DNA of 50,448 nucleotides, from assembly GCA_029260475.1 (NCBI GenBank), contig JAJDDE010000022.1, positions 1 through 50,448 on the forward strand. The letters are read 5' to 3'. The position numbers were made by a program, and so were the translations under genes. Positions 1-50,448 of the stretch are shown here, one piece after another (position 1 is the first letter of the stretch; every line of letters starts with the position of its first letter). Source of the stretch: Phycisphaerales bacterium (lineage in GTDB: Bacteria; Planctomycetota; Phycisphaerae; Phycisphaerales; UBA1924). The notes under the pieces were generated by a model. The model ran no database searches, was not told the DNA's origin, and worked only from the letters and a program-made list of their open reading frames with translations.

Positions 1-490
1 CGAGCTCGCCCTCGGCCTGGCGGATCTTGTCGAGCTGCTTCTCGACGTGGCTGTCCTCGATCTCGAGCGTCGGACGCTTGATCTCGATGCCCTCGAGGTC
101 CGGCAGGTCGAACTCGGGCGCCACTTCCACCTCGACGGTGAAGGTGATGTCCTTGGTGGAGTCCAGCACGAGGCTCTCGAGCTCCTCGGCACCCTCGGGC
201 TCGCCGAGCACCTTGAGGCCGTTCTCTTCGATAGCCTCGGAGTAGGCCGACGCAACGAGCTGGTTCTTGGCCTCGTCCTTCACGACGGAGCCGAAGCGCT
301 TCTCGATGAGCTGACGCGGGGCACGGCCCTTGCGGAAACCGGGCAGTTCGGCCTCGCCGACGACCGTCGCGAGAGAGAGGGCCAACTGGTCCGCGATCTT
401 CTCCGAGGGGATGGTGATCGTGAGCTTCTTCAGGCACGGGCCTGCGTCTTGCACTTCAACGGTGTTGGCGGGGGTCTCGGTCTGGCTCAT
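1..490 (-). CDS. tig: Trigger factor, N-terminal part (cut by window edge)
   Basis: Ribosome-associated chaperone and peptidyl-prolyl isomerase that meets nascent chains at the exit tunnel. The 163 visible codons start at ATG 490 (MSQTETPANTVEVQ) and run off the left edge without a stop. They hold the ribosome-binding domain with the signature GFRKGRAPRQLIEKRFG at about residues 52-68, the loop that docks on ribosomal protein L23. This is followed by the usual EVEVAPEFDLPDLEGI linker into the PPIase domain, which lies outside the window. No good Shine-Dalgarno sequence precedes the ATG. The gene diverges from the small secreted protein starting at 812. Family assignment is secure from the signature; domain completeness cannot be judged here. 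Confidence 0.93.
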   Translation of the reverse strand, partial: MSQTETPANTVEVQDAGPCLKKLTITIPSEKIADQLALSLATVVGEAELPGFRKGRAPRQLIEKRFGSVVKDEAKNQLVASAYSEAIEENGLKVLGEPEGAEELESLVLDSTKDITFTVEVEVAPEFDLPDLEGIEIKRPTLEIEDSHVEKQLDKIRQAEGEL

Positions 491-551
491 GGGGGCGTCC
501 GCGTCGTCTGGGGTCTGGAATCGTGGGTCGCGCCCGACATTCGGGCGGTGA

Positions 552-593
552 CCGGGATAAGCGATGCTACGCACGCTGTGCGTCGCATCCCGG
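552..593. other. Stem-loop in the tig / secreted-protein intergenic region
   Basis: The 321-bp gap 491-811 holds no gene I can support. It contains a strong imperfect hairpin: the outer arm CCGGGAT (552-558) pairs with ATCCCGG (587-593), and the inner arm CGCAC pairs with GTGCG around a GCT loop. It could lie in the 5' leader of tig or be a local structural element. No T-run follows on either strand, so a terminator is not indicated. Confidence 0.35.
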
Positions 594-811
594 TGCTCTG
601 AAGCGAGCCGGAGAGGGTATCGCCCTCTCGCCCTGCGGACCAACGCCGCCTCCCCACTGTTCCCGGACCCCTGTTATCGCTGTGACGCACCCCGTGGCAT
701 TGCCCACGTTGCCGGACCCTGACGAACCGGCAGTGACCGCACGCCCGAGGGGCTTCTCGTGCGCGCAAGGTGGTCTCTCGACCGATCAGGGAGCATCGGA
801 GGACTCGCTTC

Positions 812-1480
812 GTGAACAGAAAGACCGTCATCATCGGATGCTCTGCCGCGCTTGGCGTGGTCGGCATCGCGGCGCTGCTAGCGCCGATGCATGATGTGGC
901 ACCCCTGGTCCAGCACGTCGCGAAGGGTGCTCCCGCCCCGCCCCCGGACCCGAGAGACCCTGTCCTCCTCAGTGACGCATCCGCGAATAACGCCCGCGAT
1001 AGGGCGGCGGACCCCAGCATCCCCCGCCCGATCGTCAACGGCGGGCAGACGCCTACATCACTCCCGCTGGGTACGGATGCGCTGCCCCCGCAAGCCTCGC
1101 CCTATATCGGGACGTGGATGCAGCAGAGTGCCGGGGCCTCTTCGACCGTCCGCATCAGCCTCACGCTCCGTGACGACGGTCGGTACACCGGCATCGCCTC
1201 ACTTTTTCCGCCCGGAGCCTCGGCGGACGCGCCCCCAAGCCGCGTGATCCGGTCGGCGGGCGTGTGGACGATGCAGGGCCTGAGCGTCGTGCTGGCTCGC
1301 ATTGAGTCCGACGACGCACAGGCACTGCCAATCGGATGGCGCGAGGTGTACTGGGACAGCTCGGTTGAGAGCGGGGACTGGCACTACACCGACGCGGACG
1401 GGCTCGAACGCAGGCTGATCCGACTCAGCGCCGGGCTCGGCGAGAAGCGCGAACACGGCTCCGGGTCGGGGGTACACTGA
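812..1480 (+). CDS. Small membrane-anchored or secreted protein of unknown function
   Basis: I do not recognise a specific family. The start is GTG 812, because GGAGGA lies 8 nt upstream (798-803) and the protein then begins VNRKTVIIGCSAALGVVGIA, an uncleaved anchor or signal peptide. A low-complexity Pro/Ala/Asp-rich linker of roughly 60 residues follows. A C-terminal domain of about 120 residues starts at YIGTWMQQ and contains alternating strands (ISLTLRDDGRYTG, GVWTMQGLSVVLARIE, WHYTDADGLERRLIRL). The GTW opening and the strand pattern are like small lipocalin-like or META-like beta-barrels that describe a dose or stress response, but this is only a fold-level impression. Length is 222 aa. 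tRNA-Leu begins 9 nt after the stop, so read-through into the tRNA is possible. Confidence 0.7.
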   Translation: MNRKTVIIGCSAALGVVGIAALLAPMHDVAPLVQHVAKGAPAPPPDPRDPVLLSDASANNARDRAADPSIPRPIVNGGQTPTSLPLGTDALPPQASPYIGTWMQQSAGASSTVRISLTLRDDGRYTGIASLFPPGASADAPPSRVIRSAGVWTMQGLSVVLARIESDDAQALPIGWREVYWDSSVESGDWHYTDADGLERRLIRLSAGLGEKREHGSGSGVH

Positions 1481-1488
1481 TTCCCCGC

Positions 1489-1572
1489 GCCGGAGTGGCG
1501 GAATTGGCAGACGCGGTGGATTCAAAATCCACTTCTGGCAACAGAGTGGGGGTTCGAGTCCCCCCTCCGGCA
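1489..1572 (+). tRNA. tRNA-Leu (anticodon CAA)
   Basis: An 84-nt cloverleaf with a long variable arm, as expected of a class II tRNA. Acceptor arm GCCGGAG (1489-1495) pairs with CTCCGGC (1565-1571), followed by discriminator A1572. The anticodon stem GTGGA/TCCAC encloses loop TTCAAAA, giving CAA at positions 34-36, which reads UUG. The T-arm is GGGGGTTCGAGTCCCCC. CCA is not encoded. A decayed copy of the 3' half lies at 2683-2733. Confidence 0.96.
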
Positions 1573-1649
1573 TTCAGATGTCCTTGATGCAGACACCGGT
1601 TCTGGATCGGCGTCCAGAGCGACCAACGGCCCGCGGCTTGCGCTGACTC

Positions 1650-2345
1650 TTACCGACGGCGTCGAATCGACGCGAGCGCGACCACACCGAAGACCGCCGC
1701 GGTGCCCGGTGCCGGGACCGCGTCGAGGCGGATCGCGCCGAGGTAATAAAACCCGTTCATGTTGTCGTTGTTCACGCTTGGCAGAACACTGATCGAGATC
1801 GTGCCATCGAGGCCCGGGGTCAACCCGGACAGGACAAGCACATCGGATTCGTTGTTCGACGCGTTGAGGACACCCGACACGATCTCGGTGCCGAACGCTT
1901 CGTACACCGCTTCGCGATTGTCCGTGATTCCCGTACGCGAGGCGAAGATCGTAAACGAGTAGGTCAGCGTGAGGTCCAGGTTCTGGAACTCAACGATTGA
2001 CAGCGGGTTCGCCTCGGCACCGGCGAACGGGGTGGTGTGTCCGAAGAAGTAGTCGTCCGTCGCGTCCGCGCCGAACTGGGCTGCAAGACCGGTCGGGTTC
2101 TCGGAACCGCCCTGCGAAGGCTCACCCAGGAAGAACGGATTGGTGATCTCGATCCCGAAACCGGTGGGGTTGCCGTTCTCGTCGATCGAGTCGGCGATGG
2201 ACTGCACCCCGGGCACCAGATTATTGAATCGAGATGGGTCGGACTGCCTGTCGGTATGCCCGAAGTCATAAAACAGGACTTGTGCGTGCGCGGCAGCCGC
2301 GACAGACAACACAACCATCGCGCTCAGCGCGTGACGCGTTTGCAT
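1650..2345 (-). CDS. Secreted PEP-CTERM-type surface protein
   Basis: Exported protein of unknown function, 231 aa. Start ATG 2345 is supported by GGAGG 8 nt upstream and by a clean signal peptide directly after it (MQTRHALSAMVVLSVAAAAH, cut near AHA/Q). The mature part is rich in beta strands and Asn/Asp, with phrases such as SIADSIDENGNPTGFGIEITNP. The C-terminus is PAPGTAAVFGVVALASIRRRR, a PxPG motif, a hydrophobic helix and an Arg cluster. This is the sorting tail typical of Phycisphaerae proteins, recognised by an exosortase/archaeosortase-like system that is not in this window. The gene lies between tRNA-Leu and a decayed copy of its 3' half, pointing in the opposite direction, which suggests arrival on an element that used this tRNA as target. 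Confidence 0.85.
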   Translation of the reverse strand: MQTRHALSAMVVLSVAAAAHAQVLFYDFGHTDRQSDPSRFNNLVPGVQSIADSIDENGNPTGFGIEITNPFFLGEPSQGGSENPTGLAAQFGADATDDYFFGHTTPFAGAEANPLSIVEFQNLDLTLTYSFTIFASRTGITDNREAVYEAFGTEIVSGVLNASNNESDVLVLSGLTPGLDGTISISVLPSVNNDNMNGFYYLGAIRLDAVPAPGTAAVFGVVALASIRRRR

Positions 2346-2682
2346 GTGCCAATCCTCCATTGTTCGGACCATGTGCCCTATCAACATACTGGCAATCGTC
2401 TTGAATCCACTACTGCACTCAGGAATTTTTCTCGCCCCGACGCAAACCATTACCATTGAAGAGACCGGGGCTCGAATGCTCGCAGACAGGATGTCATTGA
2501 AAGCGGCCCGAGTCGTCGTGTCTCTGGCACGATCGGTATTTCCTGATGTGTCGGCGTTGGTGCAGTATCGCCATCGCTCGGGCTCTGTCTCTCTGTCAAG
2601 CCCCGGCAGGATCTACAACCCCCACCGGATTCTGGCCTAGAGTGATCCTGACTGAGCCCGGAAGGCCGTTTCGGACCGATCC

Positions 2683-2733
2683 ACAATCCACTTCTGGCAT
2701 CAGAATGGCGGTTCGAGATTCCCCCTCCGGCAT
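2683..2733 (+). pseudogene. Decayed copy of the tRNA-Leu 3' half (possible attachment-site remnant)
   Basis: This stretch aligns with the real tRNA-Leu from the anticodon loop through the acceptor end (about 1522-1573), with about 46 of 51 positions identical by eye and one inserted base. The T-stem is broken (GGCGG against ATTCCCC), so it cannot be a working tRNA half. Just upstream, 2656-2682 can be aligned loosely with the 5' half, so either a decayed tandem tRNA or a duplicated 3'-end attachment site is possible. It lies within the 433-bp gap 2346-2778, where I see no gene. Confidence 0.75.
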
Positions 2734-2778
2734 GACCGTTTTCCGCATCACGCAACCCAGAACCCGAGAGCAAGCACT

Positions 2779-3096
2779 ATGAGCCAGGCCCCCCAGCAGC
2801 AGGTCCAGATCCGCGTTGACGAGTCCAAGATGGTGACGTCCTACGCCAACACCATCCGCACCTCGACGACCGCCGACGAGATCATCCTCGACTTCGGCCT
2901 GAACATGCCCTCCCAGGGCGGTCAGGACCAGCAGATGCAGATGCTCTTCGCTGTGGGCTCGCGCGTGGTGATGAACTGGGTCGGCGCCAAGCGTCTGGCC
3001 GCCAGCATCACGCAGGCGGTCAACGCCTACGAGCAGCGCTTCGGCGAGATCGACATGAACCCCAAGCAGGCCGTGAATCCGCCCCAGCAGGGCTGA
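2779..3096 (+). CDS. DUF3467 family protein
   Basis: Small cytoplasmic protein (105 aa) of unknown function from a family found in many Planctomycetes and other bacteria. The family hallmark is visible: YANTIRTSTTADEIILDFG at residues 22-40, followed by a second half with RVVMNWVGAKRLAASITQAV and a Pro/Gln-rich tail. ATG 2779 follows AGCAAGC rather than a strong Shine-Dalgarno sequence. It is convergent with pheA (20 nt between the stops) and stands alone, with no operon partner. The family is often described as viral- or phage-tail-like in its two-layer beta/alpha core, but no role is established. The assignment rests on overall resemblance. Confidence 0.85.
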   Translation: MSQAPQQQVQIRVDESKMVTSYANTIRTSTTADEIILDFGLNMPSQGGQDQQMQMLFAVGSRVVMNWVGAKRLAASITQAVNAYEQRFGEIDMNPKQAVNPPQQG

Positions 3097-3115
3097 TCAC
3101 TCGTCTGATTGCGCA

Positions 3116-4261
3116 TCACAGGATGCGTGTGGCGCGCGGGTAACTACCGAGCACAATGAGTTCGTTGCAGTGCGCGGTCGCGTCGTTGATCGCCGCGGCG
3201 ACCTTGGTGTCCTCGCGGTGCCCGAGCGCATCGATAAAGAACGTGTACGACCAGTTCTCGCGCCCGCTCGGGCGTTTGTCGATGTGCGACAGGTTCACGC
3301 TGTGCCGATCGAACGCGGCGAGCACGTTGAGCAGCGCGCCGGGCTTGTCCTCTGTCATGAACATCATCGAGGTCTTGTCGTCGCCGGACGGGCGTGCCTG
3401 CTCGCCCGAGATGATGAAGAAGCGCGTGATGTTGTTCGGGTCGTCCTCGATGCGCTCGAAGAGCATGTTCACGCCGTAGAGCTGGCCGGCGAGCGTAGAC
3501 CCGATCGCGGCGGACCCTCGCCCTGGCTCGAGGACCTCCTCGGCCTTGGCGGTTTGCACCGCCCGGCTCGTGCTCGCGGCGGGAACGAGCTCCACGCCCG
3601 GGTACTGCACCGAGAGCCATTTACGGCACTGGCTCAGCGCCTCGGGCTTGGAGTGCACACGTGTCACCTGCTTTGGCTCGCAGTTGGCCAGCATCGAGTG
3701 GTGTACGTTGAGCAGCAATTCGGAGTAGATCGTGATCTGTCGCCCGTGCGCCTGGAAGGCGTCGAGTGTGTCCACTACGCCGCCCGAGTTGGAGTTTTCG
3801 ATGGGCACGAGCCCGTAGTGGCAGTGCCCGCGCATCACCTCTGTGAAGACGCCATCGACCTCGTGCATGTCCTCGTAGCTGACGGAGGAACCGAAGTGGC
3901 GCGTCGCGGCCTGGTGCGAGTAGCTGCCGGGAGGGCCCAGGTAGCCGATGCGGAGCGGCTTCTCGAGGCTGAATGAGCCGGACATGATCTCCCTCCAAAT
4001 CGCCTCGATCGTGCGCTCGTACAGCGGTCCCGTTGAGAGCCCGAGGACCTTCTTGAGCACCTCTTGCTCGCGGTGCGGCGCGTAGACGGGCGTGCCGTCA
4101 CCCCGCTTGACCTCCCCCACCGTCACCACGGCCTTCGCCCGCTCGTTGAGGAGTTTCACGAGTTCGCGATCGAGCTTGTCGATCCGGTCGCGCAGCTCCG
4201 GGAGCGACGGTTTGGGGTCTTCGGGGGCGTTGGGGCTTGCGTCGTGCGTCTCGTCGGTCAT
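3116..4261 (-). CDS. pheA: Bifunctional chorismate mutase / prephenate dehydratase (P-protein)
   Basis: Converts chorismate to prephenate and then phenylpyruvate, the committed steps to phenylalanine. Start ATG 4261 (MTDETHDASP) is chosen because the mutase homology begins soon after; the long upstream extension of the frame has non-protein composition. Length 381 aa fits the family. Domains: AroQ-type chorismate mutase at about 20-95 (LRDRIDKLDRELVKLLNERA, with the conserved Arg, Lys and Glu positions); prephenate dehydratase at about 100-280, opening RIGYLGPPGSYSHQAA and including VPIENSNSGGV and the catalytic ITRFF motif; ACT regulatory domain at about 295-375 (DKPGALLNVLAAFDRHSVNL), consistent with phenylalanine feedback. 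The usual ESRP in the ACT domain reads DKRP here. It is convergent with the DUF3467 gene. Confidence 0.95.
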   Translation of the reverse strand: MTDETHDASPNAPEDPKPSLPELRDRIDKLDRELVKLLNERAKAVVTVGEVKRGDGTPVYAPHREQEVLKKVLGLSTGPLYERTIEAIWREIMSGSFSLEKPLRIGYLGPPGSYSHQAATRHFGSSVSYEDMHEVDGVFTEVMRGHCHYGLVPIENSNSGGVVDTLDAFQAHGRQITIYSELLLNVHHSMLANCEPKQVTRVHSKPEALSQCRKWLSVQYPGVELVPAASTSRAVQTAKAEEVLEPGRGSAAIGSTLAGQLYGVNMLFERIEDDPNNITRFFIISGEQARPSGDDKTSMMFMTEDKPGALLNVLAAFDRHSVNLSHIDKRPSGRENWSYTFFIDALGHREDTKVAAAINDATAHCNELIVLGSYPRATRIL

Positions 4262-4400
4262 GGTGAAAGCGGTATCCGGGCGATCCCAAAGGGTCTGGTG
4301 AGCGTTTTGTCGGTTCAGGGGCTTGCATCGGCCGCAAACAGCCCGGGTCATACAGGAAACCGGCACGTTGTGCCGAAGAAACAGCCGGAGCCGCCCGAAC

Positions 4401-5291
4401 ATGGACTCGATCATTGTCAATGCGCCTTGGTTCAGCCACGCCCTCGCGGGGGCGATGTTGCTGCTCGGCTTGTTGATGTGGCTCTTCGGCGGGCGGGCCC
4501 TCCGCGTCGCCTTCACGACCTTCGGTGCCGTCGGCGGCGCGCTGCTGGCGATGACACTGCCGGAGGAGATCGCGACCGGGCCGGTCCGCGTCCTGGCAAT
4601 CGGCGGCGGCGGGCTGATCGGGGCACTCCTCGGTGGCGCCGCGTTTCGCTTCAGCGTCGCCTTCGTTCTCGCGGGCGTGATGATGCTCGTCGTCCCCGTA
4701 CTCACGGCGGACGCGATCGAGCGGTACGGCTCACCCGTCGCGGCCTACGACGAGAACACACCACTCGCCGACTCCGAGATGTGGCTCGACGGCGTGCCAA
4801 TCATCGACGAAGACCTCGATCTGGGCGCGATCCTCGAGCAGAATCGGCAAGCGCTCGAAGTGACCGGCGAGAGCGAGTTTGAGCCCGGGCAGTCCACGAC
4901 ACCGGACAACCGCTGGGAAGTCTGGATCGACCGCTGCGAGCGGTTCCTGCACGAGCTTTCGGTCGAGCTCGAAACGGAGTGGGACGCGATGCCGCCCCGA
5001 GACAAGAGCTTCCTCGTGATGGCGTGCCTGGGCGGGCTCGTTCTCGGGCTGGCCATCGGGCTGGCCGCTCAGAAGTTCGCGGCGGTGATGGTCGCTGCCG
5101 GCTCTGGCGGTGTTCTCTTCCTGCCCTCTGCCGTCTGGCTACTGCACGCGAGCGAAGCGCCGACCGCCTGGCTGCCCTCGACACCGGGCGCGTGGGTCAT
5201 CGTCTGGATCGGCCTCAGCGCGATCGGGGCCCTGACCCAGCGCTATCTGATCCCGAGCAGCAAGAAGAACGGCTCGAAGGACGAGGACTGA
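4401..5291 (+). CDS. Multi-pass membrane protein of unknown function
   Basis: I do not recognise the family. Start ATG 4401 has GGAG 10 nt upstream (4387-4390). The 296-aa protein has about four N-terminal membrane segments within residues 10-110 (FSHALAGAMLLLGLLMWLFG, then Gly/Ala-rich helices), a hydrophilic acidic middle of about 90 residues, and about three C-terminal helices from about residue 205 (LVMACLGGLVLGLAIGLAAQ onward). The C-terminus is charged (SSKKNGSKDED). The Gly-rich TM pattern with small hydrophilic loops recalls DUF4203-like (TMEM198) proteins, but this is weak. It is convergent with nuoN (3 nt between the stops) and divergent from pheA. Confidence 0.75.
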   Translation: MDSIIVNAPWFSHALAGAMLLLGLLMWLFGGRALRVAFTTFGAVGGALLAMTLPEEIATGPVRVLAIGGGGLIGALLGGAAFRFSVAFVLAGVMMLVVPVLTADAIERYGSPVAAYDENTPLADSEMWLDGVPIIDEDLDLGAILEQNRQALEVTGESEFEPGQSTTPDNRWEVWIDRCERFLHELSVELETEWDAMPPRDKSFLVMACLGGLVLGLAIGLAAQKFAAVMVAAGSGGVLFLPSAVWLLHASEAPTAWLPSTPGAWVIVWIGLSAIGALTQRYLIPSSKKNGSKDED

Positions 5292-5294
5292 CGC

Positions 5295-6956
5295 TCAGGC
5301 GTCATCGTCCGACCGGGGCGATTCGATCTTCGCCTCAGATCCGTCCAGCGTCTGGGCCTGCGCCGGAGTCACCGTTGCGGCATCGTTCGCGGCGTTGGCG
5401 AGCACGTTCACGAACGGCACCAGGGCCACTACCGAAACGGCGCTCACCGTCGCGGCGATCACACGCCCGACGTACGGCGTCTCGCGGAGGCCCTTGGCGC
5501 TCTCGCCCGGCTCGTCCAGGAGCGGGCCCGCGATGAGCTTGAGGTAGTAGAACGCGGCGATCGCGGAGTTCAGACCCAAGATCGCGACGAGCGCGTACTC
5601 GCCCGCGGAGATACCGGAGGTGAAGAGGTAGAGCTTGCCCCAGAAGCCGAGCAACGGAGGTAGGCCGAGCAGCGACGCGGAGCAGAGCACCATGACCCAG
5701 CCGAGCACGCGGTTGGTCTCGCAGAGGCCTCGGATGTCCTCGAAGGTCTCGATCTCATCGCCGCTGGACCGCTCGAGGCAGGCGAGCACCGCGAAGGCGC
5801 CGACGTTCATAAAGCCGTAGCAGAGGATGTAGAAGAGCACCGCCCCGAGGCCGTTGGAGGCGATAGACCCGCCGTCACCCGGGCCCGCGATGACGCCCAC
5901 GAGCATATAGCCCGAATGCGCAACCGAGGAGTAAGCCAGCACACGCTTGATGTTCTGCTGCAGCAGCGCGAGGACGTTGCCGAACGTCATCGTGAGCGCG
6001 GCGATGATCCAGAGCGTGATGCGGATCGGCTCGGGAAGGGATGTCCCCTCGGCGCCAAACCCCCAGCCGACCGCCGAGAGCAGCAGCAAAATCGCGACAA
6101 ACCCCGCGGTCTTGGGGACGAAGGCGAGGAACGCGCTCACCGGCGTCGCGGCACCCTCGTACACGTCGGGCGTGTAGAAATGCATCGGCACCGCGGCGAT
6201 CTTGAAGCACACGCCGATGATCGCGAGGATCACGCCGAGCGTCGCAATAGGACTCAACGCACCGTCGGCGAGGTCCGCCGCGAAGGCGGTGGTGATTGAA
6301 TACTCACCGTCACCGGCGAAGAGCACGGTGGTGCCCGTCGCGCCGTAGATCATCGCGAAACCGTAGAGAAAGATCGCGGCCCCGACGGCGCCGAGGAAGA
6401 AGTACTTGATGCCCGCTTCCTGACTCTTGGCCTTGCCGCTGGAGATGCTGACCATGACATAGGTGGGCAGCGAGGTGAGCTCGAGGGCGAGGAAGAGCCA
6501 GATCAGGTCGTCCGCGCTCGCGCACAGCATGAGGCCCGTGAGGCTGAAGAGCAGGAAGGCGTAGAACTCGCCCCTGTTGGACCGGATGCTGTCGAATGGC
6601 AGGCCCCGCGCGACGGCGTTCTCATAATCGCGGTCCACGGTGCCCGACATCAGCAGCACGAGCGGGATGCCCACGATCGCGATGAGCGTCTTGAGGAAGG
6701 GCATGATCCCGCCGAGCGCCGCGCCGGCGATCGTTGATTGGTTGGTGTACGCAAGGAAACCCGCGACACCGAGACCGATGACGGAGACGATCGGGATCGT
6801 GTCGCGGATCGAGCGGCTCGACGAGAGCCCGATGATCATTACGAGGCACGTCGTGACGAAGAGCGCGATCTCGGGCGTGAGGAAGCCGAGCTTCTCAAGC
6901 ATCTCGGTGGAAGCGTCCGTTTCCGCGAACATCGGGGTGAGGATGGTCTGGATCAC
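5295..6956 (-). CDS. nuoN: NADH-quinone oxidoreductase subunit N
   Basis: Antiporter-like membrane subunit of respiratory complex I, part of the proton-pumping arm. 553 aa with about 14 predicted helices. Recognisable features are ELTSLPTYVMVS (Glu and proline of the antiporter core), GIKYFFLGAVGAAIFLYGFA, MHFYTPDVYEGAATPVSAFL with the buried lysine region, and NIKRVLAYSSVAHSGYMLVG. Start is GTG 6956, overlapping the nuoM stop in a GTGA arrangement, with GAGGTG a few bases upstream, indicating translational coupling. It is the last gene of a nuoJKLMN run. The C-terminus carries a charged 30-residue tail (about 520-553) that is not part of the core. Confidence 0.96.
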   Translation of the reverse strand: MIQTILTPMFAETDASTEMLEKLGFLTPEIALFVTTCLVMIIGLSSSRSIRDTIPIVSVIGLGVAGFLAYTNQSTIAGAALGGIMPFLKTLIAIVGIPLVLLMSGTVDRDYENAVARGLPFDSIRSNRGEFYAFLLFSLTGLMLCASADDLIWLFLALELTSLPTYVMVSISSGKAKSQEAGIKYFFLGAVGAAIFLYGFAMIYGATGTTVLFAGDGEYSITTAFAADLADGALSPIATLGVILAIIGVCFKIAAVPMHFYTPDVYEGAATPVSAFLAFVPKTAGFVAILLLLSAVGWGFGAEGTSLPEPIRITLWIIAALTMTFGNVLALLQQNIKRVLAYSSVAHSGYMLVGVIAGPGDGGSIASNGLGAVLFYILCYGFMNVGAFAVLACLERSSGDEIETFEDIRGLCETNRVLGWVMVLCSASLLGLPPLLGFWGKLYLFTSGISAGEYALVAILGLNSAIAAFYYLKLIAGPLLDEPGESAKGLRETPYVGRVIAATVSAVSVVALVPFVNVLANAANDAATVTPAQAQTLDGSEAKIESPRSDDDA

Positions 6957-8533
6957 TCGGTCACCTCATCGCGGGCCACCGCGTCGAGCGAAGCGCTCAT
7001 CGTGGGGGCGTCGTAGTACTCGAGGATCGTGTTGTTGGGCCCTTCGATCGTCTCGATCACCGGGGTGGGATAGAGGCCCAGCGCGATGCAGAGCACCGCG
7101 AGCGGAACAAGGATACCGATCTCTCGTGCCGACAGGTCCACCGGGAGCGGGCCGTGGTGCTCGTGACCCGTCGGCTCCACGAGGGGGCCGAAGCAGGACT
7201 TGCCGACCATCGCCAGCAGGTAGATCGCCGCGATGATCATGCCGGTACACGCGACGGCGGCGTACAAGAACCCGAGCGTGCCGCCTGTGCCACCGATACC
7301 GATGGAATCGGAGCCGGACTGGGCGGCGCCCAGCAGGCACATAAACTCGCTGACGAACCCGTTGAGCCCGGGCAGGCCGACGGAGGCCATCGTGAAGAAG
7401 ACCATGAAGAAGGCCCATACGGGCATCTTCTGGGCGAGGCCGCCGATCTCCCGGAGCGAGCGCGTGTGGTATCGCTCGTACATCATGCCGATCAGGAAGA
7501 AGAGCGCGCCGGTCGAGAGGCCGTGGTTGATCATGTAGAGCACCGAGCCGGAGAGCCCGATGCTGTTCAGCGAGACGAGGCCCAGCACGCAGAAGCCAAG
7601 GTGACTCACGGAGGAGTAGGCGACGAGTTTCTTGATGTCGCGCTGCACCCAGCAGATGAGGCCCGCGTACACGATGCCGATGATCGCGAGCGTCGCGATG
7701 ACCGGGGCATGCTGCAAGACCGCTTCGGGCACGAAACCGAGCACGAAGCGATAGATCGCATAGGTGCCGAGTTTGAGCAGCACGCCGGCGAGGACCACCG
7801 ATCCGGCGGTCGGTGCCTCGGTGTGCGCGAGGGGGAGCCACGTGTGGACCGGGAAGAGCGGCACCTTCACCGCGAAGCCCGCGAGCATCGCCAGGAGCAC
7901 CCAGCCCTGCTCGGTGGCGCTCATCGCCTGGGCCGCAGCGAGCATGTCAGAGAACGCGAAGGACCACGAGCCGTGCGCAGCGGCGTGGGTGTAGGCGACG
8001 TACACCAGGCCCGCGAGCGCAAGGATCGAGCCGGTGAAGGTGTACAGGAAGAATTTGGTCGCCGCCTTCTTGCGGTTGGTCGAACCGAAGAGGTTGATCA
8101 GGATGTACATGGGCACGAGCGTGAACTCGAAGCACACGTAGAAGAAGACGAGGTCGCGTGCGGCGAAGACGCCGATCATCGCGGCCTGCAGCACGAGGAG
8201 CCAGCCGTAGTAGGTCTTCACGCGATGGTTGATCGCGGTGAACGAACCGACGGCCATGAGAGGGCCAAGGAAGGCGGTGAGCAGGATCAGCAGCATGCTG
8301 ATGCTGTCCGCCCCTACGGTCATGTTCACGCCGAGATCGGGCAGCAGCGCGAGGGCGCCCTCGGTGAACTGGAACTCGGCACCGTTTGACCAGTCGAACT
8401 GGGCCGCGGCGACGAGCGATGCGCCGAAGCCGACGAGCATGCCGAGCGTGCAGACGATCTTCGATTGCTCCTTGGGGAGCACAAAGACAGCACCCGCAGC
8501 GACGAGCGGGATGAGGATCAGGAGCCACAGCAT
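6953..8533 (-). CDS. nuoM: NADH-quinone oxidoreductase subunit M
   Basis: Second antiporter-like subunit of the complex I membrane arm. 526 aa starting at ATG 8533 (MLWLLILIPLVAAGA), which overlaps the nuoL stop by one base (TGATG). Typical motifs are VCFEFTLVPMYILINLFGS (essential TM5 glutamate), FTGSILALAGLVYVAY, VHTWLPLAHTEAPTAGSVVL, DIKKLVAYSSVSHLGFCVLG and NHGLSTGALFFLIGMMYER. The spacing of overlaps on both sides (1 nt to nuoL, 4 nt to nuoN) shows a single coupled transcript. Upstream in-frame codons inside nuoL are compositionally foreign, so the overlapping ATG is the right start. Confidence 0.97.
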   Translation of the reverse strand: MLWLLILIPLVAAGAVFVLPKEQSKIVCTLGMLVGFGASLVAAAQFDWSNGAEFQFTEGALALLPDLGVNMTVGADSISMLLILLTAFLGPLMAVGSFTAINHRVKTYYGWLLVLQAAMIGVFAARDLVFFYVCFEFTLVPMYILINLFGSTNRKKAATKFFLYTFTGSILALAGLVYVAYTHAAAHGSWSFAFSDMLAAAQAMSATEQGWVLLAMLAGFAVKVPLFPVHTWLPLAHTEAPTAGSVVLAGVLLKLGTYAIYRFVLGFVPEAVLQHAPVIATLAIIGIVYAGLICWVQRDIKKLVAYSSVSHLGFCVLGLVSLNSIGLSGSVLYMINHGLSTGALFFLIGMMYERYHTRSLREIGGLAQKMPVWAFFMVFFTMASVGLPGLNGFVSEFMCLLGAAQSGSDSIGIGGTGGTLGFLYAAVACTGMIIAAIYLLAMVGKSCFGPLVEPTGHEHHGPLPVDLSAREIGILVPLAVLCIALGLYPTPVIETIEGPNNTILEYYDAPTMSASLDAVARDEVTE

Positions 8534-10854
8534 CAGCCCACACCCCCCGCTCGGATGACAACGATCCACACGACGAAGAGCAGCAACACGAGGCCGACAG
8601 CCATCCCGCCCGCGTAGCCCTGCAGCACACCCGACTGCGTCGGGCGGATCGCCTTGGCGAGCGTCTTGGGCAGGCTGCCCGCGACGGTGACGGCGCCATC
8701 GACGAGCGTTTTGTCGATAAGGTGGAAGATGTGACTGACGACGAGCAGCGGCACGCGGATCACCATGTTGTAGAACTCGTCCACGTACCACTTGTTCTGC
8801 GCCCACGTCGGGATCGGGCCGAGCATCGGCAGCAGCTTGTCGGCACGCGAATGTGCGGCCTCGGTGCGGTTGCCGATGAACAGGCCCGCCGGGCCTTTGG
8901 GGCCGTGCAGGAACGCGGCGGCGAGGATGCCCACGAGGCCGAAGAGCGCCGAGACGTAGTACATCACCTTGTGCGGGTCCATGCCGAGGAACGTGCCGGC
9001 CTTCATGGCGCGCTCGTCCTTCTCGGCGTGATCATCGTCGTGGGAGTGACCGTCTTCGCCGTCGTGGCCCGGGTGGCTCGCGGGAATGACCTCGGCGTCG
9101 CCGATGCGGAGCGCGTGCTCCGCGCCGTGATCGTCGGGGTGGTCATCACCGTGGTGCCCGTGGGGCGAGACGTACGCCGCCGAGGAATCGGAGAGCAGCC
9201 CGCCGACCCAGCCCTTGCCCTCATCGGGCTTCACGAAGTACGTCGCGGCCGCCACGAGGCACGCCACAGCAAGAATCGCCAGCACCGCGTTGATCGCCCA
9301 GCCGGGCGGGTGCGGGTGGAAGTGGCTGTGGTCGTGGTCCTCGGCGTGATGCTCGTCGCCCGGTTCGTACTGCGCGGGGCCTACGAAGACGCGGAAGAAG
9401 ACGCGGAACGTGTAGTACGCGGTCAGCCCGGCGGTGAACAGCAGCACCCAGCCGATGAGCTGACCCCAGGGCGTGATAAACGCCTCGGCGAGGATCATGT
9501 CCTTGCTGAAATAACCCGCGGTAAACGGCACACCCGCGAGGTTCAGGCAACCGATGAACATCGCGATCGTCACGATGCGCCAGCCCGGCTGCGACCACAG
9601 ACCGCTGAGCTTGCGGAGGTCGAGCTGGCCCGCGAAGCCGTGCATCACGGCGCCGCACGCGAGGAAGAGCGTTGCCTTAAAGAAGGCGTGCGTGAAGACG
9701 TGGAAGGCAGCGCCGGTCGTCGTGAGCACGCCCAGGCCCGCGAACATGTAGCCGAGCTGCGAGACCGTGGAGTACGCCATGATGCGTTTGATGTCGAACT
9801 GCGCCATGCCGATGGTCGCCGCGAGCAGCGCGGTGACCATGCCTACGTAGCCGACGACCTGCAGGGCGATCATCGAACCGTCACTCAGCGTAAAGAGTGG
9901 GAAGCAGCGGGCGATCAGGTAGACGCCCGCGGTCACCATCGTCGCGGCGTGGATGAGCGCCGAGACCGGGGTCGGGCCCTCCATCGCGTCGGGCAGCCAG
10001 ACATAGAGGGGGAACTGGGCGGATTTGCCGAAGGCGCCGAGCATGAGCAGGCACGGGATCGCCCACGTCACCCAGCCCGAGATCGGGTCCCCGGCGACGT
10101 TGACGGCGTGCCCGTCGCTGATGAGTGGGAAGAGCTCCGCGTACTCGACGGTACCGAAGGTGATGTAGATCAGGAAGATGCCGAGGGCGAGACCGACGTC
10201 ACCGATGCGGTTGACGATAAAGGCCTTCTTGGCCGCCGCCACCGCTTCGGGCTTGGTGTAGAAGTAGCCGATCAGCAGGTAGCTGCAGAGACCGACGCCC
10301 TCCCACCCCAGGTAGAGCAGGACGAGGTTATCGCCCATGACAAGGCACGCCATCGAGAAGACAAAGAGGCCGAAGGCGCCGAAGAAGCGTGCGTACCCCT
10401 TGTCGCCCGCCATGTACTCGCTGGCGTACAGCGCGATGAGCGCACCGAGCCCGGTGACAAAGAGCATCCAGAGCCAGCTCAGACCGTCCATGTAGAACGA
10501 GAAGTTGGCGGTGAAGGTCTCGCCTGCGCCGCCCGAGCCCCACGACGCGTTGATCCACTCGAAGGCGTGGGCGATGTGCGCCCCGTCGCCGTTCCAGTTG
10601 AGGAAACCGACGAGCGTGATGACGAAGGCCACCGCGATCGTTCCGACCACGCCCCACGCGGGGAGCTTGGTGCGAACCTTGAAGCACAGCATCAGGGCAC
10701 TGGCGATCGCCCCGAGGATCGCGAGGAGGGGCACGAGCACCATGAGCCCGGAGCCCGCGCCGCTCGCGAGAGCGTCCTTCGAACCCGTGTACGACGCCGC
10801 GGCGTCGGCCGCGAGGGTCGTGATGGGCATCAGGCTGGTGAGTCCGTCGAGCAC
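8533..10854 (-). CDS. nuoL: NADH-quinone oxidoreductase subunit L with His/Asp-rich loops
   Basis: Distal antiporter-like subunit of complex I, including the long lateral helix. 773 aa, longer than the usual 600-680. Start GTG 10854 has AAGGAA about 7 nt upstream. Family motifs are GWEGVGLCSYLLIGYFYTK, AFIVNRIGDVGLALGIF, PLYVWLPDAMEGPTPVSALI and ALIHAATMVTAGVYLIAR. The extra length comes from two hydrophilic segments near the C-terminal third: one with EHHAEDHDHSHFHPHP at about 505-520 and a second at about 560-615 full of His, Asp and Glu. Such stretches could bind Ni, Zn or Cu or act as a proton buffer; this is inference. A 38-nt gap separates it from nuoK. Confidence 0.96.
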   Translation of the reverse strand: MLDGLTSLMPITTLAADAAASYTGSKDALASGAGSGLMVLVPLLAILGAIASALMLCFKVRTKLPAWGVVGTIAVAFVITLVGFLNWNGDGAHIAHAFEWINASWGSGGAGETFTANFSFYMDGLSWLWMLFVTGLGALIALYASEYMAGDKGYARFFGAFGLFVFSMACLVMGDNLVLLYLGWEGVGLCSYLLIGYFYTKPEAVAAAKKAFIVNRIGDVGLALGIFLIYITFGTVEYAELFPLISDGHAVNVAGDPISGWVTWAIPCLLMLGAFGKSAQFPLYVWLPDAMEGPTPVSALIHAATMVTAGVYLIARCFPLFTLSDGSMIALQVVGYVGMVTALLAATIGMAQFDIKRIMAYSTVSQLGYMFAGLGVLTTTGAAFHVFTHAFFKATLFLACGAVMHGFAGQLDLRKLSGLWSQPGWRIVTIAMFIGCLNLAGVPFTAGYFSKDMILAEAFITPWGQLIGWVLLFTAGLTAYYTFRVFFRVFVGPAQYEPGDEHHAEDHDHSHFHPHPPGWAINAVLAILAVACLVAAATYFVKPDEGKGWVGGLLSDSSAAYVSPHGHHGDDHPDDHGAEHALRIGDAEVIPASHPGHDGEDGHSHDDDHAEKDERAMKAGTFLGMDPHKVMYYVSALFGLVGILAAAFLHGPKGPAGLFIGNRTEAAHSRADKLLPMLGPIPTWAQNKWYVDEFYNMVIRVPLLVVSHIFHLIDKTLVDGAVTVAGSLPKTLAKAIRPTQSGVLQGYAGGMAVGLVLLLFVVWIVVIRAGGVG

Positions 10855-10892
10855 AGTGGTTCCTTGCCGGTGTGTTCCGCGTGAGGGGGGCC

Positions 10893-11264
10893 TCAGCCGC
10901 GGAGCAGCGCCCAGTCCTCCGCGTTGAGCGTCTCACGCCTGCGGAAGAGCAGGACGACGAGCGCGAGTGCCAACGCCGCTTCGGCGGCGGCGATGGTGAG
11001 CACAAAGATCACGAAGACCTCACCGGAGTGGTTGAGGTGGTACTTGCTGAAGGCGATAAGCGCGAGGCCCGCCGCCTGGAACATCATCTCGGTGCACAGG
11101 AACATGACGATCATGTTCCGGCGGGTGAGGAAGCCGATCACGCCCAACGCGAAGAGCGTCGCGGACACGAAGAGGTAGTGGTAGAGCGAGACGCCAACGT
11201 CTCCGAAGATGTCCGGCGCGACGGTGGTGACGGGTTCGGCGATATGGGCGAGCGATGTGATCAC
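10893..11264 (-). CDS. nuoK: NADH-quinone oxidoreductase subunit K
   Basis: Small three-helix subunit (MrpC-like) at the junction of the complex I proton path. 123 aa. It contains LFVSATLFALGVIGFLTRRN, then MIVMFLCTEMMFQAAGLALI with the conserved glutamate of helix 2, and FVIFVLTIAAAEAALALALV with the second conserved glutamate. Start GTG 11264 overlaps the nuoJ stop (GTGA). The N-terminal 25 residues before the first helix are somewhat longer than in E. coli NuoK. Order and overlap with nuoJ and nuoL support the call. Confidence 0.96.
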   Translation of the reverse strand: MITSLAHIAEPVTTVAPDIFGDVGVSLYHYLFVSATLFALGVIGFLTRRNMIVMFLCTEMMFQAAGLALIAFSKYHLNHSGEVFVIFVLTIAAAEAALALALVVLLFRRRETLNAEDWALLRG

Positions 11265-12337
11265 ATGCCACCCCCGACGTGCGCGACGTCGTCATCGAAG
11301 CCTTGGCCGAGTGTTCGCAGTTGGGCGGCCTTCTCGTCCTCGCCCAGTTCGATCTGCTTGCGGGCGAGCACGACCGCGCCGAGCATCGCCATGAGCAGGA
11401 TGATGCCTGCGATTTCGAGGGCCATCGGGTGCTTCGCGATCAGCGTAAACCCCACACCCTCGGCGTTGGTGATGCCCCGTTCGGCGGGCAGCGTGACGAG
11501 CACGGTGTCGCCGTGAATGGTCTCGGGCAGCATCGATCGGAAGCGCGTATCGGTTTCGAGCCCGTGGTCGAACCTCTCGCGGTCCTCGATCTTGAACGCC
11601 ATCGTGCGGAGGTTCGCGTCGAAGCCATCGTTCACCTCTTCGACGGTGGGCTCTGCGATGCCGTGGTCGAAGACCGCGGCCTGCTCGAACTCGCGGATGA
11701 CCTTGTTCGGCAAGACCCCGAGGATCGGGGCCTCGAGGCTGTGGACGCTGGGGCGGATCACCTGGCGCGAGTCCTGCAGGTCCGACATGCCATGGGCCAT
11801 CATGCCCGTGAGGACCGCGAGGAGGGCGAAGCCCGCGAGCGTCGCGGTGAGGGGCTCACGCGCGGTGGAGTCGTAGCCCTCGAGGCTCGCGACCTTCTCT
11901 TCGGACGGGGCCTGTGTCGCGAGCATGATCACGAAGAGGTACGTGATCAGGATCGCGCCCGCGTAGATGATGATGAGCGCGAAGGCCATGAACTCCGCCT
12001 GCATCAGCAGGTACATGGCACTCGAGCTGAGGATCGTCAGGATGAAGTAGATGGCGGCGTACACCGGCTTCGGGTGGGTGATCACCCGGAGGCCCGACAG
12101 GATCGCGATCAGGGCGAAGACGTAAAAATAGAGATTCGGGAGATCCCCCGCCTCGTTGCCCCTGATGCCCAGCAGTACGAGAACGCCGCCGAACGCGGCA
12201 CCCACCACGAGCCCGCCGATGATCTGCGGCGAAACGCCCTTGCGCGGCGACGCCAGTGCGACGCCCACAGCGCCGAGCGTCAGCAACACATAAAAAAGGA
12301 CTGGGTTGAAAAGCTCGTGCAAAGTCGGAGGACCCAT
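11261..12337 (-). CDS. nuoJ: NADH-quinone oxidoreductase subunit J with enlarged soluble insert
   Basis: Five-helix subunit of the complex I membrane arm. Core features are VITHPKPVYAAIYFILTILS, then SAMYLLMQAEFMAFALIIIY and YAGAILITYLFVIMLA, the highly conserved helix 3 (pi-bulge) region. At about 358 aa it is about twice the E. coli length. The extra is an about 110-residue hydrophilic stretch between helix 4 and helix 5 (about residues 190-305: FEQAAVFDHGIAEPTVEEVN and following), followed by the last helix and a charged tail. Start ATG 12337 is used; GTG 12349 four codons earlier is an alternative, and neither has a strong Shine-Dalgarno sequence. It heads nuoJKLMN; nuoA-I are not adjacent, since pgsA diverges immediately upstream. 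Confidence 0.92.
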   Translation of the reverse strand: MGPPTLHELFNPVLFYVLLTLGAVGVALASPRKGVSPQIIGGLVVGAAFGGVLVLLGIRGNEAGDLPNLYFYVFALIAILSGLRVITHPKPVYAAIYFILTILSSSAMYLLMQAEFMAFALIIIYAGAILITYLFVIMLATQAPSEEKVASLEGYDSTAREPLTATLAGFALLAVLTGMMAHGMSDLQDSRQVIRPSVHSLEAPILGVLPNKVIREFEQAAVFDHGIAEPTVEEVNDGFDANLRTMAFKIEDRERFDHGLETDTRFRSMLPETIHGDTVLVTLPAERGITNAEGVGFTLIAKHPMALEIAGIILLMAMLGAVVLARKQIELGEDEKAAQLRTLGQGFDDDVAHVGGGM

Positions 12338-12414
12338 CTCATCGTGCACGGATCAGCCGGGGCGGTTTCCGCCCCTCGCCGTCCGTAGCGGGCGTGAGCA
12401 TAAGGGGGCTCGGC

Positions 12415-13083
12415 ATGAGCGGCAACCACACCGCTACCCTCATGTGGATGACCGAAACCCCTATATCCGGACCGGCTTCGGGCTGGCGGGCGCGGACGCC
12501 CAACGCGCTCACGCTGCTCCGTCTGATCATGACGATCGGGTGCGTCGCCCTGCTCACGGTCTACGACGCCTCGGAACCCGGCAGCTCCGGAGCCGCGATC
12601 ACGTGGGGAGCTTTCGCACTCTTTGTGCTCGCCTCGGTCACAGACGCGCTGGACGGGTACCTCGCGCGCCGTTGGAACGCGACCAGCCGCTTCGGGCGGG
12701 TGATGGACCCGTTAGCGGACAAGGTGCTGGTGCTGGGCGTCTTCATCGTGCTCGCGGGGCCCAACTTCGTGGACGGTGCGGGCACCCTGGTAACGGGCGT
12801 CGCGCCGTGGATGCCCGTGGTCGCGCTCACGCGCGAGCTGCTCGTCACCTCGCTCCGCGCGGTGTACGAGGGCGCGGGCATCGATTTCTCAGCGATCTGG
12901 ACGGGCAAGATCAAAATGATCGCCCAAGTCGGTGGGCTCTCGCTCATTCTCTTCGCGTTGCGATCCGACGCCGAGCACTGGCTCACGATCAAGTCCGTCG
13001 CCGCGTGGAGCATCACCGTCGTCACCGCGCTCTCGATGGTCCCCTACATCCAGAAGGCTCGGGCCGCGGCGGGGACGGTCTGA
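12415..13083 (+). CDS. pgsA: CDP-diacylglycerol-glycerol-3-phosphate 3-phosphatidyltransferase
   Basis: Makes phosphatidylglycerol phosphate from CDP-diacylglycerol and glycerol-3-phosphate in the inner membrane. The CDP-alcohol phosphotransferase signature D-x2-DG-x2-AR-x8-G-x3-D-x3-D is complete, from TDALDGYLARR through GRVMDPLADK, at about residues 78-105. Several helices flank it, and the sequence begins the usual way with TPNALTLLRLIMTIGCVALL. Start ATG 12415 is preferred because AAGGGGG lies 8 nt upstream; ATG 12442 or 12448 are alternatives closer to the family consensus. The stop overlaps the start of pgpA (TGATG), so the kinase-independent pair that makes phosphatidylglycerol is coupled. 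Confidence 0.93.
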   Translation: MSGNHTATLMWMTETPISGPASGWRARTPNALTLLRLIMTIGCVALLTVYDASEPGSSGAAITWGAFALFVLASVTDALDGYLARRWNATSRFGRVMDPLADKVLVLGVFIVLAGPNFVDGAGTLVTGVAPWMPVVALTRELLVTSLRAVYEGAGIDFSAIWTGKIKMIAQVGGLSLILFALRSDAEHWLTIKSVAAWSITVVTALSMVPYIQKARAAAGTV

Positions 13084-13655
13084 TGGCGCTGCCCGACGCT
13101 GCGAAGAACAAGCACCGCGCGCCCCTGCGACCCTTCGATGTGCCCACCGCGTCGCTGAGCGTGTTCGGCCTCGGATTCCTGCGCCCCGCGCCGGGGACGT
13201 GGGGATCGCTCCCCACGCCCGCGATCATCGCGGTGCTGCTGCTCGCCGGGGCGCCGTGGTGGAGCGTCACGCTGACGACCGCGACGCTGTTCGTGCTGTC
13301 GAGCGCCGCGTGCGTCGCGTTCGGGCGTTACGCGGAGACGCGGTTCGGAAGAAAAGACGCGGGCGAGGTCGTCTGTGACGAGACGGCCGGCGTGTCGCTC
13401 TCACTCTTCTTCATCCCCCCATCGCTCGCCTCGAAGTGCGCCCTCGACGCGAACGCTCCGCTCGACGCGTTGCTCTGGACCGCCCTGCTCACGGGCAGCG
13501 CGTTCCTGCTGTTTCGGATCAGCGACATCATCAAACCGCAACCCGCGCGGATGCTCGAGCGCCTGCCCTACGGCTGGGGCGTGCTCGTCGATGACCTCGT
13601 AGCGGGCGCCTATAGCGCGATCGTCTGGTGGCTGCTCGTGCTGGCCCTGCTGTAA
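13083..13655 (+). CDS. pgpA: Phosphatidylglycerophosphatase A
   Basis: Dephosphorylates the PgsA product to phosphatidylglycerol. 190 aa from ATG 13083, overlapping the pgsA stop by one base. Family motifs are all present: GLGFLRPAPGTWGSLPTPAI near residues 26-45, RKDAGEVVCDETAGVSLSLF (acidic metal-binding DE), FRISDIIKPQPARMLERLPY, and the C-terminal GWGVLVDDLVAGAYSAI with the DD pair. Three or four membrane segments. The middle loop (IPPSLASKCALDANAPLDAL) is slightly longer than in E. coli. Convergent with comM. Confidence 0.95.
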   Translation: MALPDAAKNKHRAPLRPFDVPTASLSVFGLGFLRPAPGTWGSLPTPAIIAVLLLAGAPWWSVTLTTATLFVLSSAACVAFGRYAETRFGRKDAGEVVCDETAGVSLSLFFIPPSLASKCALDANAPLDALLWTALLTGSAFLLFRISDIIKPQPARMLERLPYGWGVLVDDLVAGAYSAIVWWLLVLALL

Positions 13656-13664
13656 TTCGGCCTG

Positions 13665-15221
13665 CTACACGTCGCGATCGAGCAGGCGGTACTGCACCGC
13701 CTCCGCGACGTGCCCGATGCCCACGTCCTGCAGCCCTTCCATGTCCGCGATCGTGCGCGCCACGCGCCGGATCTTGTCGTAGGCGCGGGCGCTCAGCTTG
13801 AGCTCGGTGATCGCGGTGCCCAGGAGCGTCTTGGTCTCCTCGGCCAGCGGCGCGAACTCGTCGAGCTGGCGACCCGAGAGCTCGCCGTTGAGCGCGTCGC
13901 CCTGACGTGCGCGCTGACGCTCGCGCGAAGCACACACGCGGTCACGCATCTGCTGCGTCGAGGTGCCCGTCTTCTCCGAGGTGTCGGACAGCTCCTTCCA
14001 GGGCACCGCGGGCGCCTCGACGTGGATGTCGATCCGGTCCACCAGCGGGCGCGAGAGCTTGCCGAGATACCGTTCCATCGCGCGACGACCCGCCGCGTCC
14101 GTAGGCATGTCCCCCTTAGGTGTCGGGTTCATCGCGGCGACCAGCATGAACCGCGCGGGGAACCGCACCGAGGCGTGCGCACGGCTCACCGTCACCTGCC
14201 CGTCCTCCAACGGCTGACGCAGCGTGTCGAGGACCGAACGCGGGAACTCGGGGAGTTCGTCGAGAAAAAGGATGCCGCGATGCGCCAGGCTGATCTCGCC
14301 CGGTCGGGGGACCGCGCCGCCCCCGATGACCGCCGCGGAACTCGCGGTGTGGTGAGGCGTGCGCACGGGTCGGGACGTCACCAACCCGGTGCGCGCATGT
14401 CCGTTGCTCTTGGCGTCGTCGCGCGCACGCTCGCCCGCGGCGCTGTAGATCCGCGTGACTTCCAGCGTCTCGCGTGCCGACATCGGCGGCAGTACACCCG
14501 GGAGCGCACGCGCCATCATCGTCTTGCCCGTGCCGGCGGGCCCGAGCATGAGCATGTTGTGAAGACCCGCCGCGGCGATGGTGACGGCGCGTTTCACGGG
14601 CTCTTGCCCGCGCACGTCCGCGAAATCGACGGGAGGCAGCGAGGCCTCGATGAGCCGCTCGAGGTCCACAGGCGGGTGTGGCTCGGGCTCCAATTGCCCG
14701 TTGAGCAGTCCGACGAGCTGCGTGATGGATTCCACCCCCATCACCTCCACGCCCTCGACAACCGCCGCCTCTCCCGCGTTAGCCGCGGGCAGGATCACGC
14801 CCTTCAGGCGGCGCTCCTTCGCGTACATCGCCATCGCGAGAGCACCGCGGATCGGGCGCACGCGCCCGTCCAAGGCCAGCTCGCCACCGACGAGGTAGCC
14901 CCGATGGTCAAGCCCCTCCTCGGGCCTCGCTCGGACGACCTGGGTCGCTTCGAGGAGCCCGAGGGCGATCGGTAGGTCGTAGACCGGCCCCTCCTTGCGG
15001 ACGTGGGCCGGCGCAAGGTTGATCAGCAGACGACCCGTCGGAAAGAAATAACCCGCGTTCGCGAGCGCCGAACGTACCCGCTCGAGAGACTCGCGGACCG
15101 CGGCGTCAGGAAGACCGACCATCGTCTGGCGGTCCATGCCCTCGTCGGAGTGATCGATCTCGATCTCGCACCGCTCGGCGTCGATCCCATGGAGGACAAA
15201 GCTCTGAACTCGTGCCAACAT
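13665..15221 (-). CDS. comM: ComM/YifB-type Mg-chelatase-like AAA+ ATPase
   Basis: Hexameric AAA+ helicase of the ComM family, which in naturally transformable bacteria drives branch migration of integrated DNA. 518 aa. It has an N-terminal ribosomal-S5/Lon-like domain (DLPIALGLLEATQVV; YLVGGELALDGRVRPIRGAL), a central ATPase with Walker A GPAGTGKTMMAR at about 218-229 and Walker B GILFLDELPEF at about 315, the FMLVAAMNPTPKGD sensor-like motif, and the C-terminal Mg-chelatase domain (LSGRQLDEFAPLAEETKTLL, then LKLSARAYDKIRRVARTIAD). ATG 15221 lacks a Shine-Dalgarno sequence but sits 6 nt after a -10 hexamer, so translation is probably leaderless. Diverges from the globin gene. Confidence 0.94.
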   Translation of the reverse strand: MLARVQSFVLHGIDAERCEIEIDHSDEGMDRQTMVGLPDAAVRESLERVRSALANAGYFFPTGRLLINLAPAHVRKEGPVYDLPIALGLLEATQVVRARPEEGLDHRGYLVGGELALDGRVRPIRGALAMAMYAKERRLKGVILPAANAGEAAVVEGVEVMGVESITQLVGLLNGQLEPEPHPPVDLERLIEASLPPVDFADVRGQEPVKRAVTIAAAGLHNMLMLGPAGTGKTMMARALPGVLPPMSARETLEVTRIYSAAGERARDDAKSNGHARTGLVTSRPVRTPHHTASSAAVIGGGAVPRPGEISLAHRGILFLDELPEFPRSVLDTLRQPLEDGQVTVSRAHASVRFPARFMLVAAMNPTPKGDMPTDAAGRRAMERYLGKLSRPLVDRIDIHVEAPAVPWKELSDTSEKTGTSTQQMRDRVCASRERQRARQGDALNGELSGRQLDEFAPLAEETKTLLGTAITELKLSARAYDKIRRVARTIADMEGLQDVGIGHVAEAVQYRLLDRDV

Positions 15222-15227
15222 ACCCCA

Positions 15228-15255
15228 AACATAACGAACACGAGCCGTACGTCAA
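15228..15255 (-). promoter_or_regulatory. Promoter of comM (TTGACG - 16 bp - TATGTT)
   Basis: On the minus strand, TTGACG (15255-15250) and TATGTT (15233-15228) are 16 bp apart, a good sigma-70-like match. Only 6 nt separate the -10 hexamer from ATG 15221, so the transcript would begin at or next to the start codon. Confidence 0.65.
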
Positions 15256-15279
15256 GCCCGATGTTGGACCGACTATCCT
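15251..15279 (+). promoter_or_regulatory. Putative promoter of the globin gene
   Basis: TATCCT (15274-15279) ends 6 nt before ATG 15286. The hexamer 17 bp upstream (GTCAAG, 15251-15256) is a weak -35 and overlaps the -35 of the divergent comM promoter, so the two may compete for polymerase. There is no Shine-Dalgarno sequence. Confidence 0.4.
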
Positions 15280-15285
15280 CCTGAC

Positions 15286-15684
15286 ATGTCCCTGCCCGTC
15301 TCCGTCTTTGGCCCTGACCACTCTCCCTACGAGGCGATCGGGGGCGAGGAACGCGTCAGGGCCCTCGTGGACGCGTTTTACGACCGCGTCAGGTTCGATT
15401 CGCCCGTCATGAAGGCCCTGCACCCCGCGGACCTCACAGAATCTCGCGACAAGCTGTACGAATTCCTCTCGGGCTGGTTGGGTGGGTCGCCCCTGTACAC
15501 CGAGAAACACGGCCATCCGCGTCTCCGCATGCGTCACATGCCCTTTGCGATCGATGAGGAGGCGGTGCGTGAGTGGCTGCGCTGCATGGAGGGTGCGATG
15601 GACGACCTGGGGATCGAGGGCGACCTGCGGGCGTTCCTCACCCAACGATTCACCCACACCGCGGAGTTCATGCGGAACCGATGA
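15286..15684 (+). CDS. Truncated hemoglobin, group II (trHbO-like)
   Basis: Small haem protein with the 2-on-2 globin fold, known in this class for O2/NO/peroxide chemistry rather than storage. 132 aa. Diagnostic positions are visible: YEAIGG opening helix A/B, Tyr32 at B10 (AFYDRV), the FLSGWLGGSPLYTEKHGHPR stretch typical of group II, proximal His84 in RMRHMPFAI, and Trp97 at position G8 (VREWLRCM), a group II/III marker. The C-terminal helix H ends FTHTAEFMRN. Start ATG 15286 follows a -10-like hexamer by 6 nt. There is no downstream partner on this strand within 180 bp. Confidence 0.94.
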   Translation: MSLPVSVFGPDHSPYEAIGGEERVRALVDAFYDRVRFDSPVMKALHPADLTESRDKLYEFLSGWLGGSPLYTEKHGHPRLRMRHMPFAIDEEAVREWLRCMEGAMDDLGIEGDLRAFLTQRFTHTAEFMRNR

Positions 15685-15867
15685 GGTGAACCCCAGCCAC
15701 CTTGATGCGTCACATCGGTACCGCACGGAAGGGGTGATGATGACCGGCGGAGGCCACATGATCCCACTGTTCCATCTCACGCTGCTCCCTGAGAGACTCG
15801 CGTCAGTTGTCAAACAGTCACGCAAGGCCCCCCGCCCCCGCTGGACACCCTTTCGAGGTTTCGCGTC

Positions 15868-17193
15868 ATGACGAGCCGTCAGATTCTCCGCGCCGGACTC
15901 GTTGGAGCGCTCTGCGTCGCCGGGGCGCTCCTCGCGGGCGCCCAACAGCAGGCCAAGCCTCTGAAACCCGGGCAACTCCCGATTAATGATCAGGGCGACG
16001 TGCTCACGCGCGACATCGCGAGTTCACGCCGTTGGACCCTGCGCGCACAGGTGCGCCTGCTCGGCGCACAGCCCCGTGCGCTGAACCCGGAGAACATCAC
16101 GCCCACGCAGTTCATCCGGTTCGACAAGGCGCAGTTCGTCTACCCCCTCATCGGTGAGACCGCCTCCTCGGTCCCTTACCCCGAAGAGGCACGGATGCGC
16201 CTGCAACTCGACCGGCGGGCGCCGCGGGACCGCCGGGTGATGCCGGACCAGCGGTGGCCGGTGAACGAGAACGTCATCACGAACCTGTACGAGACCATTG
16301 AGGGGTACCAGGGCCCGACGAGCCTGATGCGCCTGACCGCTCCTGAGATCAGCAGCAACAGCTTGCTCTTCCAGATCGAGCTGGACGTGCGCACGTGGGA
16401 GACCCGGATCGACGAGGCCCGCGCCGACGCGATCGAGTGGCCCACCGAGCCTTGGCCGCCCCAGCTCGTCAGCAACCTCGAGCCCCACCTCTACGTGAAC
16501 CCCGAACACCCTGCGATCCAGGCCCTGCTGGCCCGGTTCATCAACGGGAAAGACCCGCGCGACGTGCGTCCCTACGCGCTCGCCAAGCACCTCGCGGGGC
16601 GTGTCGTCGATTACATCGAGTTTAGGGACACGGACCTGCACTCGTTGGGTCGGAGCAGTTCGCCCTCGCGCGGGCAGTCGATCCTCGTGAACGGGTTCCG
16701 CGTGAACGGCTCGGTGAGCATGGCGCTCACGGGCGAGGGATCCCGGTTCGACGCCCCGGCGCTGCTGTGTGCGCTGTACCGAGCCGCGGGGTTGCCGGCA
16801 CGACTGGTCATCGGCTACGACGCGGACGTGCAGCGGAAACGTGCCGACGGGCTGCCCGAGATGCGCTCCTGGGTTGAGTTCGCGCTGCTCGACGAGGATC
16901 GGAACGCGACCGAGTGGATCCCGGTCGACATCACGCGTCAGCGCGACTTCTCCGACCGCGCCCCGCCCCTGGACCAGCGCTGGCAGCACTTCGGGCACAA
17001 CGAGGAGTTCGATTTCGTGATCCCGATCAGCCACCACTGGCACCCGCCGACAACCGTGACCAACGACGGCCCGCCCGCCCTCTGGGGCTGGCTGCCCGAG
17101 CCCGTCATCCCCGCGGTGGACACCGAAATCATCTTTGAGGCGGGTCAGACCCCGACAAGGGCGACGGATCCTGTGGACCCGTTCCGCAGGTGA
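15868..17193 (+). CDS. Secreted transglutaminase-fold protein lacking catalytic Cys and His
   Basis: Exported 441-aa protein with signal peptide MTSRQILRAGLVGALCVAGA, cut near AGA/QQQ. Residues about 245-360 match a transglutaminase-like core: the helix DAPALLCALYRAAGLPARLV, strand VIGYDADV, SWVEFALL and WIPVDITR. In active members the helix starts with Cys and the next strand with His (HAWVE), followed by Asp. Here the positions read Ser292 (GEGSRFDAP), Arg333 (MRSWVE) and Asp354, so two of the three catalytic residues are replaced and a binding or structural role is likely. The N-terminal 230 residues are unrecognised. Standalone gene; its role in the cell envelope is unknown. Confidence 0.8.
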   Translation: MTSRQILRAGLVGALCVAGALLAGAQQQAKPLKPGQLPINDQGDVLTRDIASSRRWTLRAQVRLLGAQPRALNPENITPTQFIRFDKAQFVYPLIGETASSVPYPEEARMRLQLDRRAPRDRRVMPDQRWPVNENVITNLYETIEGYQGPTSLMRLTAPEISSNSLLFQIELDVRTWETRIDEARADAIEWPTEPWPPQLVSNLEPHLYVNPEHPAIQALLARFINGKDPRDVRPYALAKHLAGRVVDYIEFRDTDLHSLGRSSSPSRGQSILVNGFRVNGSVSMALTGEGSRFDAPALLCALYRAAGLPARLVIGYDADVQRKRADGLPEMRSWVEFALLDEDRNATEWIPVDITRQRDFSDRAPPLDQRWQHFGHNEEFDFVIPISHHWHPPTTVTNDGPPALWGWLPEPVIPAVDTEIIFEAGQTPTRATDPVDPFRR

Positions 17194-17322
17194 GGGCCAG
17201 CCGCCTCTGTGCGCTCATCCGGGGCGGTAAGCGGCCCCCGCGTGTCTATCATCGGCGAACCGCGATCGTCCGCGCGTGCTCAGGAGGAGCCGTGGGGGCG
17301 TCAGCGCCGATGAAACCCACCT

Positions 17323-19125
17323 ATGCACATCCGTAATTTTTCCATCATCGCCCATATCGATCACGGCAAGTCCACCCTCTCGGACCGGCTGCTGCAGTCC
17401 ACCAACGCGGTGAGCGCGCGTGAATCTCGTGAGCAGTTCCTCGACTCGATGGACCTCGAACGCGAGCGTGGCATCACCATCAAGGCCTCCGCGGTCACCG
17501 TGTTCCACGTCCACAAGGGCGAGCAGTACATGCTCAACTTCATCGACACGCCCGGGCACGTGGACTTCTCCTACGAGGTGTCGCGGGCCCTGACCGCGTG
17601 CGAGGGCGCGGTGCTCGTCGTGGACTCCACGCAGGGCGTGGAGGCGCAGACCGTCGCCAACGCCTACCTCGCGGTGAACAACGACCTCGAGATCATCACC
17701 TGCGTGAACAAGATCGACCTCCCCGCTGCGCAACCCGACGAGGTGGCGATGGAGATCGAGCAGATCCTCGGGTTCCCCGCCGAGGATTGCATCCCTTGCT
17801 CCGCGAAGACCGGGGAGGGCCTCCCCGAGCTGATCGAGGCGATCTGTGAGCGGCTGCCGCCTCCACGAGCGGCGAAGATGCCCGAGTGCCGGGCTCTGAT
17901 CTTCGACAGCCACTACGACGACTATCGCGGCGTGATCATCTACATCCGTGTCTTCGACGGTGAGCTCAAGCACGGCGACAAGATCCGCATGATGGGCACG
18001 GGCCGGACGTACACCGTGACCGAGCTCGGCAAGTACACACCCAAGCCGGTGAAGGTGAAGTCCCTGGGCCCTGGCGAGACGGGGTACCTCGTCGCTGCGA
18101 TCAAAACACTGCAGGACGTGCGCGTCGGCGACACGATCACGAGCGACCTCCGCCCCGCTTCCGAGCCGCTGCCCGGCTACGAAGAACCGATGCAGATGGT
18201 CTTCTGCGACTTCTTCCCCTCTACCAGCGGCGACGGCAGGGGCTCGCAGTTCGAGGACCTGCGCGAGGCGATGGCGAAGCTCGCGCTCAACGACGCCAGT
18301 TTCACCTACGCGCCCGTTCACTCCGAGGCCCTGGGTTTCGGCTTCCGCTGCGGGTTCCTCGGCCTTTTGCACATGGACATCATCCAGGAGCGGCTGGAGC
18401 GCGAGGGCGGCGTGGAGGTCATCCAGACCGCGCCCACCGTCACCTACCAGCTCTTGACGACCGCGGGCGAAGAACTCGAGATCCAGAACCCCGCCGAGCT
18501 CCCCGACCCCTCGATCTGGAAGGAACTCCGCGAGCCGATCGTCCGTGTGGAGGTCATCGTCCCCAAGGAATTCGTGGGCGACATCATGACGCTCTGCCTC
18601 AGCCGTCGCGGCGAGTTCCGCGCGCAGCTCGCTATCTCCGAGACGCGCCAGATGCTCACCTACGAGATCCCGATGGCGGAGATCATCTACGACTTCTACG
18701 ACAAGCTGAAGTCCATGACCCGCGGCTACGCGACGATGGACTACGAGGTCATCGGCTACAAGACCGACCGCCTCGTCAAGGTGGACATCATGATCAACGG
18801 CGACCCCCTCGAGGCGCTCTCGTTCATCTCGCACAAGGACACCGCCGACAAGCGGGGCCGATCGCTGCTGATCCGGCTCAAGAAAGAGATCGCCCGTCAC
18901 CAGTTCGAGATCCCGCTGCAGGCGATGATCGGCGGCAAGATCATCGCTCGCGAGTCCATCAAGTCCATGCGGAAGAACGTGACCGCCAAGTGCTACGGCG
19001 GCGACATCAGCCGTAAGAAGAAGCTGCTGGACAAGCAGAAGAAGGGCAAGAAGAAGATGAAGTCGATCGGCTCCGTCGAGATCCCTCAGCAGGCGTTCAT
19101 GGCGGTGCTCGACCAGGGCGAGTGA
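17323..19125 (+). CDS. lepA: Elongation factor 4 (ribosome back-translocase)
   Basis: Translational GTPase that acts on stalled or assembling ribosomes. 600 aa, the normal length. The G domain has IAHIDHGKST (G1), RERGITIKA (G2), DTPGHVDF (G3), NKIDLP (G4) and CSAKTG (G5). LepA-specific features are QVMFCDFFP-like text (MQMVFCDFFPSTSG), GFRCGFLGLLHMDIIQERLE, YPPVTYQL-like PTVTYQLLTT and the Lys-rich C-terminal domain (AKCYGGDISRKKKLLDKQKK). ATG 17323 gives the canonical start MHIRNFSIIAHIDHGKST. No clear Shine-Dalgarno sequence. The cobalamin riboswitch begins 40 nt downstream. Confidence 0.98.
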   Translation: MHIRNFSIIAHIDHGKSTLSDRLLQSTNAVSARESREQFLDSMDLERERGITIKASAVTVFHVHKGEQYMLNFIDTPGHVDFSYEVSRALTACEGAVLVVDSTQGVEAQTVANAYLAVNNDLEIITCVNKIDLPAAQPDEVAMEIEQILGFPAEDCIPCSAKTGEGLPELIEAICERLPPPRAAKMPECRALIFDSHYDDYRGVIIYIRVFDGELKHGDKIRMMGTGRTYTVTELGKYTPKPVKVKSLGPGETGYLVAAIKTLQDVRVGDTITSDLRPASEPLPGYEEPMQMVFCDFFPSTSGDGRGSQFEDLREAMAKLALNDASFTYAPVHSEALGFGFRCGFLGLLHMDIIQERLEREGGVEVIQTAPTVTYQLLTTAGEELEIQNPAELPDPSIWKELREPIVRVEVIVPKEFVGDIMTLCLSRRGEFRAQLAISETRQMLTYEIPMAEIIYDFYDKLKSMTRGYATMDYEVIGYKTDRLVKVDIMINGDPLEALSFISHKDTADKRGRSLLIRLKKEIARHQFEIPLQAMIGGKIIARESIKSMRKNVTAKCYGGDISRKKKLLDKQKKGKKKMKSIGSVEIPQQAFMAVLDQGE

Positions 19126-19165
19126 GCGGCTTGACCCGATCGGGCGTGCGACGTACATTCCGCGC

Positions 19166-19371
19166 GTCAGAGGTGCCCGGACCGTCCGAATGCGAGACGG
19201 CGAGGGTGAAAAGGGAAGTGTGGTGAAATGCCACCGCGGTCGCGCCGCCGTAACGGGCCAACGCGTGAGACCACCCCATCGCAGCGATGGGAGCCACTGG
19301 GAGCCGACTCGATCGGCACCCGGGAAGGCGGGACTCACGAATGCCCGGAGCCGGAAGACCTGCCACTGACT
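19166..19371 (+). promoter_or_regulatory. Cobalamin (B12) riboswitch
   Basis: The conserved core is visible in order: closing helix GTCAG (19166-19170) with CTGAC (19365-19369); GGGAAG (19213-19218); GGTGAAATGCCAC (19222-19234); GCGGTCGCGCCGCCGTAACGG around 19236-19256 in the position of the conserved CGCCACTGT-type loop; GAGCCACTGGGAG (19291-19303); and the B12 box AGCCGGAAGACCTGCC (19349-19364). Layout and length of about 205 nt fit the adenosylcobalamin class. It lies in the leader of the surface-protein genes starting at 19539 and presumably turns them down when B12 is plentiful. Confidence 0.93.
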
Positions 19372-19538
19372 TTGGCCGTATGCCCGCGCGGATCGGGCTT
19401 GGCGGTGAAGCCGGTGCGCTCCCACACCCGCTTCAGCGTGAAGCACCAGACCGACCCGCGGGCACCACTCTTCTTCGTGGATGGGAGCTGGCGTGCGCGA
19501 ACTACACGCTGTCCGAGCCAACGCGGAAGGTCGTCTGA
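19372..19538 (+). other. Riboswitch expression platform / leader
   Basis: The 167 nt between the aptamer and TTG 19539 hold no convincing gene. An 8-bp arm TGCCCGCG near 19380 can pair with CGCGGGCA near 19455, and a small hairpin GCTTCA-GCG-TGAAGC sits inside. No T-run follows, so control is more likely at translation than by intrinsic termination. GGAAGG (19525-19530) precedes the start codon and is the likely sequestered ribosome site. Confidence 0.45.
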
Positions 19539-20549
19539 TTGAACACGTCACGTTCGAACTTGTGGTGGTGCGCGCTCGCGTGCGCCTGCGTCTCCCCCGT
19601 CGCCCTTGCCCAGAGCTACTCGCTCGTCGGCACGTACCAGGCACCGAGAGGCGCGTTCGACGTGCTGCCCGACGGGCGACTGATCGCGATCGAGGGTGAC
19701 ACCATCTCGGTGCAGGATGCTCTCCACGCGCCCTCCTACTCGGTCTTCGGGTCCGTCACCCCGGGCAACATCGGATCCTTCGGTGCCTCGTTTCTCAGCG
19801 TGAACCCCTCCGGGACACGGCTGGCGATCGGCGACGGCGAGGCGGGCTCCGGGCCGCAGGACATGCTGTTCTTCGATGTCGCTTCGCTGTCCACCGCGTC
19901 ACCGACCGTCCCGGAGCTCATCCCTTCGACCAACAACGCCGGCGCCTGGTCCGACGACGACACGCTCTATGTCTCTGGGGCCGCGAACTTCGGAGAACCG
20001 TCGATGCTCACGCGCATCGACGTGCTCACCTCGTCATCGACGGTGGTTGTGGACGGCCTCAACGGCGCATCGGGAGGCGTCGCGGTCCATGGCGGGCGGG
20101 TCTTCACCGGCAACGGGTTCGGATCGGGCAGCGGGCTCGACGCGACGGGCGCGGTCGGGTCCTTCGATCTTGCGTCGCTCGAAGCGGCATCGTCACCGGT
20201 TGCCTTCTCTACCGGCACGCTCACCGCCACCGCGCTCAGCGCCTTCACGCTCGATTTCGACAACGCCGGCAACCTCATCGTCGGCGGCAGCGACGCCTTC
20301 GGTGGGGGTGAGGGCGGTTTCGTCTCGGTCATCGGCGCGGGCTCGTTGCCCGGGGCGGTGAGCGCCGACGGGCAGATGCTCTTCCCCGACGCGGGGGCCT
20401 TCGGATTCCCCAGCGCGGTCTTCAATGATGCGACGGGCGAGGTCCTCGTGCGCGACGGAGACGTGATCTACCGTTACGCCGTCCCCACGCCGGGTGCGCT
20501 CGGGCTCTTTCTCATCGTGTGCGCACCCAGGCGGCGTTCCCGTGCGTAA
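19539..20549 (+). CDS. Surface beta-propeller-like protein under B12-riboswitch control
   Basis: Exported 336-aa protein. Start TTG 19539 follows GGAAGG by about 8 nt and begins a signal peptide (NTSRSNLWWCALACACVSPV, cut near ALA/Q). Repeating strand-rich units with DGRLIAIEGD, PSGTRLAIGDGE, DDDTLYVSGA, HGGRVFTGN and NAGNLIVGGSD phrases suggest a YncE/YVTN-like beta-propeller. The C-terminus PTPGALGLFLIVCAPRRRSR is a PEP-CTERM-type sorting tail, so the protein should be anchored to the cell surface. BtuG of Bacteroides, the surface protein that captures B12, is a propeller also found in B12-controlled operons. A like role is inferred from fold and riboswitch only, not from residue matches. 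Confidence 0.8.
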   Translation: MNTSRSNLWWCALACACVSPVALAQSYSLVGTYQAPRGAFDVLPDGRLIAIEGDTISVQDALHAPSYSVFGSVTPGNIGSFGASFLSVNPSGTRLAIGDGEAGSGPQDMLFFDVASLSTASPTVPELIPSTNNAGAWSDDDTLYVSGAANFGEPSMLTRIDVLTSSSTVVVDGLNGASGGVAVHGGRVFTGNGFGSGSGLDATGAVGSFDLASLEAASSPVAFSTGTLTATALSAFTLDFDNAGNLIVGGSDAFGGGEGGFVSVIGAGSLPGAVSADGQMLFPDAGAFGFPSAVFNDATGEVLVRDGDVIYRYAVPTPGALGLFLIVCAPRRRSRA

Positions 20550-21654
20550 TCGGCGGAGCCAGATGCTGGGCGTTGTATCGCTCCTGGCGTGCGTCGGTGG
20601 GACGCACGCCGGGGTCGGCCCGCGCTTCGCCGATCGTGCCGAGGCGGCTTGGTACGCGCCGGCACCGGGGCAGTTCGTGAACGACCCCGCGTTCAACGAC
20701 CCGGCACGCGCGCTCGGGCCGCCTATCGGCTCGACCCTCGCGCAGGCTGACAACACCTCGGTCGTCAGCCTGGGTGGGTTTGGCGGTTCGCTCATCCTCG
20801 GCTTCAGCGACACCGTGCTCGATGACCCGTGCAACCCGATGGGCCTCGACGCCATCGTCTACGGCAACGCCTTCTACCTGAACGCCGATCCCACGCGGTG
20901 CTGGGGTGAGGCTGGGGTCATCGAGATCAGCGTGGACGAGAACCAGAACGGGCAACCCGACGACACGTGGTTCGTCGTGCGATTCCCGACGCTGCCGAGC
21001 GTACCGAGCGGCTCGCTTGCTAACGCGCAGTGGGACAACGACGCGGGCACCGGCATCCCCCCGCTCAACTCCGCGTGGTACCCCGCGAGCGCCCCGGCAC
21101 CGACGTACAACACCGAGGGGTACCTGCTCGCGGGTGCCTTCAGCGGGTTCGTTATCGAGAATTCCGACGCCGCCATCGAGGACTTCTTCGGGCTGGCGGA
21201 CTTGACCCCGACGCTGCCCCTGGGCGACAGCGATGCGGACGGCGTCTCGGAGGACCCCGGCGCCGATGCGCTCGAGTTCTATACGCGCCCGGACAACCCG
21301 CACGCCGTCGGCATCGATCCCGGCTCGGGGGGAGGGGACGCGTTCGATATCGGCTGGGCCGTGGATCCGGCGACCGGCGAGCCCGCTGTGCTCAGCGGCT
21401 TCGACTTCATCCGCGTCCGCACCGGGCCGAACGTCGTTGCGGGGCCGCTGGGCGAGGTCTCCACGGAGATCGACGCGGTGGCCACCGTCGCGCGAGATCG
21501 CCAGTGGTTCGATCGCAACGCCGACGCCCGCGTCGATACCGAGGACCTCTACGCCCCCGCCTCCGATGTTGATGGCGACGCGCTCGTCACACCGCGCGAT
21601 GAGCGGCTGCTCCGTGCCTGTGTGCGCGACGGTGAGTTGGAGGGTGTGCGATGA
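20542..21654 (+). CDS. Secreted surface protein, YGNAF/NGxPDD family, in the B12 locus
   Basis: Exported 370-aa protein. GTG 20542 overlaps the upstream gene by 8 nt and gives a good signal peptide (RNRRSQMLGVVSLLACVGG, cut near THA/G); ATG 20563 is an alternative. The order of motifs AEAAWYAPAPGQFVND, ALGPPIGSTLAQ, VVSLGGFGGSLILGFSDTVL, DAIVYGNAF, GEAGVIEISVDENQNGQPDD, TWFVV and GFDFIRVRTG recalls 'cell surface protein' sequences that I associate with Bacteroidetes B12 loci; this recollection needs a search. The C-terminal part (FDRNADARVDTEDLYAP, DVDGDALVTPRDERLLRACV) looks like a dockerin-type calcium-binding pair. There is no PEP-CTERM tail, so dockerin-like attachment or release is possible. 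Confidence 0.78.
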   Translation: MRNRRSQMLGVVSLLACVGGTHAGVGPRFADRAEAAWYAPAPGQFVNDPAFNDPARALGPPIGSTLAQADNTSVVSLGGFGGSLILGFSDTVLDDPCNPMGLDAIVYGNAFYLNADPTRCWGEAGVIEISVDENQNGQPDDTWFVVRFPTLPSVPSGSLANAQWDNDAGTGIPPLNSAWYPASAPAPTYNTEGYLLAGAFSGFVIENSDAAIEDFFGLADLTPTLPLGDSDADGVSEDPGADALEFYTRPDNPHAVGIDPGSGGGDAFDIGWAVDPATGEPAVLSGFDFIRVRTGPNVVAGPLGEVSTEIDAVATVARDRQWFDRNADARVDTEDLYAPASDVDGDALVTPRDERLLRACVRDGELEGVR

Positions 21655-22454
21655 ATGGCCGCCGCGCGTTCACGCTCGTGGAACTGCTCGTGGTCATCGC
21701 GATCATCGCGCTGCTCGTGGGCGTGCTGCTGCCCACGCTCGGACGCGCCCGCCTGAGTGGTCAGCAGGCGGTCAGCACGTCCAACCTCCGTCAGCTCCAA
21801 CTCGCCAACGCGGTGTACGCGAACGAGCACAACGACCGGTACATCGCCGGTGCACCGGGCATCGGCGGTGCGAACCTCAATCGCTGGCACGGCGCCCGCG
21901 AGCATGTCTCACTCCCCTTCGTGGCTCGCGATGCCCCGATCGCTGCCTATCTGGAGGGCGAGTCCGTCTCGAAGGCGGTCCGGACCTGCCCGAAGTTCTC
22001 CCCGGTCAGCGATCAACTGCAGGAGAGCGGACGCGGCTTCGAGGCCTCCTGTGGCGGGTACGGGTACAACAACGCCTTCGTCGGCACCGACCGCACGCGG
22101 TCGGCTGCGGGCGTCTGGACGGTGCGGGATAACCGCGTCGGCCAACGCCGCTCGCGCTTCGATCAGCCCACGCGCACCCTCGCGTTCGCGACCACCGCGT
22201 TCGCCGCCGATGAGCTCATCGAGTACAGCTTCACAGAGCCCCCCCGCTGGCCCGAGTTCCCGTCGTTCCGGCCCGACCCCTCGATCCACTTCCGATTCGC
22301 CGATCGGGCACCGGTCGTGTGGCTTGACGGGCACGCCTCGTCCGAGGGGTGGGGATCCACCTACCGGTCCGGTCTGTATCGAGGGGACCCTCACGCTTTC
22401 CGGATCGGGTGGTTCGGAGACACCCGGGACAACAGACTCTTCGATCACGATTGA
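21651..22454 (+). CDS. Prepilin-type N-terminal methylation protein (pseudopilin-like)
   Basis: 267 aa, ATG 21651 overlapping the previous stop (ATGA). The N-terminus MNGRRAFTLVELLVVIAIIA is a type IV prepilin/type II secretion pseudopilin signal, with cleavage before Phe7 and Glu5 of the mature form. In Planctomycetes and Verrucomicrobia many such proteins exist with a large soluble domain. Here LRQLQLANAVYANEHNDRYI and a terminal VVWLDGHASSEGWG resemble the prepilin-associated H-X9-DG family, although the spacing differs. It is translationally coupled to the two B12-locus surface proteins, so it may form part of the same envelope assembly. Peptidase and assembly ATPase are not in the window. 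Confidence 0.85.
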   Translation: MNGRRAFTLVELLVVIAIIALLVGVLLPTLGRARLSGQQAVSTSNLRQLQLANAVYANEHNDRYIAGAPGIGGANLNRWHGAREHVSLPFVARDAPIAAYLEGESVSKAVRTCPKFSPVSDQLQESGRGFEASCGGYGYNNAFVGTDRTRSAAGVWTVRDNRVGQRRSRFDQPTRTLAFATTAFAADELIEYSFTEPPRWPEFPSFRPDPSIHFRFADRAPVVWLDGHASSEGWGSTYRSGLYRGDPHAFRIGWFGDTRDNRLFDHD

Positions 22455-22505
22455 GGGATTCCGCGGGGATCCCGTGGTGTGTGTTCGGAAAACGGGGAGG
22501 CCTCG

Positions 22506-22727
22506 ATGACGGTCAGATTCTGTGCCTGCACGGGCGTGAGCTTCGAAGAGATCCTCAGGCTCCATCGCGCAGAGGGGCTCTCTCTTCAGGAGCTCAAAGC
22601 CCGCACCGGATGCTGCGAGGGCTGCACGAACTGCGAGCCCTACGTCCTGCTCACGCTCCGCACGGGCGTAACGGACCACCCGGTGCTCACGCCCCATACG
22701 GTGGCCCGCATCCTCGGTTCGGCCTGA
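22506..22727 (+). CDS. BFD-like [2Fe-2S]-binding protein
   Basis: Small redox protein (73 aa) of the bacterioferritin-associated-ferredoxin fold. Cys6 and Cys8 (FCACTG), then Cys37/Cys40 (CCEGC) give the C-x-C...C-x2-C pattern of BFD domains; extra Cys36 and Cys43 are present. Between them is the helix pair VSFEEILRLHRAEGLSLQEL. GGGGAGG lies 5 nt before ATG 22506. Known BFDs pass electrons to ferritin or serve as modules in reductases. It follows the pseudopilin gene by 51 nt on the same strand, so it may still belong to the B12-controlled transcript; a redox link to corrinoid reduction is speculation. Confidence 0.85.
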   Translation: MTVRFCACTGVSFEEILRLHRAEGLSLQELKARTGCCEGCTNCEPYVLLTLRTGVTDHPVLTPHTVARILGSA

Positions 22728-22776
22728 CGCAGCGCATTCACACCCTCACGGTGGGCCTCTCGGCTACGCTGGGGCG

Positions 22777-23088
22777 ATGAGTGATGCACCCCTGACGATC
22801 CGAGGATTCCAAGAGCTCATCCGCGAGCGCTACTCCGCGACGGACGCCGCTCGCGGCACGCCGGGCACCTTCATGTGGCTCATGGAAGAGGTCGGCGAAC
22901 TCGCCACGGCGTTGCAGGACAACGCCCCCGGTAAAACGCCCACGCCGGCGCAGCGAGCCAACCTGGATGAGGAGTTCGCCGATGTGCTGGCCTGGCTCAC
23001 GACGCTCGCGAACATCAACGACGTGGACCTCACCGAGGCCCTTACGAAGTACACCGACCGCTCCCGCGTCAGCGGCGTGAAAGACTGA
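22777..23088 (+). CDS. MazG-like nucleotide pyrophosphohydrolase
   Basis: Hydrolyses non-canonical or excess NTPs to NMPs and pyrophosphate in the related families. 103 aa, single all-alpha domain with the metal-binding pattern EEVGEL (about 29-34) and EEFADVLAWLTTLANINDVD (about 69-88), i.e. E-x2-E...E-x2-D. There is no Shine-Dalgarno sequence; TACGCT ends 6 nt before ATG 22777, suggesting a leaderless transcript that starts a new unit. It is followed after 5 nt by trpA, so the two are probably co-transcribed. Substrate is not predictable from sequence. Confidence 0.88.
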   Translation: MSDAPLTIRGFQELIRERYSATDAARGTPGTFMWLMEEVGELATALQDNAPGKTPTPAQRANLDEEFADVLAWLTTLANINDVDLTEALTKYTDRSRVSGVKD

Positions 23089-23093
23089 CAGGA

Positions 23094-23942
23094 ATGACCA
23101 CCTCCCAAGGCCCCGGCGTGGAACGCGTGACCGCCGCCTTCCGGACGACCCTCGAACGCGGACGCAAGGCGCTGTGCCCCTTCCTCTGCGCCGGGTACCC
23201 GGGCCCGGGCGTGCTCGCGCGCACGCTGCCCCTGCTGGAAGACGCCGGCGCCACGATGGTGGAGATCGGTGTGCCATTCTCTGACCCCATCGCGGACGGC
23301 CCCGTGATCGCGAGCGCTATGCACGAGGCACTCGGACAGGGCGTGACGCCCACGAGCGTGCTCGATGAGATCGCCCGAGCACGAGCCGCGGGCTGCACGC
23401 TCCCGGTCATCTTGATGGCGAGCGTCTCGCTCATCGAGCACGCGGGGGCCGATGTGTTCGCGGAGCGGGCGGCGCTCGCGGGGGTGGACGGCTTCATCCT
23501 GCCGGATTGCCCGCTCGAAGAAGCCCCCAGCGTGAGCGGGCCGCTCGCCGATGCGGGGCTCTCCGTCAGCCTGCTCGTATCACCGACCTCCGACGAGAAG
23601 CGTGCATCGAGCATCGCGGAGGCTTGCACGGGGTTCGTGTACGTGCTGACGCGCACCGGGATCACCGGTGCCGGGGGCGTTGATACAGCAGACCCCTTCG
23701 CCGAACTCCGCGCCCGCGTGGACCGGCTCCGCGCCACCACCGACCTCCCGCTCGCCTGCGGATTCGGCATCGCGACACCCGCGGACGTCCGACGCGTGGT
23801 GTGGGAGGCCGGTGCGGACGGGGCCATCGTCGGAACGGCGCTGGTGCGCCGGATGGGCGAGGCGCAGTCCGCGGGGGATGATCCGGCGCGGGCGGCGTCG
23901 GAACTCTGCCGTCTGCTGGCTGCCGGGTGCCTGTCGGGGTGA
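23094..23942 (+). CDS. trpA: Tryptophan synthase alpha subunit
   Basis: Cleaves indole-3-glycerol phosphate to indole for the beta subunit. 282 aa TIM barrel. Family motifs are LCPFLCAGYPGPGVLARTLP, MVEIGVPFSDPIADGPVIAS (catalytic Glu in VEIGVPFSDP), DGFILPDCPLEEAP (catalytic Asp region), FVYVLTRTGITGA and CGFGIATPADVRRVVWEAGA, plus the phosphate-binding DGAIVGTALVRRM. Start ATG 23094 lies 5 nt after the MazG stop; an in-frame GTG eight codons later is an alternative. trpB is not adjacent, so the trp genes are at least partly scattered. Confidence 0.96.
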   Translation: MTTSQGPGVERVTAAFRTTLERGRKALCPFLCAGYPGPGVLARTLPLLEDAGATMVEIGVPFSDPIADGPVIASAMHEALGQGVTPTSVLDEIARARAAGCTLPVILMASVSLIEHAGADVFAERAALAGVDGFILPDCPLEEAPSVSGPLADAGLSVSLLVSPTSDEKRASSIAEACTGFVYVLTRTGITGAGGVDTADPFAELRARVDRLRATTDLPLACGFGIATPADVRRVVWEAGADGAIVGTALVRRMGEAQSAGDDPARAASELCRLLAAGCLSG

Positions 23943-24070
23943 CGCCCAAGGGCCCGGCCCGGGGTGTGGATATCGCGCCGCGCGGTTTGCAGGACGACGC
24001 GGGCGCGTTAGCGTGTCGGTTTGCGGCATAAAGCGTTGTACCGACCCACGACCGAGGAAGGATCCTCCCC

Positions 24071-26269
24071 GTGACCGATCAGTCACCCCGTTTCCACGCC
24101 GTCAACACCGTCGCCGAATGGCAGGAGTCCGAGACCGCCTCCAACATGCCCAAACGGAGCATGACCGACGTCTTCGGCGAGCTCACGTTCAACCAACGCG
24201 TGATGCGCGAACGCCTGCCAAAGTCGGTCTTCAAGGAAGTCCAGAGCACCATCGAGCAGGGCTCGCCGCTCGATCCGAAGGTGGCCGACGCCATCGCCTC
24301 GGCGCTCAAGAGCTGGGCGATCGAGCACGGCGCGACGCACTACACACACTGGTTCCAGCCGCTCACCGGCTCCACCGCCGAGAAGCACGACAGCTTCATC
24401 ATGCCCGACGGCCAGGGCGGCATCGTCACCGAGCTCTCGGGCGACATGCTCATCGTGGGCGAGCCCGACGCGTCCAGCTTCCCCTCGGGTGGCGTGCGCC
24501 AGACCTTCGAAGCCCGGGGGTACACCGCGTGGGACCCGACGAGCCCCTGCTTCCTCCGCAAGAAGTCCAACAGCGTGACGCTCTGCATCCCCACCGCGTT
24601 CGTGAGCTACACGGGCGAGGCGCTCGATAAGAAGACGCCGCTGCTGCGCTCCATGGACGCGGTGAGCAGGCAGTCGCTCCGCATCTTGGACCTGTTCTCG
24701 CCGGGCCACGGCGCAAAGCGTGTCTTCTCCACCGCCGGCGCCGAGCAGGAGTACTTCCTGATCGATCGCCACTTCTACGTCCTCCGACCGGACCTCACGC
24801 TCACCGGGCGCACACTCTTCGGCACCAAGTCCGCCAAGGACCAACAGCTCGACGACCACTACTTCGGCGCGATCCCCGACCGCGTCCTCGCGTGCATGAG
24901 CGCCGCCGAGCACGAGCTCTACCGTCTGGGCGTGCCCGTCAAGACACGCCACAACGAGGTGAGCCCGGCGCAGTACGAGATCGCGCCCGTCTTCGAGACC
25001 GCGAACATCGCCGTCGATCACCAGATGCTGGTCATGGAAACGCTCAAGTCCGTGGCCCCCCGGTTCGGCCTCCAGTGCCTGCTGCACGAGAAGCCCTTCA
25101 GGGGCGTCAACGGATCGGGGAAGCACGTCAACTGGTCGCTGGCGACCAACACGGGCGTCAACCTGCTCGACCCGCGCGACGAGACGCACTCGAACCTCCA
25201 GTTCCTCGTGTTCCTGGCAGCGGTCATCCGCGCGGTAGATCTGCACGCCCCGCTGCTCCGCGCGACGGTCGCGAACGCGGGCAACGAGCACCGCCTGGGC
25301 GCGAACGAGGCGCCGCCCGCGATCATCTCCATCTTCCTGGGCGACATGCTCACCGACATCATCGAGCAGCTCCAGAACGGCACGCCCAAGTCCACCAAGC
25401 GAGGCGGGCAGCTCGACCTCGGTGCCAACACGCTCGTCGATATCCCGCGCGACGCGGGCGATCGCAACCGCACCTCGCCCTTCGCCTTCACCGGCAACAA
25501 GTTCGAGTTCCGGGCCTGCGCAAGCTCCCAGTCCGTCTCGTGGCCCCTCGCGGTCATCAACACGATCGTCGCGCAGTCGCTCGACGAGATGGCGACCGAG
25601 CTCGAGAAGGCCGTCGGCGCGAACCCAACCCCCGCGAAGCTCGCGACGGCCTCCAAAACGCTGCTCAAGAAGGTCATCAAGGAGCACAAAAGGATCATCT
25701 TCAACGGCGATAACTACACCGACGAATGGGTCGAAGAAGCCGCGAAGCGTGGCTTGGCCAACTCGCGCAGCACACCCGAGGCCTTGAGCGCTCTTAAGAA
25801 GCGTGACGTCGCTGCGGTCTTCAAGAAGTACAAGGTGCTCTCCAACCACGAATTGGAATCGCGTCTCAACATCTACGCGGAGCAGTATGCGACCCAGATC
25901 GCCATCGAGGCTGACACGATGATCCAGCTCTCGCGCCAGCAGATCGTCCCGGCGGCGTCCCGATTCCAGACCCAACTCGCCCAGGCGGTTTCTGCGACCG
26001 AGAGCGTGGGCATCGATGCCTCGGACCAGCGGGGCTTCCTCGACCGCTACACCGGTCTAATCGCCCAGACGATGCGGCTCACCGCGTCGTTGCAGGAGAC
26101 GACCAGCGGCGTCCACGCGAGCGACGAACTCGCCACCGCGAGGAGATTCCGCGAGGACGTTGTCCCCGCGATGGAGTCGCTCCGGGAGGTCGTAGACGAG
26201 CTGGAGCGCCACACAGCTGACGACCTCTGGCCGCTGCCCAACTACCGCGAGATGCTCTTTCTGAAGTGA
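24071..26269 (+). CDS. glnN: Glutamine synthetase type III (GSIII)
   Basis: ATP-dependent synthesis of glutamine from glutamate and ammonia. 732 aa, matching the large dodecameric GSIII class rather than the about 470-aa GSI. Start GTG 24071 has AGGAAGGA about 10 nt upstream. GSIII features are [20 protein letters not shown] near the N-terminus, [51 protein letters not shown] (metal ligands), [30 protein letters not shown] (catalytic loop) and [20 protein letters not shown]. Acidic and Arg-containing active-site blocks appear intact. Standalone gene with a strong hairpin after it. Confidence 0.97.
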
Positions 26270-26306
26270 ATCCACATCAGGACCGCCGGCAAGAGTCCAC
26301 AACGCG

Positions 26307-26340
26307 AGAAGGGCCGCCTCACCCGGAGAACGGCCCTTCT
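26307..26340 (+). terminator. Hairpin after glnN
   Basis: AGAAGGGCCG (26307-26316) pairs perfectly with CGGCCCTTCT (26331-26340) across a 14-nt loop. It lies between convergent glnN and the DM13 gene and could serve both. No clear T-run follows on the plus strand. Confidence 0.55.
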
Positions 26341-26384
26341 GCGTGATGGTCGTGGGAGGTATCGTTGCCCCGAACCCACCGGAT

Positions 26385-27173
26385 TCAGCCGCTGACGGTC
26401 AGAGGTGCTGCGGCCCACAGCTTCGTGTACTGCTCGCAGTGGACCAGCAGCGTCTTGAAGCCGCTCGGGTCCACGCCAGCCGGCAGTTCGTATTCCTGAG
26501 CGCCCTTGTTGGACGTCAGTTCCGCGATGACGGTGCCGCCCGAGAGCGCGTTGTTGTTGTTGGCATCGCGAACTGACGTGTTGGAGAGCACGAACTTGAG
26601 GTCCGGGGCCTTCTTCGTGGAGAAGTCGGCGGAGGTCCGGAGGACGATGCCGCCGTCCACTTCAGCGATCTCGTACGAGCCTTTCACGCGTTCGCTCTTC
26701 TTGGTCCATTCACCGCTTGCGAAGAGCACCTTGCCCGGATTGAAGGGTGCCGCGCCCCAGAAGATGCCGTACTCCTCGCAGTGGATCGCCACCGACACGA
26801 TGTCCTTGAGTTCAACGGAGTCAGGAATCTTGAACGACTGCGCACCCTCGTGCGAGTCGAGCAGCTCGAGAACAGTGCCGGAGGTCAACACGTTCCGCTT
26901 CGTGATCGAGTCCACCTCCCGCTGCGAGAGGATGATCTTGAGGTCCGGCGCCTTCTTCGTTTTAAAGTCGTCGCCCAGACGCAGGAAACGCTCGCCGCTC
27001 TCGAGTTCCTCGACGAACCAGTGCCCTTCGATCGCGTTCTTGCCCTCCTGCCAGAGAGTGCCCGAGTAGAGAACCGTGCCATCGCTCTGGTCGTATGGGG
27101 CGGCGGTCGCGGTCGCTGAGAACATCGTTAGCAGCGCGCCAACGAACGTCACTATCAGGGTGTGCTTCTGCAT
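26385..27173 (-). CDS. Secreted protein with two tandem DM13 domains
   Basis: Exported 262-aa protein with signal peptide MQKHTLIVTFVGALLTMFSA, cut near ATA/APY. Two copies of a DM13 domain follow at about 33-148 and 150-262. Each has the F-x-TKKAPDLK strand (DDFKTKKAPDLKIILSQ; ADFSTKKAPDLKFVLSN), a GAQ-x-(F/Y)-x-(I/L)P segment (GAQSFKIPDSVELKD; GAQEYELPAGVDPSG) and the ending HCE(E/Q)Y...WAAAP(F/L) with the conserved Cys. In other organisms DM13 sits next to DOMON domains and is proposed to carry redox cofactors or reactive Cys. It lies 112 nt downstream of recQ on the same strand but is probably a separate unit. Confidence 0.87.
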   Translation of the reverse strand: MQKHTLIVTFVGALLTMFSATATAAPYDQSDGTVLYSGTLWQEGKNAIEGHWFVEELESGERFLRLGDDFKTKKAPDLKIILSQREVDSITKRNVLTSGTVLELLDSHEGAQSFKIPDSVELKDIVSVAIHCEEYGIFWGAAPFNPGKVLFASGEWTKKSERVKGSYEIAEVDGGIVLRTSADFSTKKAPDLKFVLSNTSVRDANNNNALSGGTVIAELTSNKGAQEYELPAGVDPSGFKTLLVHCEQYTKLWAAAPLTVSG

Positions 27174-27285
27174 CGGAGTGTGCTCCAGGTCGTGGTGTGC
27201 GGTGCGGATATGCCATCCGCTCGATGAAGTGAGCGTTCACCAACACCAAAGAATTCAGAGATCCTGTGGGAATACTGAGCGCCGG

Positions 27286-28746
27286 TTACACGGGCGTCGG
27301 CTCGAGATCGAAGTACTCCAGCACGAACGCGCGCACGTCCTCGGTCTTCGTGAGACGCACGATCTGGAGCAGGCGGTGTAGATCGCGCTGGTGCTTGGCC
27401 TCGATCTCCTCGGGTTCCACCGCGTCCTGATCCAGCGGACGCGCGAAGCGGTACCGCCCCGTGGTGTCCGGCCCCGCGTACACGGGCGTCACCACGCCCA
27501 GACGCTCCAGCTCGATCAGCGCGTACTGCACCAGCCCGCTCTGACCCGACTTCCCGAGCGCGTCGATCCGCAGATCGTCCTCATCGAACTCCACCTCCGA
27601 GCGTCGCTCGGCGGCGGTCGCGACGCTCACCATCACGTCCGCCGATGGGTTCTGCCATCGGATGAACTCCTGCTGAATCGCGAGATCGTCCTGGGCGTAC
27701 AGGAATTCGCAGCGCGAGGGCTGACCGTCACGCCCCGCGCGTCCGACCTCCTGGTAGTACGCCTCGACGCTCCCGGGCGTCTGCATGTGGACGATGTACC
27801 GCAGGTCCGACTTGTCCACGCCCATGCCGAACGCGTTGGTCGCGAGCAGGACGAGCCGCTCGTCGGGGGCCGCCTCGATGAAGCGCCTGTAGACCCGGCG
27901 TTTCTCGCGCGGGTCGAGTTTGCCGTGATAGACCTCCACGGCACACTCGGGCATCGCCCTCTTGACGAGCGCCACGCTGCGATCGAGGTCCTTGATGAGC
28001 GTAAAGTAGGCGATGCCGGTGCCGGGGTGGGAGGCGGCGACCTCTCTGAGCGCACCGACCTTGTCCTTGTCGTCCCAGACCTCACGCACGTTCAGTGAGA
28101 GGTTCGGCCGATCGATGCCCGACGCGAAGAGGGGCATCTCCGCATCGGTGCGCCCGAGCACCTCACGGATGTCCTCGCGGACGGGGCCCGTCGCGGTCGC
28201 GGTCAGAGCGATGGTGACGGGGGAGCCCAGACGCTCGCGGAAGGCGCCCACCTCGCGGTACGCGGGACGCAGGTCGTGCCCCCACTTGCTGATGCAGTGG
28301 GCCTCATCGATCGCGAGCAAGCGAACACCGCCGGGCACGGCGTCGAGGGCCTCGGCGAATCCGGGACGGTGCATGCGCTCGGGCGTCGCGTAGACGAGCT
28401 CGTACTCGCCCCGCGCGATCGCCCGTTGCCGCTTCTCCCGCTCTGCACGCCCCAGCGTGGAGTTGATGTACGTCGCCTTGATGCCCTTGGCGCGCAGGGC
28501 CGCGACCTGATCCTCCATCAACGCGATCAAGGGCGAGAAGACGAGGCCGATGCCCGGCGCGTCGGCGTGTCGTGCTTGGAGCACGAGGGCGGGGAGTTGG
28601 AAGCAGAGCGATTTGCCGCCGCCGGTGGGCATGACGACGAGTGCGTCGCCGCCCGAGAGCACTCGCTCGACGATCCTCGCTTGGAGCGGGCGGAGTGCGT
28701 CGAAACCGAAGCGTTCGCGGAGCACCGTGCTGACAATCCCGTCCAT
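27286..28746 (-). CDS. recQ: RecQ-family ATP-dependent DNA helicase (short form)
   Basis: 3'-5' SF2 helicase for recombination and fork repair. 486 aa. Motifs: Walker A MPTGGGKS (39-46), motif II IDEAHCISKWGHDLRPAY with the RecQ-specific aromatic loop, ALTATAT (III), IAYFTLIKDLDRS (IV), LLATNAFGMGVDKSDLRYIVHMQTP is the V region (LATNAFGMGVDKSDLR) and QEVGRAGRDGQPS (VI). After motif VI the protein has a short zinc-binding-like region with few Cys and a winged-helix part but no HRDC domain, so it is shorter than E. coli RecQ (about 610). Start at 28746 (MDGIVSTVLRERFGF). It adjoins the left attachment site of the integrated element. Confidence 0.93.
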   Translation of the reverse strand: MDGIVSTVLRERFGFDALRPLQARIVERVLSGGDALVVMPTGGGKSLCFQLPALVLQARHADAPGIGLVFSPLIALMEDQVAALRAKGIKATYINSTLGRAEREKRQRAIARGEYELVYATPERMHRPGFAEALDAVPGGVRLLAIDEAHCISKWGHDLRPAYREVGAFRERLGSPVTIALTATATGPVREDIREVLGRTDAEMPLFASGIDRPNLSLNVREVWDDKDKVGALREVAASHPGTGIAYFTLIKDLDRSVALVKRAMPECAVEVYHGKLDPREKRRVYRRFIEAAPDERLVLLATNAFGMGVDKSDLRYIVHMQTPGSVEAYYQEVGRAGRDGQPSRCEFLYAQDDLAIQQEFIRWQNPSADVMVSVATAAERRSEVEFDEDDLRIDALGKSGQSGLVQYALIELERLGVVTPVYAGPDTTGRYRFARPLDQDAVEPEEIEAKHQRDLHRLLQIVRLTKTEDVRAFVLEYFDLEPTPV

Positions 28747-28771
28747 ACCGATCTCCCGACGCAGCTCCGAA

Positions 28772-28807
28772 CCAAAGAAAAGGCCGCCCGTGATGACGGA
28801 CGGCCTT
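28772..28807 (-). terminator. Rho-independent terminator, probably the original one of tRNA-Val
   Basis: A 12-bp stem with one mismatch (28780-28791 with 28796-28807, loop GATG). On the minus strand it is followed by a T-rich run complementary to 28772-28779. It lies just beyond the left copy of the tRNA-Val 3' end, where a terminator for the tRNA would have stood before the element entered, and upstream of recQ. Confidence 0.7.
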
Positions 28808-28808
28808 C

Positions 28809-28853
28809 AAGTGGGCGTAACTGGACTCGAACCAGTGACTTCTGCGGTGTGAA
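28809..28853. repeat. Left attachment site: copy of the tRNA-Val 3' part
   Basis: Direct repeat of 45 bp shared with 40652-40696 with one difference (T at 28840 where the tRNA has C). It covers the tRNA-Val from the anticodon loop to the 3' end plus 3 flanking bases. The rest of the tRNA is absent here, as expected for the copy on the far side of an element that enters the 3' end of a tRNA gene. Confidence 0.92.
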
Positions 28854-29106
28854 AGTGGATCACACGCCCTGCCTCTCTGCGATTCGCCCTCTGGCCGAGG
28901 CTCGTAAGTCCAGAAGTTGACTCGTCTTTCAACTATAACGTGGGCTCACGGCGTGTGAGACGCGATCTGACGAGCGGGACGGAAATCGAGCGTCAGCGGG
29001 TCGTTCCGACCCGATCCGATCCCGCGTTTCGAGCGATGAACTCCATTGCTTTGGATGAGAGCCTGTTTGCGATCGGTTGCAGCCCGTGAGTGTCCGAGAC
29101 AACGGG

Positions 29107-29135
29107 TTGACGCCTTCGATGAATCACGATAATGT
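29107..29135 (+). promoter_or_regulatory. Promoter of the element's replication genes
   Basis: TTGACG (29107-29112) and TAATGT (29130-29135) are exactly 17 bp apart, a near-consensus sigma-70-type promoter, about 155 nt before ATG 29291. It lies in the 437-bp gap 28854-29290, which otherwise holds no gene I can support. Confidence 0.6.
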
Positions 29136-29290
29136 ATGTACGGAGTCTGACCAACTCTCTCGCAGTCGGAGAACACCGCCTGCACTCGCCCCCGTCCCAC
29201 GGAGGCTCGCTTCGGCCTGTATGACCGTTGCGAGAGCGAGTGTTCGTGTTCACCGCGTCCGCCCGGACGCCGCACTTGCGAGGGTCAGAC

Positions 29291-29566
29291 ATGCCGCTCG
29301 AACAAGAAGCCCTGATAGACCTCGATGATGCTGTCGAGGTCTACGAAGAACGCACGCGTCATCGCCCCAACCGTGCGACGGTCTTTCGCCACGCTCTGGA
29401 CGGGATTCTGTCCCCCGCTGGCGAGCGGGTGTACCTAGAGCACATTCGAGTCGGGAGACGGATCTACACGTCTCGACAAGCGATCGAACGCTTCTGGGTC
29501 GCGTCGAGCAACGCGTCGAACCGTCGAGCACGCTCACGAACTCGAAACGAACGCTGCCAAGCCTGA
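29291..29566 (+). CDS. DUF1580-like small DNA-binding-type protein
   Basis: 91-aa basic protein. The stretch ALIDLDDAVEVYEERTRHRP, then ATVFRHALDGILSPAGERVY, then LEHIRVGRRIYTSRQAIERF follows the pattern of DUF1580 proteins from Planctomycetes. That is a helix-turn-helix similar to excisionase/MerR-type winged helices (two helices, then a wing with GRRIYTSxxAIxRF). ATG 29291 has GAGGG 7 nt upstream. As the first gene of the element's rightward unit it is a candidate directionality factor or regulator. The Arg/Asn-rich C-terminus may add DNA contacts. Confidence 0.75.
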   Translation: MPLEQEALIDLDDAVEVYEERTRHRPNRATVFRHALDGILSPAGERVYLEHIRVGRRIYTSRQAIERFWVASSNASNRRARSRTRNERCQA

Positions 29567-29664
29567 CCGCGACTTCACGCGGTCCGACGGTCGGTCTGCG
29601 TCACTCAACGAAAGGGCTGCACCGGGACAGTTGGTAACACCCGATGCAGCCGAGGTACTTAGCA

Positions 29665-31455
29665 ATGGATTCTAGCGACGAAAACGTTGCGATTCCCGTC
29701 ATCGACCGACGAGGCGAGGAGTTCAGCGGCACACGATTCCCCGAGGACTTCTTCGTCTACGTCGACGAAGAACCGGGCTACTACGAGTTCGATCGCGGCA
29801 CGATCGAACTGCGTCCCACTCCCGGCTCTGACAACCAGTTACTCGCTTATTGGATCGAGACGGACAACCCGGAACACGACGGGGCGGAACGCTGGACCGG
29901 CGAGCGATGGTGGAAGCAGGAGCGTGTACGCCGTCAGATCGAACGCGAGATCGCGGAACGCTCGCACGGCGGGAAACTGGTTCTCCCCGAGTCGAGCCCA
30001 TCACAGTGGGCAGAGATGTATCTGACGGTCAATCACACGTCGGTACTCGGCTACGGAGTGACGATCAGAACGCTCGTCTGGTGGCAGGGATCGTTCTGGG
30101 AGTTCGATCGGGCGAAACGGCAGTACGTCGCGGTTGAGAGCGAGACGATGCGTCACCGGGCGTTCCGGTTCCTCGAACGAGCGGTGTGTCGGTACACGAG
30201 CAAGGACCGGCGGGTGTCTCACGCGGCGTTCGATCCCGAACCGTCACAGGCTCGCAAGCTCGTCGAGGCACTGGCCGCGAAGTGCGACCGCGAGATGGAT
30301 CACGCTTCTCGGTTCTGGCTTCACCCGACTTACCGAAAGGACATGGGCGATCCGACGGAGATGCTGGTATTCGAGGATCGTGCCGCTCGGGTCAACAACT
30401 GGCTCGGCGAAGCACGGGCTGCTCGTCATCGCGGAATCGTCTGGGTGCGGGATGAGAGTCTGTTCTGCACCGAGGCCCTCCCCTACCCGTATCCGGGCGA
30501 CGATGACGGATCGTACGAACAGCCGCGTCCGCAGTTCGTGGCGTGGCTCGAAGATCGCTTCGGGCATGATCCGGGACAGATCGAAGTCGTACAGGAGTGG
30601 TTCGGGCTGTGTCTGACGAACGACACTCAGTTTCATAAGGCTCTGTACGTCCACGGACCCGCTCGCTCGGGCAAGTCCACGCTCGCACGTCTGCTCAGCA
30701 AGCTCGTGGGCGAGTACAACACCGCGACGCCGACGCTTCGTTCACTCACCCAGCAGTTCGGACTCTCGCCGCTCGTAGGCAAGCCACTTGCGATCATGGC
30801 CGATGCGAAGTTCACGGTCCGCGATCAGAGCGTGGCGACCGAGCGGCTGAAGTCGATCGTGGGCGAGGACACGATTCAGATCGAGCGAAAGTACCGAGAT
30901 CCGCAGAGCGTGCGGCTCTCCACCCGGTTCGTACTGATCTCGAACGACCAACTCGATCTCCGGGATGACTCGGCAGCGTTGGCAAAGCGGATGCTGTGCC
31001 TGACGATTCCCCGCACGTTCTACGGAAGCGAAGACCCGACGATCGAACTGAAGCTCGAACGGGAGATGCCGAGCATCTTGATCTGGGCGATACGGGGTCT
31101 CGCGAGACTCCGATCACGCGGCCGCTTCGTCGAGACGTCGCTGATGAAAGCCGCTCGCTCTGAGGCCGAAGAAGCGGGCTCGCCGCTCCGGGGATTCGTC
31201 GAATCTCGGCTCTCGGTCACAGACGATCACGACCCGCGACGGGCTCCAACGTCACGAGACGTCTACGACGACTACTGCGAGTGGTGTGTCGATGCCGGGG
31301 TTGACCGGAAGGCGATCTACCACTTCGTTCGCGAACTGATGGTCGCCGAGCCTCGCATCCGTAAGACCCGCCAGACGTCGGGCGAGCGACTGTATCTGTT
31401 GACCGGGATCTCGCTTCTCAATCCCTCGTCAGACGCTCGCGTCGGGAGGCTCTGA
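29665..31455 (+). CDS. Phage/plasmid D5-type (SF3) replicative helicase
   Basis: 596 aa. The C-terminal half is an SF3 helicase as found in P4-type primase-helicases. Walker A YVHGPARSGKSTLARLL at about 328-344, Walker B LAIMADAK at about 373-380, motif C RFVLISNDQ at about 420-428, followed by ALAKRMLCLTIPRTFYGSED, the arginine-finger region. N-terminally there is the D5_N-like linker (PQFVAWLEDRFGHDPGQIEV, then QEWFGLCLTNDTQFHKALYV). The first 200 residues do not show primase catalytic motifs (no DxD or TOPRIM pattern that I can see), so a primase may be missing or diverged. Start ATG 29665 is preferred over ATG 29644 because GAGG precedes it. The candidate origin lies directly downstream. 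Confidence 0.85.
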   Translation: MDSSDENVAIPVIDRRGEEFSGTRFPEDFFVYVDEEPGYYEFDRGTIELRPTPGSDNQLLAYWIETDNPEHDGAERWTGERWWKQERVRRQIEREIAERSHGGKLVLPESSPSQWAEMYLTVNHTSVLGYGVTIRTLVWWQGSFWEFDRAKRQYVAVESETMRHRAFRFLERAVCRYTSKDRRVSHAAFDPEPSQARKLVEALAAKCDREMDHASRFWLHPTYRKDMGDPTEMLVFEDRAARVNNWLGEARAARHRGIVWVRDESLFCTEALPYPYPGDDDGSYEQPRPQFVAWLEDRFGHDPGQIEVVQEWFGLCLTNDTQFHKALYVHGPARSGKSTLARLLSKLVGEYNTATPTLRSLTQQFGLSPLVGKPLAIMADAKFTVRDQSVATERLKSIVGEDTIQIERKYRDPQSVRLSTRFVLISNDQLDLRDDSAALAKRMLCLTIPRTFYGSEDPTIELKLEREMPSILIWAIRGLARLRSRGRFVETSLMKAARSEAEEAGSPLRGFVESRLSVTDDHDPRRAPTSRDVYDDYCEWCVDAGVDRKAIYHFVRELMVAEPRIRKTRQTSGERLYLLTGISLLNPSSDARVGRL

Positions 31456-31492
31456 TGGTGGTGCTCAGATCACGTCTAGCACTCTCTGTGCT

Positions 31493-31616
31493 TGCTAGTC
31501 CGTGCTGGACGGCTGGACGGATTTTCCGCTCGGGGCGTCATCGAACGAGCGTGGAATGTCTCCGGATGACGCCCCGGACGCCGAATCCGTCTAGCACCGT
31601 CCAGCACGGACTAGCA
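31493..31616. repeat. Long inverted repeat, arms about 50 bp, 22-nt loop
   Basis: The outer 20 bp are perfect (31493-31512 with 31597-31616), the inner 12 bp are perfect (31531-31542 with 31565-31576), and the part between matches at 12 of 18 positions. That gives 44 of about 50 paired positions around the loop 31543-31564. It lies in the 452-bp noncoding stretch right after the helicase gene and could be part of the element's replication origin. Confidence 0.85.
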
Positions 31617-31673
31617 GTCGGACGGAGTGCTAGACGTACGTTTTTCCGCGTTCAGAGCCTCCCAGCCACGATT

Positions 31674-31808
31674 CCGTCTAGCAGACCAGCAGAAGTCTCA
31701 AAAACTTTCTCAGCCAGATAACAGAGGAAAGAAGAGAGCGAGACGGCGGATCTGCACGCGGAACACGCTGAGAAATGTTTTCGCCGGAACTGCTGGTCTG
31801 CTAGACGG
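31674..31808. repeat. Second inverted repeat, 19-bp perfect arms
   Basis: 31674-31692 is the exact reverse complement of 31790-31808. The arms contain TGCTAGACGG-like text, which also appears in the first inverted repeat (near 31587) and as a single copy at 31627-31635, so the region has an iteron-like word GCTAGACG in both orientations. The 97-nt interior includes an AT/purine-rich stretch at about 31700-31740 that could be an unwinding element. Confidence 0.8.
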
Positions 31809-31907
31809 ATCGGCCCGGATCACCCTCGAAGTCCCGCCCGTCGTCACGCCCATTGACAGGGACAGACGACCAATCTTGCAACTGAGTGCATACACGAAAG
31901 GACAGAT

Positions 31908-32618
31908 ATGCAGACGAACGACACACGCCTCGAGATCGATGAGAAGCAGATACGAGAGTTCCGAGACGCGATCGCTCGCAAGATCCCGAACGAAGCGGCC
32001 GTACTCGAATACCTCGACCAACTGACATACGACGCAGCGTTGAAGTACCACGATCAGTTATCTCCGAACGAGGTCACGGCCTCGACGCTCTGGGCGACAG
32101 CAGATCGATTCAGCGGGCGAGAGCCCATGCAACGCGTCGACGCCACTCAGGGCGTCACAGACGCTCACACCGACGCTCTGACGCGTAGCCCTCGACTGCC
32201 TGATGATCAGCGTGCGACGAAAGCCGGATCTCGGATCGAGGCCCTACGTCGCCGGACCGACCCGATCGAACTGCTGCGGATGCTCGCGTACGAACTGATC
32301 ATCGCGAACCGTGAGTTCACGCCGCTCGAACTCGCTGTCACCGAATACCTGGGCCTCTCCCAAGTCGATCTGTTCGTGCCGTCCGAACCGCTCATGGAAC
32401 TCGCGGGATTCGAGGGCCGAGACCCCTCGTCGCTCGACGACAACGAGGCGGGGAAGGTGCATCTCGCAGCGTTCATGTACTCGGTGCTCGACCTCGAACG
32501 TCGTACGCCGACGTCGGATCAGCTTCGGCAGTTCGACGTCGAGTGCGATCGACTGCGAGGGGCATTTCAGATGCTCCCGTGCCGCGATTCTCATGGCTAC
32601 TATGATTCACGGCAATAA
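31908..32618 (+). CDS. Element protein of unknown function
   Basis: 236 aa, not recognised. ATG 31908 has AAAGGA 8 nt upstream. Mostly alpha-helical and charged (IDEKQIREFRDAIARKIPNE, then ALRRRTDPIELLRMLAYELI), without signal peptide, membrane segment or catalytic motif that I can see. Two Cys only near the C-terminus. It is the first of five genes in close order (31908-34435) and begins right after the inverted-repeat region, so a link to replication or packaging is possible but unproven. Confidence 0.7.
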   Translation: MQTNDTRLEIDEKQIREFRDAIARKIPNEAAVLEYLDQLTYDAALKYHDQLSPNEVTASTLWATADRFSGREPMQRVDATQGVTDAHTDALTRSPRLPDDQRATKAGSRIEALRRRTDPIELLRMLAYELIIANREFTPLELAVTEYLGLSQVDLFVPSEPLMELAGFEGRDPSSLDDNEAGKVHLAAFMYSVLDLERRTPTSDQLRQFDVECDRLRGAFQMLPCRDSHGYYDSRQ

Positions 32619-32653
32619 TCGATACCCTCACTGTTCCGTCAAAGGAGACACGT

Positions 32654-33388
32654 ATGACTCAGATGACTCAGATGACAGGTCAAGACATTCGACAGATCGC
32701 CGCGTTCGGCGGTCACGGCATCCCGCAAGACGTGCCCGAGGAATACGAGTCGCGACCAGAGGCGGCGAAGATCCTCCGCTTCGTCGCGGAGAACCTCGGA
32801 CGACTCGACGGGCTGATCACAGACTTCGACGACGAGGCCGAACGAGTCGATCGCTCTAAGAGCTTCACCAAGATCGGACGCGAGCAGGAGATGGGCCGCG
32901 TCGCTCTGGAGTTCGGGCGTCGAGTCGACACACTTCGCGTTGACGATCAGTTCCTGCCCGCTGCTCGACAACGTCTGGCGATCGAACAAGAGCGTGTGGG
33001 CGAGAGCCGAGGGCCGGGGCTCTCGTTCGCCGATCGCGTGGCACTCAACATCGCGATCCGTCAGTGTCACGAGATCACGCCCGAGGCCGAGATCATCGGT
33101 CCGTACCGCTCGATCGCAGAACAAGCGATCGAGAGCGGGGACGATCAGACACTCGAAGCGTTGCTGGGCGTACCGGCTTCGATCAGCCCGTTCGAGGACG
33201 AAGATCGACAGGAACTCATCGACAGTTGGAACGCCGCTCGCTCGCCAGTGCAGGCACGACTGGTCGCGGATCTTCGACGGGCGATCTCGGCTCTCGAATC
33301 TCGGCTCCGCGTCGTCCGCACCCGCATCGCCAGCCGCACCGGCACGAACGACCCGCTGCGTCAGGTAGCGAGCGGCGGGAACGCGTGA
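32654..33388 (+). CDS. Element protein of unknown function
   Basis: 244 aa, not recognised. AAAGGAG precedes ATG 32654 by 7 nt. Acidic N-terminal half (EEYESRPEAAKILRFVAENL and GRLDGLITDFDDEAERVD) and a helical C-terminal half ending in a basic coil (RRAISALESRLRVVRTRIAS). No enzymatic motif seen. Its stop overlaps the next start (TGATG), so it is translationally coupled to the 130-aa gene that follows. Confidence 0.7.
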   Translation: MTQMTQMTGQDIRQIAAFGGHGIPQDVPEEYESRPEAAKILRFVAENLGRLDGLITDFDDEAERVDRSKSFTKIGREQEMGRVALEFGRRVDTLRVDDQFLPAARQRLAIEQERVGESRGPGLSFADRVALNIAIRQCHEITPEAEIIGPYRSIAEQAIESGDDQTLEALLGVPASISPFEDEDRQELIDSWNAARSPVQARLVADLRRAISALESRLRVVRTRIASRTGTNDPLRQVASGGNA

Positions 33389-33780
33389 TGGGCGACTCCG
33401 ATCAGATCGAACAGTCTGAGTCGCAGACGCTTCGCGACGATCGCGGTCGGTTCGTCAAAGGCACGCGAGGCGGACCGGGCAACACAACCCCGAAGAAAGT
33501 CGCTCGCCTGCGGTCGAAGCTCATCGAGTTCGTCGAAGAACACGACGCTCTGAATCACATCGTGAGCCAGCTCATCCAGATCGTGATAGATCCGAACGAA
33601 CACCCGCTCTCGCGGATCAAAGCTGCGGAAGTCGTGCTGTCGTACACGCTGGGCAAGCCGACAGAGGGGCTGGACGTCATCGCAGAGGTCGAAGCCCTGC
33701 ACGCTCGACTCTCGCTCGACAGCCCGACCATGTCGTTCAGTCAGACCGTTCGCCGGGGCTTCCTCGCGGGTGACGAATGA
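33388..33780 (+). CDS. Phage-type protein, DUF5681- or small-terminase-like
   Basis: 130 aa from ATG 33388. The N-terminus LRDDRGRFVKGTRGGPGN is the R-x-(G)RF-x-KG-x-x-GGPG motif found in DUF5681 and related phage proteins at the start of terminase-region genes. The rest, VARLRSKLIEFVEEHDALNH, then IVSQLIQIVIDPNEHPLSRI and KAAEVVLSYTLGKPTE, is a helical repeat-like domain also seen in small terminase subunits and relatives. The stop overlaps the next start (ATGA). If it is a small terminase, the element could be packaged by a helper phage; without other packaging genes this is only a suggestion. Confidence 0.65.
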   Translation: MGDSDQIEQSESQTLRDDRGRFVKGTRGGPGNTTPKKVARLRSKLIEFVEEHDALNHIVSQLIQIVIDPNEHPLSRIKAAEVVLSYTLGKPTEGLDVIAEVEALHARLSLDSPTMSFSQTVRRGFLAGDE

Positions 33781-34073
33781 GCGTCGCCGCGATCGCGAAG
33801 AAGCTCCGAGCGGAAGCCGCTCGGCGTGCGAACGATGCCGAACGCGTGGTCAAACTTCGTCTCGTCATGTGCGAGGCACTCGCAGGCATGGAACTCGTTG
33901 AGGAACTCGACGCGTGGAATCCCCCGACTGTCAGTGAGTGCCAAGTCCTTGCACGTCAGTATGTCGATCGCGTCGCGAACCGCATGGGCGACGTACCGCA
34001 GCACCCAGACGCACCGACATTGCTCGATCAGATGGCCGAGCGTCTCGCTCACCAGTTCGGAGAGCCTGCGTGA
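33777..34073 (+). CDS. Small element protein of unknown function
   Basis: 98 aa, ATG 33777 overlapping the previous stop. A helical, basic N-terminus (SVAAIAKKLRAEAARRANDA) is followed by an acidic middle (CEALAGMELVEELDAWNPPT). No match recognised. Position after the DUF5681-like gene and coupling on both sides (the next start overlaps its stop, GTGA) argue that it is expressed. Confidence 0.6.
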   Translation: MSVAAIAKKLRAEAARRANDAERVVKLRLVMCEALAGMELVEELDAWNPPTVSECQVLARQYVDRVANRMGDVPQHPDAPTLLDQMAERLAHQFGEPA

Positions 34074-34435
34074 CAGTCCAACGCTCTGAACTCGCGGTGC
34101 TCGGCACACCGGGCGTGATATACGCACACGACGCGGGGGTCGCGTCGTACAACCTGAGACAATCCAGCAGCGAGCTACTCAAGTACGTGTCAGAAAACGA
34201 TCTCTCTGGCAATCCACAGAACGACGATCACGCCAACGACGCCGTAGAAGAGTTTGCCAGCTTTGCTAGTCGGGTCCAGCATCTCAATCCAAACGGAATC
34301 CCGTCCACTGCCTGCTCCGCCCATCAGTCATCTCCAATGTCGGTACGAATCCGCGAAGAACCAAAGGGCTCCCAGCGTACACCAAGGGGAGTCAGTGGAA
34401 TCGCCTGCGAGATCGCGGTGGAAAAGTACGACTGA
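34070..34435 (+). CDS. Possible small element protein
   Basis: 121 aa from GTG 34070, which overlaps the preceding stop in the GTGA pattern used elsewhere in this window. The text (SSSELLKYVSENDLSGNPQN, then AVEEFASFASRVQHLNPNGI) is hydrophilic and soluble; the last third is Ser/Pro-rich and poorly protein-like. No Shine-Dalgarno sequence of its own. It may be a coupled gene, a decayed one, or a chance frame. Confidence 0.4.
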   Translation: MTVQRSELAVLGTPGVIYAHDAGVASYNLRQSSSELLKYVSENDLSGNPQNDDHANDAVEEFASFASRVQHLNPNGIPSTACSAHQSSPMSVRIREEPKGSQRTPRGVSGIACEIAVEKYD

Positions 34436-34644
34436 CCAGAGAACCACCCTCGCGGCTTCAGATCCATCGAAAGCGATGGACGCTACTCGGATCTCGTCTC
34501 TCGCCCCGACGCTCTCGCTCGCTCCCTACGGGATCTCGTTCGAGACGACCCCCGAGTAGCTCGATCGCTCGCGGACGCAGCACAAGACGTCTGAGACGCG
34601 GGAATCACAATCTGATCAGGGCCTGCGTGCGGCCCGTCTCCTTT

Positions 34645-34684
34645 CACGACCCCGTTCGATCTCCGAGCGGGGTCGTGTTGTTTT
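34645..34684 (+). terminator. Rho-independent terminator after the five-gene row
   Basis: CACGACCCCG (34645-34654) pairs with CGGGGTCGTG (34668-34677), then TTGTTTT. It lies in the 334-bp gap 34436-34769 between the small genes and the second recombinase; apart from the palindrome at 34704 I see nothing else there. Confidence 0.7.
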
Positions 34685-34703
34685 CTGCTTGCCCCTCTCA
34701 GGG

Positions 34704-34719
34704 TTGACTCTAGAGTCAA
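34704..34719. promoter_or_regulatory. Palindromic operator before the second recombinase
   Basis: TTGACTCTAGAGTCAA is a perfect 16-bp palindrome 50 nt before ATG 34770. A further half-site TTGACTC occurs at 34740-34746, and a second palindrome TGACGTCA at 34725-34732. This is the arrangement expected for a dimeric repressor controlling the recombinase; the first half-site could also act as a -35 element. Confidence 0.5.
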
Positions 34720-34769
34720 GTGAATGACGTCAATGTGTATTGACTCCCGACCCGATCGCGAGGCCCAGA

Positions 34770-35834
34770 ATGACGAACGAGATCACGTTCACCACCGCAG
34801 AACTCAGGCGACTGGCGTTGCCGGGAATGCGTCCGCTGCCTGAACGCGACCCGGTTCTCGCGTACTTCAACTCGCTGACGTCAGAGAACTCTCGCGACGG
34901 GATGACCAAGGCACTTCGATCGGCCCTACGGATCATTCTCGAACGACCGATCATCAAGACCGAGAGCGGGCGAACTGTCGTGTCGGTAACGACCGACGAG
35001 CTTCACGAGTTCCCGTGGGATCAACTGACGCCCGCCCACGCAGCCGCGATCCGAGCGTCGATCGCGGCCTCCGATCTCTCGACCGCGTCGAAGAACAAGA
35101 TGATCAACGGCATACGCGGGGTCATCAAGTCCGCGTGGCGTCTCGAACTCATCGACGGCGAACGCTCGGAACGCGTGCGTGACGTGCTCAAGACGATCAA
35201 GGCCGTGTCGGACGAGCCGTCAGGCCGCTACGTCGAGTGGGGAGAACGCAAGGCCCTATTCAGAGTCTGCGGACGTGACGACACGCCTCGGGGTGCTCGC
35301 GACGCGGCGACGCTCGCCCTGCTGTGCATCGGGCTCAGACGCTCGGAAGTTCGCTCGCTGAACATGAGCGACTTCGACCCCGCGACCGGGCGACTCGCGA
35401 TCCGACAGTCGAAGGGCGGTCGGACGCGGAACATCTACGTCGACAACGGGGCACTCGAAGCGATGAAGCTCTGGCTCTCGGTCCGAGGCGACGAACGCGG
35501 TGCGTTGATCCTGCCCGTCACCCGCTCGGGTACGACCGTGCTTCACACGAAGAAGCCGCGAGGCAGCACGGCCAAGAAGCCAGCACGGATGACCGACAAC
35601 GCGATCTACGCGATCCTGAGCCGTCGCATCGACGAAGCGGGGATCAACCCGTTCACGCCCCACGACCTGCGTCGCACCGTGATCTCCGACCTGCTCGACA
35701 GCGGGGTCGATCTCCCGACCGTGCAGGCCCACGCTGGGCACGCGAACCCGATGACCACCGCCCGATACGACAGACGCGGCGATCGGGCGAAGCGGAAGGC
35801 GGCTGGGACGATCGAGGTGCCGTTTTCGACCTGA
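34770..35834 (+). CDS. Tyrosine recombinase (XerC/phage integrase family), internal
   Basis: Site-specific recombinase, 354 aa. The catalytic set is visible: Arg in LCIGLRRSEVRSLN (about 190), Lys in RQSKGGRTR (about 215), HDLRRT (about 297-302), HAGHANPMT (about 319-327) and nucleophile Tyr333 in TARYDRR. N-terminal SAM-like core-binding domain with LTPAHAAAIRASIAASDL. Start ATG 34770 has CGAGG upstream. It lies in mid-element, not next to an attachment site, so it may act in resolution of multimers or be the remnant of a second element. A palindromic operator precedes it. Confidence 0.92.
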   Translation: MTNEITFTTAELRRLALPGMRPLPERDPVLAYFNSLTSENSRDGMTKALRSALRIILERPIIKTESGRTVVSVTTDELHEFPWDQLTPAHAAAIRASIAASDLSTASKNKMINGIRGVIKSAWRLELIDGERSERVRDVLKTIKAVSDEPSGRYVEWGERKALFRVCGRDDTPRGARDAATLALLCIGLRRSEVRSLNMSDFDPATGRLAIRQSKGGRTRNIYVDNGALEAMKLWLSVRGDERGALILPVTRSGTTVLHTKKPRGSTAKKPARMTDNAIYAILSRRIDEAGINPFTPHDLRRTVISDLLDSGVDLPTVQAHAGHANPMTTARYDRRGDRAKRKAAGTIEVPFST

Positions 35835-35911
35835 GCTATCACGCAGTCTTCTTAGAGTTTCGCCGGAGCGGTATGATTGGGGAGACCACGCCGATCCACG
35901 GAGAACCTGTG

Positions 35912-38095
35912 ATGACTGCAAAGATGAAACTCGTTGCCTTCCGAGTTACGACCTACCGCTCGGTCGAAGACAGCGACTGGATAGACGCGGACGACGTCAC
36001 CGCCATGATCGGCACAAACGAGTCCGGCAAGACCAACCTCTTGCTGCCGCTGTGGAAGCTCAACCCGGCGAACGAAGGGGAAATCAACCTCCTCTCCGAT
36101 GCCCCGCGAAAGGACTACAGCTCAATCCGAAACATGGAGCCGAAGCCGGACTTCATTCATGCTCGCTTTGAACTAGCCGAAGCCACAGCCAAGATGGTAG
36201 CGATACAAAGTGGCAGGCCGATTGAAGAAATCCAGACGGTCGAAGTCTGCCGCGACTACGACGGTCACTACGGCGTTCACTTTCCCAACGCGAATGAAGT
36301 GAATGCTGTTGAAGCAGCGGAAGTGGTTGGCCTGCTTCGTAGCGGCCACTCCGAGATCGAGGGTATGCAGCCGTCAGGTAAGTCAGACACTGAACTCAAG
36401 GCCGCACTGATCTCCGCAGTCTCCTCTGCACTCGAACAGGCATCTCAGCATGAGGGCGACTTTGACGCCGAAGCACTTGAGAGTCTTTCTACGTTTGTAA
36501 CTGCTGGTGCGATTGAGTCTGCACCCACTCGCTCGACCGTTGCACCGCGATTTGGCCAGCTTGCCGATGCCATCACGAAACTCGTACAGAGGCTCCGCAA
36601 GCCTGGGCCGGGCGAGAACGAAAAAGTGACGGAGATGATTATCAAGTGGCTGCCGTCGTTCGTGTACTACTCGACATACGGCAATCTGGACTCGGAAATC
36701 TACCTCCCGCACGTCATCGACGACCTCGATCGAGACGACTTGACGGGCAAGGCCGAAGCCCGAGCACGAACACTCCGAGTGCTGTTCAGCTTTGTGCAGC
36801 TCTCGCCGCAGGAGATTCTCGAACTTGGTCGCGATTGGGACAGTCAAGGTCAGCCAACACAGGAGCAGATCGAATCACTGAACGAGAAGAAGAAGGAACG
36901 AAGCGTCCTTCTGCAATCAGCCAGTACTACGCTCACAGAAAAGTTCCGCGAGTGGTGGAAGCAGGGCGAGTACCGCATCAGATTCGAGGCTGACGGCAAC
37001 CACTTCCGCATCTGGGTTTCAGACGACAAGCGGCCAGAAGAGATCGAACTAGAGGGTCGCAGTACTGGGCTCCAGTGGTTCCTAAGCTTCTATCTCATCT
37101 TCCTTGTCGAGAGCAGCAAGGCTCACAACGGAGCAATCTTGCTGCTTGATGAGCCGGGACACTCTCTGCACCCGATCGCCCAGAACTTCTTGTCGGAGTT
37201 CTTTGAGAGCCTCGCTGCATCGAACCAGCTTCTCTACACGACGCACTCACCCTTCCTCGTCGACGCCGACCACCTAGATCGAGTGCGTGCTGTCTTCGTT
37301 GATGATGATGGGCATACGAACGTCTCGTCGAATCTGCGGGCCGGACAAGTCGCAGCCAAAGCCAACTCGATCTATCCGGTGCACGCCGCTCTCGGCCTGA
37401 GCGTCTCTGACACGCTGTTTCAGGGATGCAAGATCGTCATCGTGGAGGGGCAGTCCGATCAGCTCTATCTCAGTGCGATCAAGACCGCACTCGTATCACT
37501 CGGCAAGTATCAGCCAAAGCAGGAGTTGCTGTTCGTGCCAACATCGGGGGCGAAGGCGATCAAGACCGTTGCTGCGATTCTGAGTGGGCGTGAAGGCGAT
37601 CTTCCGCACGTCCTCTGCGACGCCGACCATGCAGGACTAACTCTCGCGAGCACTCTCCGCAGCAGCCTCTACAGCGATTCCCAAGCCTCGATTCACACCA
37701 CCGGCGATCTTCTGGCGATAGAGAACACAGAGGTTGAAGACCTGATCCCTGCATCGTTCGCCTCACCGACTCTCGACCGTTATCTCAAGGGGCCTATCGA
37801 TCGGCCGTTCACCCTGTCTGAAGATCGACCGATCGTCCCGCAGGTCAAAGAGTACGCCGAAGCCAACGCGATCGAACTATCGAAGGGCTGGAAGGTGGAG
37901 GTCGCGAGGCTGATGAAGTTGCGACTTGCTGCCACAGACCTCAGCACGAACGATTGGACGGAGGCCGTGAGCATCTGGGTCAAGCTCTTTGAGTCACTCG
38001 ATCCAAAGAGTGCATCATCATCGAACGCAAAGCCCATAACGCAGGTCGAGCGGCTGCCGAACCAGACGGCGGCAGAGACCAACCGATCGTCTTGA
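35912..38095 (+). CDS. OLD-family ATP-dependent nuclease (AAA ATPase plus TOPRIM)
   Basis: 727 aa. ABC-type ATPase domain at the N-terminus: Walker A GTNESGKTN at 34-42, Walker B ILLLDEPGHSLHP at about 407-419, and the TTHSPFLVD H-loop at about 443-451. The C-terminal TOPRIM domain shows IVIVEGQSDQLYLSAI at about 507-522 and HVLCDADHAGLT at about 565-576, the acidic metal ligands of OLD nucleases. A long coiled insertion lies between the ATPase halves. It is not followed by a UvrD-like helicase, so it resembles stand-alone class 1 OLD proteins rather than Gabija GajA. OLD of phage P2 excludes lambda; by analogy this may be the element's defence gene. GGAGA precedes ATG 35912. Codon use looks less GC-rich than its neighbours. 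Confidence 0.9.
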   Translation: MTAKMKLVAFRVTTYRSVEDSDWIDADDVTAMIGTNESGKTNLLLPLWKLNPANEGEINLLSDAPRKDYSSIRNMEPKPDFIHARFELAEATAKMVAIQSGRPIEEIQTVEVCRDYDGHYGVHFPNANEVNAVEAAEVVGLLRSGHSEIEGMQPSGKSDTELKAALISAVSSALEQASQHEGDFDAEALESLSTFVTAGAIESAPTRSTVAPRFGQLADAITKLVQRLRKPGPGENEKVTEMIIKWLPSFVYYSTYGNLDSEIYLPHVIDDLDRDDLTGKAEARARTLRVLFSFVQLSPQEILELGRDWDSQGQPTQEQIESLNEKKKERSVLLQSASTTLTEKFREWWKQGEYRIRFEADGNHFRIWVSDDKRPEEIELEGRSTGLQWFLSFYLIFLVESSKAHNGAILLLDEPGHSLHPIAQNFLSEFFESLAASNQLLYTTHSPFLVDADHLDRVRAVFVDDDGHTNVSSNLRAGQVAAKANSIYPVHAALGLSVSDTLFQGCKIVIVEGQSDQLYLSAIKTALVSLGKYQPKQELLFVPTSGAKAIKTVAAILSGREGDLPHVLCDADHAGLTLASTLRSSLYSDSQASIHTTGDLLAIENTEVEDLIPASFASPTLDRYLKGPIDRPFTLSEDRPIVPQVKEYAEANAIELSKGWKVEVARLMKLRLAATDLSTNDWTEAVSIWVKLFESLDPKSASSSNAKPITQVERLPNQTAAETNRSS

Positions 38096-38154
38096 TGTCT
38101 CAACGTTGACAAGACCCGTTCACAGACTGATCCTTGGCACCTGTCAACACAGTT

Positions 38155-38976
38155 CTACTTGTTGAGCAACCTGCGATCTCGTCGCCTGCGAAGCGTCGCA
38201 ACTGCCAAGACCATCGACAGCGGACCAAGCGTTCCGGTTGACGGAACGATCGAGAACGCGACCAGATCGAGGTTCGCATTGTTGTAGTTCGACGGGTTGT
38301 CGCCGGCCGCTAGCACGAAACTCGCGGTGATCCTCGCCGAGCGAGAGCCGAGCGGCACGTCTCCCGCGATGTCACGGAACTCCGAGAAGTTCCTGAACCC
38401 AACGAACGTGAACCCCTCGTCGTTGACGAGTCCCGCCTGCGGCTCGGTCGGTCCGACCAGCATCGCGTCACCGACGATGAGCCCCTCCGAATCGAGAAAC
38501 TCGATAGTGACCATCGTCTGGTCGGCTTCGCCACAGCATCCTCGCAAGCCGTCGGGGGAGGGCCGGTTGAACGAACCGAGCCAACCCGACAAATCGAATC
38601 GTGCTTGACCCTCGTCGATGAGATCGCTCGCGAAGTCCATCGAGATCGTCTGAGTGATCGATGTTCCCGCGTCACCTCCGAAGAGCACCCACTCACCGGC
38701 GTTGGGCGGAACGTCGTTCTCGTAGTTCGGTGAGGGCTCCCAGAAGTCACCGGTGTAGAGATCGAGCGACAGTGTGCCCGACTCCTCCCAGCCGACCAAG
38801 TCTGCGAGTAGCCCAGTCTCCGTGATCACGGGCGGAGGGCCGTCCGACCCTTCGAGTTCATCGAACGACTCGAAGCTCCCGTTGATCACGAGATTCTGCC
38901 CGAGCATCGGGCTTCCGTATGCAGCGTGCGTTGCCACGAAGCACACAGCTATGGCGATTGACACGAGTCTGGACAT
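38155..38976 (-). CDS. Secreted PEP-CTERM-type protein carried by the element
   Basis: 273 aa exported protein. ATG 38976 has GGAGGA 5 nt upstream. Signal peptide MSRLVSIAIAVCFVATHAAY, cut near AYG/S. The mature domain opens GQNLVINGSFESFDELEG, a start typical of carbohydrate-binding-like jelly-roll domains (DUF642/CBM-like, LVxNGSFE), with strand-rich text to residue about 240. The tail VPSTGTLGPLSMVLAVATLR followed by RRRDRRLLNK is a PEP-CTERM-type sorting signal. It points against the OLD gene, so it is a separate transcription unit. Such a host-type surface protein on a mobile element suggests a cargo that alters the cell surface or attachment of phage. Confidence 0.83.
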   Translation of the reverse strand: MSRLVSIAIAVCFVATHAAYGSPMLGQNLVINGSFESFDELEGSDGPPPVITETGLLADLVGWEESGTLSLDLYTGDFWEPSPNYENDVPPNAGEWVLFGGDAGTSITQTISMDFASDLIDEGQARFDLSGWLGSFNRPSPDGLRGCCGEADQTMVTIEFLDSEGLIVGDAMLVGPTEPQAGLVNDEGFTFVGFRNFSEFRDIAGDVPLGSRSARITASFVLAAGDNPSNYNNANLDLVAFSIVPSTGTLGPLSMVLAVATLRRRRDRRLLNK

Positions 38977-39138
38977 GTCTTCCTCCGTGGACGAGAGCGG
39001 CAGGTCACGCCGTCTGTTTCAGGAGCAAGTATACGGATTCTGTGCTGTTCATCAACTTCGATGATCTCGTGAGGCGTCGCGAGTTCTCGGACTCGTTTCT
39101 AACTATTGCTTATATCCGGCGGGCGACGCGACTTGCGT

Positions 39139-40530
39139 TCATGCCGACTGCTTGTGGATCACACACCCGATGTCCACAGTCGGGGGGTGCAGATATCTCT
39201 GGGTGGTCGTAATCGACTGGTGCCCGAGCTTGAACATCCCACGCTCGATGCCCTCGTTGAGCACGATCTCGGTCGCGGCGGTGTGACGCAGGTCGTACGG
39301 CGTCCACGCACGGACTCCCGCCTTCTTCACCGCACGTCCGATCGATCGTCCAAACGTGTCTTTCGTCCACGGTCGGTCTGCCGGTCGTAACGGGTTCTCG
39401 GCCCGACGAGCGTCGCGTGAACGATTGCACGACAGATACGACTGACGAGCTTCGCGACGGGCGGATGCTCGCTCGGCCTCGCTCTTTGCGGGCGTGAAGA
39501 TCAGTTCGTTCGCCCGGCAGTCGTGAACGTACGGTTCGAGAATCACGACTCCCGCTTCTGGGATCTCGATCCGACGTTCGTACCCGTGATGCTCGGTCTT
39601 GTGATGCTCGGGGCGGTAGATCCAGACGTCGCTCGTCTGTTCGATCGCACCGGGTGTCATCCCGAACAGTTCGGACGGTCGCATCCCGGTCAGACGCAAG
39701 AGCATCACCATGTCGCGGAGATGCTGGGTCGGCAGGTGCGGGAGTGTCGCATACAGATCGCTGATCGAGATGAGCCGGATCTGTCCCTCGGTTCGCGGAC
39801 GCCGGGTCACGATCAGCGAGCGTCGGCTCACGCTCTCGACGTCCTTGAGATCGTTCACGACGTTGCCTAGTTCGGGAAGCCGACGCTTGTGCATCTTGTT
39901 CGCGTGCTTGAATGCCGCTCGGATAACGGCCATCCGCCCGTTGATCGACGAGAAGCAGAGACGCCCGCTCGCGATCATCTCGTCCCGGATCTGCCGCAGG
40001 TGCTGATCGCGGAAGGACGTGGCGGGCATCATCCCGAACGCCTGACGGTGCGGGTCGAGAAACGCCCGGAACTTCTTGATCGTGCCCTCTGTGACCGGTC
40101 GCTCGACGTCACGCTCGCGGTGACTGACGTACTCGTCGAAGACGTCATTGACGGTCAGGCTCGGTTCTCGGCTCTCGGACCGCCCGAGCGAGCGATTGAC
40201 GTCCGAGTCGTGGACGTACTCGTTGCGGCGACGCCGCTCGGCAGAGCGGAGATCCCGGATCTTGAGTTCGTCCCGGCAGCGGGCCTTGATCTCGGACACG
40301 GCCTGTCGATCGAGCGGCTGACGACCCCGGTCGTTCCACTCTGTCATCAACGCGTAGTAGACGCGTGACGCGAGCGGGCTCGGGCGGTCGTTCTCGCGGT
40401 CCCACGGACCGAGCGTGATCCGAGAACTGGCGATGCGTGCGACAACCGCCGACCCGTTCGCGTGGCGATACGGCTGCGGATCGCCCTTGGGCTTGCGGAG
40501 GACTTTCTTGACCGGGATGCGTCGGGACAT
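39139..40530 (-). CDS. int: Tyrosine recombinase, integrase of the element
   Basis: Site-specific integrase, 463 aa, beside the intact tRNA-Val, the usual place for the enzyme that inserted the element. Catalytic residues: Arg in LLRLTGMRPSELFGMT (about 300), Lys in EHHKTEHHGYERR (about 330), YDLRHTAATEI (the first His of the HxxR box is Tyr, as in some phage integrases), LGHQSITTTQRYL with His and the nucleophile Tyr. N-terminal domain is rich in Arg/Lys with an arm-binding look (MSRRIPVKKVLRKPKGDPQP). Start ATG 40530 has AAGGAG 6 nt upstream. Confidence 0.95.
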   Translation of the reverse strand: MSRRIPVKKVLRKPKGDPQPYRHANGSAVVARIASSRITLGPWDRENDRPSPLASRVYYALMTEWNDRGRQPLDRQAVSEIKARCRDELKIRDLRSAERRRRNEYVHDSDVNRSLGRSESREPSLTVNDVFDEYVSHRERDVERPVTEGTIKKFRAFLDPHRQAFGMMPATSFRDQHLRQIRDEMIASGRLCFSSINGRMAVIRAAFKHANKMHKRRLPELGNVVNDLKDVESVSRRSLIVTRRPRTEGQIRLISISDLYATLPHLPTQHLRDMVMLLRLTGMRPSELFGMTPGAIEQTSDVWIYRPEHHKTEHHGYERRIEIPEAGVVILEPYVHDCRANELIFTPAKSEAERASARREARQSYLSCNRSRDARRAENPLRPADRPWTKDTFGRSIGRAVKKAGVRAWTPYDLRHTAATEIVLNEGIERGMFKLGHQSITTTQRYLHPPTVDIGCVIHKQSA

Positions 40531-40610
40531 GGAGGCTCCTTAGACGTCACGCAGGGTCGAGATCAAAGATCCGACCCGTTGCAAGACTTCATGAGCCTCC
40601 ACATTGGGAA

Positions 40611-40643
40611 CCTGATCCCGCCGCAACACGCGGCGGGATCAGG
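40611..40643 (-). terminator. Strong hairpin between tRNA-Val and the integrase
   Basis: A perfect 14-bp stem (40611-40624 with 40630-40643) around the loop AACAC lies 12 nt after the 3' end of tRNA-Val on the minus strand. No marked T-run follows (TTCCCAAT). Because the original terminator was separated by the insertion, this element-supplied hairpin probably ends the tRNA transcript or shapes its 3' end. Confidence 0.6.
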
Positions 40644-40651
40644 GCTTAGAG

Positions 40652-40696
40652 AAGTGGGCGTAACTGGACTCGAACCAGTGACCTCTGCGGTGTGAA
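40652..40696. repeat. Right attachment site within tRNA-Val
   Basis: The intact partner of the repeat at 28809-28853; 44 of 45 bp identical. It includes the 3' half of tRNA-Val, from its anticodon loop to the discriminator, plus 3 bases beyond. Confidence 0.92.
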
Positions 40697-40728
40697 CACA
40701 GCGCTCTAGCCAACTGAGCTATACGCCC
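40655..40728 (-). tRNA. tRNA-Val (anticodon CAC)
   Basis: 74-nt cloverleaf on the minus strand. Acceptor GGGCGTA/TACGCCC, D-arm GCTCAGTTGGCTAGAGC, anticodon stem CTGTG/CGCAG with loop TTCACAC giving CAC, variable AGGTC, T-arm ACTGG TTCGAGT CCAGT, discriminator A. CCA not encoded. Its 3' half is the element's target. Confidence 0.97.
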
Positions 40729-40762
40729 GATCCGCGACGACCCAACGGGCGGACATCGCAAG

Positions 40763-40836
40763 TGACGATGGGAGGACTCGAACCTCCGACCTGAGGGTTA
40801 TGAATCCTCCGCTCTAACCAGCTGAGCTACATCGCC
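40763..40836 (-). tRNA. tRNA-Met (anticodon CAT)
   Basis: 74-nt cloverleaf on the minus strand. Acceptor GGCGATG/CATCGTC (G-U at position 2-71), D-arm GCTCAGCTGGTTAGAGC, loop TTCATAA giving CAT, T-arm GGAGG TTCGAGT CCTCC, discriminator A. The 1-72 pair is G-C, so it is not an initiator. A lysidine-modified tRNA-Ile cannot be fully excluded, but the body is elongator-Met-like. 34 nt upstream of tRNA-Val. Confidence 0.94.
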
Positions 40837-40880
40837 GACGGGAGAATCCCCAATTGCTCGGGTCAACTCCACCAGACGGG

Positions 40881-40909
40881 ATTGTAGCCCGTGTCGTTTT
40901 GCCAGTCAT
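40881..40909 (-). promoter_or_regulatory. Putative promoter of the tRNA-Met/tRNA-Val pair
   Basis: On the minus strand, ATGACT (40909-40904) and TACAAT (40886-40881) are 17 bp apart, and the -10 ends 44 nt before tRNA-Met. It lies in the 224-bp gap after pyrG. Confidence 0.5.
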
Positions 40910-41060
40910 CAGCAAGCCTGAGCGAAATCACCCGCCAAATCCCGCCATTCGCCTACGCCCGAATCCGCGGCAGAAACCCGCGAGATCAGCCGCAAACCCG
41001 ATGGACAACGCGATCGCGGATCGGTCGCACCGAGTCGGGGCCCGGATCGCAAAACGCCGT

Positions 41061-42995
41061 TCAGACGACGGGCGAATAGGACACGTCGTCGTCGTTCGGG
41101 ATCACCAGCGAGGACGGCAGATCCGCCTCGGGGTACTTGCGCCGGATCGCTGCTGCCACCAAACCCATGAACATGGGCTGCGGACGCAGCGGGCGGGCGG
41201 TCAGCTCGGGGTGGAACTGCGCCGCGACAAAGTACGGGTGCGTGCTCCTCTTGATCCCCTCGGTCGCGCCCTCGGGGCGCTCCTCGGCACGCGGCAACTC
41301 GAGCGCCTGCATGATCGAGTATTTCGGATGGCGCCCGCAGAACATCAGGCCAGCCGCCTCCAGGCGCTCGACGTAGGAGGGATCGACCTCGAAGCGGTGG
41401 CGGAAGCGCTGGCGGACGGTGTCCTTGCGTCCAAAGAGGTGCCACACGACCGAGCCGGGCGTGAGCAAGACGTCCTGCCCGCCCAGTCGCATCGAGCCGC
41501 CGAGCTGCTCGATCTCCTTCTGGCCCGGGAGCTCGGAGATCACCGGGTCGCGCGTCTCTGGGTCGAATTCTGTGGAGTTCGCCTCGACGAGGCCCATTAC
41601 GTGTCGCGCGTACTCGATGACCGCGACCTGGAAGCCCAGGCAGATCCCGAGGTACGGGATGCCGCCGACGCGGCAGTGCTTCACGCACGCGATCTTGCCC
41701 TCCACACCACGCTTGCCGAACCCGCCTGGGACAACGACGGCTTCGAGATCCGCGAACTTCGCGCTGACGTTGTCGTTCGTCAATTCGTCCGTGTTGATCC
41801 ACTGCGTCTCGATCTCGCACTTCAGGTGCGTGCCGCAATGCTCAATGGCTTTATCGATCGAGGCGTACGCATCGCGCACGGAGGCGTATTTGCCGGCGAC
41901 GCCGATGCGCACGTGGCGCGACTTGGGCGCGTTCATCTTGCGGACGTGGGCGACCCATCGCTCGCGGGCACGGTCCTCGAGCGCCATGTCCACGCGGTCG
42001 TGCAGGCCCAGGATGGACAGGATCTCGCGGTCCAGCCCCTCCTGGCGCATCGCCTCGGGGATCTCGTAGATGCTCTTGCGATCGTGCATGCTGAAGACGC
42101 GGCGCATCGGAACGTTCGTGAAGAGCGCGATCTTCTCCTTCACGCTCGCGGTGATCGGGTTGGTCGCGCGGCAGGAGATGATGTGCGGCTGGATGCCCTG
42201 CTCCATCACGCGCTTCACGCCGAGCTGCGCCGCCTTGGACTTCTGCTCGCCCAGCGCCTCGGGCTCGATGATGTAGGTGAGGGCGACGAAGCAGACGGCG
42301 TTCTCGCCCTCCTCGAAGGCGAGCTGGCGCAGCGCCTCGATGTAGACCACGTTCTCGTAGTCACCGACGGTGCCGCCGACCTCCACGAAGACGACGTCCG
42401 CGGGGCGTTCGCCGTCGCCGTACATCGCGAGTTCGCGGAGCCGGCGTTTCACCTCGCCCGTGACGTGCGGGATGAACTGGACGTCGCGCCCGAGGTAGTC
42501 GCCCCGGCGCTCGTGACTGAGAATGTCGTGGAAAATGCGCCCGGCGGTGACGAAGTTCCGCTCGGTCAGGTTCTGGTCGAGGATGCGCTCGTAGGTGCCC
42601 AGGTCCATGTCGCACTCGGTGCCGTCGTCGAGCACGAAGACCTCGCCATGCCTGAAGGGATTGAGGGTGCCCGAGTCGATGTTCAGGTACCCCTCCATCT
42701 TGATCGGCGCGACCGTGAGGCCCTTGTCCTTCAGGAGTTTGGCCACCGAACTCGACAGGATGCCTTTGCCCAGCCCGGACATGACGGTGCCGAGCACGAC
42801 GACGTACTTGTGCCGACCGCGCCGGTACCCCTCGGGGACCGGTGAGTAGAACTCGGTGTTCGTGGTCTGCGCCGCCGCGCCGCTGAGCAGACCCGATCCC
42901 GAGCCGCCCGAAGGACTCGCCGCCTCGCTCCCGTCCCGCGAGGTGGCCTGTTCCGGGAAGTCGGTATCGAAGGACATGAAAGTCGAATGGGGCAT
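41061..42995 (-). CDS. pyrG: CTP synthase (divergent type)
   Basis: Makes CTP from UTP with ATP and glutamine. 644 aa, about 100 more than E. coli, mainly from a Ser/Gly-rich N-terminal extension of about 55 residues. Synthetase domain: VVVLGTVMSGLGKGILSSSV replaces the usual GGVVSSLGKG P-loop, and APIKMEGYLNIDSGTLNPFR replaces the IKxDPYxNxDPGTMSP motif, so the active-site neighbourhood is altered. Glutamine amidotransferase domain: PYLGICLGFQVAVIE with the catalytic Cys and AAQFHPEL with the His-Glu pair. ATG 42995 is used: TACGAT ends 5 nt before it, as in other leaderless starts here; ATG 42977 and GTG 43010 are alternatives. Confidence 0.93.
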   Translation of the reverse strand: MPHSTFMSFDTDFPEQATSRDGSEAASPSGGSGSGLLSGAAAQTTNTEFYSPVPEGYRRGRHKYVVVLGTVMSGLGKGILSSSVAKLLKDKGLTVAPIKMEGYLNIDSGTLNPFRHGEVFVLDDGTECDMDLGTYERILDQNLTERNFVTAGRIFHDILSHERRGDYLGRDVQFIPHVTGEVKRRLRELAMYGDGERPADVVFVEVGGTVGDYENVVYIEALRQLAFEEGENAVCFVALTYIIEPEALGEQKSKAAQLGVKRVMEQGIQPHIISCRATNPITASVKEKIALFTNVPMRRVFSMHDRKSIYEIPEAMRQEGLDREILSILGLHDRVDMALEDRARERWVAHVRKMNAPKSRHVRIGVAGKYASVRDAYASIDKAIEHCGTHLKCEIETQWINTDELTNDNVSAKFADLEAVVVPGGFGKRGVEGKIACVKHCRVGGIPYLGICLGFQVAVIEYARHVMGLVEANSTEFDPETRDPVISELPGQKEIEQLGGSMRLGGQDVLLTPGSVVWHLFGRKDTVRQRFRHRFEVDPSYVERLEAAGLMFCGRHPKYSIMQALELPRAEERPEGATEGIKRSTHPYFVAAQFHPELTARPLRPQPMFMGLVAAAIRRKYPEADLPSSLVIPNDDDVSYSPVV

Positions 42996-43102
42996 GTCTG
43001 ATCGTACCACCCTCGCATCACGCGCGCCCTCCCCCTGATTCCGGTCAATGCTCAGAAGGATGGTCGGACACCCTCGCCATCTACCTCCGATAAAGTGTGA
43101 CG

Positions 43103-44173
43103 ATGATCCCAGGCTCCACCCGCGAACGCGTCATCCAGAAGACCCTCGAATACCTCGATAGGCCCGCTGTGGTGGGCTACGAACAGCCGTTCCTGGACTT
43201 CATGGACCGTGAATTCACCCGCTTGGGTTGCGAGACCACGCTCGCCGATCGCCACCTGGAGGCCAACTGCCCGGGCGAGCGGCACGAGATCATCTGTGTT
43301 CACGCGGACCGGCACGGGCTCATCTGCACGGAACCGGGCATCTGCGAGTACGCCGCCTGGATCGCGCGTGATGAGTACGCCTCGGAAGACCGCCCGACGT
43401 CCCCCGCGCTCGCCGTCCGCGTCTGCACACGCTTCGTGGACGAGCCGGTGCTCGCCTACGACCCGGAGACGGGGGCGGCGCTGGCCCGGGCCGTCACACG
43501 CTCGGCCAAATACGTCGAGGACGAAGCCAAGCTTGTCTTCCCCGTCCCTGAATTCAAGAAGCTGCCCATCGGCACTCCCGTCTGCTTCCGGCGCCAGACC
43601 GTCCTCGACCACGAGATGCTCTCGGGTCAGATCGACAACGCCGTCTCCGCGGCGATCGCCTTCACCCTCGTCGAGCGCGGCTTCGAGGGGCGCATCCTCT
43701 TCACCACCGAAGAGGAGATCGGGCGGAGCTGGATCCACGCCAAGGCGTTCCTCGACGACAAGGACATCCGCACGGACCGGCTCATCGTCCTCGATACCAG
43801 CCCCTACCCCGAGTCTGCGGCGATCGACGCAGGCCTCGTCGTGCTGCGCCGGCGCGATGCGCACGCGGAATTCAACGCCGAGTTCGTAGAAGAGCTCGCG
43901 CAGACGTGCGAGCGTGTGGGCGTGCCCTACGAGTACAAGGACGCCTACATGGAGCGTCGCAACGCCGAGCGCGAAGCGGCGGGGGAGAACCGGCTCTCCA
44001 TCGGCAGCACCGAGCTCGGGCGCCTGATCACCGCGACCGAGGGCGAGATCACCGGGGCGACAATCCAGCTCCCGACCTTCGGCTATCACTCCAACAGCGA
44101 GACGACCTCCACCAAGGCGATCGAGCACGTCATGCGGGTGCTGGGCGAGGTGCTGAAGCTCGAACTCCCCTAG
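43103..44173 (+). CDS. M42/M20-like metallopeptidase
   Basis: Probable zinc aminopeptidase or deacylase, 356 aa. Metal-site and catalytic motifs: HADRHGL (about 67-73, first His), SGQIDNAVSAAIAF (bridging Asp, about 178-191), ILFTTEEEIGRSW (Glu-Glu pair), VLDTSPYP (Asp ligand) and FGYHSNSETTSTKAIEHV (last His). These match the M42 endoglucanase/TET aminopeptidase order. Start ATG 43103; GTG 43097 two codons earlier is the alternative. TAAAGT ends 6 nt before the ATG and no Shine-Dalgarno sequence is present. Convergent with kdsB, the two stop codons sharing the palindrome CTAG (overlap 44170-44173). Substrate unknown. Confidence 0.8.
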   Translation: MIPGSTRERVIQKTLEYLDRPAVVGYEQPFLDFMDREFTRLGCETTLADRHLEANCPGERHEIICVHADRHGLICTEPGICEYAAWIARDEYASEDRPTSPALAVRVCTRFVDEPVLAYDPETGAALARAVTRSAKYVEDEAKLVFPVPEFKKLPIGTPVCFRRQTVLDHEMLSGQIDNAVSAAIAFTLVERGFEGRILFTTEEEIGRSWIHAKAFLDDKDIRTDRLIVLDTSPYPESAAIDAGLVVLRRRDAHAEFNAEFVEELAQTCERVGVPYEYKDAYMERRNAEREAAGENRLSIGSTELGRLITATEGEITGATIQLPTFGYHSNSETTSTKAIEHVMRVLGEVLKLELP

Positions 44174-44913
44174 CCCTTCCGGACTCGCTCGACGAAGGCC
44201 GCGTACTGCTCGGGCGTATCGATGCCCGGGTGTGCCGATTCAACCAGAGCCACCCCGATCGAGTACCCATGCTCCAGCACACGCAGCTGCTCGAGTTTCT
44301 CCGCGCGTTCGAGCGGCGTCTCAGGCAGCGACGAGTACGTGCGCAGGAACCCGGCGGTGTAGACGTACAGGCCCACATGTCGGCTCGGCGTCACGCCTCC
44401 ATCGCCGTCCCGATCGCACGGCACCGGCGCCCGACTGAAGTACAAAGCACGCCCACGGGTATCCGTCACCACCTTCACCACGTTCGGATCGCGGAATCCG
44501 GCGAGATCGCTGATCGGTGAGGCCAGCGTCGCGACGTGGGGCGCATCGTCTTGCCGCAAGCGGGCGACGCCGGCGTCGATGACCTCCGGCTCGATCTCCG
44601 GCTCATCGCCCTGCACGTTGACGACCACCGCCTGATCATCCAGGCCCAGCAGCACCGAGGCCTCGTGCATGCGCGAGGTTCCGTTGGGATGGACGCCCGT
44701 GAGCACGCCCTCGATCCCGTGCTCCCGGACCGCGTCGATGATGTCCTGATCCTCCGCAGCGACCACGACGCGGGACACCGTCTCCGCGCGTGCCGCGGCG
44801 TGCGCGACGTGTACCACCAGCGGGAGACCCGTGTCGTCCTTGAGCGCTTTGCCCGGGAACCGTGTCGATCCCATCCGCGCGGGCACGATCACGATCGCGC
44901 CGCTGCTGCTCAC
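44170..44913 (-). CDS. kdsB: 3-deoxy-manno-octulosonate cytidylyltransferase
   Basis: Activates KDO with CTP (CMP-KDO) for lipopolysaccharide inner core. 247 aa. Motifs: VIVPARMGSTRFPGKALKD (nucleotide-binding Arg and Lys), VVVAAEDQDIIDAVREHG, NGTSRMHEAS, VVNVQGDEPEIEPEVID with the catalytic Asp, ALYFSRAPVPCDRDG and HVGLYVYTAGFLRTYSSLPE, LERAEKLEQLRVLEHGYSI. Start GTG 44913 overlaps the stop of the TPR gene (GTGA), so the two are coupled. pyrG, which supplies CTP, lies 1.2 kb away on the same strand. Its presence implies an outer membrane with LPS. Confidence 0.95.
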   Translation of the reverse strand: MSSSGAIVIVPARMGSTRFPGKALKDDTGLPLVVHVAHAAARAETVSRVVVAAEDQDIIDAVREHGIEGVLTGVHPNGTSRMHEASVLLGLDDQAVVVNVQGDEPEIEPEVIDAGVARLRQDDAPHVATLASPISDLAGFRDPNVVKVVTDTRGRALYFSRAPVPCDRDGDGGVTPSRHVGLYVYTAGFLRTYSSLPETPLERAEKLEQLRVLEHGYSIGVALVESAHPGIDTPEQYAAFVERVRKG

Positions 44914-46415
44914 GCCTGCTGGCTCTTGAGGGATTTCAAGAGCGTCTGGGCCTGCTCACGCTGGTCGCGGACATCCTTGAAGCTGATGCGCCGGCTCGCG
45001 AGCCAGGCCGCCAAGTCGAAGGCTTCCTGAGCCGCCTCGAGGTCGGTGTTCTCTTCGGCCTGTTTCCTGAGCGCGAGCATCAACCCGTACCGCAGCTCGA
45101 GCGCCAGGTCGTCGGTCTCGACGGGGTGGTCGCTGATCGCCGAGCGGTAAGCGTTGATCGATTCGACCGCGAATCCCATCGCGCCGAAGGCCTCGCCGAG
45201 CGCCTTGTTGATCGCGGCACCCATGCCGCCGGCGCCCTGGGCCTCCTGCAGCGCTTCGACCGCGCCCTCGTGATCGCCAACTTCCAACAGGCGTCGCCCG
45301 AGCTCGTACCGGAGTTTGAGGTCCGTCGGGTACTCCATCACGCGCTCTTTGTACTGCTCGATCTCGAAGTCGAGGAGCTGCTTCTTGCCCGCCGCGACCT
45401 TCCGCAGCAGCTCTTCGTTCTCGGGCTCGGCCTTGGCCTTCTCCACCATCGCGCGGAGACGGCGACGCCCGACGCGCATCTGGATATCGCCCGCGTCCTT
45501 CTTGAAGGCGTATGAGCCGGTCGTTTTGTGCATGCGCGAGAAGAGGTTGATCGCCGCTTTCTCGTCGTCGGGCTGCCCTCGCTCGAGCAGGAACCGCCCG
45601 AGCTTCTTCGCGGCAGCGGGGTCCTCGGGTCGCTCGTTGTGGTCCGCGATCGCCGACTCGATCAGACGATCGATCTCCGCCTCACTCTTCACCACGCGTT
45701 CGGCGCTGTCGAGGTCACGCTGTTTCTCGGAGTCGCGCACGTTCGATCGGAAGCCGCCCGCGGCGCCCGTCTTGTCGTAGCCGCCCGAGGTCATCGTGCT
45801 CTCGGCGGACATGTTCCGCACCTCGTGCTCCAGCTTGCCGTCCGTGGGATCCGCCGCCATCGCGCGTTCGCCCGCGATCACCGCTTTGTCGTAGCCGCCG
45901 ATCGAGGCGAAGATCCGCATGATCGTGACGAACGCGTCCTTCTTCGCCTTGGGGTCGCCCATCGCCCGTGCGAGCACGCGTTCGCCGATCCAGTACGCCG
46001 ACTCGTCGAGACCGAGCTTGGAGGCGATCTCCATCGCCTTCAGGCCGCTCTGCCAGTTCTCGGGGCGGGTGCCCCAGTTGAGCAGCGCCACCTGGTACTT
46101 GCCGATCTCGCCCTTGCCATCGAAGTTCTTGGCCTGCTCCTTGGTCGGTCCTTTGACCTTCGGGTTCGCGTTCAGGAAGCGGGCCGCGGAGCTGAAGAAC
46201 CGCTCGATGCCGGTCCGGCTCGTCGGGTCCTGCTTGAGGCCCTGGAGCCAGAGCGTCATCGCGTACTCGTAATTCGTCGAGTCGTGAGCGGCCCGAGCGT
46301 GCTGGAAAAACTTCTCCGCACCCTCAGGATTAGGGGTGAGCTGCGTGCCGGGCGGATCGCTGGATCCGTTGTCGCCGCCGCTGTCCTTGGTTTTACCTTT
46401 TCCGAAGAGGGCCAT
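44910..46415 (-). CDS. TPR-repeat protein of unknown function
   Basis: 501 aa, cytoplasmic by sequence (no signal peptide). ATG 46415 has AGGAG 5 nt upstream. After a flexible N-terminus (MALFGKGKTKDSGGDNGSSD) there are TPR-like helix pairs at about 28-60 (FFQHARAAHDSTNYEYAMTL), 125-210 and 300-470, e.g. LRYELGRRLLEVGDHEGAVE with the A-x3-Gly-x2-x3-A pattern. The middle (TMTSGGYDKTGAAGGFRSNV) is Gly-rich linker. It probably acts as a scaffold. Coupling with kdsB suggests an envelope-related role, but this is inferred from context only. Confidence 0.85.
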   Translation of the reverse strand: MALFGKGKTKDSGGDNGSSDPPGTQLTPNPEGAEKFFQHARAAHDSTNYEYAMTLWLQGLKQDPTSRTGIERFFSSAARFLNANPKVKGPTKEQAKNFDGKGEIGKYQVALLNWGTRPENWQSGLKAMEIASKLGLDESAYWIGERVLARAMGDPKAKKDAFVTIMRIFASIGGYDKAVIAGERAMAADPTDGKLEHEVRNMSAESTMTSGGYDKTGAAGGFRSNVRDSEKQRDLDSAERVVKSEAEIDRLIESAIADHNERPEDPAAAKKLGRFLLERGQPDDEKAAINLFSRMHKTTGSYAFKKDAGDIQMRVGRRRLRAMVEKAKAEPENEELLRKVAAGKKQLLDFEIEQYKERVMEYPTDLKLRYELGRRLLEVGDHEGAVEALQEAQGAGGMGAAINKALGEAFGAMGFAVESINAYRSAISDHPVETDDLALELRYGLMLALRKQAEENTDLEAAQEAFDLAAWLASRRISFKDVRDQREQAQTLLKSLKSQQA

Positions 46416-46533
46416 CGCGCTCCTGCATCCGCTTCTAGTCGGGCCCGGGATGCACACGCGTGCCCCGATCGCCCGGATTGGACATGCTAACCCTGCCCCG
46501 ACGCCCACGCCAGACGAGTAGACTCTCTCGCCC

Positions 46534-47109
46534 ATGCACGCCGACCCAAGCGCCCCAGAACGCCTCACCATCGTCCACTACCCCGCCTCGGTCCTGCGCG
46601 AGCGGTCCAAGCCCGTCGAATCGGTGGACCAGACCGTCCAGGCCGTCGCGCAACGCATGATCCGGCTCATGCACGAGGCCCCCGGCATCGGGCTGGCCGC
46701 CCCGCAGGTCGGGCTCCCGTGGCGTCTCTTCGTCTGCGACGTGCCCCCCGACGAGGAGGGCGAGCGGTCTGCCGATGGGGAGCCGCTCGAAGCGACCAGC
46801 CGTCCGATGGTCTGCATCAACCCCGTGCTCAGCGATTTCTCACGCGATCTGGTCCCCTACGAGGAAGGCTGCCTGAGCCTGCCCGACATCTTGGGCAACG
46901 TGCGGCGTCCAACCGAGGTCACCCTTAACGCACTGGATATCAACGGCGAGGCCTTCTCCATTCGAGCCACCGACCTGCTCGCCCGCTGCTGGCAACACGA
47001 GTTCGACCACCTCGAGGGAGTGCTGATCATCGATCGCATGGACCCCGCGGGGAAGATGCGGAACAAACGCGCGATCAAGGACCTCGAGTCCGGGGCACGC
47101 CTCGCGTGA
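46534..47109 (+). CDS. def: Peptide deformylase
   Basis: Removes the formyl group from new proteins. 191 aa. All three motifs are intact: GIGLAAPQVG (motif 1, about 49-58), EEGCLSLP (motif 2, Cys metal ligand, about 111-118) and QHEFDHLEG (motif 3, HExxH-type, about 153-161). An insertion after FVCDVPPDEEGERS lengthens the first beta hairpin. ATG 46534 has no Shine-Dalgarno sequence; TAGACT ends 9 nt upstream. fmt follows after 10 nt, the usual def-fmt pairing. Confidence 0.97.
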   Translation: MHADPSAPERLTIVHYPASVLRERSKPVESVDQTVQAVAQRMIRLMHEAPGIGLAAPQVGLPWRLFVCDVPPDEEGERSADGEPLEATSRPMVCINPVLSDFSRDLVPYEEGCLSLPDILGNVRRPTEVTLNALDINGEAFSIRATDLLARCWQHEFDHLEGVLIIDRMDPAGKMRNKRAIKDLESGARLA

Positions 47110-47119
47110 GGGATGCCCC

Positions 47120-48052
47120 ATGAGACTGGCCTTCCTCGGCTCAGGTGCCTTCGGCCTCCCAACGATCGAGCGCCTGCACGCAGAGCACGAACTCTGCGCC
47201 GTCGTCACCCAGCCCGACAGGCCGGCGGGGCGCAAGCGTGTCCCCACCGCTACGCCGATCGGCAAGTGGGCCGAGGCGCACGTCCCCGGGACCCCGCTGA
47301 TGAAACCCGAGGACGTGAACGCCCACCAACCCCGTGAGATGCTGCGACACCTCGGAGCCGACGCCTGGGTCATCATCGCCTTCGGGCAGAAGCTCTCGCC
47401 CGAGCTCCTGGACGGCGTTTTCGCGATCAACCTGCACGCCTCGCTGCTGCCGCGCTGGCGTGGCGCCGCACCGATCCACCGGGCGATCGAGGCGGGCGAT
47501 AACACCACCGGCAACAGCGTGATCACGATCGCAGACCGCATGGACGCAGGCAGCGTGCTCGCCAGTTCCGAGCGGGCGATCGAGCCGCACCACACCACCG
47601 GGGAGCTCCACGACCTGCTTGCCTCGGATGGCCCCGAGGTCATCCTCCGCGTCCTGAACGACCACGCGAAGGGCGAGGTCCGGTACGAAGAGCAGGACGA
47701 ATCGCTCGTGACGCGCGCACGCAAGATGACCAAACAGGAGGGCACGCTGGATTTCTCGCTGAACGCGCGATTGTGCCGGTGCCGCATCCACGCCTTCAAC
47801 CCGTGGCCCAGCGTGACGGTCATGCACCGCGACGCGCTGCTCAAACTGCACCGAGCAATCGAATCACAAGAGGCCACAGCCAAGCCCGTCGGGACACTCG
47901 TTGATGCGGGGCACGGGCTCATCGCGTGCGCCGCAGGCACGTGCCTACAGCTGCTCGAGGTGCAGCCCGCCAACAAACCGCCCATGCTCTGGGACGCGTA
48001 CGCGAACGGACGCGGTCTCCAAGCGGGCGAGCGTCTGGAGCCGATGTCGTGA
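47120..48052 (+). CDS. fmt: Methionyl-tRNA formyltransferase
   Basis: Adds the formyl group to initiator Met-tRNA. 310 aa with N-terminal formyltransferase domain: MRLAFLGSGAFGLPTIERLH, VVTQPDRPAGRKRVPTATPI, DAWVIIAFGQKLSPELLD, INLHASLLPRWRGAAPIHRA (the SLLPxxRGxAPI signature), TGNSVITIADRMDAG; and the C-terminal tRNA-binding OB domain (ARKMTKQEGTLDFSLNARLC, IHAFNPWPSV). It is linked to def (10 nt) and overlaps the next gene (GTGA). Confidence 0.97.
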   Translation: MRLAFLGSGAFGLPTIERLHAEHELCAVVTQPDRPAGRKRVPTATPIGKWAEAHVPGTPLMKPEDVNAHQPREMLRHLGADAWVIIAFGQKLSPELLDGVFAINLHASLLPRWRGAAPIHRAIEAGDNTTGNSVITIADRMDAGSVLASSERAIEPHHTTGELHDLLASDGPEVILRVLNDHAKGEVRYEEQDESLVTRARKMTKQEGTLDFSLNARLCRCRIHAFNPWPSVTVMHRDALLKLHRAIESQEATAKPVGTLVDAGHGLIACAAGTCLQLLEVQPANKPPMLWDAYANGRGLQAGERLEPMS

Positions 48053-48585
48053 ACATGACGCAGCTCCTGCTCGGCTGGGCACGCAAAAAACCGGCCGCCC
48101 CGCCGCCCAAGCGCAGCGCTCCACCGCGTACGACGCGCGGCAAGCGCGCGCACCGCCCGATCGATGACCGCTATGACCAGTTGGTGAGAGAGATGCTGGA
48201 TCGGTACCAGATCCGCGTCCGCAAGTGGCGTACTTCCATGTCCGGCTGCGCATGGGAGGTGCACTACAAGGACGGCACCGTCTCCCGCCTCATCGAATCG
48301 CCCCGCCCGCGCGGCCCGATGTCCGCCGCGGTCTTCCTGCACGAGATCGGGCACCACGCGATCGGGCTCGGGGCCTACCGCCCCCGCTGCCTCGAGGAGT
48401 ACCACGCCTGGGCGTGGTCGCTCTCCGAGCTCGACCGGGCGGGGTTCAGCGTGACCGACCGCGTCCGGGAACGCATGGCGCACTCGCTGGCCTACGCGAT
48501 CCAGAAGGCCCGCCGGCGGGGACTCAAGAGGCTCCCGCCAGAATTGGAACCCTTCACGCCCGAGAGTCTTACACCACGCGGCTAA
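48049..48585 (+). CDS. Putative zinc metallopeptidase-like protein (HEIGHH)
   Basis: 178 aa, GTG 48049 overlapping the fmt stop, with GGAG 8 nt upstream. A basic, Pro-rich N-terminus (PPPKRSAPPRTTRGKRAHRP) is followed by a compact domain with FLHEIGHHAIGLG at about 98-110, an HExxH zinc motif, and LEEYHAWAWSLSEL with a Glu at the distance of the third ligand in ImmA/IrrE-like and gluzincin peptidases. C-terminal basic helix (YAIQKARRRGLKRLPPEL). It could process or regulate a DNA-bound partner like ImmA, but no phage or regulator gene is next to it. Co-expression with fmt is likely. Confidence 0.72.
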   Translation: MNMTQLLLGWARKKPAAPPPKRSAPPRTTRGKRAHRPIDDRYDQLVREMLDRYQIRVRKWRTSMSGCAWEVHYKDGTVSRLIESPRPRGPMSAAVFLHEIGHHAIGLGAYRPRCLEEYHAWAWSLSELDRAGFSVTDRVRERMAHSLAYAIQKARRRGLKRLPPELEPFTPESLTPRG

Positions 48586-48726
48586 AACACCGTACTGTTC
48601 CCGTACACGCCGGAATTGTCTGTCGAAACGGACGGACCCTACTGGTGGTTGGCGGCGTATCGGGCAGAGTGTTTATGCAAGGGGCCCGAGGCCCCCGATT
48701 TGTTGTGACAACCAGGGAGATGATCC

Positions 48727-50448
48727 ATGACCGAAGGCCATGACGCTATCGCGTCCAACACCCGCGCCGGAGCACGAGGGGTGCTCACCGGAGCCGCGCT
48801 GATCGTGATGATCTGCGGCGCCGCGACGGCGCAGGTGCAGCAGGACCAAATCGACCACGTGCCCGTTGAGAACCCGGCGGGCTCGCCGCTGAACCCGGCG
48901 CCGGTCTTCACAGTCGCGCCGAACGAGCGTCTGAGCGATACAACGCTGTACCTCGCGGTGGGACGCGTCGATACCGCTGCGCGCAAGACGACCGAGAGCT
49001 TCGCGCAAGCGCTCCTCGACGCGCACGAGGACGACCGCATGGTCATCCAGCTCGACGGACCGATGACGCCCGAGCGGAAGACCGCCCTCGCGGACGCCGG
49101 TCTCGAAACACTCGGCTACATCCCGACCAACGCATTCATCGTGCGCCCGAGCAACGCGGACGCACAGAAGGCCCTCGCCCTCGACTTTGTCATCTGGCAC
49201 TCGACGTTCGAGACCGAATGGAAGACGAGCCCCGAGCTCGGCCTCCGCACCTACGCGACGCCCGAGCGTCAGCAGATCGATGCCGATGGCGGCGTCGTCG
49301 TCAACGTCACGCTCTTCGATGATGCCCCCTTCGCCGACGTGCTCGCGACGCTCAACAACGTCGTGCCCAACCTTGGGCACAATTTCACCGAGCGTTTCGG
49401 CGATACCACCGTCTTCACGCTCACCGTGGACCGCGCGGACGTCCAGACGCTCGCGACGCTCCCGGAGGTGCAGTTCATCGAGGAAGCACCCGAGGTCACG
49501 CAGCGCAACGCCACGACCACATGGATCGTGCAGAGCAACGCCAACAACCAGACCCCGATTCACGCCCAAGGCCTACGAGGCGAGGGGCAGATCGTGGCGG
49601 TCTCCGACGGGCGAGTGGACGTGAACCACTGCTGCTTCGACGACACAGTGGCCGTCGGTCCCAGCCACCGCAAGATCGAGGCGTACAACACCACGCTCTC
49701 GTCCTTCGACTTCCACGGCACGCACGTCGGGGGGACCGTGGTCGGCGACAACGGGGCCGCCGGTGATACGCGCGGCATCGCCTACGAAGGCCGCATGGTC
49801 TTCGACGACACGCCCAACTTCACCGACAGCGCCATGTACAACATGGGCCAGACGCACCACAACCAGGGCGCTCGCGTCCACACGAACTCGTGGGGCAACG
49901 ACGGCACCACCGCCTACGACGGCCTCTCCCGAGGCATCGACCGCTTCAGCCACGACTTCGAGGACTCGCTCGTCCTCTTCGCGGTGACCAACGGATCCAT
50001 CCTCCGCAACCCCGAGAACGCCAAGAACGTGCTCGCGGTCGGCGCCAGCCAGGACGCCTCCAACCAGGACGCCCACTGCTCCGGCGGAGACGGTCCCACC
50101 TCGGACGGTCGTCGCAAGCCCGAGATCTACGCCCCCGGCTGCGGCACAACCTCCGCCTCCGTGGGCACCGCCTGCTCCGTGAGTTCGCTCACCGGCACCT
50201 CGATGGCCTGCCCCGCGGTCGCAGGCTGCGCGATGCTCGTCCGCGAGTACTTCGAGGACGGCTTCTACCCCACCGGCATCGAGACCCCCTCCAACAGCCT
50301 GACCCCCACGGGCGCACTCGTGAAAGCGACGCTGCTCAACTCGACGGTGGACATGACCGGCGTCGCCGGCTTCCCCTCCAACCGCGAGGGCTGGGGGCGT
50401 GTGCTGCTCGACAACGCGCTGTTCTTCATCGGTGAAGACCGCTCGATC
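48727..50448 (+). CDS. Secreted subtilisin-like (S8) serine protease, C-terminus cut by window edge
   Basis: 574 codons visible, open at the right edge. ATG 48727 has GGGAGA 7 nt upstream. Signal region RGVLTGAALIVMICGAATAQ, cut near TAQ/V. A prodomain-like part of about 240 residues precedes the protease. Triad: Asp294 (VAVSDGRVDVNH), His330 (DFHGTHVGGT) and Ser492 (LTGTSMACPAVAG); oxyanion Asn in LFAVTNGS. The Asp-His spacing of 36 and His-Ser spacing of 162 are typical. PEP-CTERM or dockerin tails, if any, lie outside. The preceding 141-bp gap has a small GC hairpin at 48681-48695. Confidence 0.93.
   Translation, partial: MTEGHDAIASNTRAGARGVLTGAALIVMICGAATAQVQQDQIDHVPVENPAGSPLNPAPVFTVAPNERLSDTTLYLAVGRVDTAARKTTESFAQALLDAHEDDRMVIQLDGPMTPERKTALADAGLETLGYIPTNAFIVRPSNADAQKALALDFVIWHSTFETEWKTSPELGLRTYATPERQQIDADGGVVVNVTLFDDAPFADVLATLNNVVPNLGHNFTERFGDTTVFTLTVDRADVQTLATLPEVQFIEEAPEVTQRNATTTWIVQSNANNQTPIHAQGLRGEGQIVAVSDGRVDVNHCCFDDTVAVGPSHRKIEAYNTTLSSFDFHGTHVGGTVVGDNGAAGDTRGIAYEGRMVFDDTPNFTDSAMYNMGQTHHNQGARVHTNSWGNDGTTAYDGLSRGIDRFSHDFEDSLVLFAVTNGSILRNPENAKNVLAVGASQDASNQDAHCSGGDGPTSDGRRKPEIYAPGCGTTSASVGTACSVSSLTGTSMACPAVAGCAMLVREYFEDGFYPTGIETPSNSLTPTGALVKATLLNSTVDMTGVAGFPSNREGWGRVLLDNALFFIGEDRSI

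Follow-up and report, generated by a model that had tools for sequence, protein, structure and literature searches.

A probable phage satellite with a small-terminase family gene, integrated in tRNA-Val(CAC) of a Phycisphaerales bacterium

Phage satellites have been described mainly from Proteobacteria and Firmicutes, and recently from Cyanobacteria and Actinobacteria (PMC11389934). TerS-bearing, SaPI-type PICIs form multiple lineages of about 15 kb or less that insert between att repeats and carry an integrase at one end, a regulator or excision gene (Stl/Rpr or AlpA/MerR), a primase or replication initiator followed by an origin, accessory genes and, in some PICIs, a terS homologue; genes for virions or lysis are absent (PMC6092414). 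A small terminase (TerS) without a packaging motor is the arrangement by which these PICIs redirect packaging (PMC6092414). PICMIs, small satellites of tailed phages, combine int, an HTH regulator (AlpA) and a DUF5906 or DUF3987 primase with defence cargo, have no terS and lie beside fis (PMC10803314). P4-like satellites have a P4-family primase/helicase and variable cargo (PMC8628076). Tycheposons and VEIMEs (reviewed in PMC11389934; PMC10872708) are tRNA-associated tyrosine-recombinase elements of environmental bacteria with cargo, some of them proposed satellites. A literature text search, with subscription papers and preprints outside its scope, found no paper in which phage satellites and Planctomycetes are brought together. 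Here we analyse a 50,448-nucleotide stretch of DNA (the window), taken from contig C22 of an assembly of 3.43 Mb that is 97% complete and is placed among the planctomycetes by its relatives in a named collection. We propose that a phage satellite of the kind that redirects packaging by TerS is probably inserted in its tRNA-Val(CAC) gene.

The element is bounded by the 45-bp direct repeat with one mismatch that an earlier note on this DNA had reported. The left copy, attL (28809–28853), is a displaced tRNA-Val 3′ part, whereas the right copy, attR (40652–40696), belongs to the functional tRNA-Val gene as its 3′ part; they are identical at 44 of 45 nucleotides (blastn within the region, E 1.6e-15). 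The repeat starts in the anticodon loop of tRNA-Val(CAC), runs to the 3′ end of the gene and extends 2–3 nucleotides past it, and the displacement of its left copy from the tRNA gives an element size of 11,843 bp. The intact target gene (40654–40728, minus strand; ARAGORN), which has empty orthologues in ten genomes, adjoins the tyrosine integrase intA (39139–40530, minus strand; PF00589 1.3e-14, phrog_1 6e-32), in agreement with the earlier placement of the integrase at the tRNA end. The G+C content of the element interior is about 56–64%, compared with about 64–71% in most of the window. ARAGORN called a second tRNA-Val at 28811–28889, besides the right-hand gene. We rejected it as a functional tRNA, since it joins the displaced 3′ half to element DNA serving as a poor 5′ half, and take the right-hand gene as the functional one. 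The attL regions of the window (28811–28889) and of the related element L050 (17468–17550) both have element DNA that gives a tRNA-like 5′ half, hence the ARAGORN call; judged against random upstream DNA, the chance of such a half is 1.3% in the window, about 1% in L050 and up to 28% in other elements. A complete tRNA-like sequence may be present in attP.

Reading inwards from attL, the element begins with a small DUF1580-like HTH protein (29228–29566, plus strand; probable start ATG at 29291), a candidate excisionase or regulator that matches PF07618 below the Pfam cut-off (E 0.003). Similar ORFs lie at the same position in the relatives L110 (PF07618 2.8e-4) and L092 (tblastn). Next comes an SF3 replicative helicase of the P4 family, of the phage/plasmid primase C-terminal type (29644–31455, plus strand; TIGR01613 1.9e-40, PF19263 (DUF5906) 7e-20, phrog_864 2.5e-52), in which no N-terminal primase domain was recognised. 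The candidate replication origin of the earlier note is real as a repeat cluster: iterons of the form CCGTCTAGCA, in direct and inverted copies, occupy 31467–31810, with seven copies (at most one mismatch) in 31472–31808. Across the whole window there are 11 copies against 2.5 expected, a number that none of 100 shuffles attained. In L092, too, iterons follow the helicase gene at this position, with another sequence (GGTGGTCCAAG).

Four small genes follow on the plus strand: orf236 (31908–32618), without a family match, whose position is held in relatives by a protein of 156–197 amino acids; orf244 (32654–33388), conserved directly upstream of TerS in related elements; orf130 (33388–33780), assigned by family profile and gene context to a DUF5681-related TerS family; and orf98 (33777–34073), a small protein after TerS, whose place is taken in relatives by short proteins that vary in sequence. 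intB, a second tyrosine recombinase (34740–35834, plus strand; PF00589 2.4e-25, phrog_1 2.6e-36), is conserved in position, is 29–46% identical to its counterparts in relatives and is a candidate multimer or concatemer resolvase. The cargo comprises an OLD-family AAA ATPase with TOPRIM domain, a predicted defence gene (35912–38095, plus strand; PF13175 1.6e-19, PADLOC Old 9.9e-24), and a secreted protein with a signal peptide and a PEP-CTERM-like C-terminus (38155–38976, minus strand), recognised from its sequence and without a family match. L050 also has secreted PEP-CTERM-like cargo (8707–9885); we noticed no similarity between the two proteins. Family searches of the element found no capsid, portal, tail or TerL gene and recognised neither a relaxase nor a partition gene, and Pfam and PHROGs gave no match to psu, sid, delta, epsilon or alpA. 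Pfam, PHROGs and PADLOC bear out the gene content described in the earlier note (replication helicase, two recombinases, OLD nuclease, surface cargo, virion genes absent). Its four 'small phage-type genes' are present as well; what it overlooked is the TerS-family membership of orf130 and the conserved block that these genes form with intB in other elements too.

The locus has the general anatomy of a phage satellite, being bounded by att sites and containing an integrase and a replication gene but no virion genes. A gene that redirects helper packaging or capsids, a further mark of satellites, is putatively orf130, as judged by family profile and gene context. Like PICIs, the element has an end integrase, insertion at att repeats, a candidate regulator or excision gene, a replication gene followed by a candidate origin (SF3 helicase, then iteron cluster), accessory genes, a compatible size, multiple lineages and, in the absence of virion and lysis genes, a terS homologue, recognised by profile and context. 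Unlike them, it has no recognised Stl/Rpr or AlpA homologue and instead the DUF1580-type HTH protein, with its weak match at 29228–29566; it differs further in its replication protein, DUF5681 TerS family, tRNA targets and second recombinase. With PICMIs it shares int, a candidate HTH regulator, defence cargo and the primase type (DUF5906 in the window, DUF3987 in the minimal relative L105), whereas its TerS, its site in tRNA-Val and not beside fis, and the absence of a recognised AlpA set it apart. The P4-family helicase and variable cargo recall P4-like satellites, but the markers psu, sid, delta, epsilon and alpA gave no matches. Tycheposons and VEIMEs resemble the element as tRNA-associated tyrosine-recombinase elements with cargo, those in PMC10872708 being larger and carrying metabolic genes. 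Integrative mobilizable elements resemble the locus in tRNA integration, size and cargo, and differ from it in that no relaxase was recognised here. Because no markers of P4 or PICMI and no relaxase were recognised, and because its regulator and its TerS family both differ from those of PICIs, we regard the element as a variant of TerS satellites and not as a PICI. TerS-bearing satellites are already known as PICIs; the variant is apparently undescribed in Planctomycetota.

We searched the tRNA-Val region in 61 genomes of the family. RecQ synteny yielded no orthologous empty sites, so we compared tRNA orthologues, reading over 8–18 kb ten places in ten genera that are not isogenic with the window site because the neighbouring genes differ. 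All ten genomes, one from each genus, have one intact tRNA-Val(CAC) and a single copy of its 3′ part, and one of these tRNAs is identical to that of the window at 77 of 77 positions. None of the ten places (8–18 kb each) holds a homologue of intA, intB, orf244 or orf130; that of L225 has a stretch resembling the L051 primase (31% identical). tRNA-Val is normally unoccupied in the family, and the relatives with an empty tRNA-Val that the earlier note had proposed to look for exist in ten genomes.

The absence of virion genes, the helicase and the att repeat, from which the earlier note had argued for a phage satellite or integrative plasmid, fit both equally. orf130 alone gave no significant single-sequence match to phage TerS, and its membership comes through the family profile; 27 of 31 family members match Pfam PF18932 (DUF5681) weakly (best E 4.4e-6). 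A profile built from chromosomal members only found P12024L_38 (1.2e-11, among 3,654 ORFs) and UOF79918 of MW202647 (6e-8), each of which overlaps the next gene, annotated TerL. A first TerS motif had no match in IMG/VR. A looser one, encoding GNxGGPGNP and applied to the DNA regardless of gene context or TerL, hit 23 contigs, four with true orf130-family members. TerL is the next gene in all four (phrog_979 3e-97, phrog_2 6e-31 and phrog_38 1e-5 twice), and a portal gene comes after TerL in all three IMG/VR lineages tested. IMG/VR scans with the helicase, orf244 and early orf130 queries (single proteins, small alignments) found nothing. Altogether, the confident phage members are directly upstream of TerL in six cases out of six. 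A DUF5681 protein has been found in particles of Salmonella phage STGO-35-1, and its gene (46,936–47,355) lies in the last 550 bp of the 47,483-bp genome, opened at TerL (PMC8954984). On chromosomes, a search with one TerL profile (phrog_2), over contigs of which many are short, found TerL within 100 kb on the same contig at none of 41 TerS places in 37 genomes. The phage gene context, the DUF5681 matches and the absence of nearby TerL indicate that the orf130 family is terminase-associated in phages and without packaging motor on chromosomes. Predicted models of orf130 were weak (mean pLDDT 56 and 62), too poor for a fold search, and in the TerS tree phage and chromosomal rows are intermixed without support.

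Two candidate phage relatives were set aside. Gene 6 of phiEco32 is the best phage-record match of orf130 (E 0.4–2) and precedes TerL, and the family profile does not support it; MW202711 matches the profile (E 6e-6), yet its gene lies four or five genes upstream of TerL, and it was left out of the count. An IMG/VR phage contig (L272:9132–10896) carries a TerS whose N-terminus has the NGxNGR motif seen in the planctomycete satellites, and offers a lead towards a phage of the helper type.

A search with orf244 found three relatives and one with orf130 found more. Their common block runs DUF1580-type HTH protein, replication gene, orf236 position, orf244, orf130, orf98 position, intB, cargo, intA, and is whole or mostly present in seven elements, the present one and six others, with the order kept in nearly all. 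Position served in part to assign the counterparts of orf244 and orf236 in L092 and L110, and those of some HTH proteins. As the earlier note had anticipated, the gene set recurs beside other tRNAs: tRNA-Pro (L050, 42-bp repeat, 12.8 kb), tRNA-Ala (L051, 48-bp repeat, 12.5 kb; L052, 47-bp repeat, 12.7 kb; L249, 47-bp repeat, 14.8 kb, orf244 not detected), tRNA-Gly (L110, 45-bp repeat, 13.5 kb) and tRNA-Arg (L092, 51-bp repeat, 9.7 kb). None of the six has TerL or virion genes. Nor did we find either observation named in the earlier note as speaking against a mobile element, namely the same region in relatives without the repeat or colinear conservation across distant species. The replication genes differ in kind between elements. 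In L092, a serine recombinase (PF00239, 3.8e-36) takes the place of intB, suggesting a resolvase-like role for the latter. L051 and L052 belong to two genera; their backbone proteins are 64–96% identical (dN/dS 0.09–0.33), and their flanks show no detectable similarity.

The cargo of the sister elements differs and consists mostly of predicted defence genes: L051 and L052 carry different type II restriction genes, and L110 carries PDC-S28. A SIR2-like PDC-S21 occurs in L107. Defence hotspots of a similar kind are known from P4-like satellites (PMC9122126). An 888-amino-acid cargo protein of L050 (6203–8869) has no Pfam or PADLOC match and may be a defence protein that has so far escaped recognition. 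Immediately beyond the left repeat of L052, an OLD-family gene (1304–3271) is 26% identical to that of the window and is possibly part of a second, neighbouring element.

The TerS family of orf130, together with the lack of a recognised relaxase, favours a phage satellite over an integrative plasmid or integrative mobilizable element, so that the earlier designation was right in outline. An integrative plasmid-like element would insert in tRNA-Val, replicate by the SF3 helicase, use intB as resolvase and spread free of particles, with orf130 as a DNA-binding replication or partition protein. The helicase, iterons and second recombinase or resolvase would suit such a replicating circle, and plasmids with related primases exist. 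We nevertheless consider this improbable, as no relaxase or partition gene was recognised, the orf130 family stands directly upstream of TerL in every confident phage context, and a family member had no match among 72,556 plasmids.

The phage-type character of TerS, integrase and replicative helicase would also be expected of a prophage remnant, a temperate phage in tRNA-Val that lost TerL and virion genes and kept TerS and int. Decay, however, would not give the same content repeatedly at several tRNAs, and the block recurs in six other elements, with its order kept in nearly all of them and no TerL or virion genes in any, its backbone genes being under purifying selection (dN/dS 0.09–0.33); we give a remnant only a very slight chance. 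Hardly more credible is a static island, in which cargo and defence genes have become immobilised in the tRNA. Movement is without direct proof and the att copies differ by one mismatch, but tRNA-Val is unoccupied in ten genomes, both recombinases are intact, sister elements lie at unrelated sites with near-perfect repeats, and L051 and L052 point to exchange between genera.

For the phage satellite that we prefer, a phage DNA-packaging recognition gene without shell or packaging motor makes it most likely that the element spreads by packing of its DNA into the particles of another virus. From the anatomy, family assignments, relatives and selection, which the assembled sequence, our sole source of data, displays, we infer each step of the following cycle. 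Infection by a helper phage, or its induction, would lead the HTH protein and intA to excise the element, and the SF3 helicase would replicate it from the iterons at 31467–31810. Multimers would be resolved by intB (a serine recombinase in one relative), and the element's TerS would mark its DNA for the helper TerL and portal, so that it is packed into helper particles; in the next cell, intA would integrate it at tRNA-Val. The interval between intB and intA would act as a cargo slot whose defence genes, here OLD, may guard the host against competing phages. The assembly also contains a contig of a tailed phage, C210 (TerL 3e-39), whose small terminase is of another type than orf130; similarity between its DNA and the element does not exceed chance. 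Its region L230:11339–19562 (G000:C210) holds a TerS-like ORF, a DNA methyltransferase, TerL and portal-like and capsid-like genes, and is possibly a prophage or a co-binned phage.

TerS-like genes occur in 37 of 301 sampled genomes of the order (about 12%, roughly one in eight) and, at a stricter threshold, in 15 of 294 genomes across the phylum. Among 42 surveyed TerS loci, 16 lie inside a tRNA-matching repeat of 22–69 bp, with element sizes of 4.6–14.8 kb, and five more have a tRNA beside the integrase and no detected repeat. If our reading is correct, about 12% of the genomes in a single order of planctomycetes would contain TerS-bearing satellites with anti-phage systems, and the function of small terminase could be assigned to DUF5681, so far a domain of unknown function. 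The family profile combined with the tRNA repeat would offer a simple means of finding such elements, and TerS a handle for finding their helper phages. A broader idea, which we would sooner doubt than accept, is that Planctomycetota have their own large, independently evolved kind of satellite around DUF5681-type TerS, with an additional conserved orf244/orf98 module for taking over packaging and, as an obligatory part, a second recombinase of tyrosine or serine type for resolving or exchanging packaged multimers and cargo. The smallest element read in detail, L105 (4.8 kb, tRNA-Ser), combines TerS and an integrase with a zinc-ribbon protein, an HTH protein and a DUF3987 replication protein. 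In another genus, tRNA-Val(CAC) is occupied by a different TerS element of 4.9 kb, L247 (G063:C1), making this same tRNA a repeated target.

Follow-up and report, generated by a model that had tools for sequence, protein, structure and literature searches.

Integrated element and its genes

The window, that is, the whole stretch of 50,448 nucleotides that was analysed, contains an 11.8-kb element (28809-40651) flanked on both sides by 45-bp copies of the tRNA-Val 3' end. The left, attL-like copy (28809-28853, minus strand) is a scar that is listed as a tRNA by ARAGORN though not scored as one by Rfam, the Rfam scan yielding two tRNAs and nothing else. The right, attR-like copy (40652-40696, minus strand) is identical to the left one at 44 of 45 positions and overlaps an intact tRNA-Val (40654-40728). 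A tyrosine integrase (39139-40530, minus strand) is encoded next to this right copy, and a second tyrosine recombinase (34740-35834, plus strand) is encoded inside the element. A third, internal att copy, which would be a sign of two stacked elements, was searched for in the element, including between the two recombinase genes, and none was found. At the equivalent place in a relative (G467), tRNA-Val lies beside tRNA-Met and is directly followed by other tRNAs, with no element. With a tRNA 3'-end direct repeat at both ends and an integrase, the region is an integrated mobile element.

The other predicted genes of the element include: a small protein (29228-29566, plus strand) encoded in front of the helicase gene rep, with a weak similarity to DUF1580 that lies below the Pfam cut-off; a small protein (33382-33780) that carries the motif DDRGRFVKGTRGGPGN and could not be confidently assigned to a family, though it may be a mobile-element protein of either the small-terminase or the DUF type; a protein with AAA and Toprim domains (35900-38095) resembling the defence proteins OLD, AriA and GajA, which could be an anti-phage cargo of the element; and an apparently secreted protein (38155-38976, minus strand) with a signal-like start, a C-terminal anchor-like tail (PEP-CTERM-like by eye) and no Pfam family. 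Terminase and capsid families were not recognised among the scanned genes of the element, four short genes of which have no family.

P4-family helicase

The rep gene (29644-31455, plus strand) encodes an SF3 helicase of the P4 family (TIGR01613 / DUF5906) of 603 amino acids, scoring 138.6 bits against TIGR01613 (cut-off 108.7). A profile built from Rep and 19 relatives matches the primase-helicase of SaPI5 (7ola, E 8.5e-29), and its positions 525-596 match the winged-helix DNA-binding domain of RFX5 (E 2.9e-6), so that a C-terminal winged helix is predicted at about residues 525-596. The AlphaFold2 model of Rep (pLDDT 82.5) matches the fold of 7ola with a TM-score of 0.68 by target length; besides SaPI5, the structure search returned the D5-type helicases of poxviruses and ASFV as remote fold matches. 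A Prim-Pol domain was detected neither in Rep nor in the other scanned genes of the element, unlike in two relatives (L040 and L092), in which it is present. Priming would therefore have to come from the host or from an unrecognised gene.

Repeats behind the helicase gene

The stop codon of rep is at 31455, and the DNA between this gene and the next gene in the same direction is occupied by two blocks of repeats. Together they comprise some 12 copies of one 10-bp word, TGCTAGACGG, present in both orientations and often spaced 8-10 bp apart. Block 1 (31472-31637) is a near-palindrome of 166 nt holding eight of these iterons, located at 31472 (minus), 31493, 31503 and 31511 (plus), 31587, 31597 and 31607 (minus) and 31628 (plus). 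Block 2 holds four iterons in a perfect 20-bp inverted repeat, whose left arm (31673-31692, minus orientation) carries those at 31674 and 31682 and whose right arm (31790-31809, plus orientation) carries those at 31791 and 31799; its inner words are three positions off the TGCTAGACGG consensus. The arms are separated by a 97-nt spacer (31693-31789), the proposed melting region, which is moderately AT-rich (51% AT, against 39% in the element and 35% in the window) and contains 63% purines.

The original prediction had described a hairpin at 31493-31616 with about 44 of 50 positions paired. Indeed, these 124 nt fold into one hairpin of 51 pairs, in which 31493-31512 is the exact reverse complement of 31597-31616. 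The exact inverted match reported between 31674-31692 and 31790-31808 was recovered as well and extends to 20 bp, and the word was found in both directions within both repeat sets as announced, the arms themselves being arrays of it. A further copy at 31627 had been taken as single; this word (31628-31637, TGCTAGACGT) has an inverted partner at 31472-31481, with which it pairs, so that the first palindrome spans 31472-31637. Block 1 as a whole folds with 69 pairs.

These repeats stand apart from the rest of the window. Eleven words with at most two mismatches are present in the region, compared with 0.31 on average and never more than 2 in 109 other tiles, and the matches to TGCTAGACGG in the window cluster at this one place. 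Among the inverted repeats of the window, blocks 1 and 2 take the top two places (scores of 23 and 20, the next being 14), the highest score reached in 300 dinucleotide shuffles of the region being 12, and the z-score of the region folded as DNA is -9.8. The cumulative GC skew, which had been suggested as a check, has its maximum near 31.3 kb, close to the site, but this signal is weak and its sign is opposite to the leading-strand pattern. A DnaA-dependent iteron plasmid origin, with DnaA boxes and a non-helicase winged-helix Rep, was considered and rejected, since no DnaA box was found in the element and Rep is a helicase.

Occurrence and layout in relatives

A homologue of the helicase is encoded in 78 of the 397 genomes of the same class that were sampled. 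The named homologue loci belong mostly to Planctomycetota, and also to Actinomycetota, Proteobacteria, Chlamydiae and others, with many viral contigs; some of these names come from metagenome bins and are possibly incorrect. Viral contigs scanned with the Rep protein alone gave no relative, whereas the scan with an alignment as query did. In one genome a second, distant P4-family helicase with 29% identity is encoded (L033, G000:C126:2236-2967), and no strong inverted repeat was found in its fetched flank.

The closest helicases are about 36% identical to Rep. The DNA behind the helicase genes of the relatives differs in sequence, but its layout recurs: iterons, a spacer, then inverted iterons. 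A lack of conservation of the arms in relatives, together with a lack of replication activity, had been named as evidence that would refute an origin; the sequence of the arms is not conserved, but their layout is. The proposed search for the iteron word gave no close relative with the same word beside a helicase. In 41 of 59 loci of relatives (counted from the output), no other inverted repeat of the locus is better than the one directly behind the helicase gene. Strong repeated words, defined as repeated 10-mers scoring at least 3.4 (a fixed threshold, applied together with control tiles), were found behind the helicase at 79 of the 192 loci, compared with 12 of 902 control tiles (Fisher p 2e-53, an optimistic value owing to near-duplicates among the viral loci), and upstream of the helicase gene in 10 of 170; about 60% of the loci of relatives are below the threshold.

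Minimal relatives have the layout of block 2 alone, while in larger ones (e.g. L037, L051, L063 and L067) the main inverted pair is preceded by a further block of iterons that contains an inverted pair of its own. Block 1 resembles this upstream block, here in the form of an inverted duplicate. The giant hairpin is not unique to the window: when 191 origins were folded locally, the window ranked fourth in stability, though with the most pairs among those listed.

The median length of the spacer in relatives is 84 nt. Twenty-nine of the 31 measured spacers are either more than 8 percentage points AT-richer than their locus, the type to which the spacer of the window belongs, or contain an alternating purine-pyrimidine run of at least 12. 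In 23 of 71 loci, the 300 nt that follow the helicase contain an alternating run of at least 15, compared with 15 of 2756 control tiles. In about a third of the relatives, GC/CA alternating runs rather than an AT-rich stretch lie between the iteron sets (L037, L045, L046, L051, L063, L064, L066, L067, L068 and others); such runs could possibly act as Z-DNA-prone melting regions. Six relatives (L045, L055, L063, L066, L067 and L068) also share short boxes near the spacer, such as AAGGACTTAC, which lies between the blocks, and GCGCAATGGGA / GCGCACAATGGG, located at the right end; these boxes were not seen in the window.

Iteron similarity is correlated with helicase similarity (Mantel rho 0.31, p 0.001, 43 loci), more weakly so in 64 loci (0.10-0.16). 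When the covariation was used to look for the domain that sets specificity, the C-terminal 120 residues gave partial values of 0.18 against 0.03 for the 43 loci and of 0.10 against 0.02 for the larger set, a weak hint that they may carry slightly more of the signal. This covariation is weak overall and not separable from shared ancestry.

Comparison with known origins

The origins of 'PICI' elements are reported to lie immediately 3' of rep and to consist of an AT-rich region with an iteron set on either side, a layout described as unique among known replicons, and rep together with the origin supports plasmid replication in tests (PMC6092414). The locus studied here is similar to those of PICIs and SaPIs in several respects: (i) the repeats (31472-31809) lie immediately 3' of the gene of a P4-type helicase Rep, (ii) two iteron sets (31673-31692 and 31790-31809) surround an AT-richer stretch, though only moderately so, and (iii) Rep is homologous to the SaPI5 protein and is encoded in a chromosomally integrated element with an integrase. 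It differs from them in that no pri (primase), fused or separate, was recognised in this element, that neither terS nor a repressor nor a dependence on a phage is shown here, that an extra inverted iteron block forms the 166-nt palindrome, and that the host, to judge by its relatives, is a planctomycete.

A second point of comparison is the Streptococcus thermophilus phage Sfi21, in which an 'origin of replication, phage inhibitory sequence' is annotated directly behind the primase gene (AF115103, 34487-34784). The family profile recognises the Sfi21 primase at 2e-36, and in the origin perfect 18-bp arms of two iterons each enclose an AT-rich spacer of 71 nt. Like the repeats of the present locus, this origin lies directly behind the gene of a homologous primase/helicase, with arms and a spacer as in block 2. 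In contrast, the Sfi21 word is of the GTAAC type, the origin is much more AT-rich and has no giant palindrome, and Sfi21 is a complete phage rather than a small integrated element.

Satellite P4, whose helicase belongs to the same TIGR01613 family, integrates at a tRNA gene. Two cis sites lying apart (ori1 and crr) serve its replication, and a primase domain is part of its alpha protein; in the present element, neither a distant pair of cis sites nor a primase domain was found. The original prediction had compared the placement of the repeats with that of P4-type origins. The comparison was right for the helicase, which is of the family named after P4, but the layout of the origin is of the PICI/Sfi21 kind.

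Interpretation of the repeat region

The region 31472-31809 is very probably (probability of about 0.87) the replication origin of the 11.8-kb element, which would be bound and melted by the element's own helicase. An origin had been predicted here, and this reading gains support from a layout that is conserved in its position behind homologous helicases and from the annotated origin of Sfi21. In its layout the proposed origin is of a known kind, shared with PICIs and Sfi21, whereas its host group, the lack of a recognisable primase domain in Rep and the giant palindrome of iterons are unusual.

The SaPI Rep and other SF3 initiators bind iterons with a winged helix, melt the spacer and load the helicase. 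By analogy, Rep, encoded directly upstream, would bind the TGCTAGACGG iterons through its C-terminal winged helix and, at the inverted pairs of block 2 (31673-31809), would melt the AT-richer spacer. It would then load as SF3 hexamers on both strands, and replication would start after excision of the element. Block 1 would be an extra upstream iteron set carried as an inverted duplication, hence the 166-nt palindrome, and probably adds binding sites or copy-number control, or may act as part of the origin proper.

A different division of the region, possible but distinctly less likely, is that block 2 alone is the origin and that block 1 is a separate device, which might for instance serve in copy control or handcuffing, or act behind rep as a very large terminator or attenuator. 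Several features of block 1 point in this direction: its iteron polarity is opposite to that of block 2, its GC-rich centre of 70 nt forms its own, non-iteron hairpin, a run of five T follows it, and minimal relatives as well as Sfi21 do without it. Nevertheless, its arms are built from the same iterons as those of block 2, and an upstream iteron block with an inverted pair is also found in the larger relatives named above. Regarding a terminator, the scan for terminators and promoters picked nothing at the repeat site. A more far-reaching proposal, which we consider speculative and rather unlikely, is that the palindrome, as an inverted duplicate of the upstream iterons, forms a second module with a function of its own, which would control or direct initiation by a primase-less Rep, and that the origins of the P4 family would have two types of melting region, AT-rich and alternating purine-pyrimidine (Z-DNA-prone), with fast-changing iteron words.

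Readings without an origin at block 2 fare worse. Multiple inverted words are typical of operators, and the genes on either side of the region point in the same direction, so that Rep or a regulator could control downstream transcription from it; this is nevertheless improbable, as arms about 85 nt apart, with a spacer that is either AT-rich or alternating, recur behind the helicase across many lineages, and this anatomy is shared by the annotated origin of Sfi21. A single-strand origin and a recombination site had been named as alternatives for block 1, and both are less likely than the reading preferred here. The 166-nt hairpin is very stable as single-stranded DNA (-66.7 kcal/mol), as would suit rolling-circle-type replication, but this is very improbable: no HUH-type Rep was found among the scanned genes of the element, the initiator is a D5/P4-type SF3 helicase, and paired iterons occur in many relatives and in Sfi21 without so long a hairpin. 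There is hardly more to be said for an attP or resolution site of a tyrosine recombinase, despite the two integrases of the element and the resemblance of the inverted words to arm-type sites, given that the element has its attachment sites at its ends, in the 45-bp tRNA-Val copies, that the nearest recombinase gene is about 3 kb away and that the repeats track the helicase in relatives. Finally, long inverted repeats in non-coding DNA could be dispersed repeats or remnants of an inverted-repeat transposon; the probability of this is negligible, the region occurring once in the genome of the organism, as the original prediction required of an origin, and single copies of its 13-mer core GTCTGCTAGACGG being found in only 3 of the other 399 genomes of the order, which is no more than expected by chance.

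In summary, the origin proposed for this element is a candidate in a host group for which no paper on phage satellites was found in the literature searched. The survey of relatives shows that the origin layout described for 'PICI' elements generally accompanies P4-family helicases, across many bacteria and phages, while the iteron words change fast. The loci gathered here would form a large natural set for learning how P4-family initiators choose their origins, and may include possible origins for planctomycete plasmid vectors.
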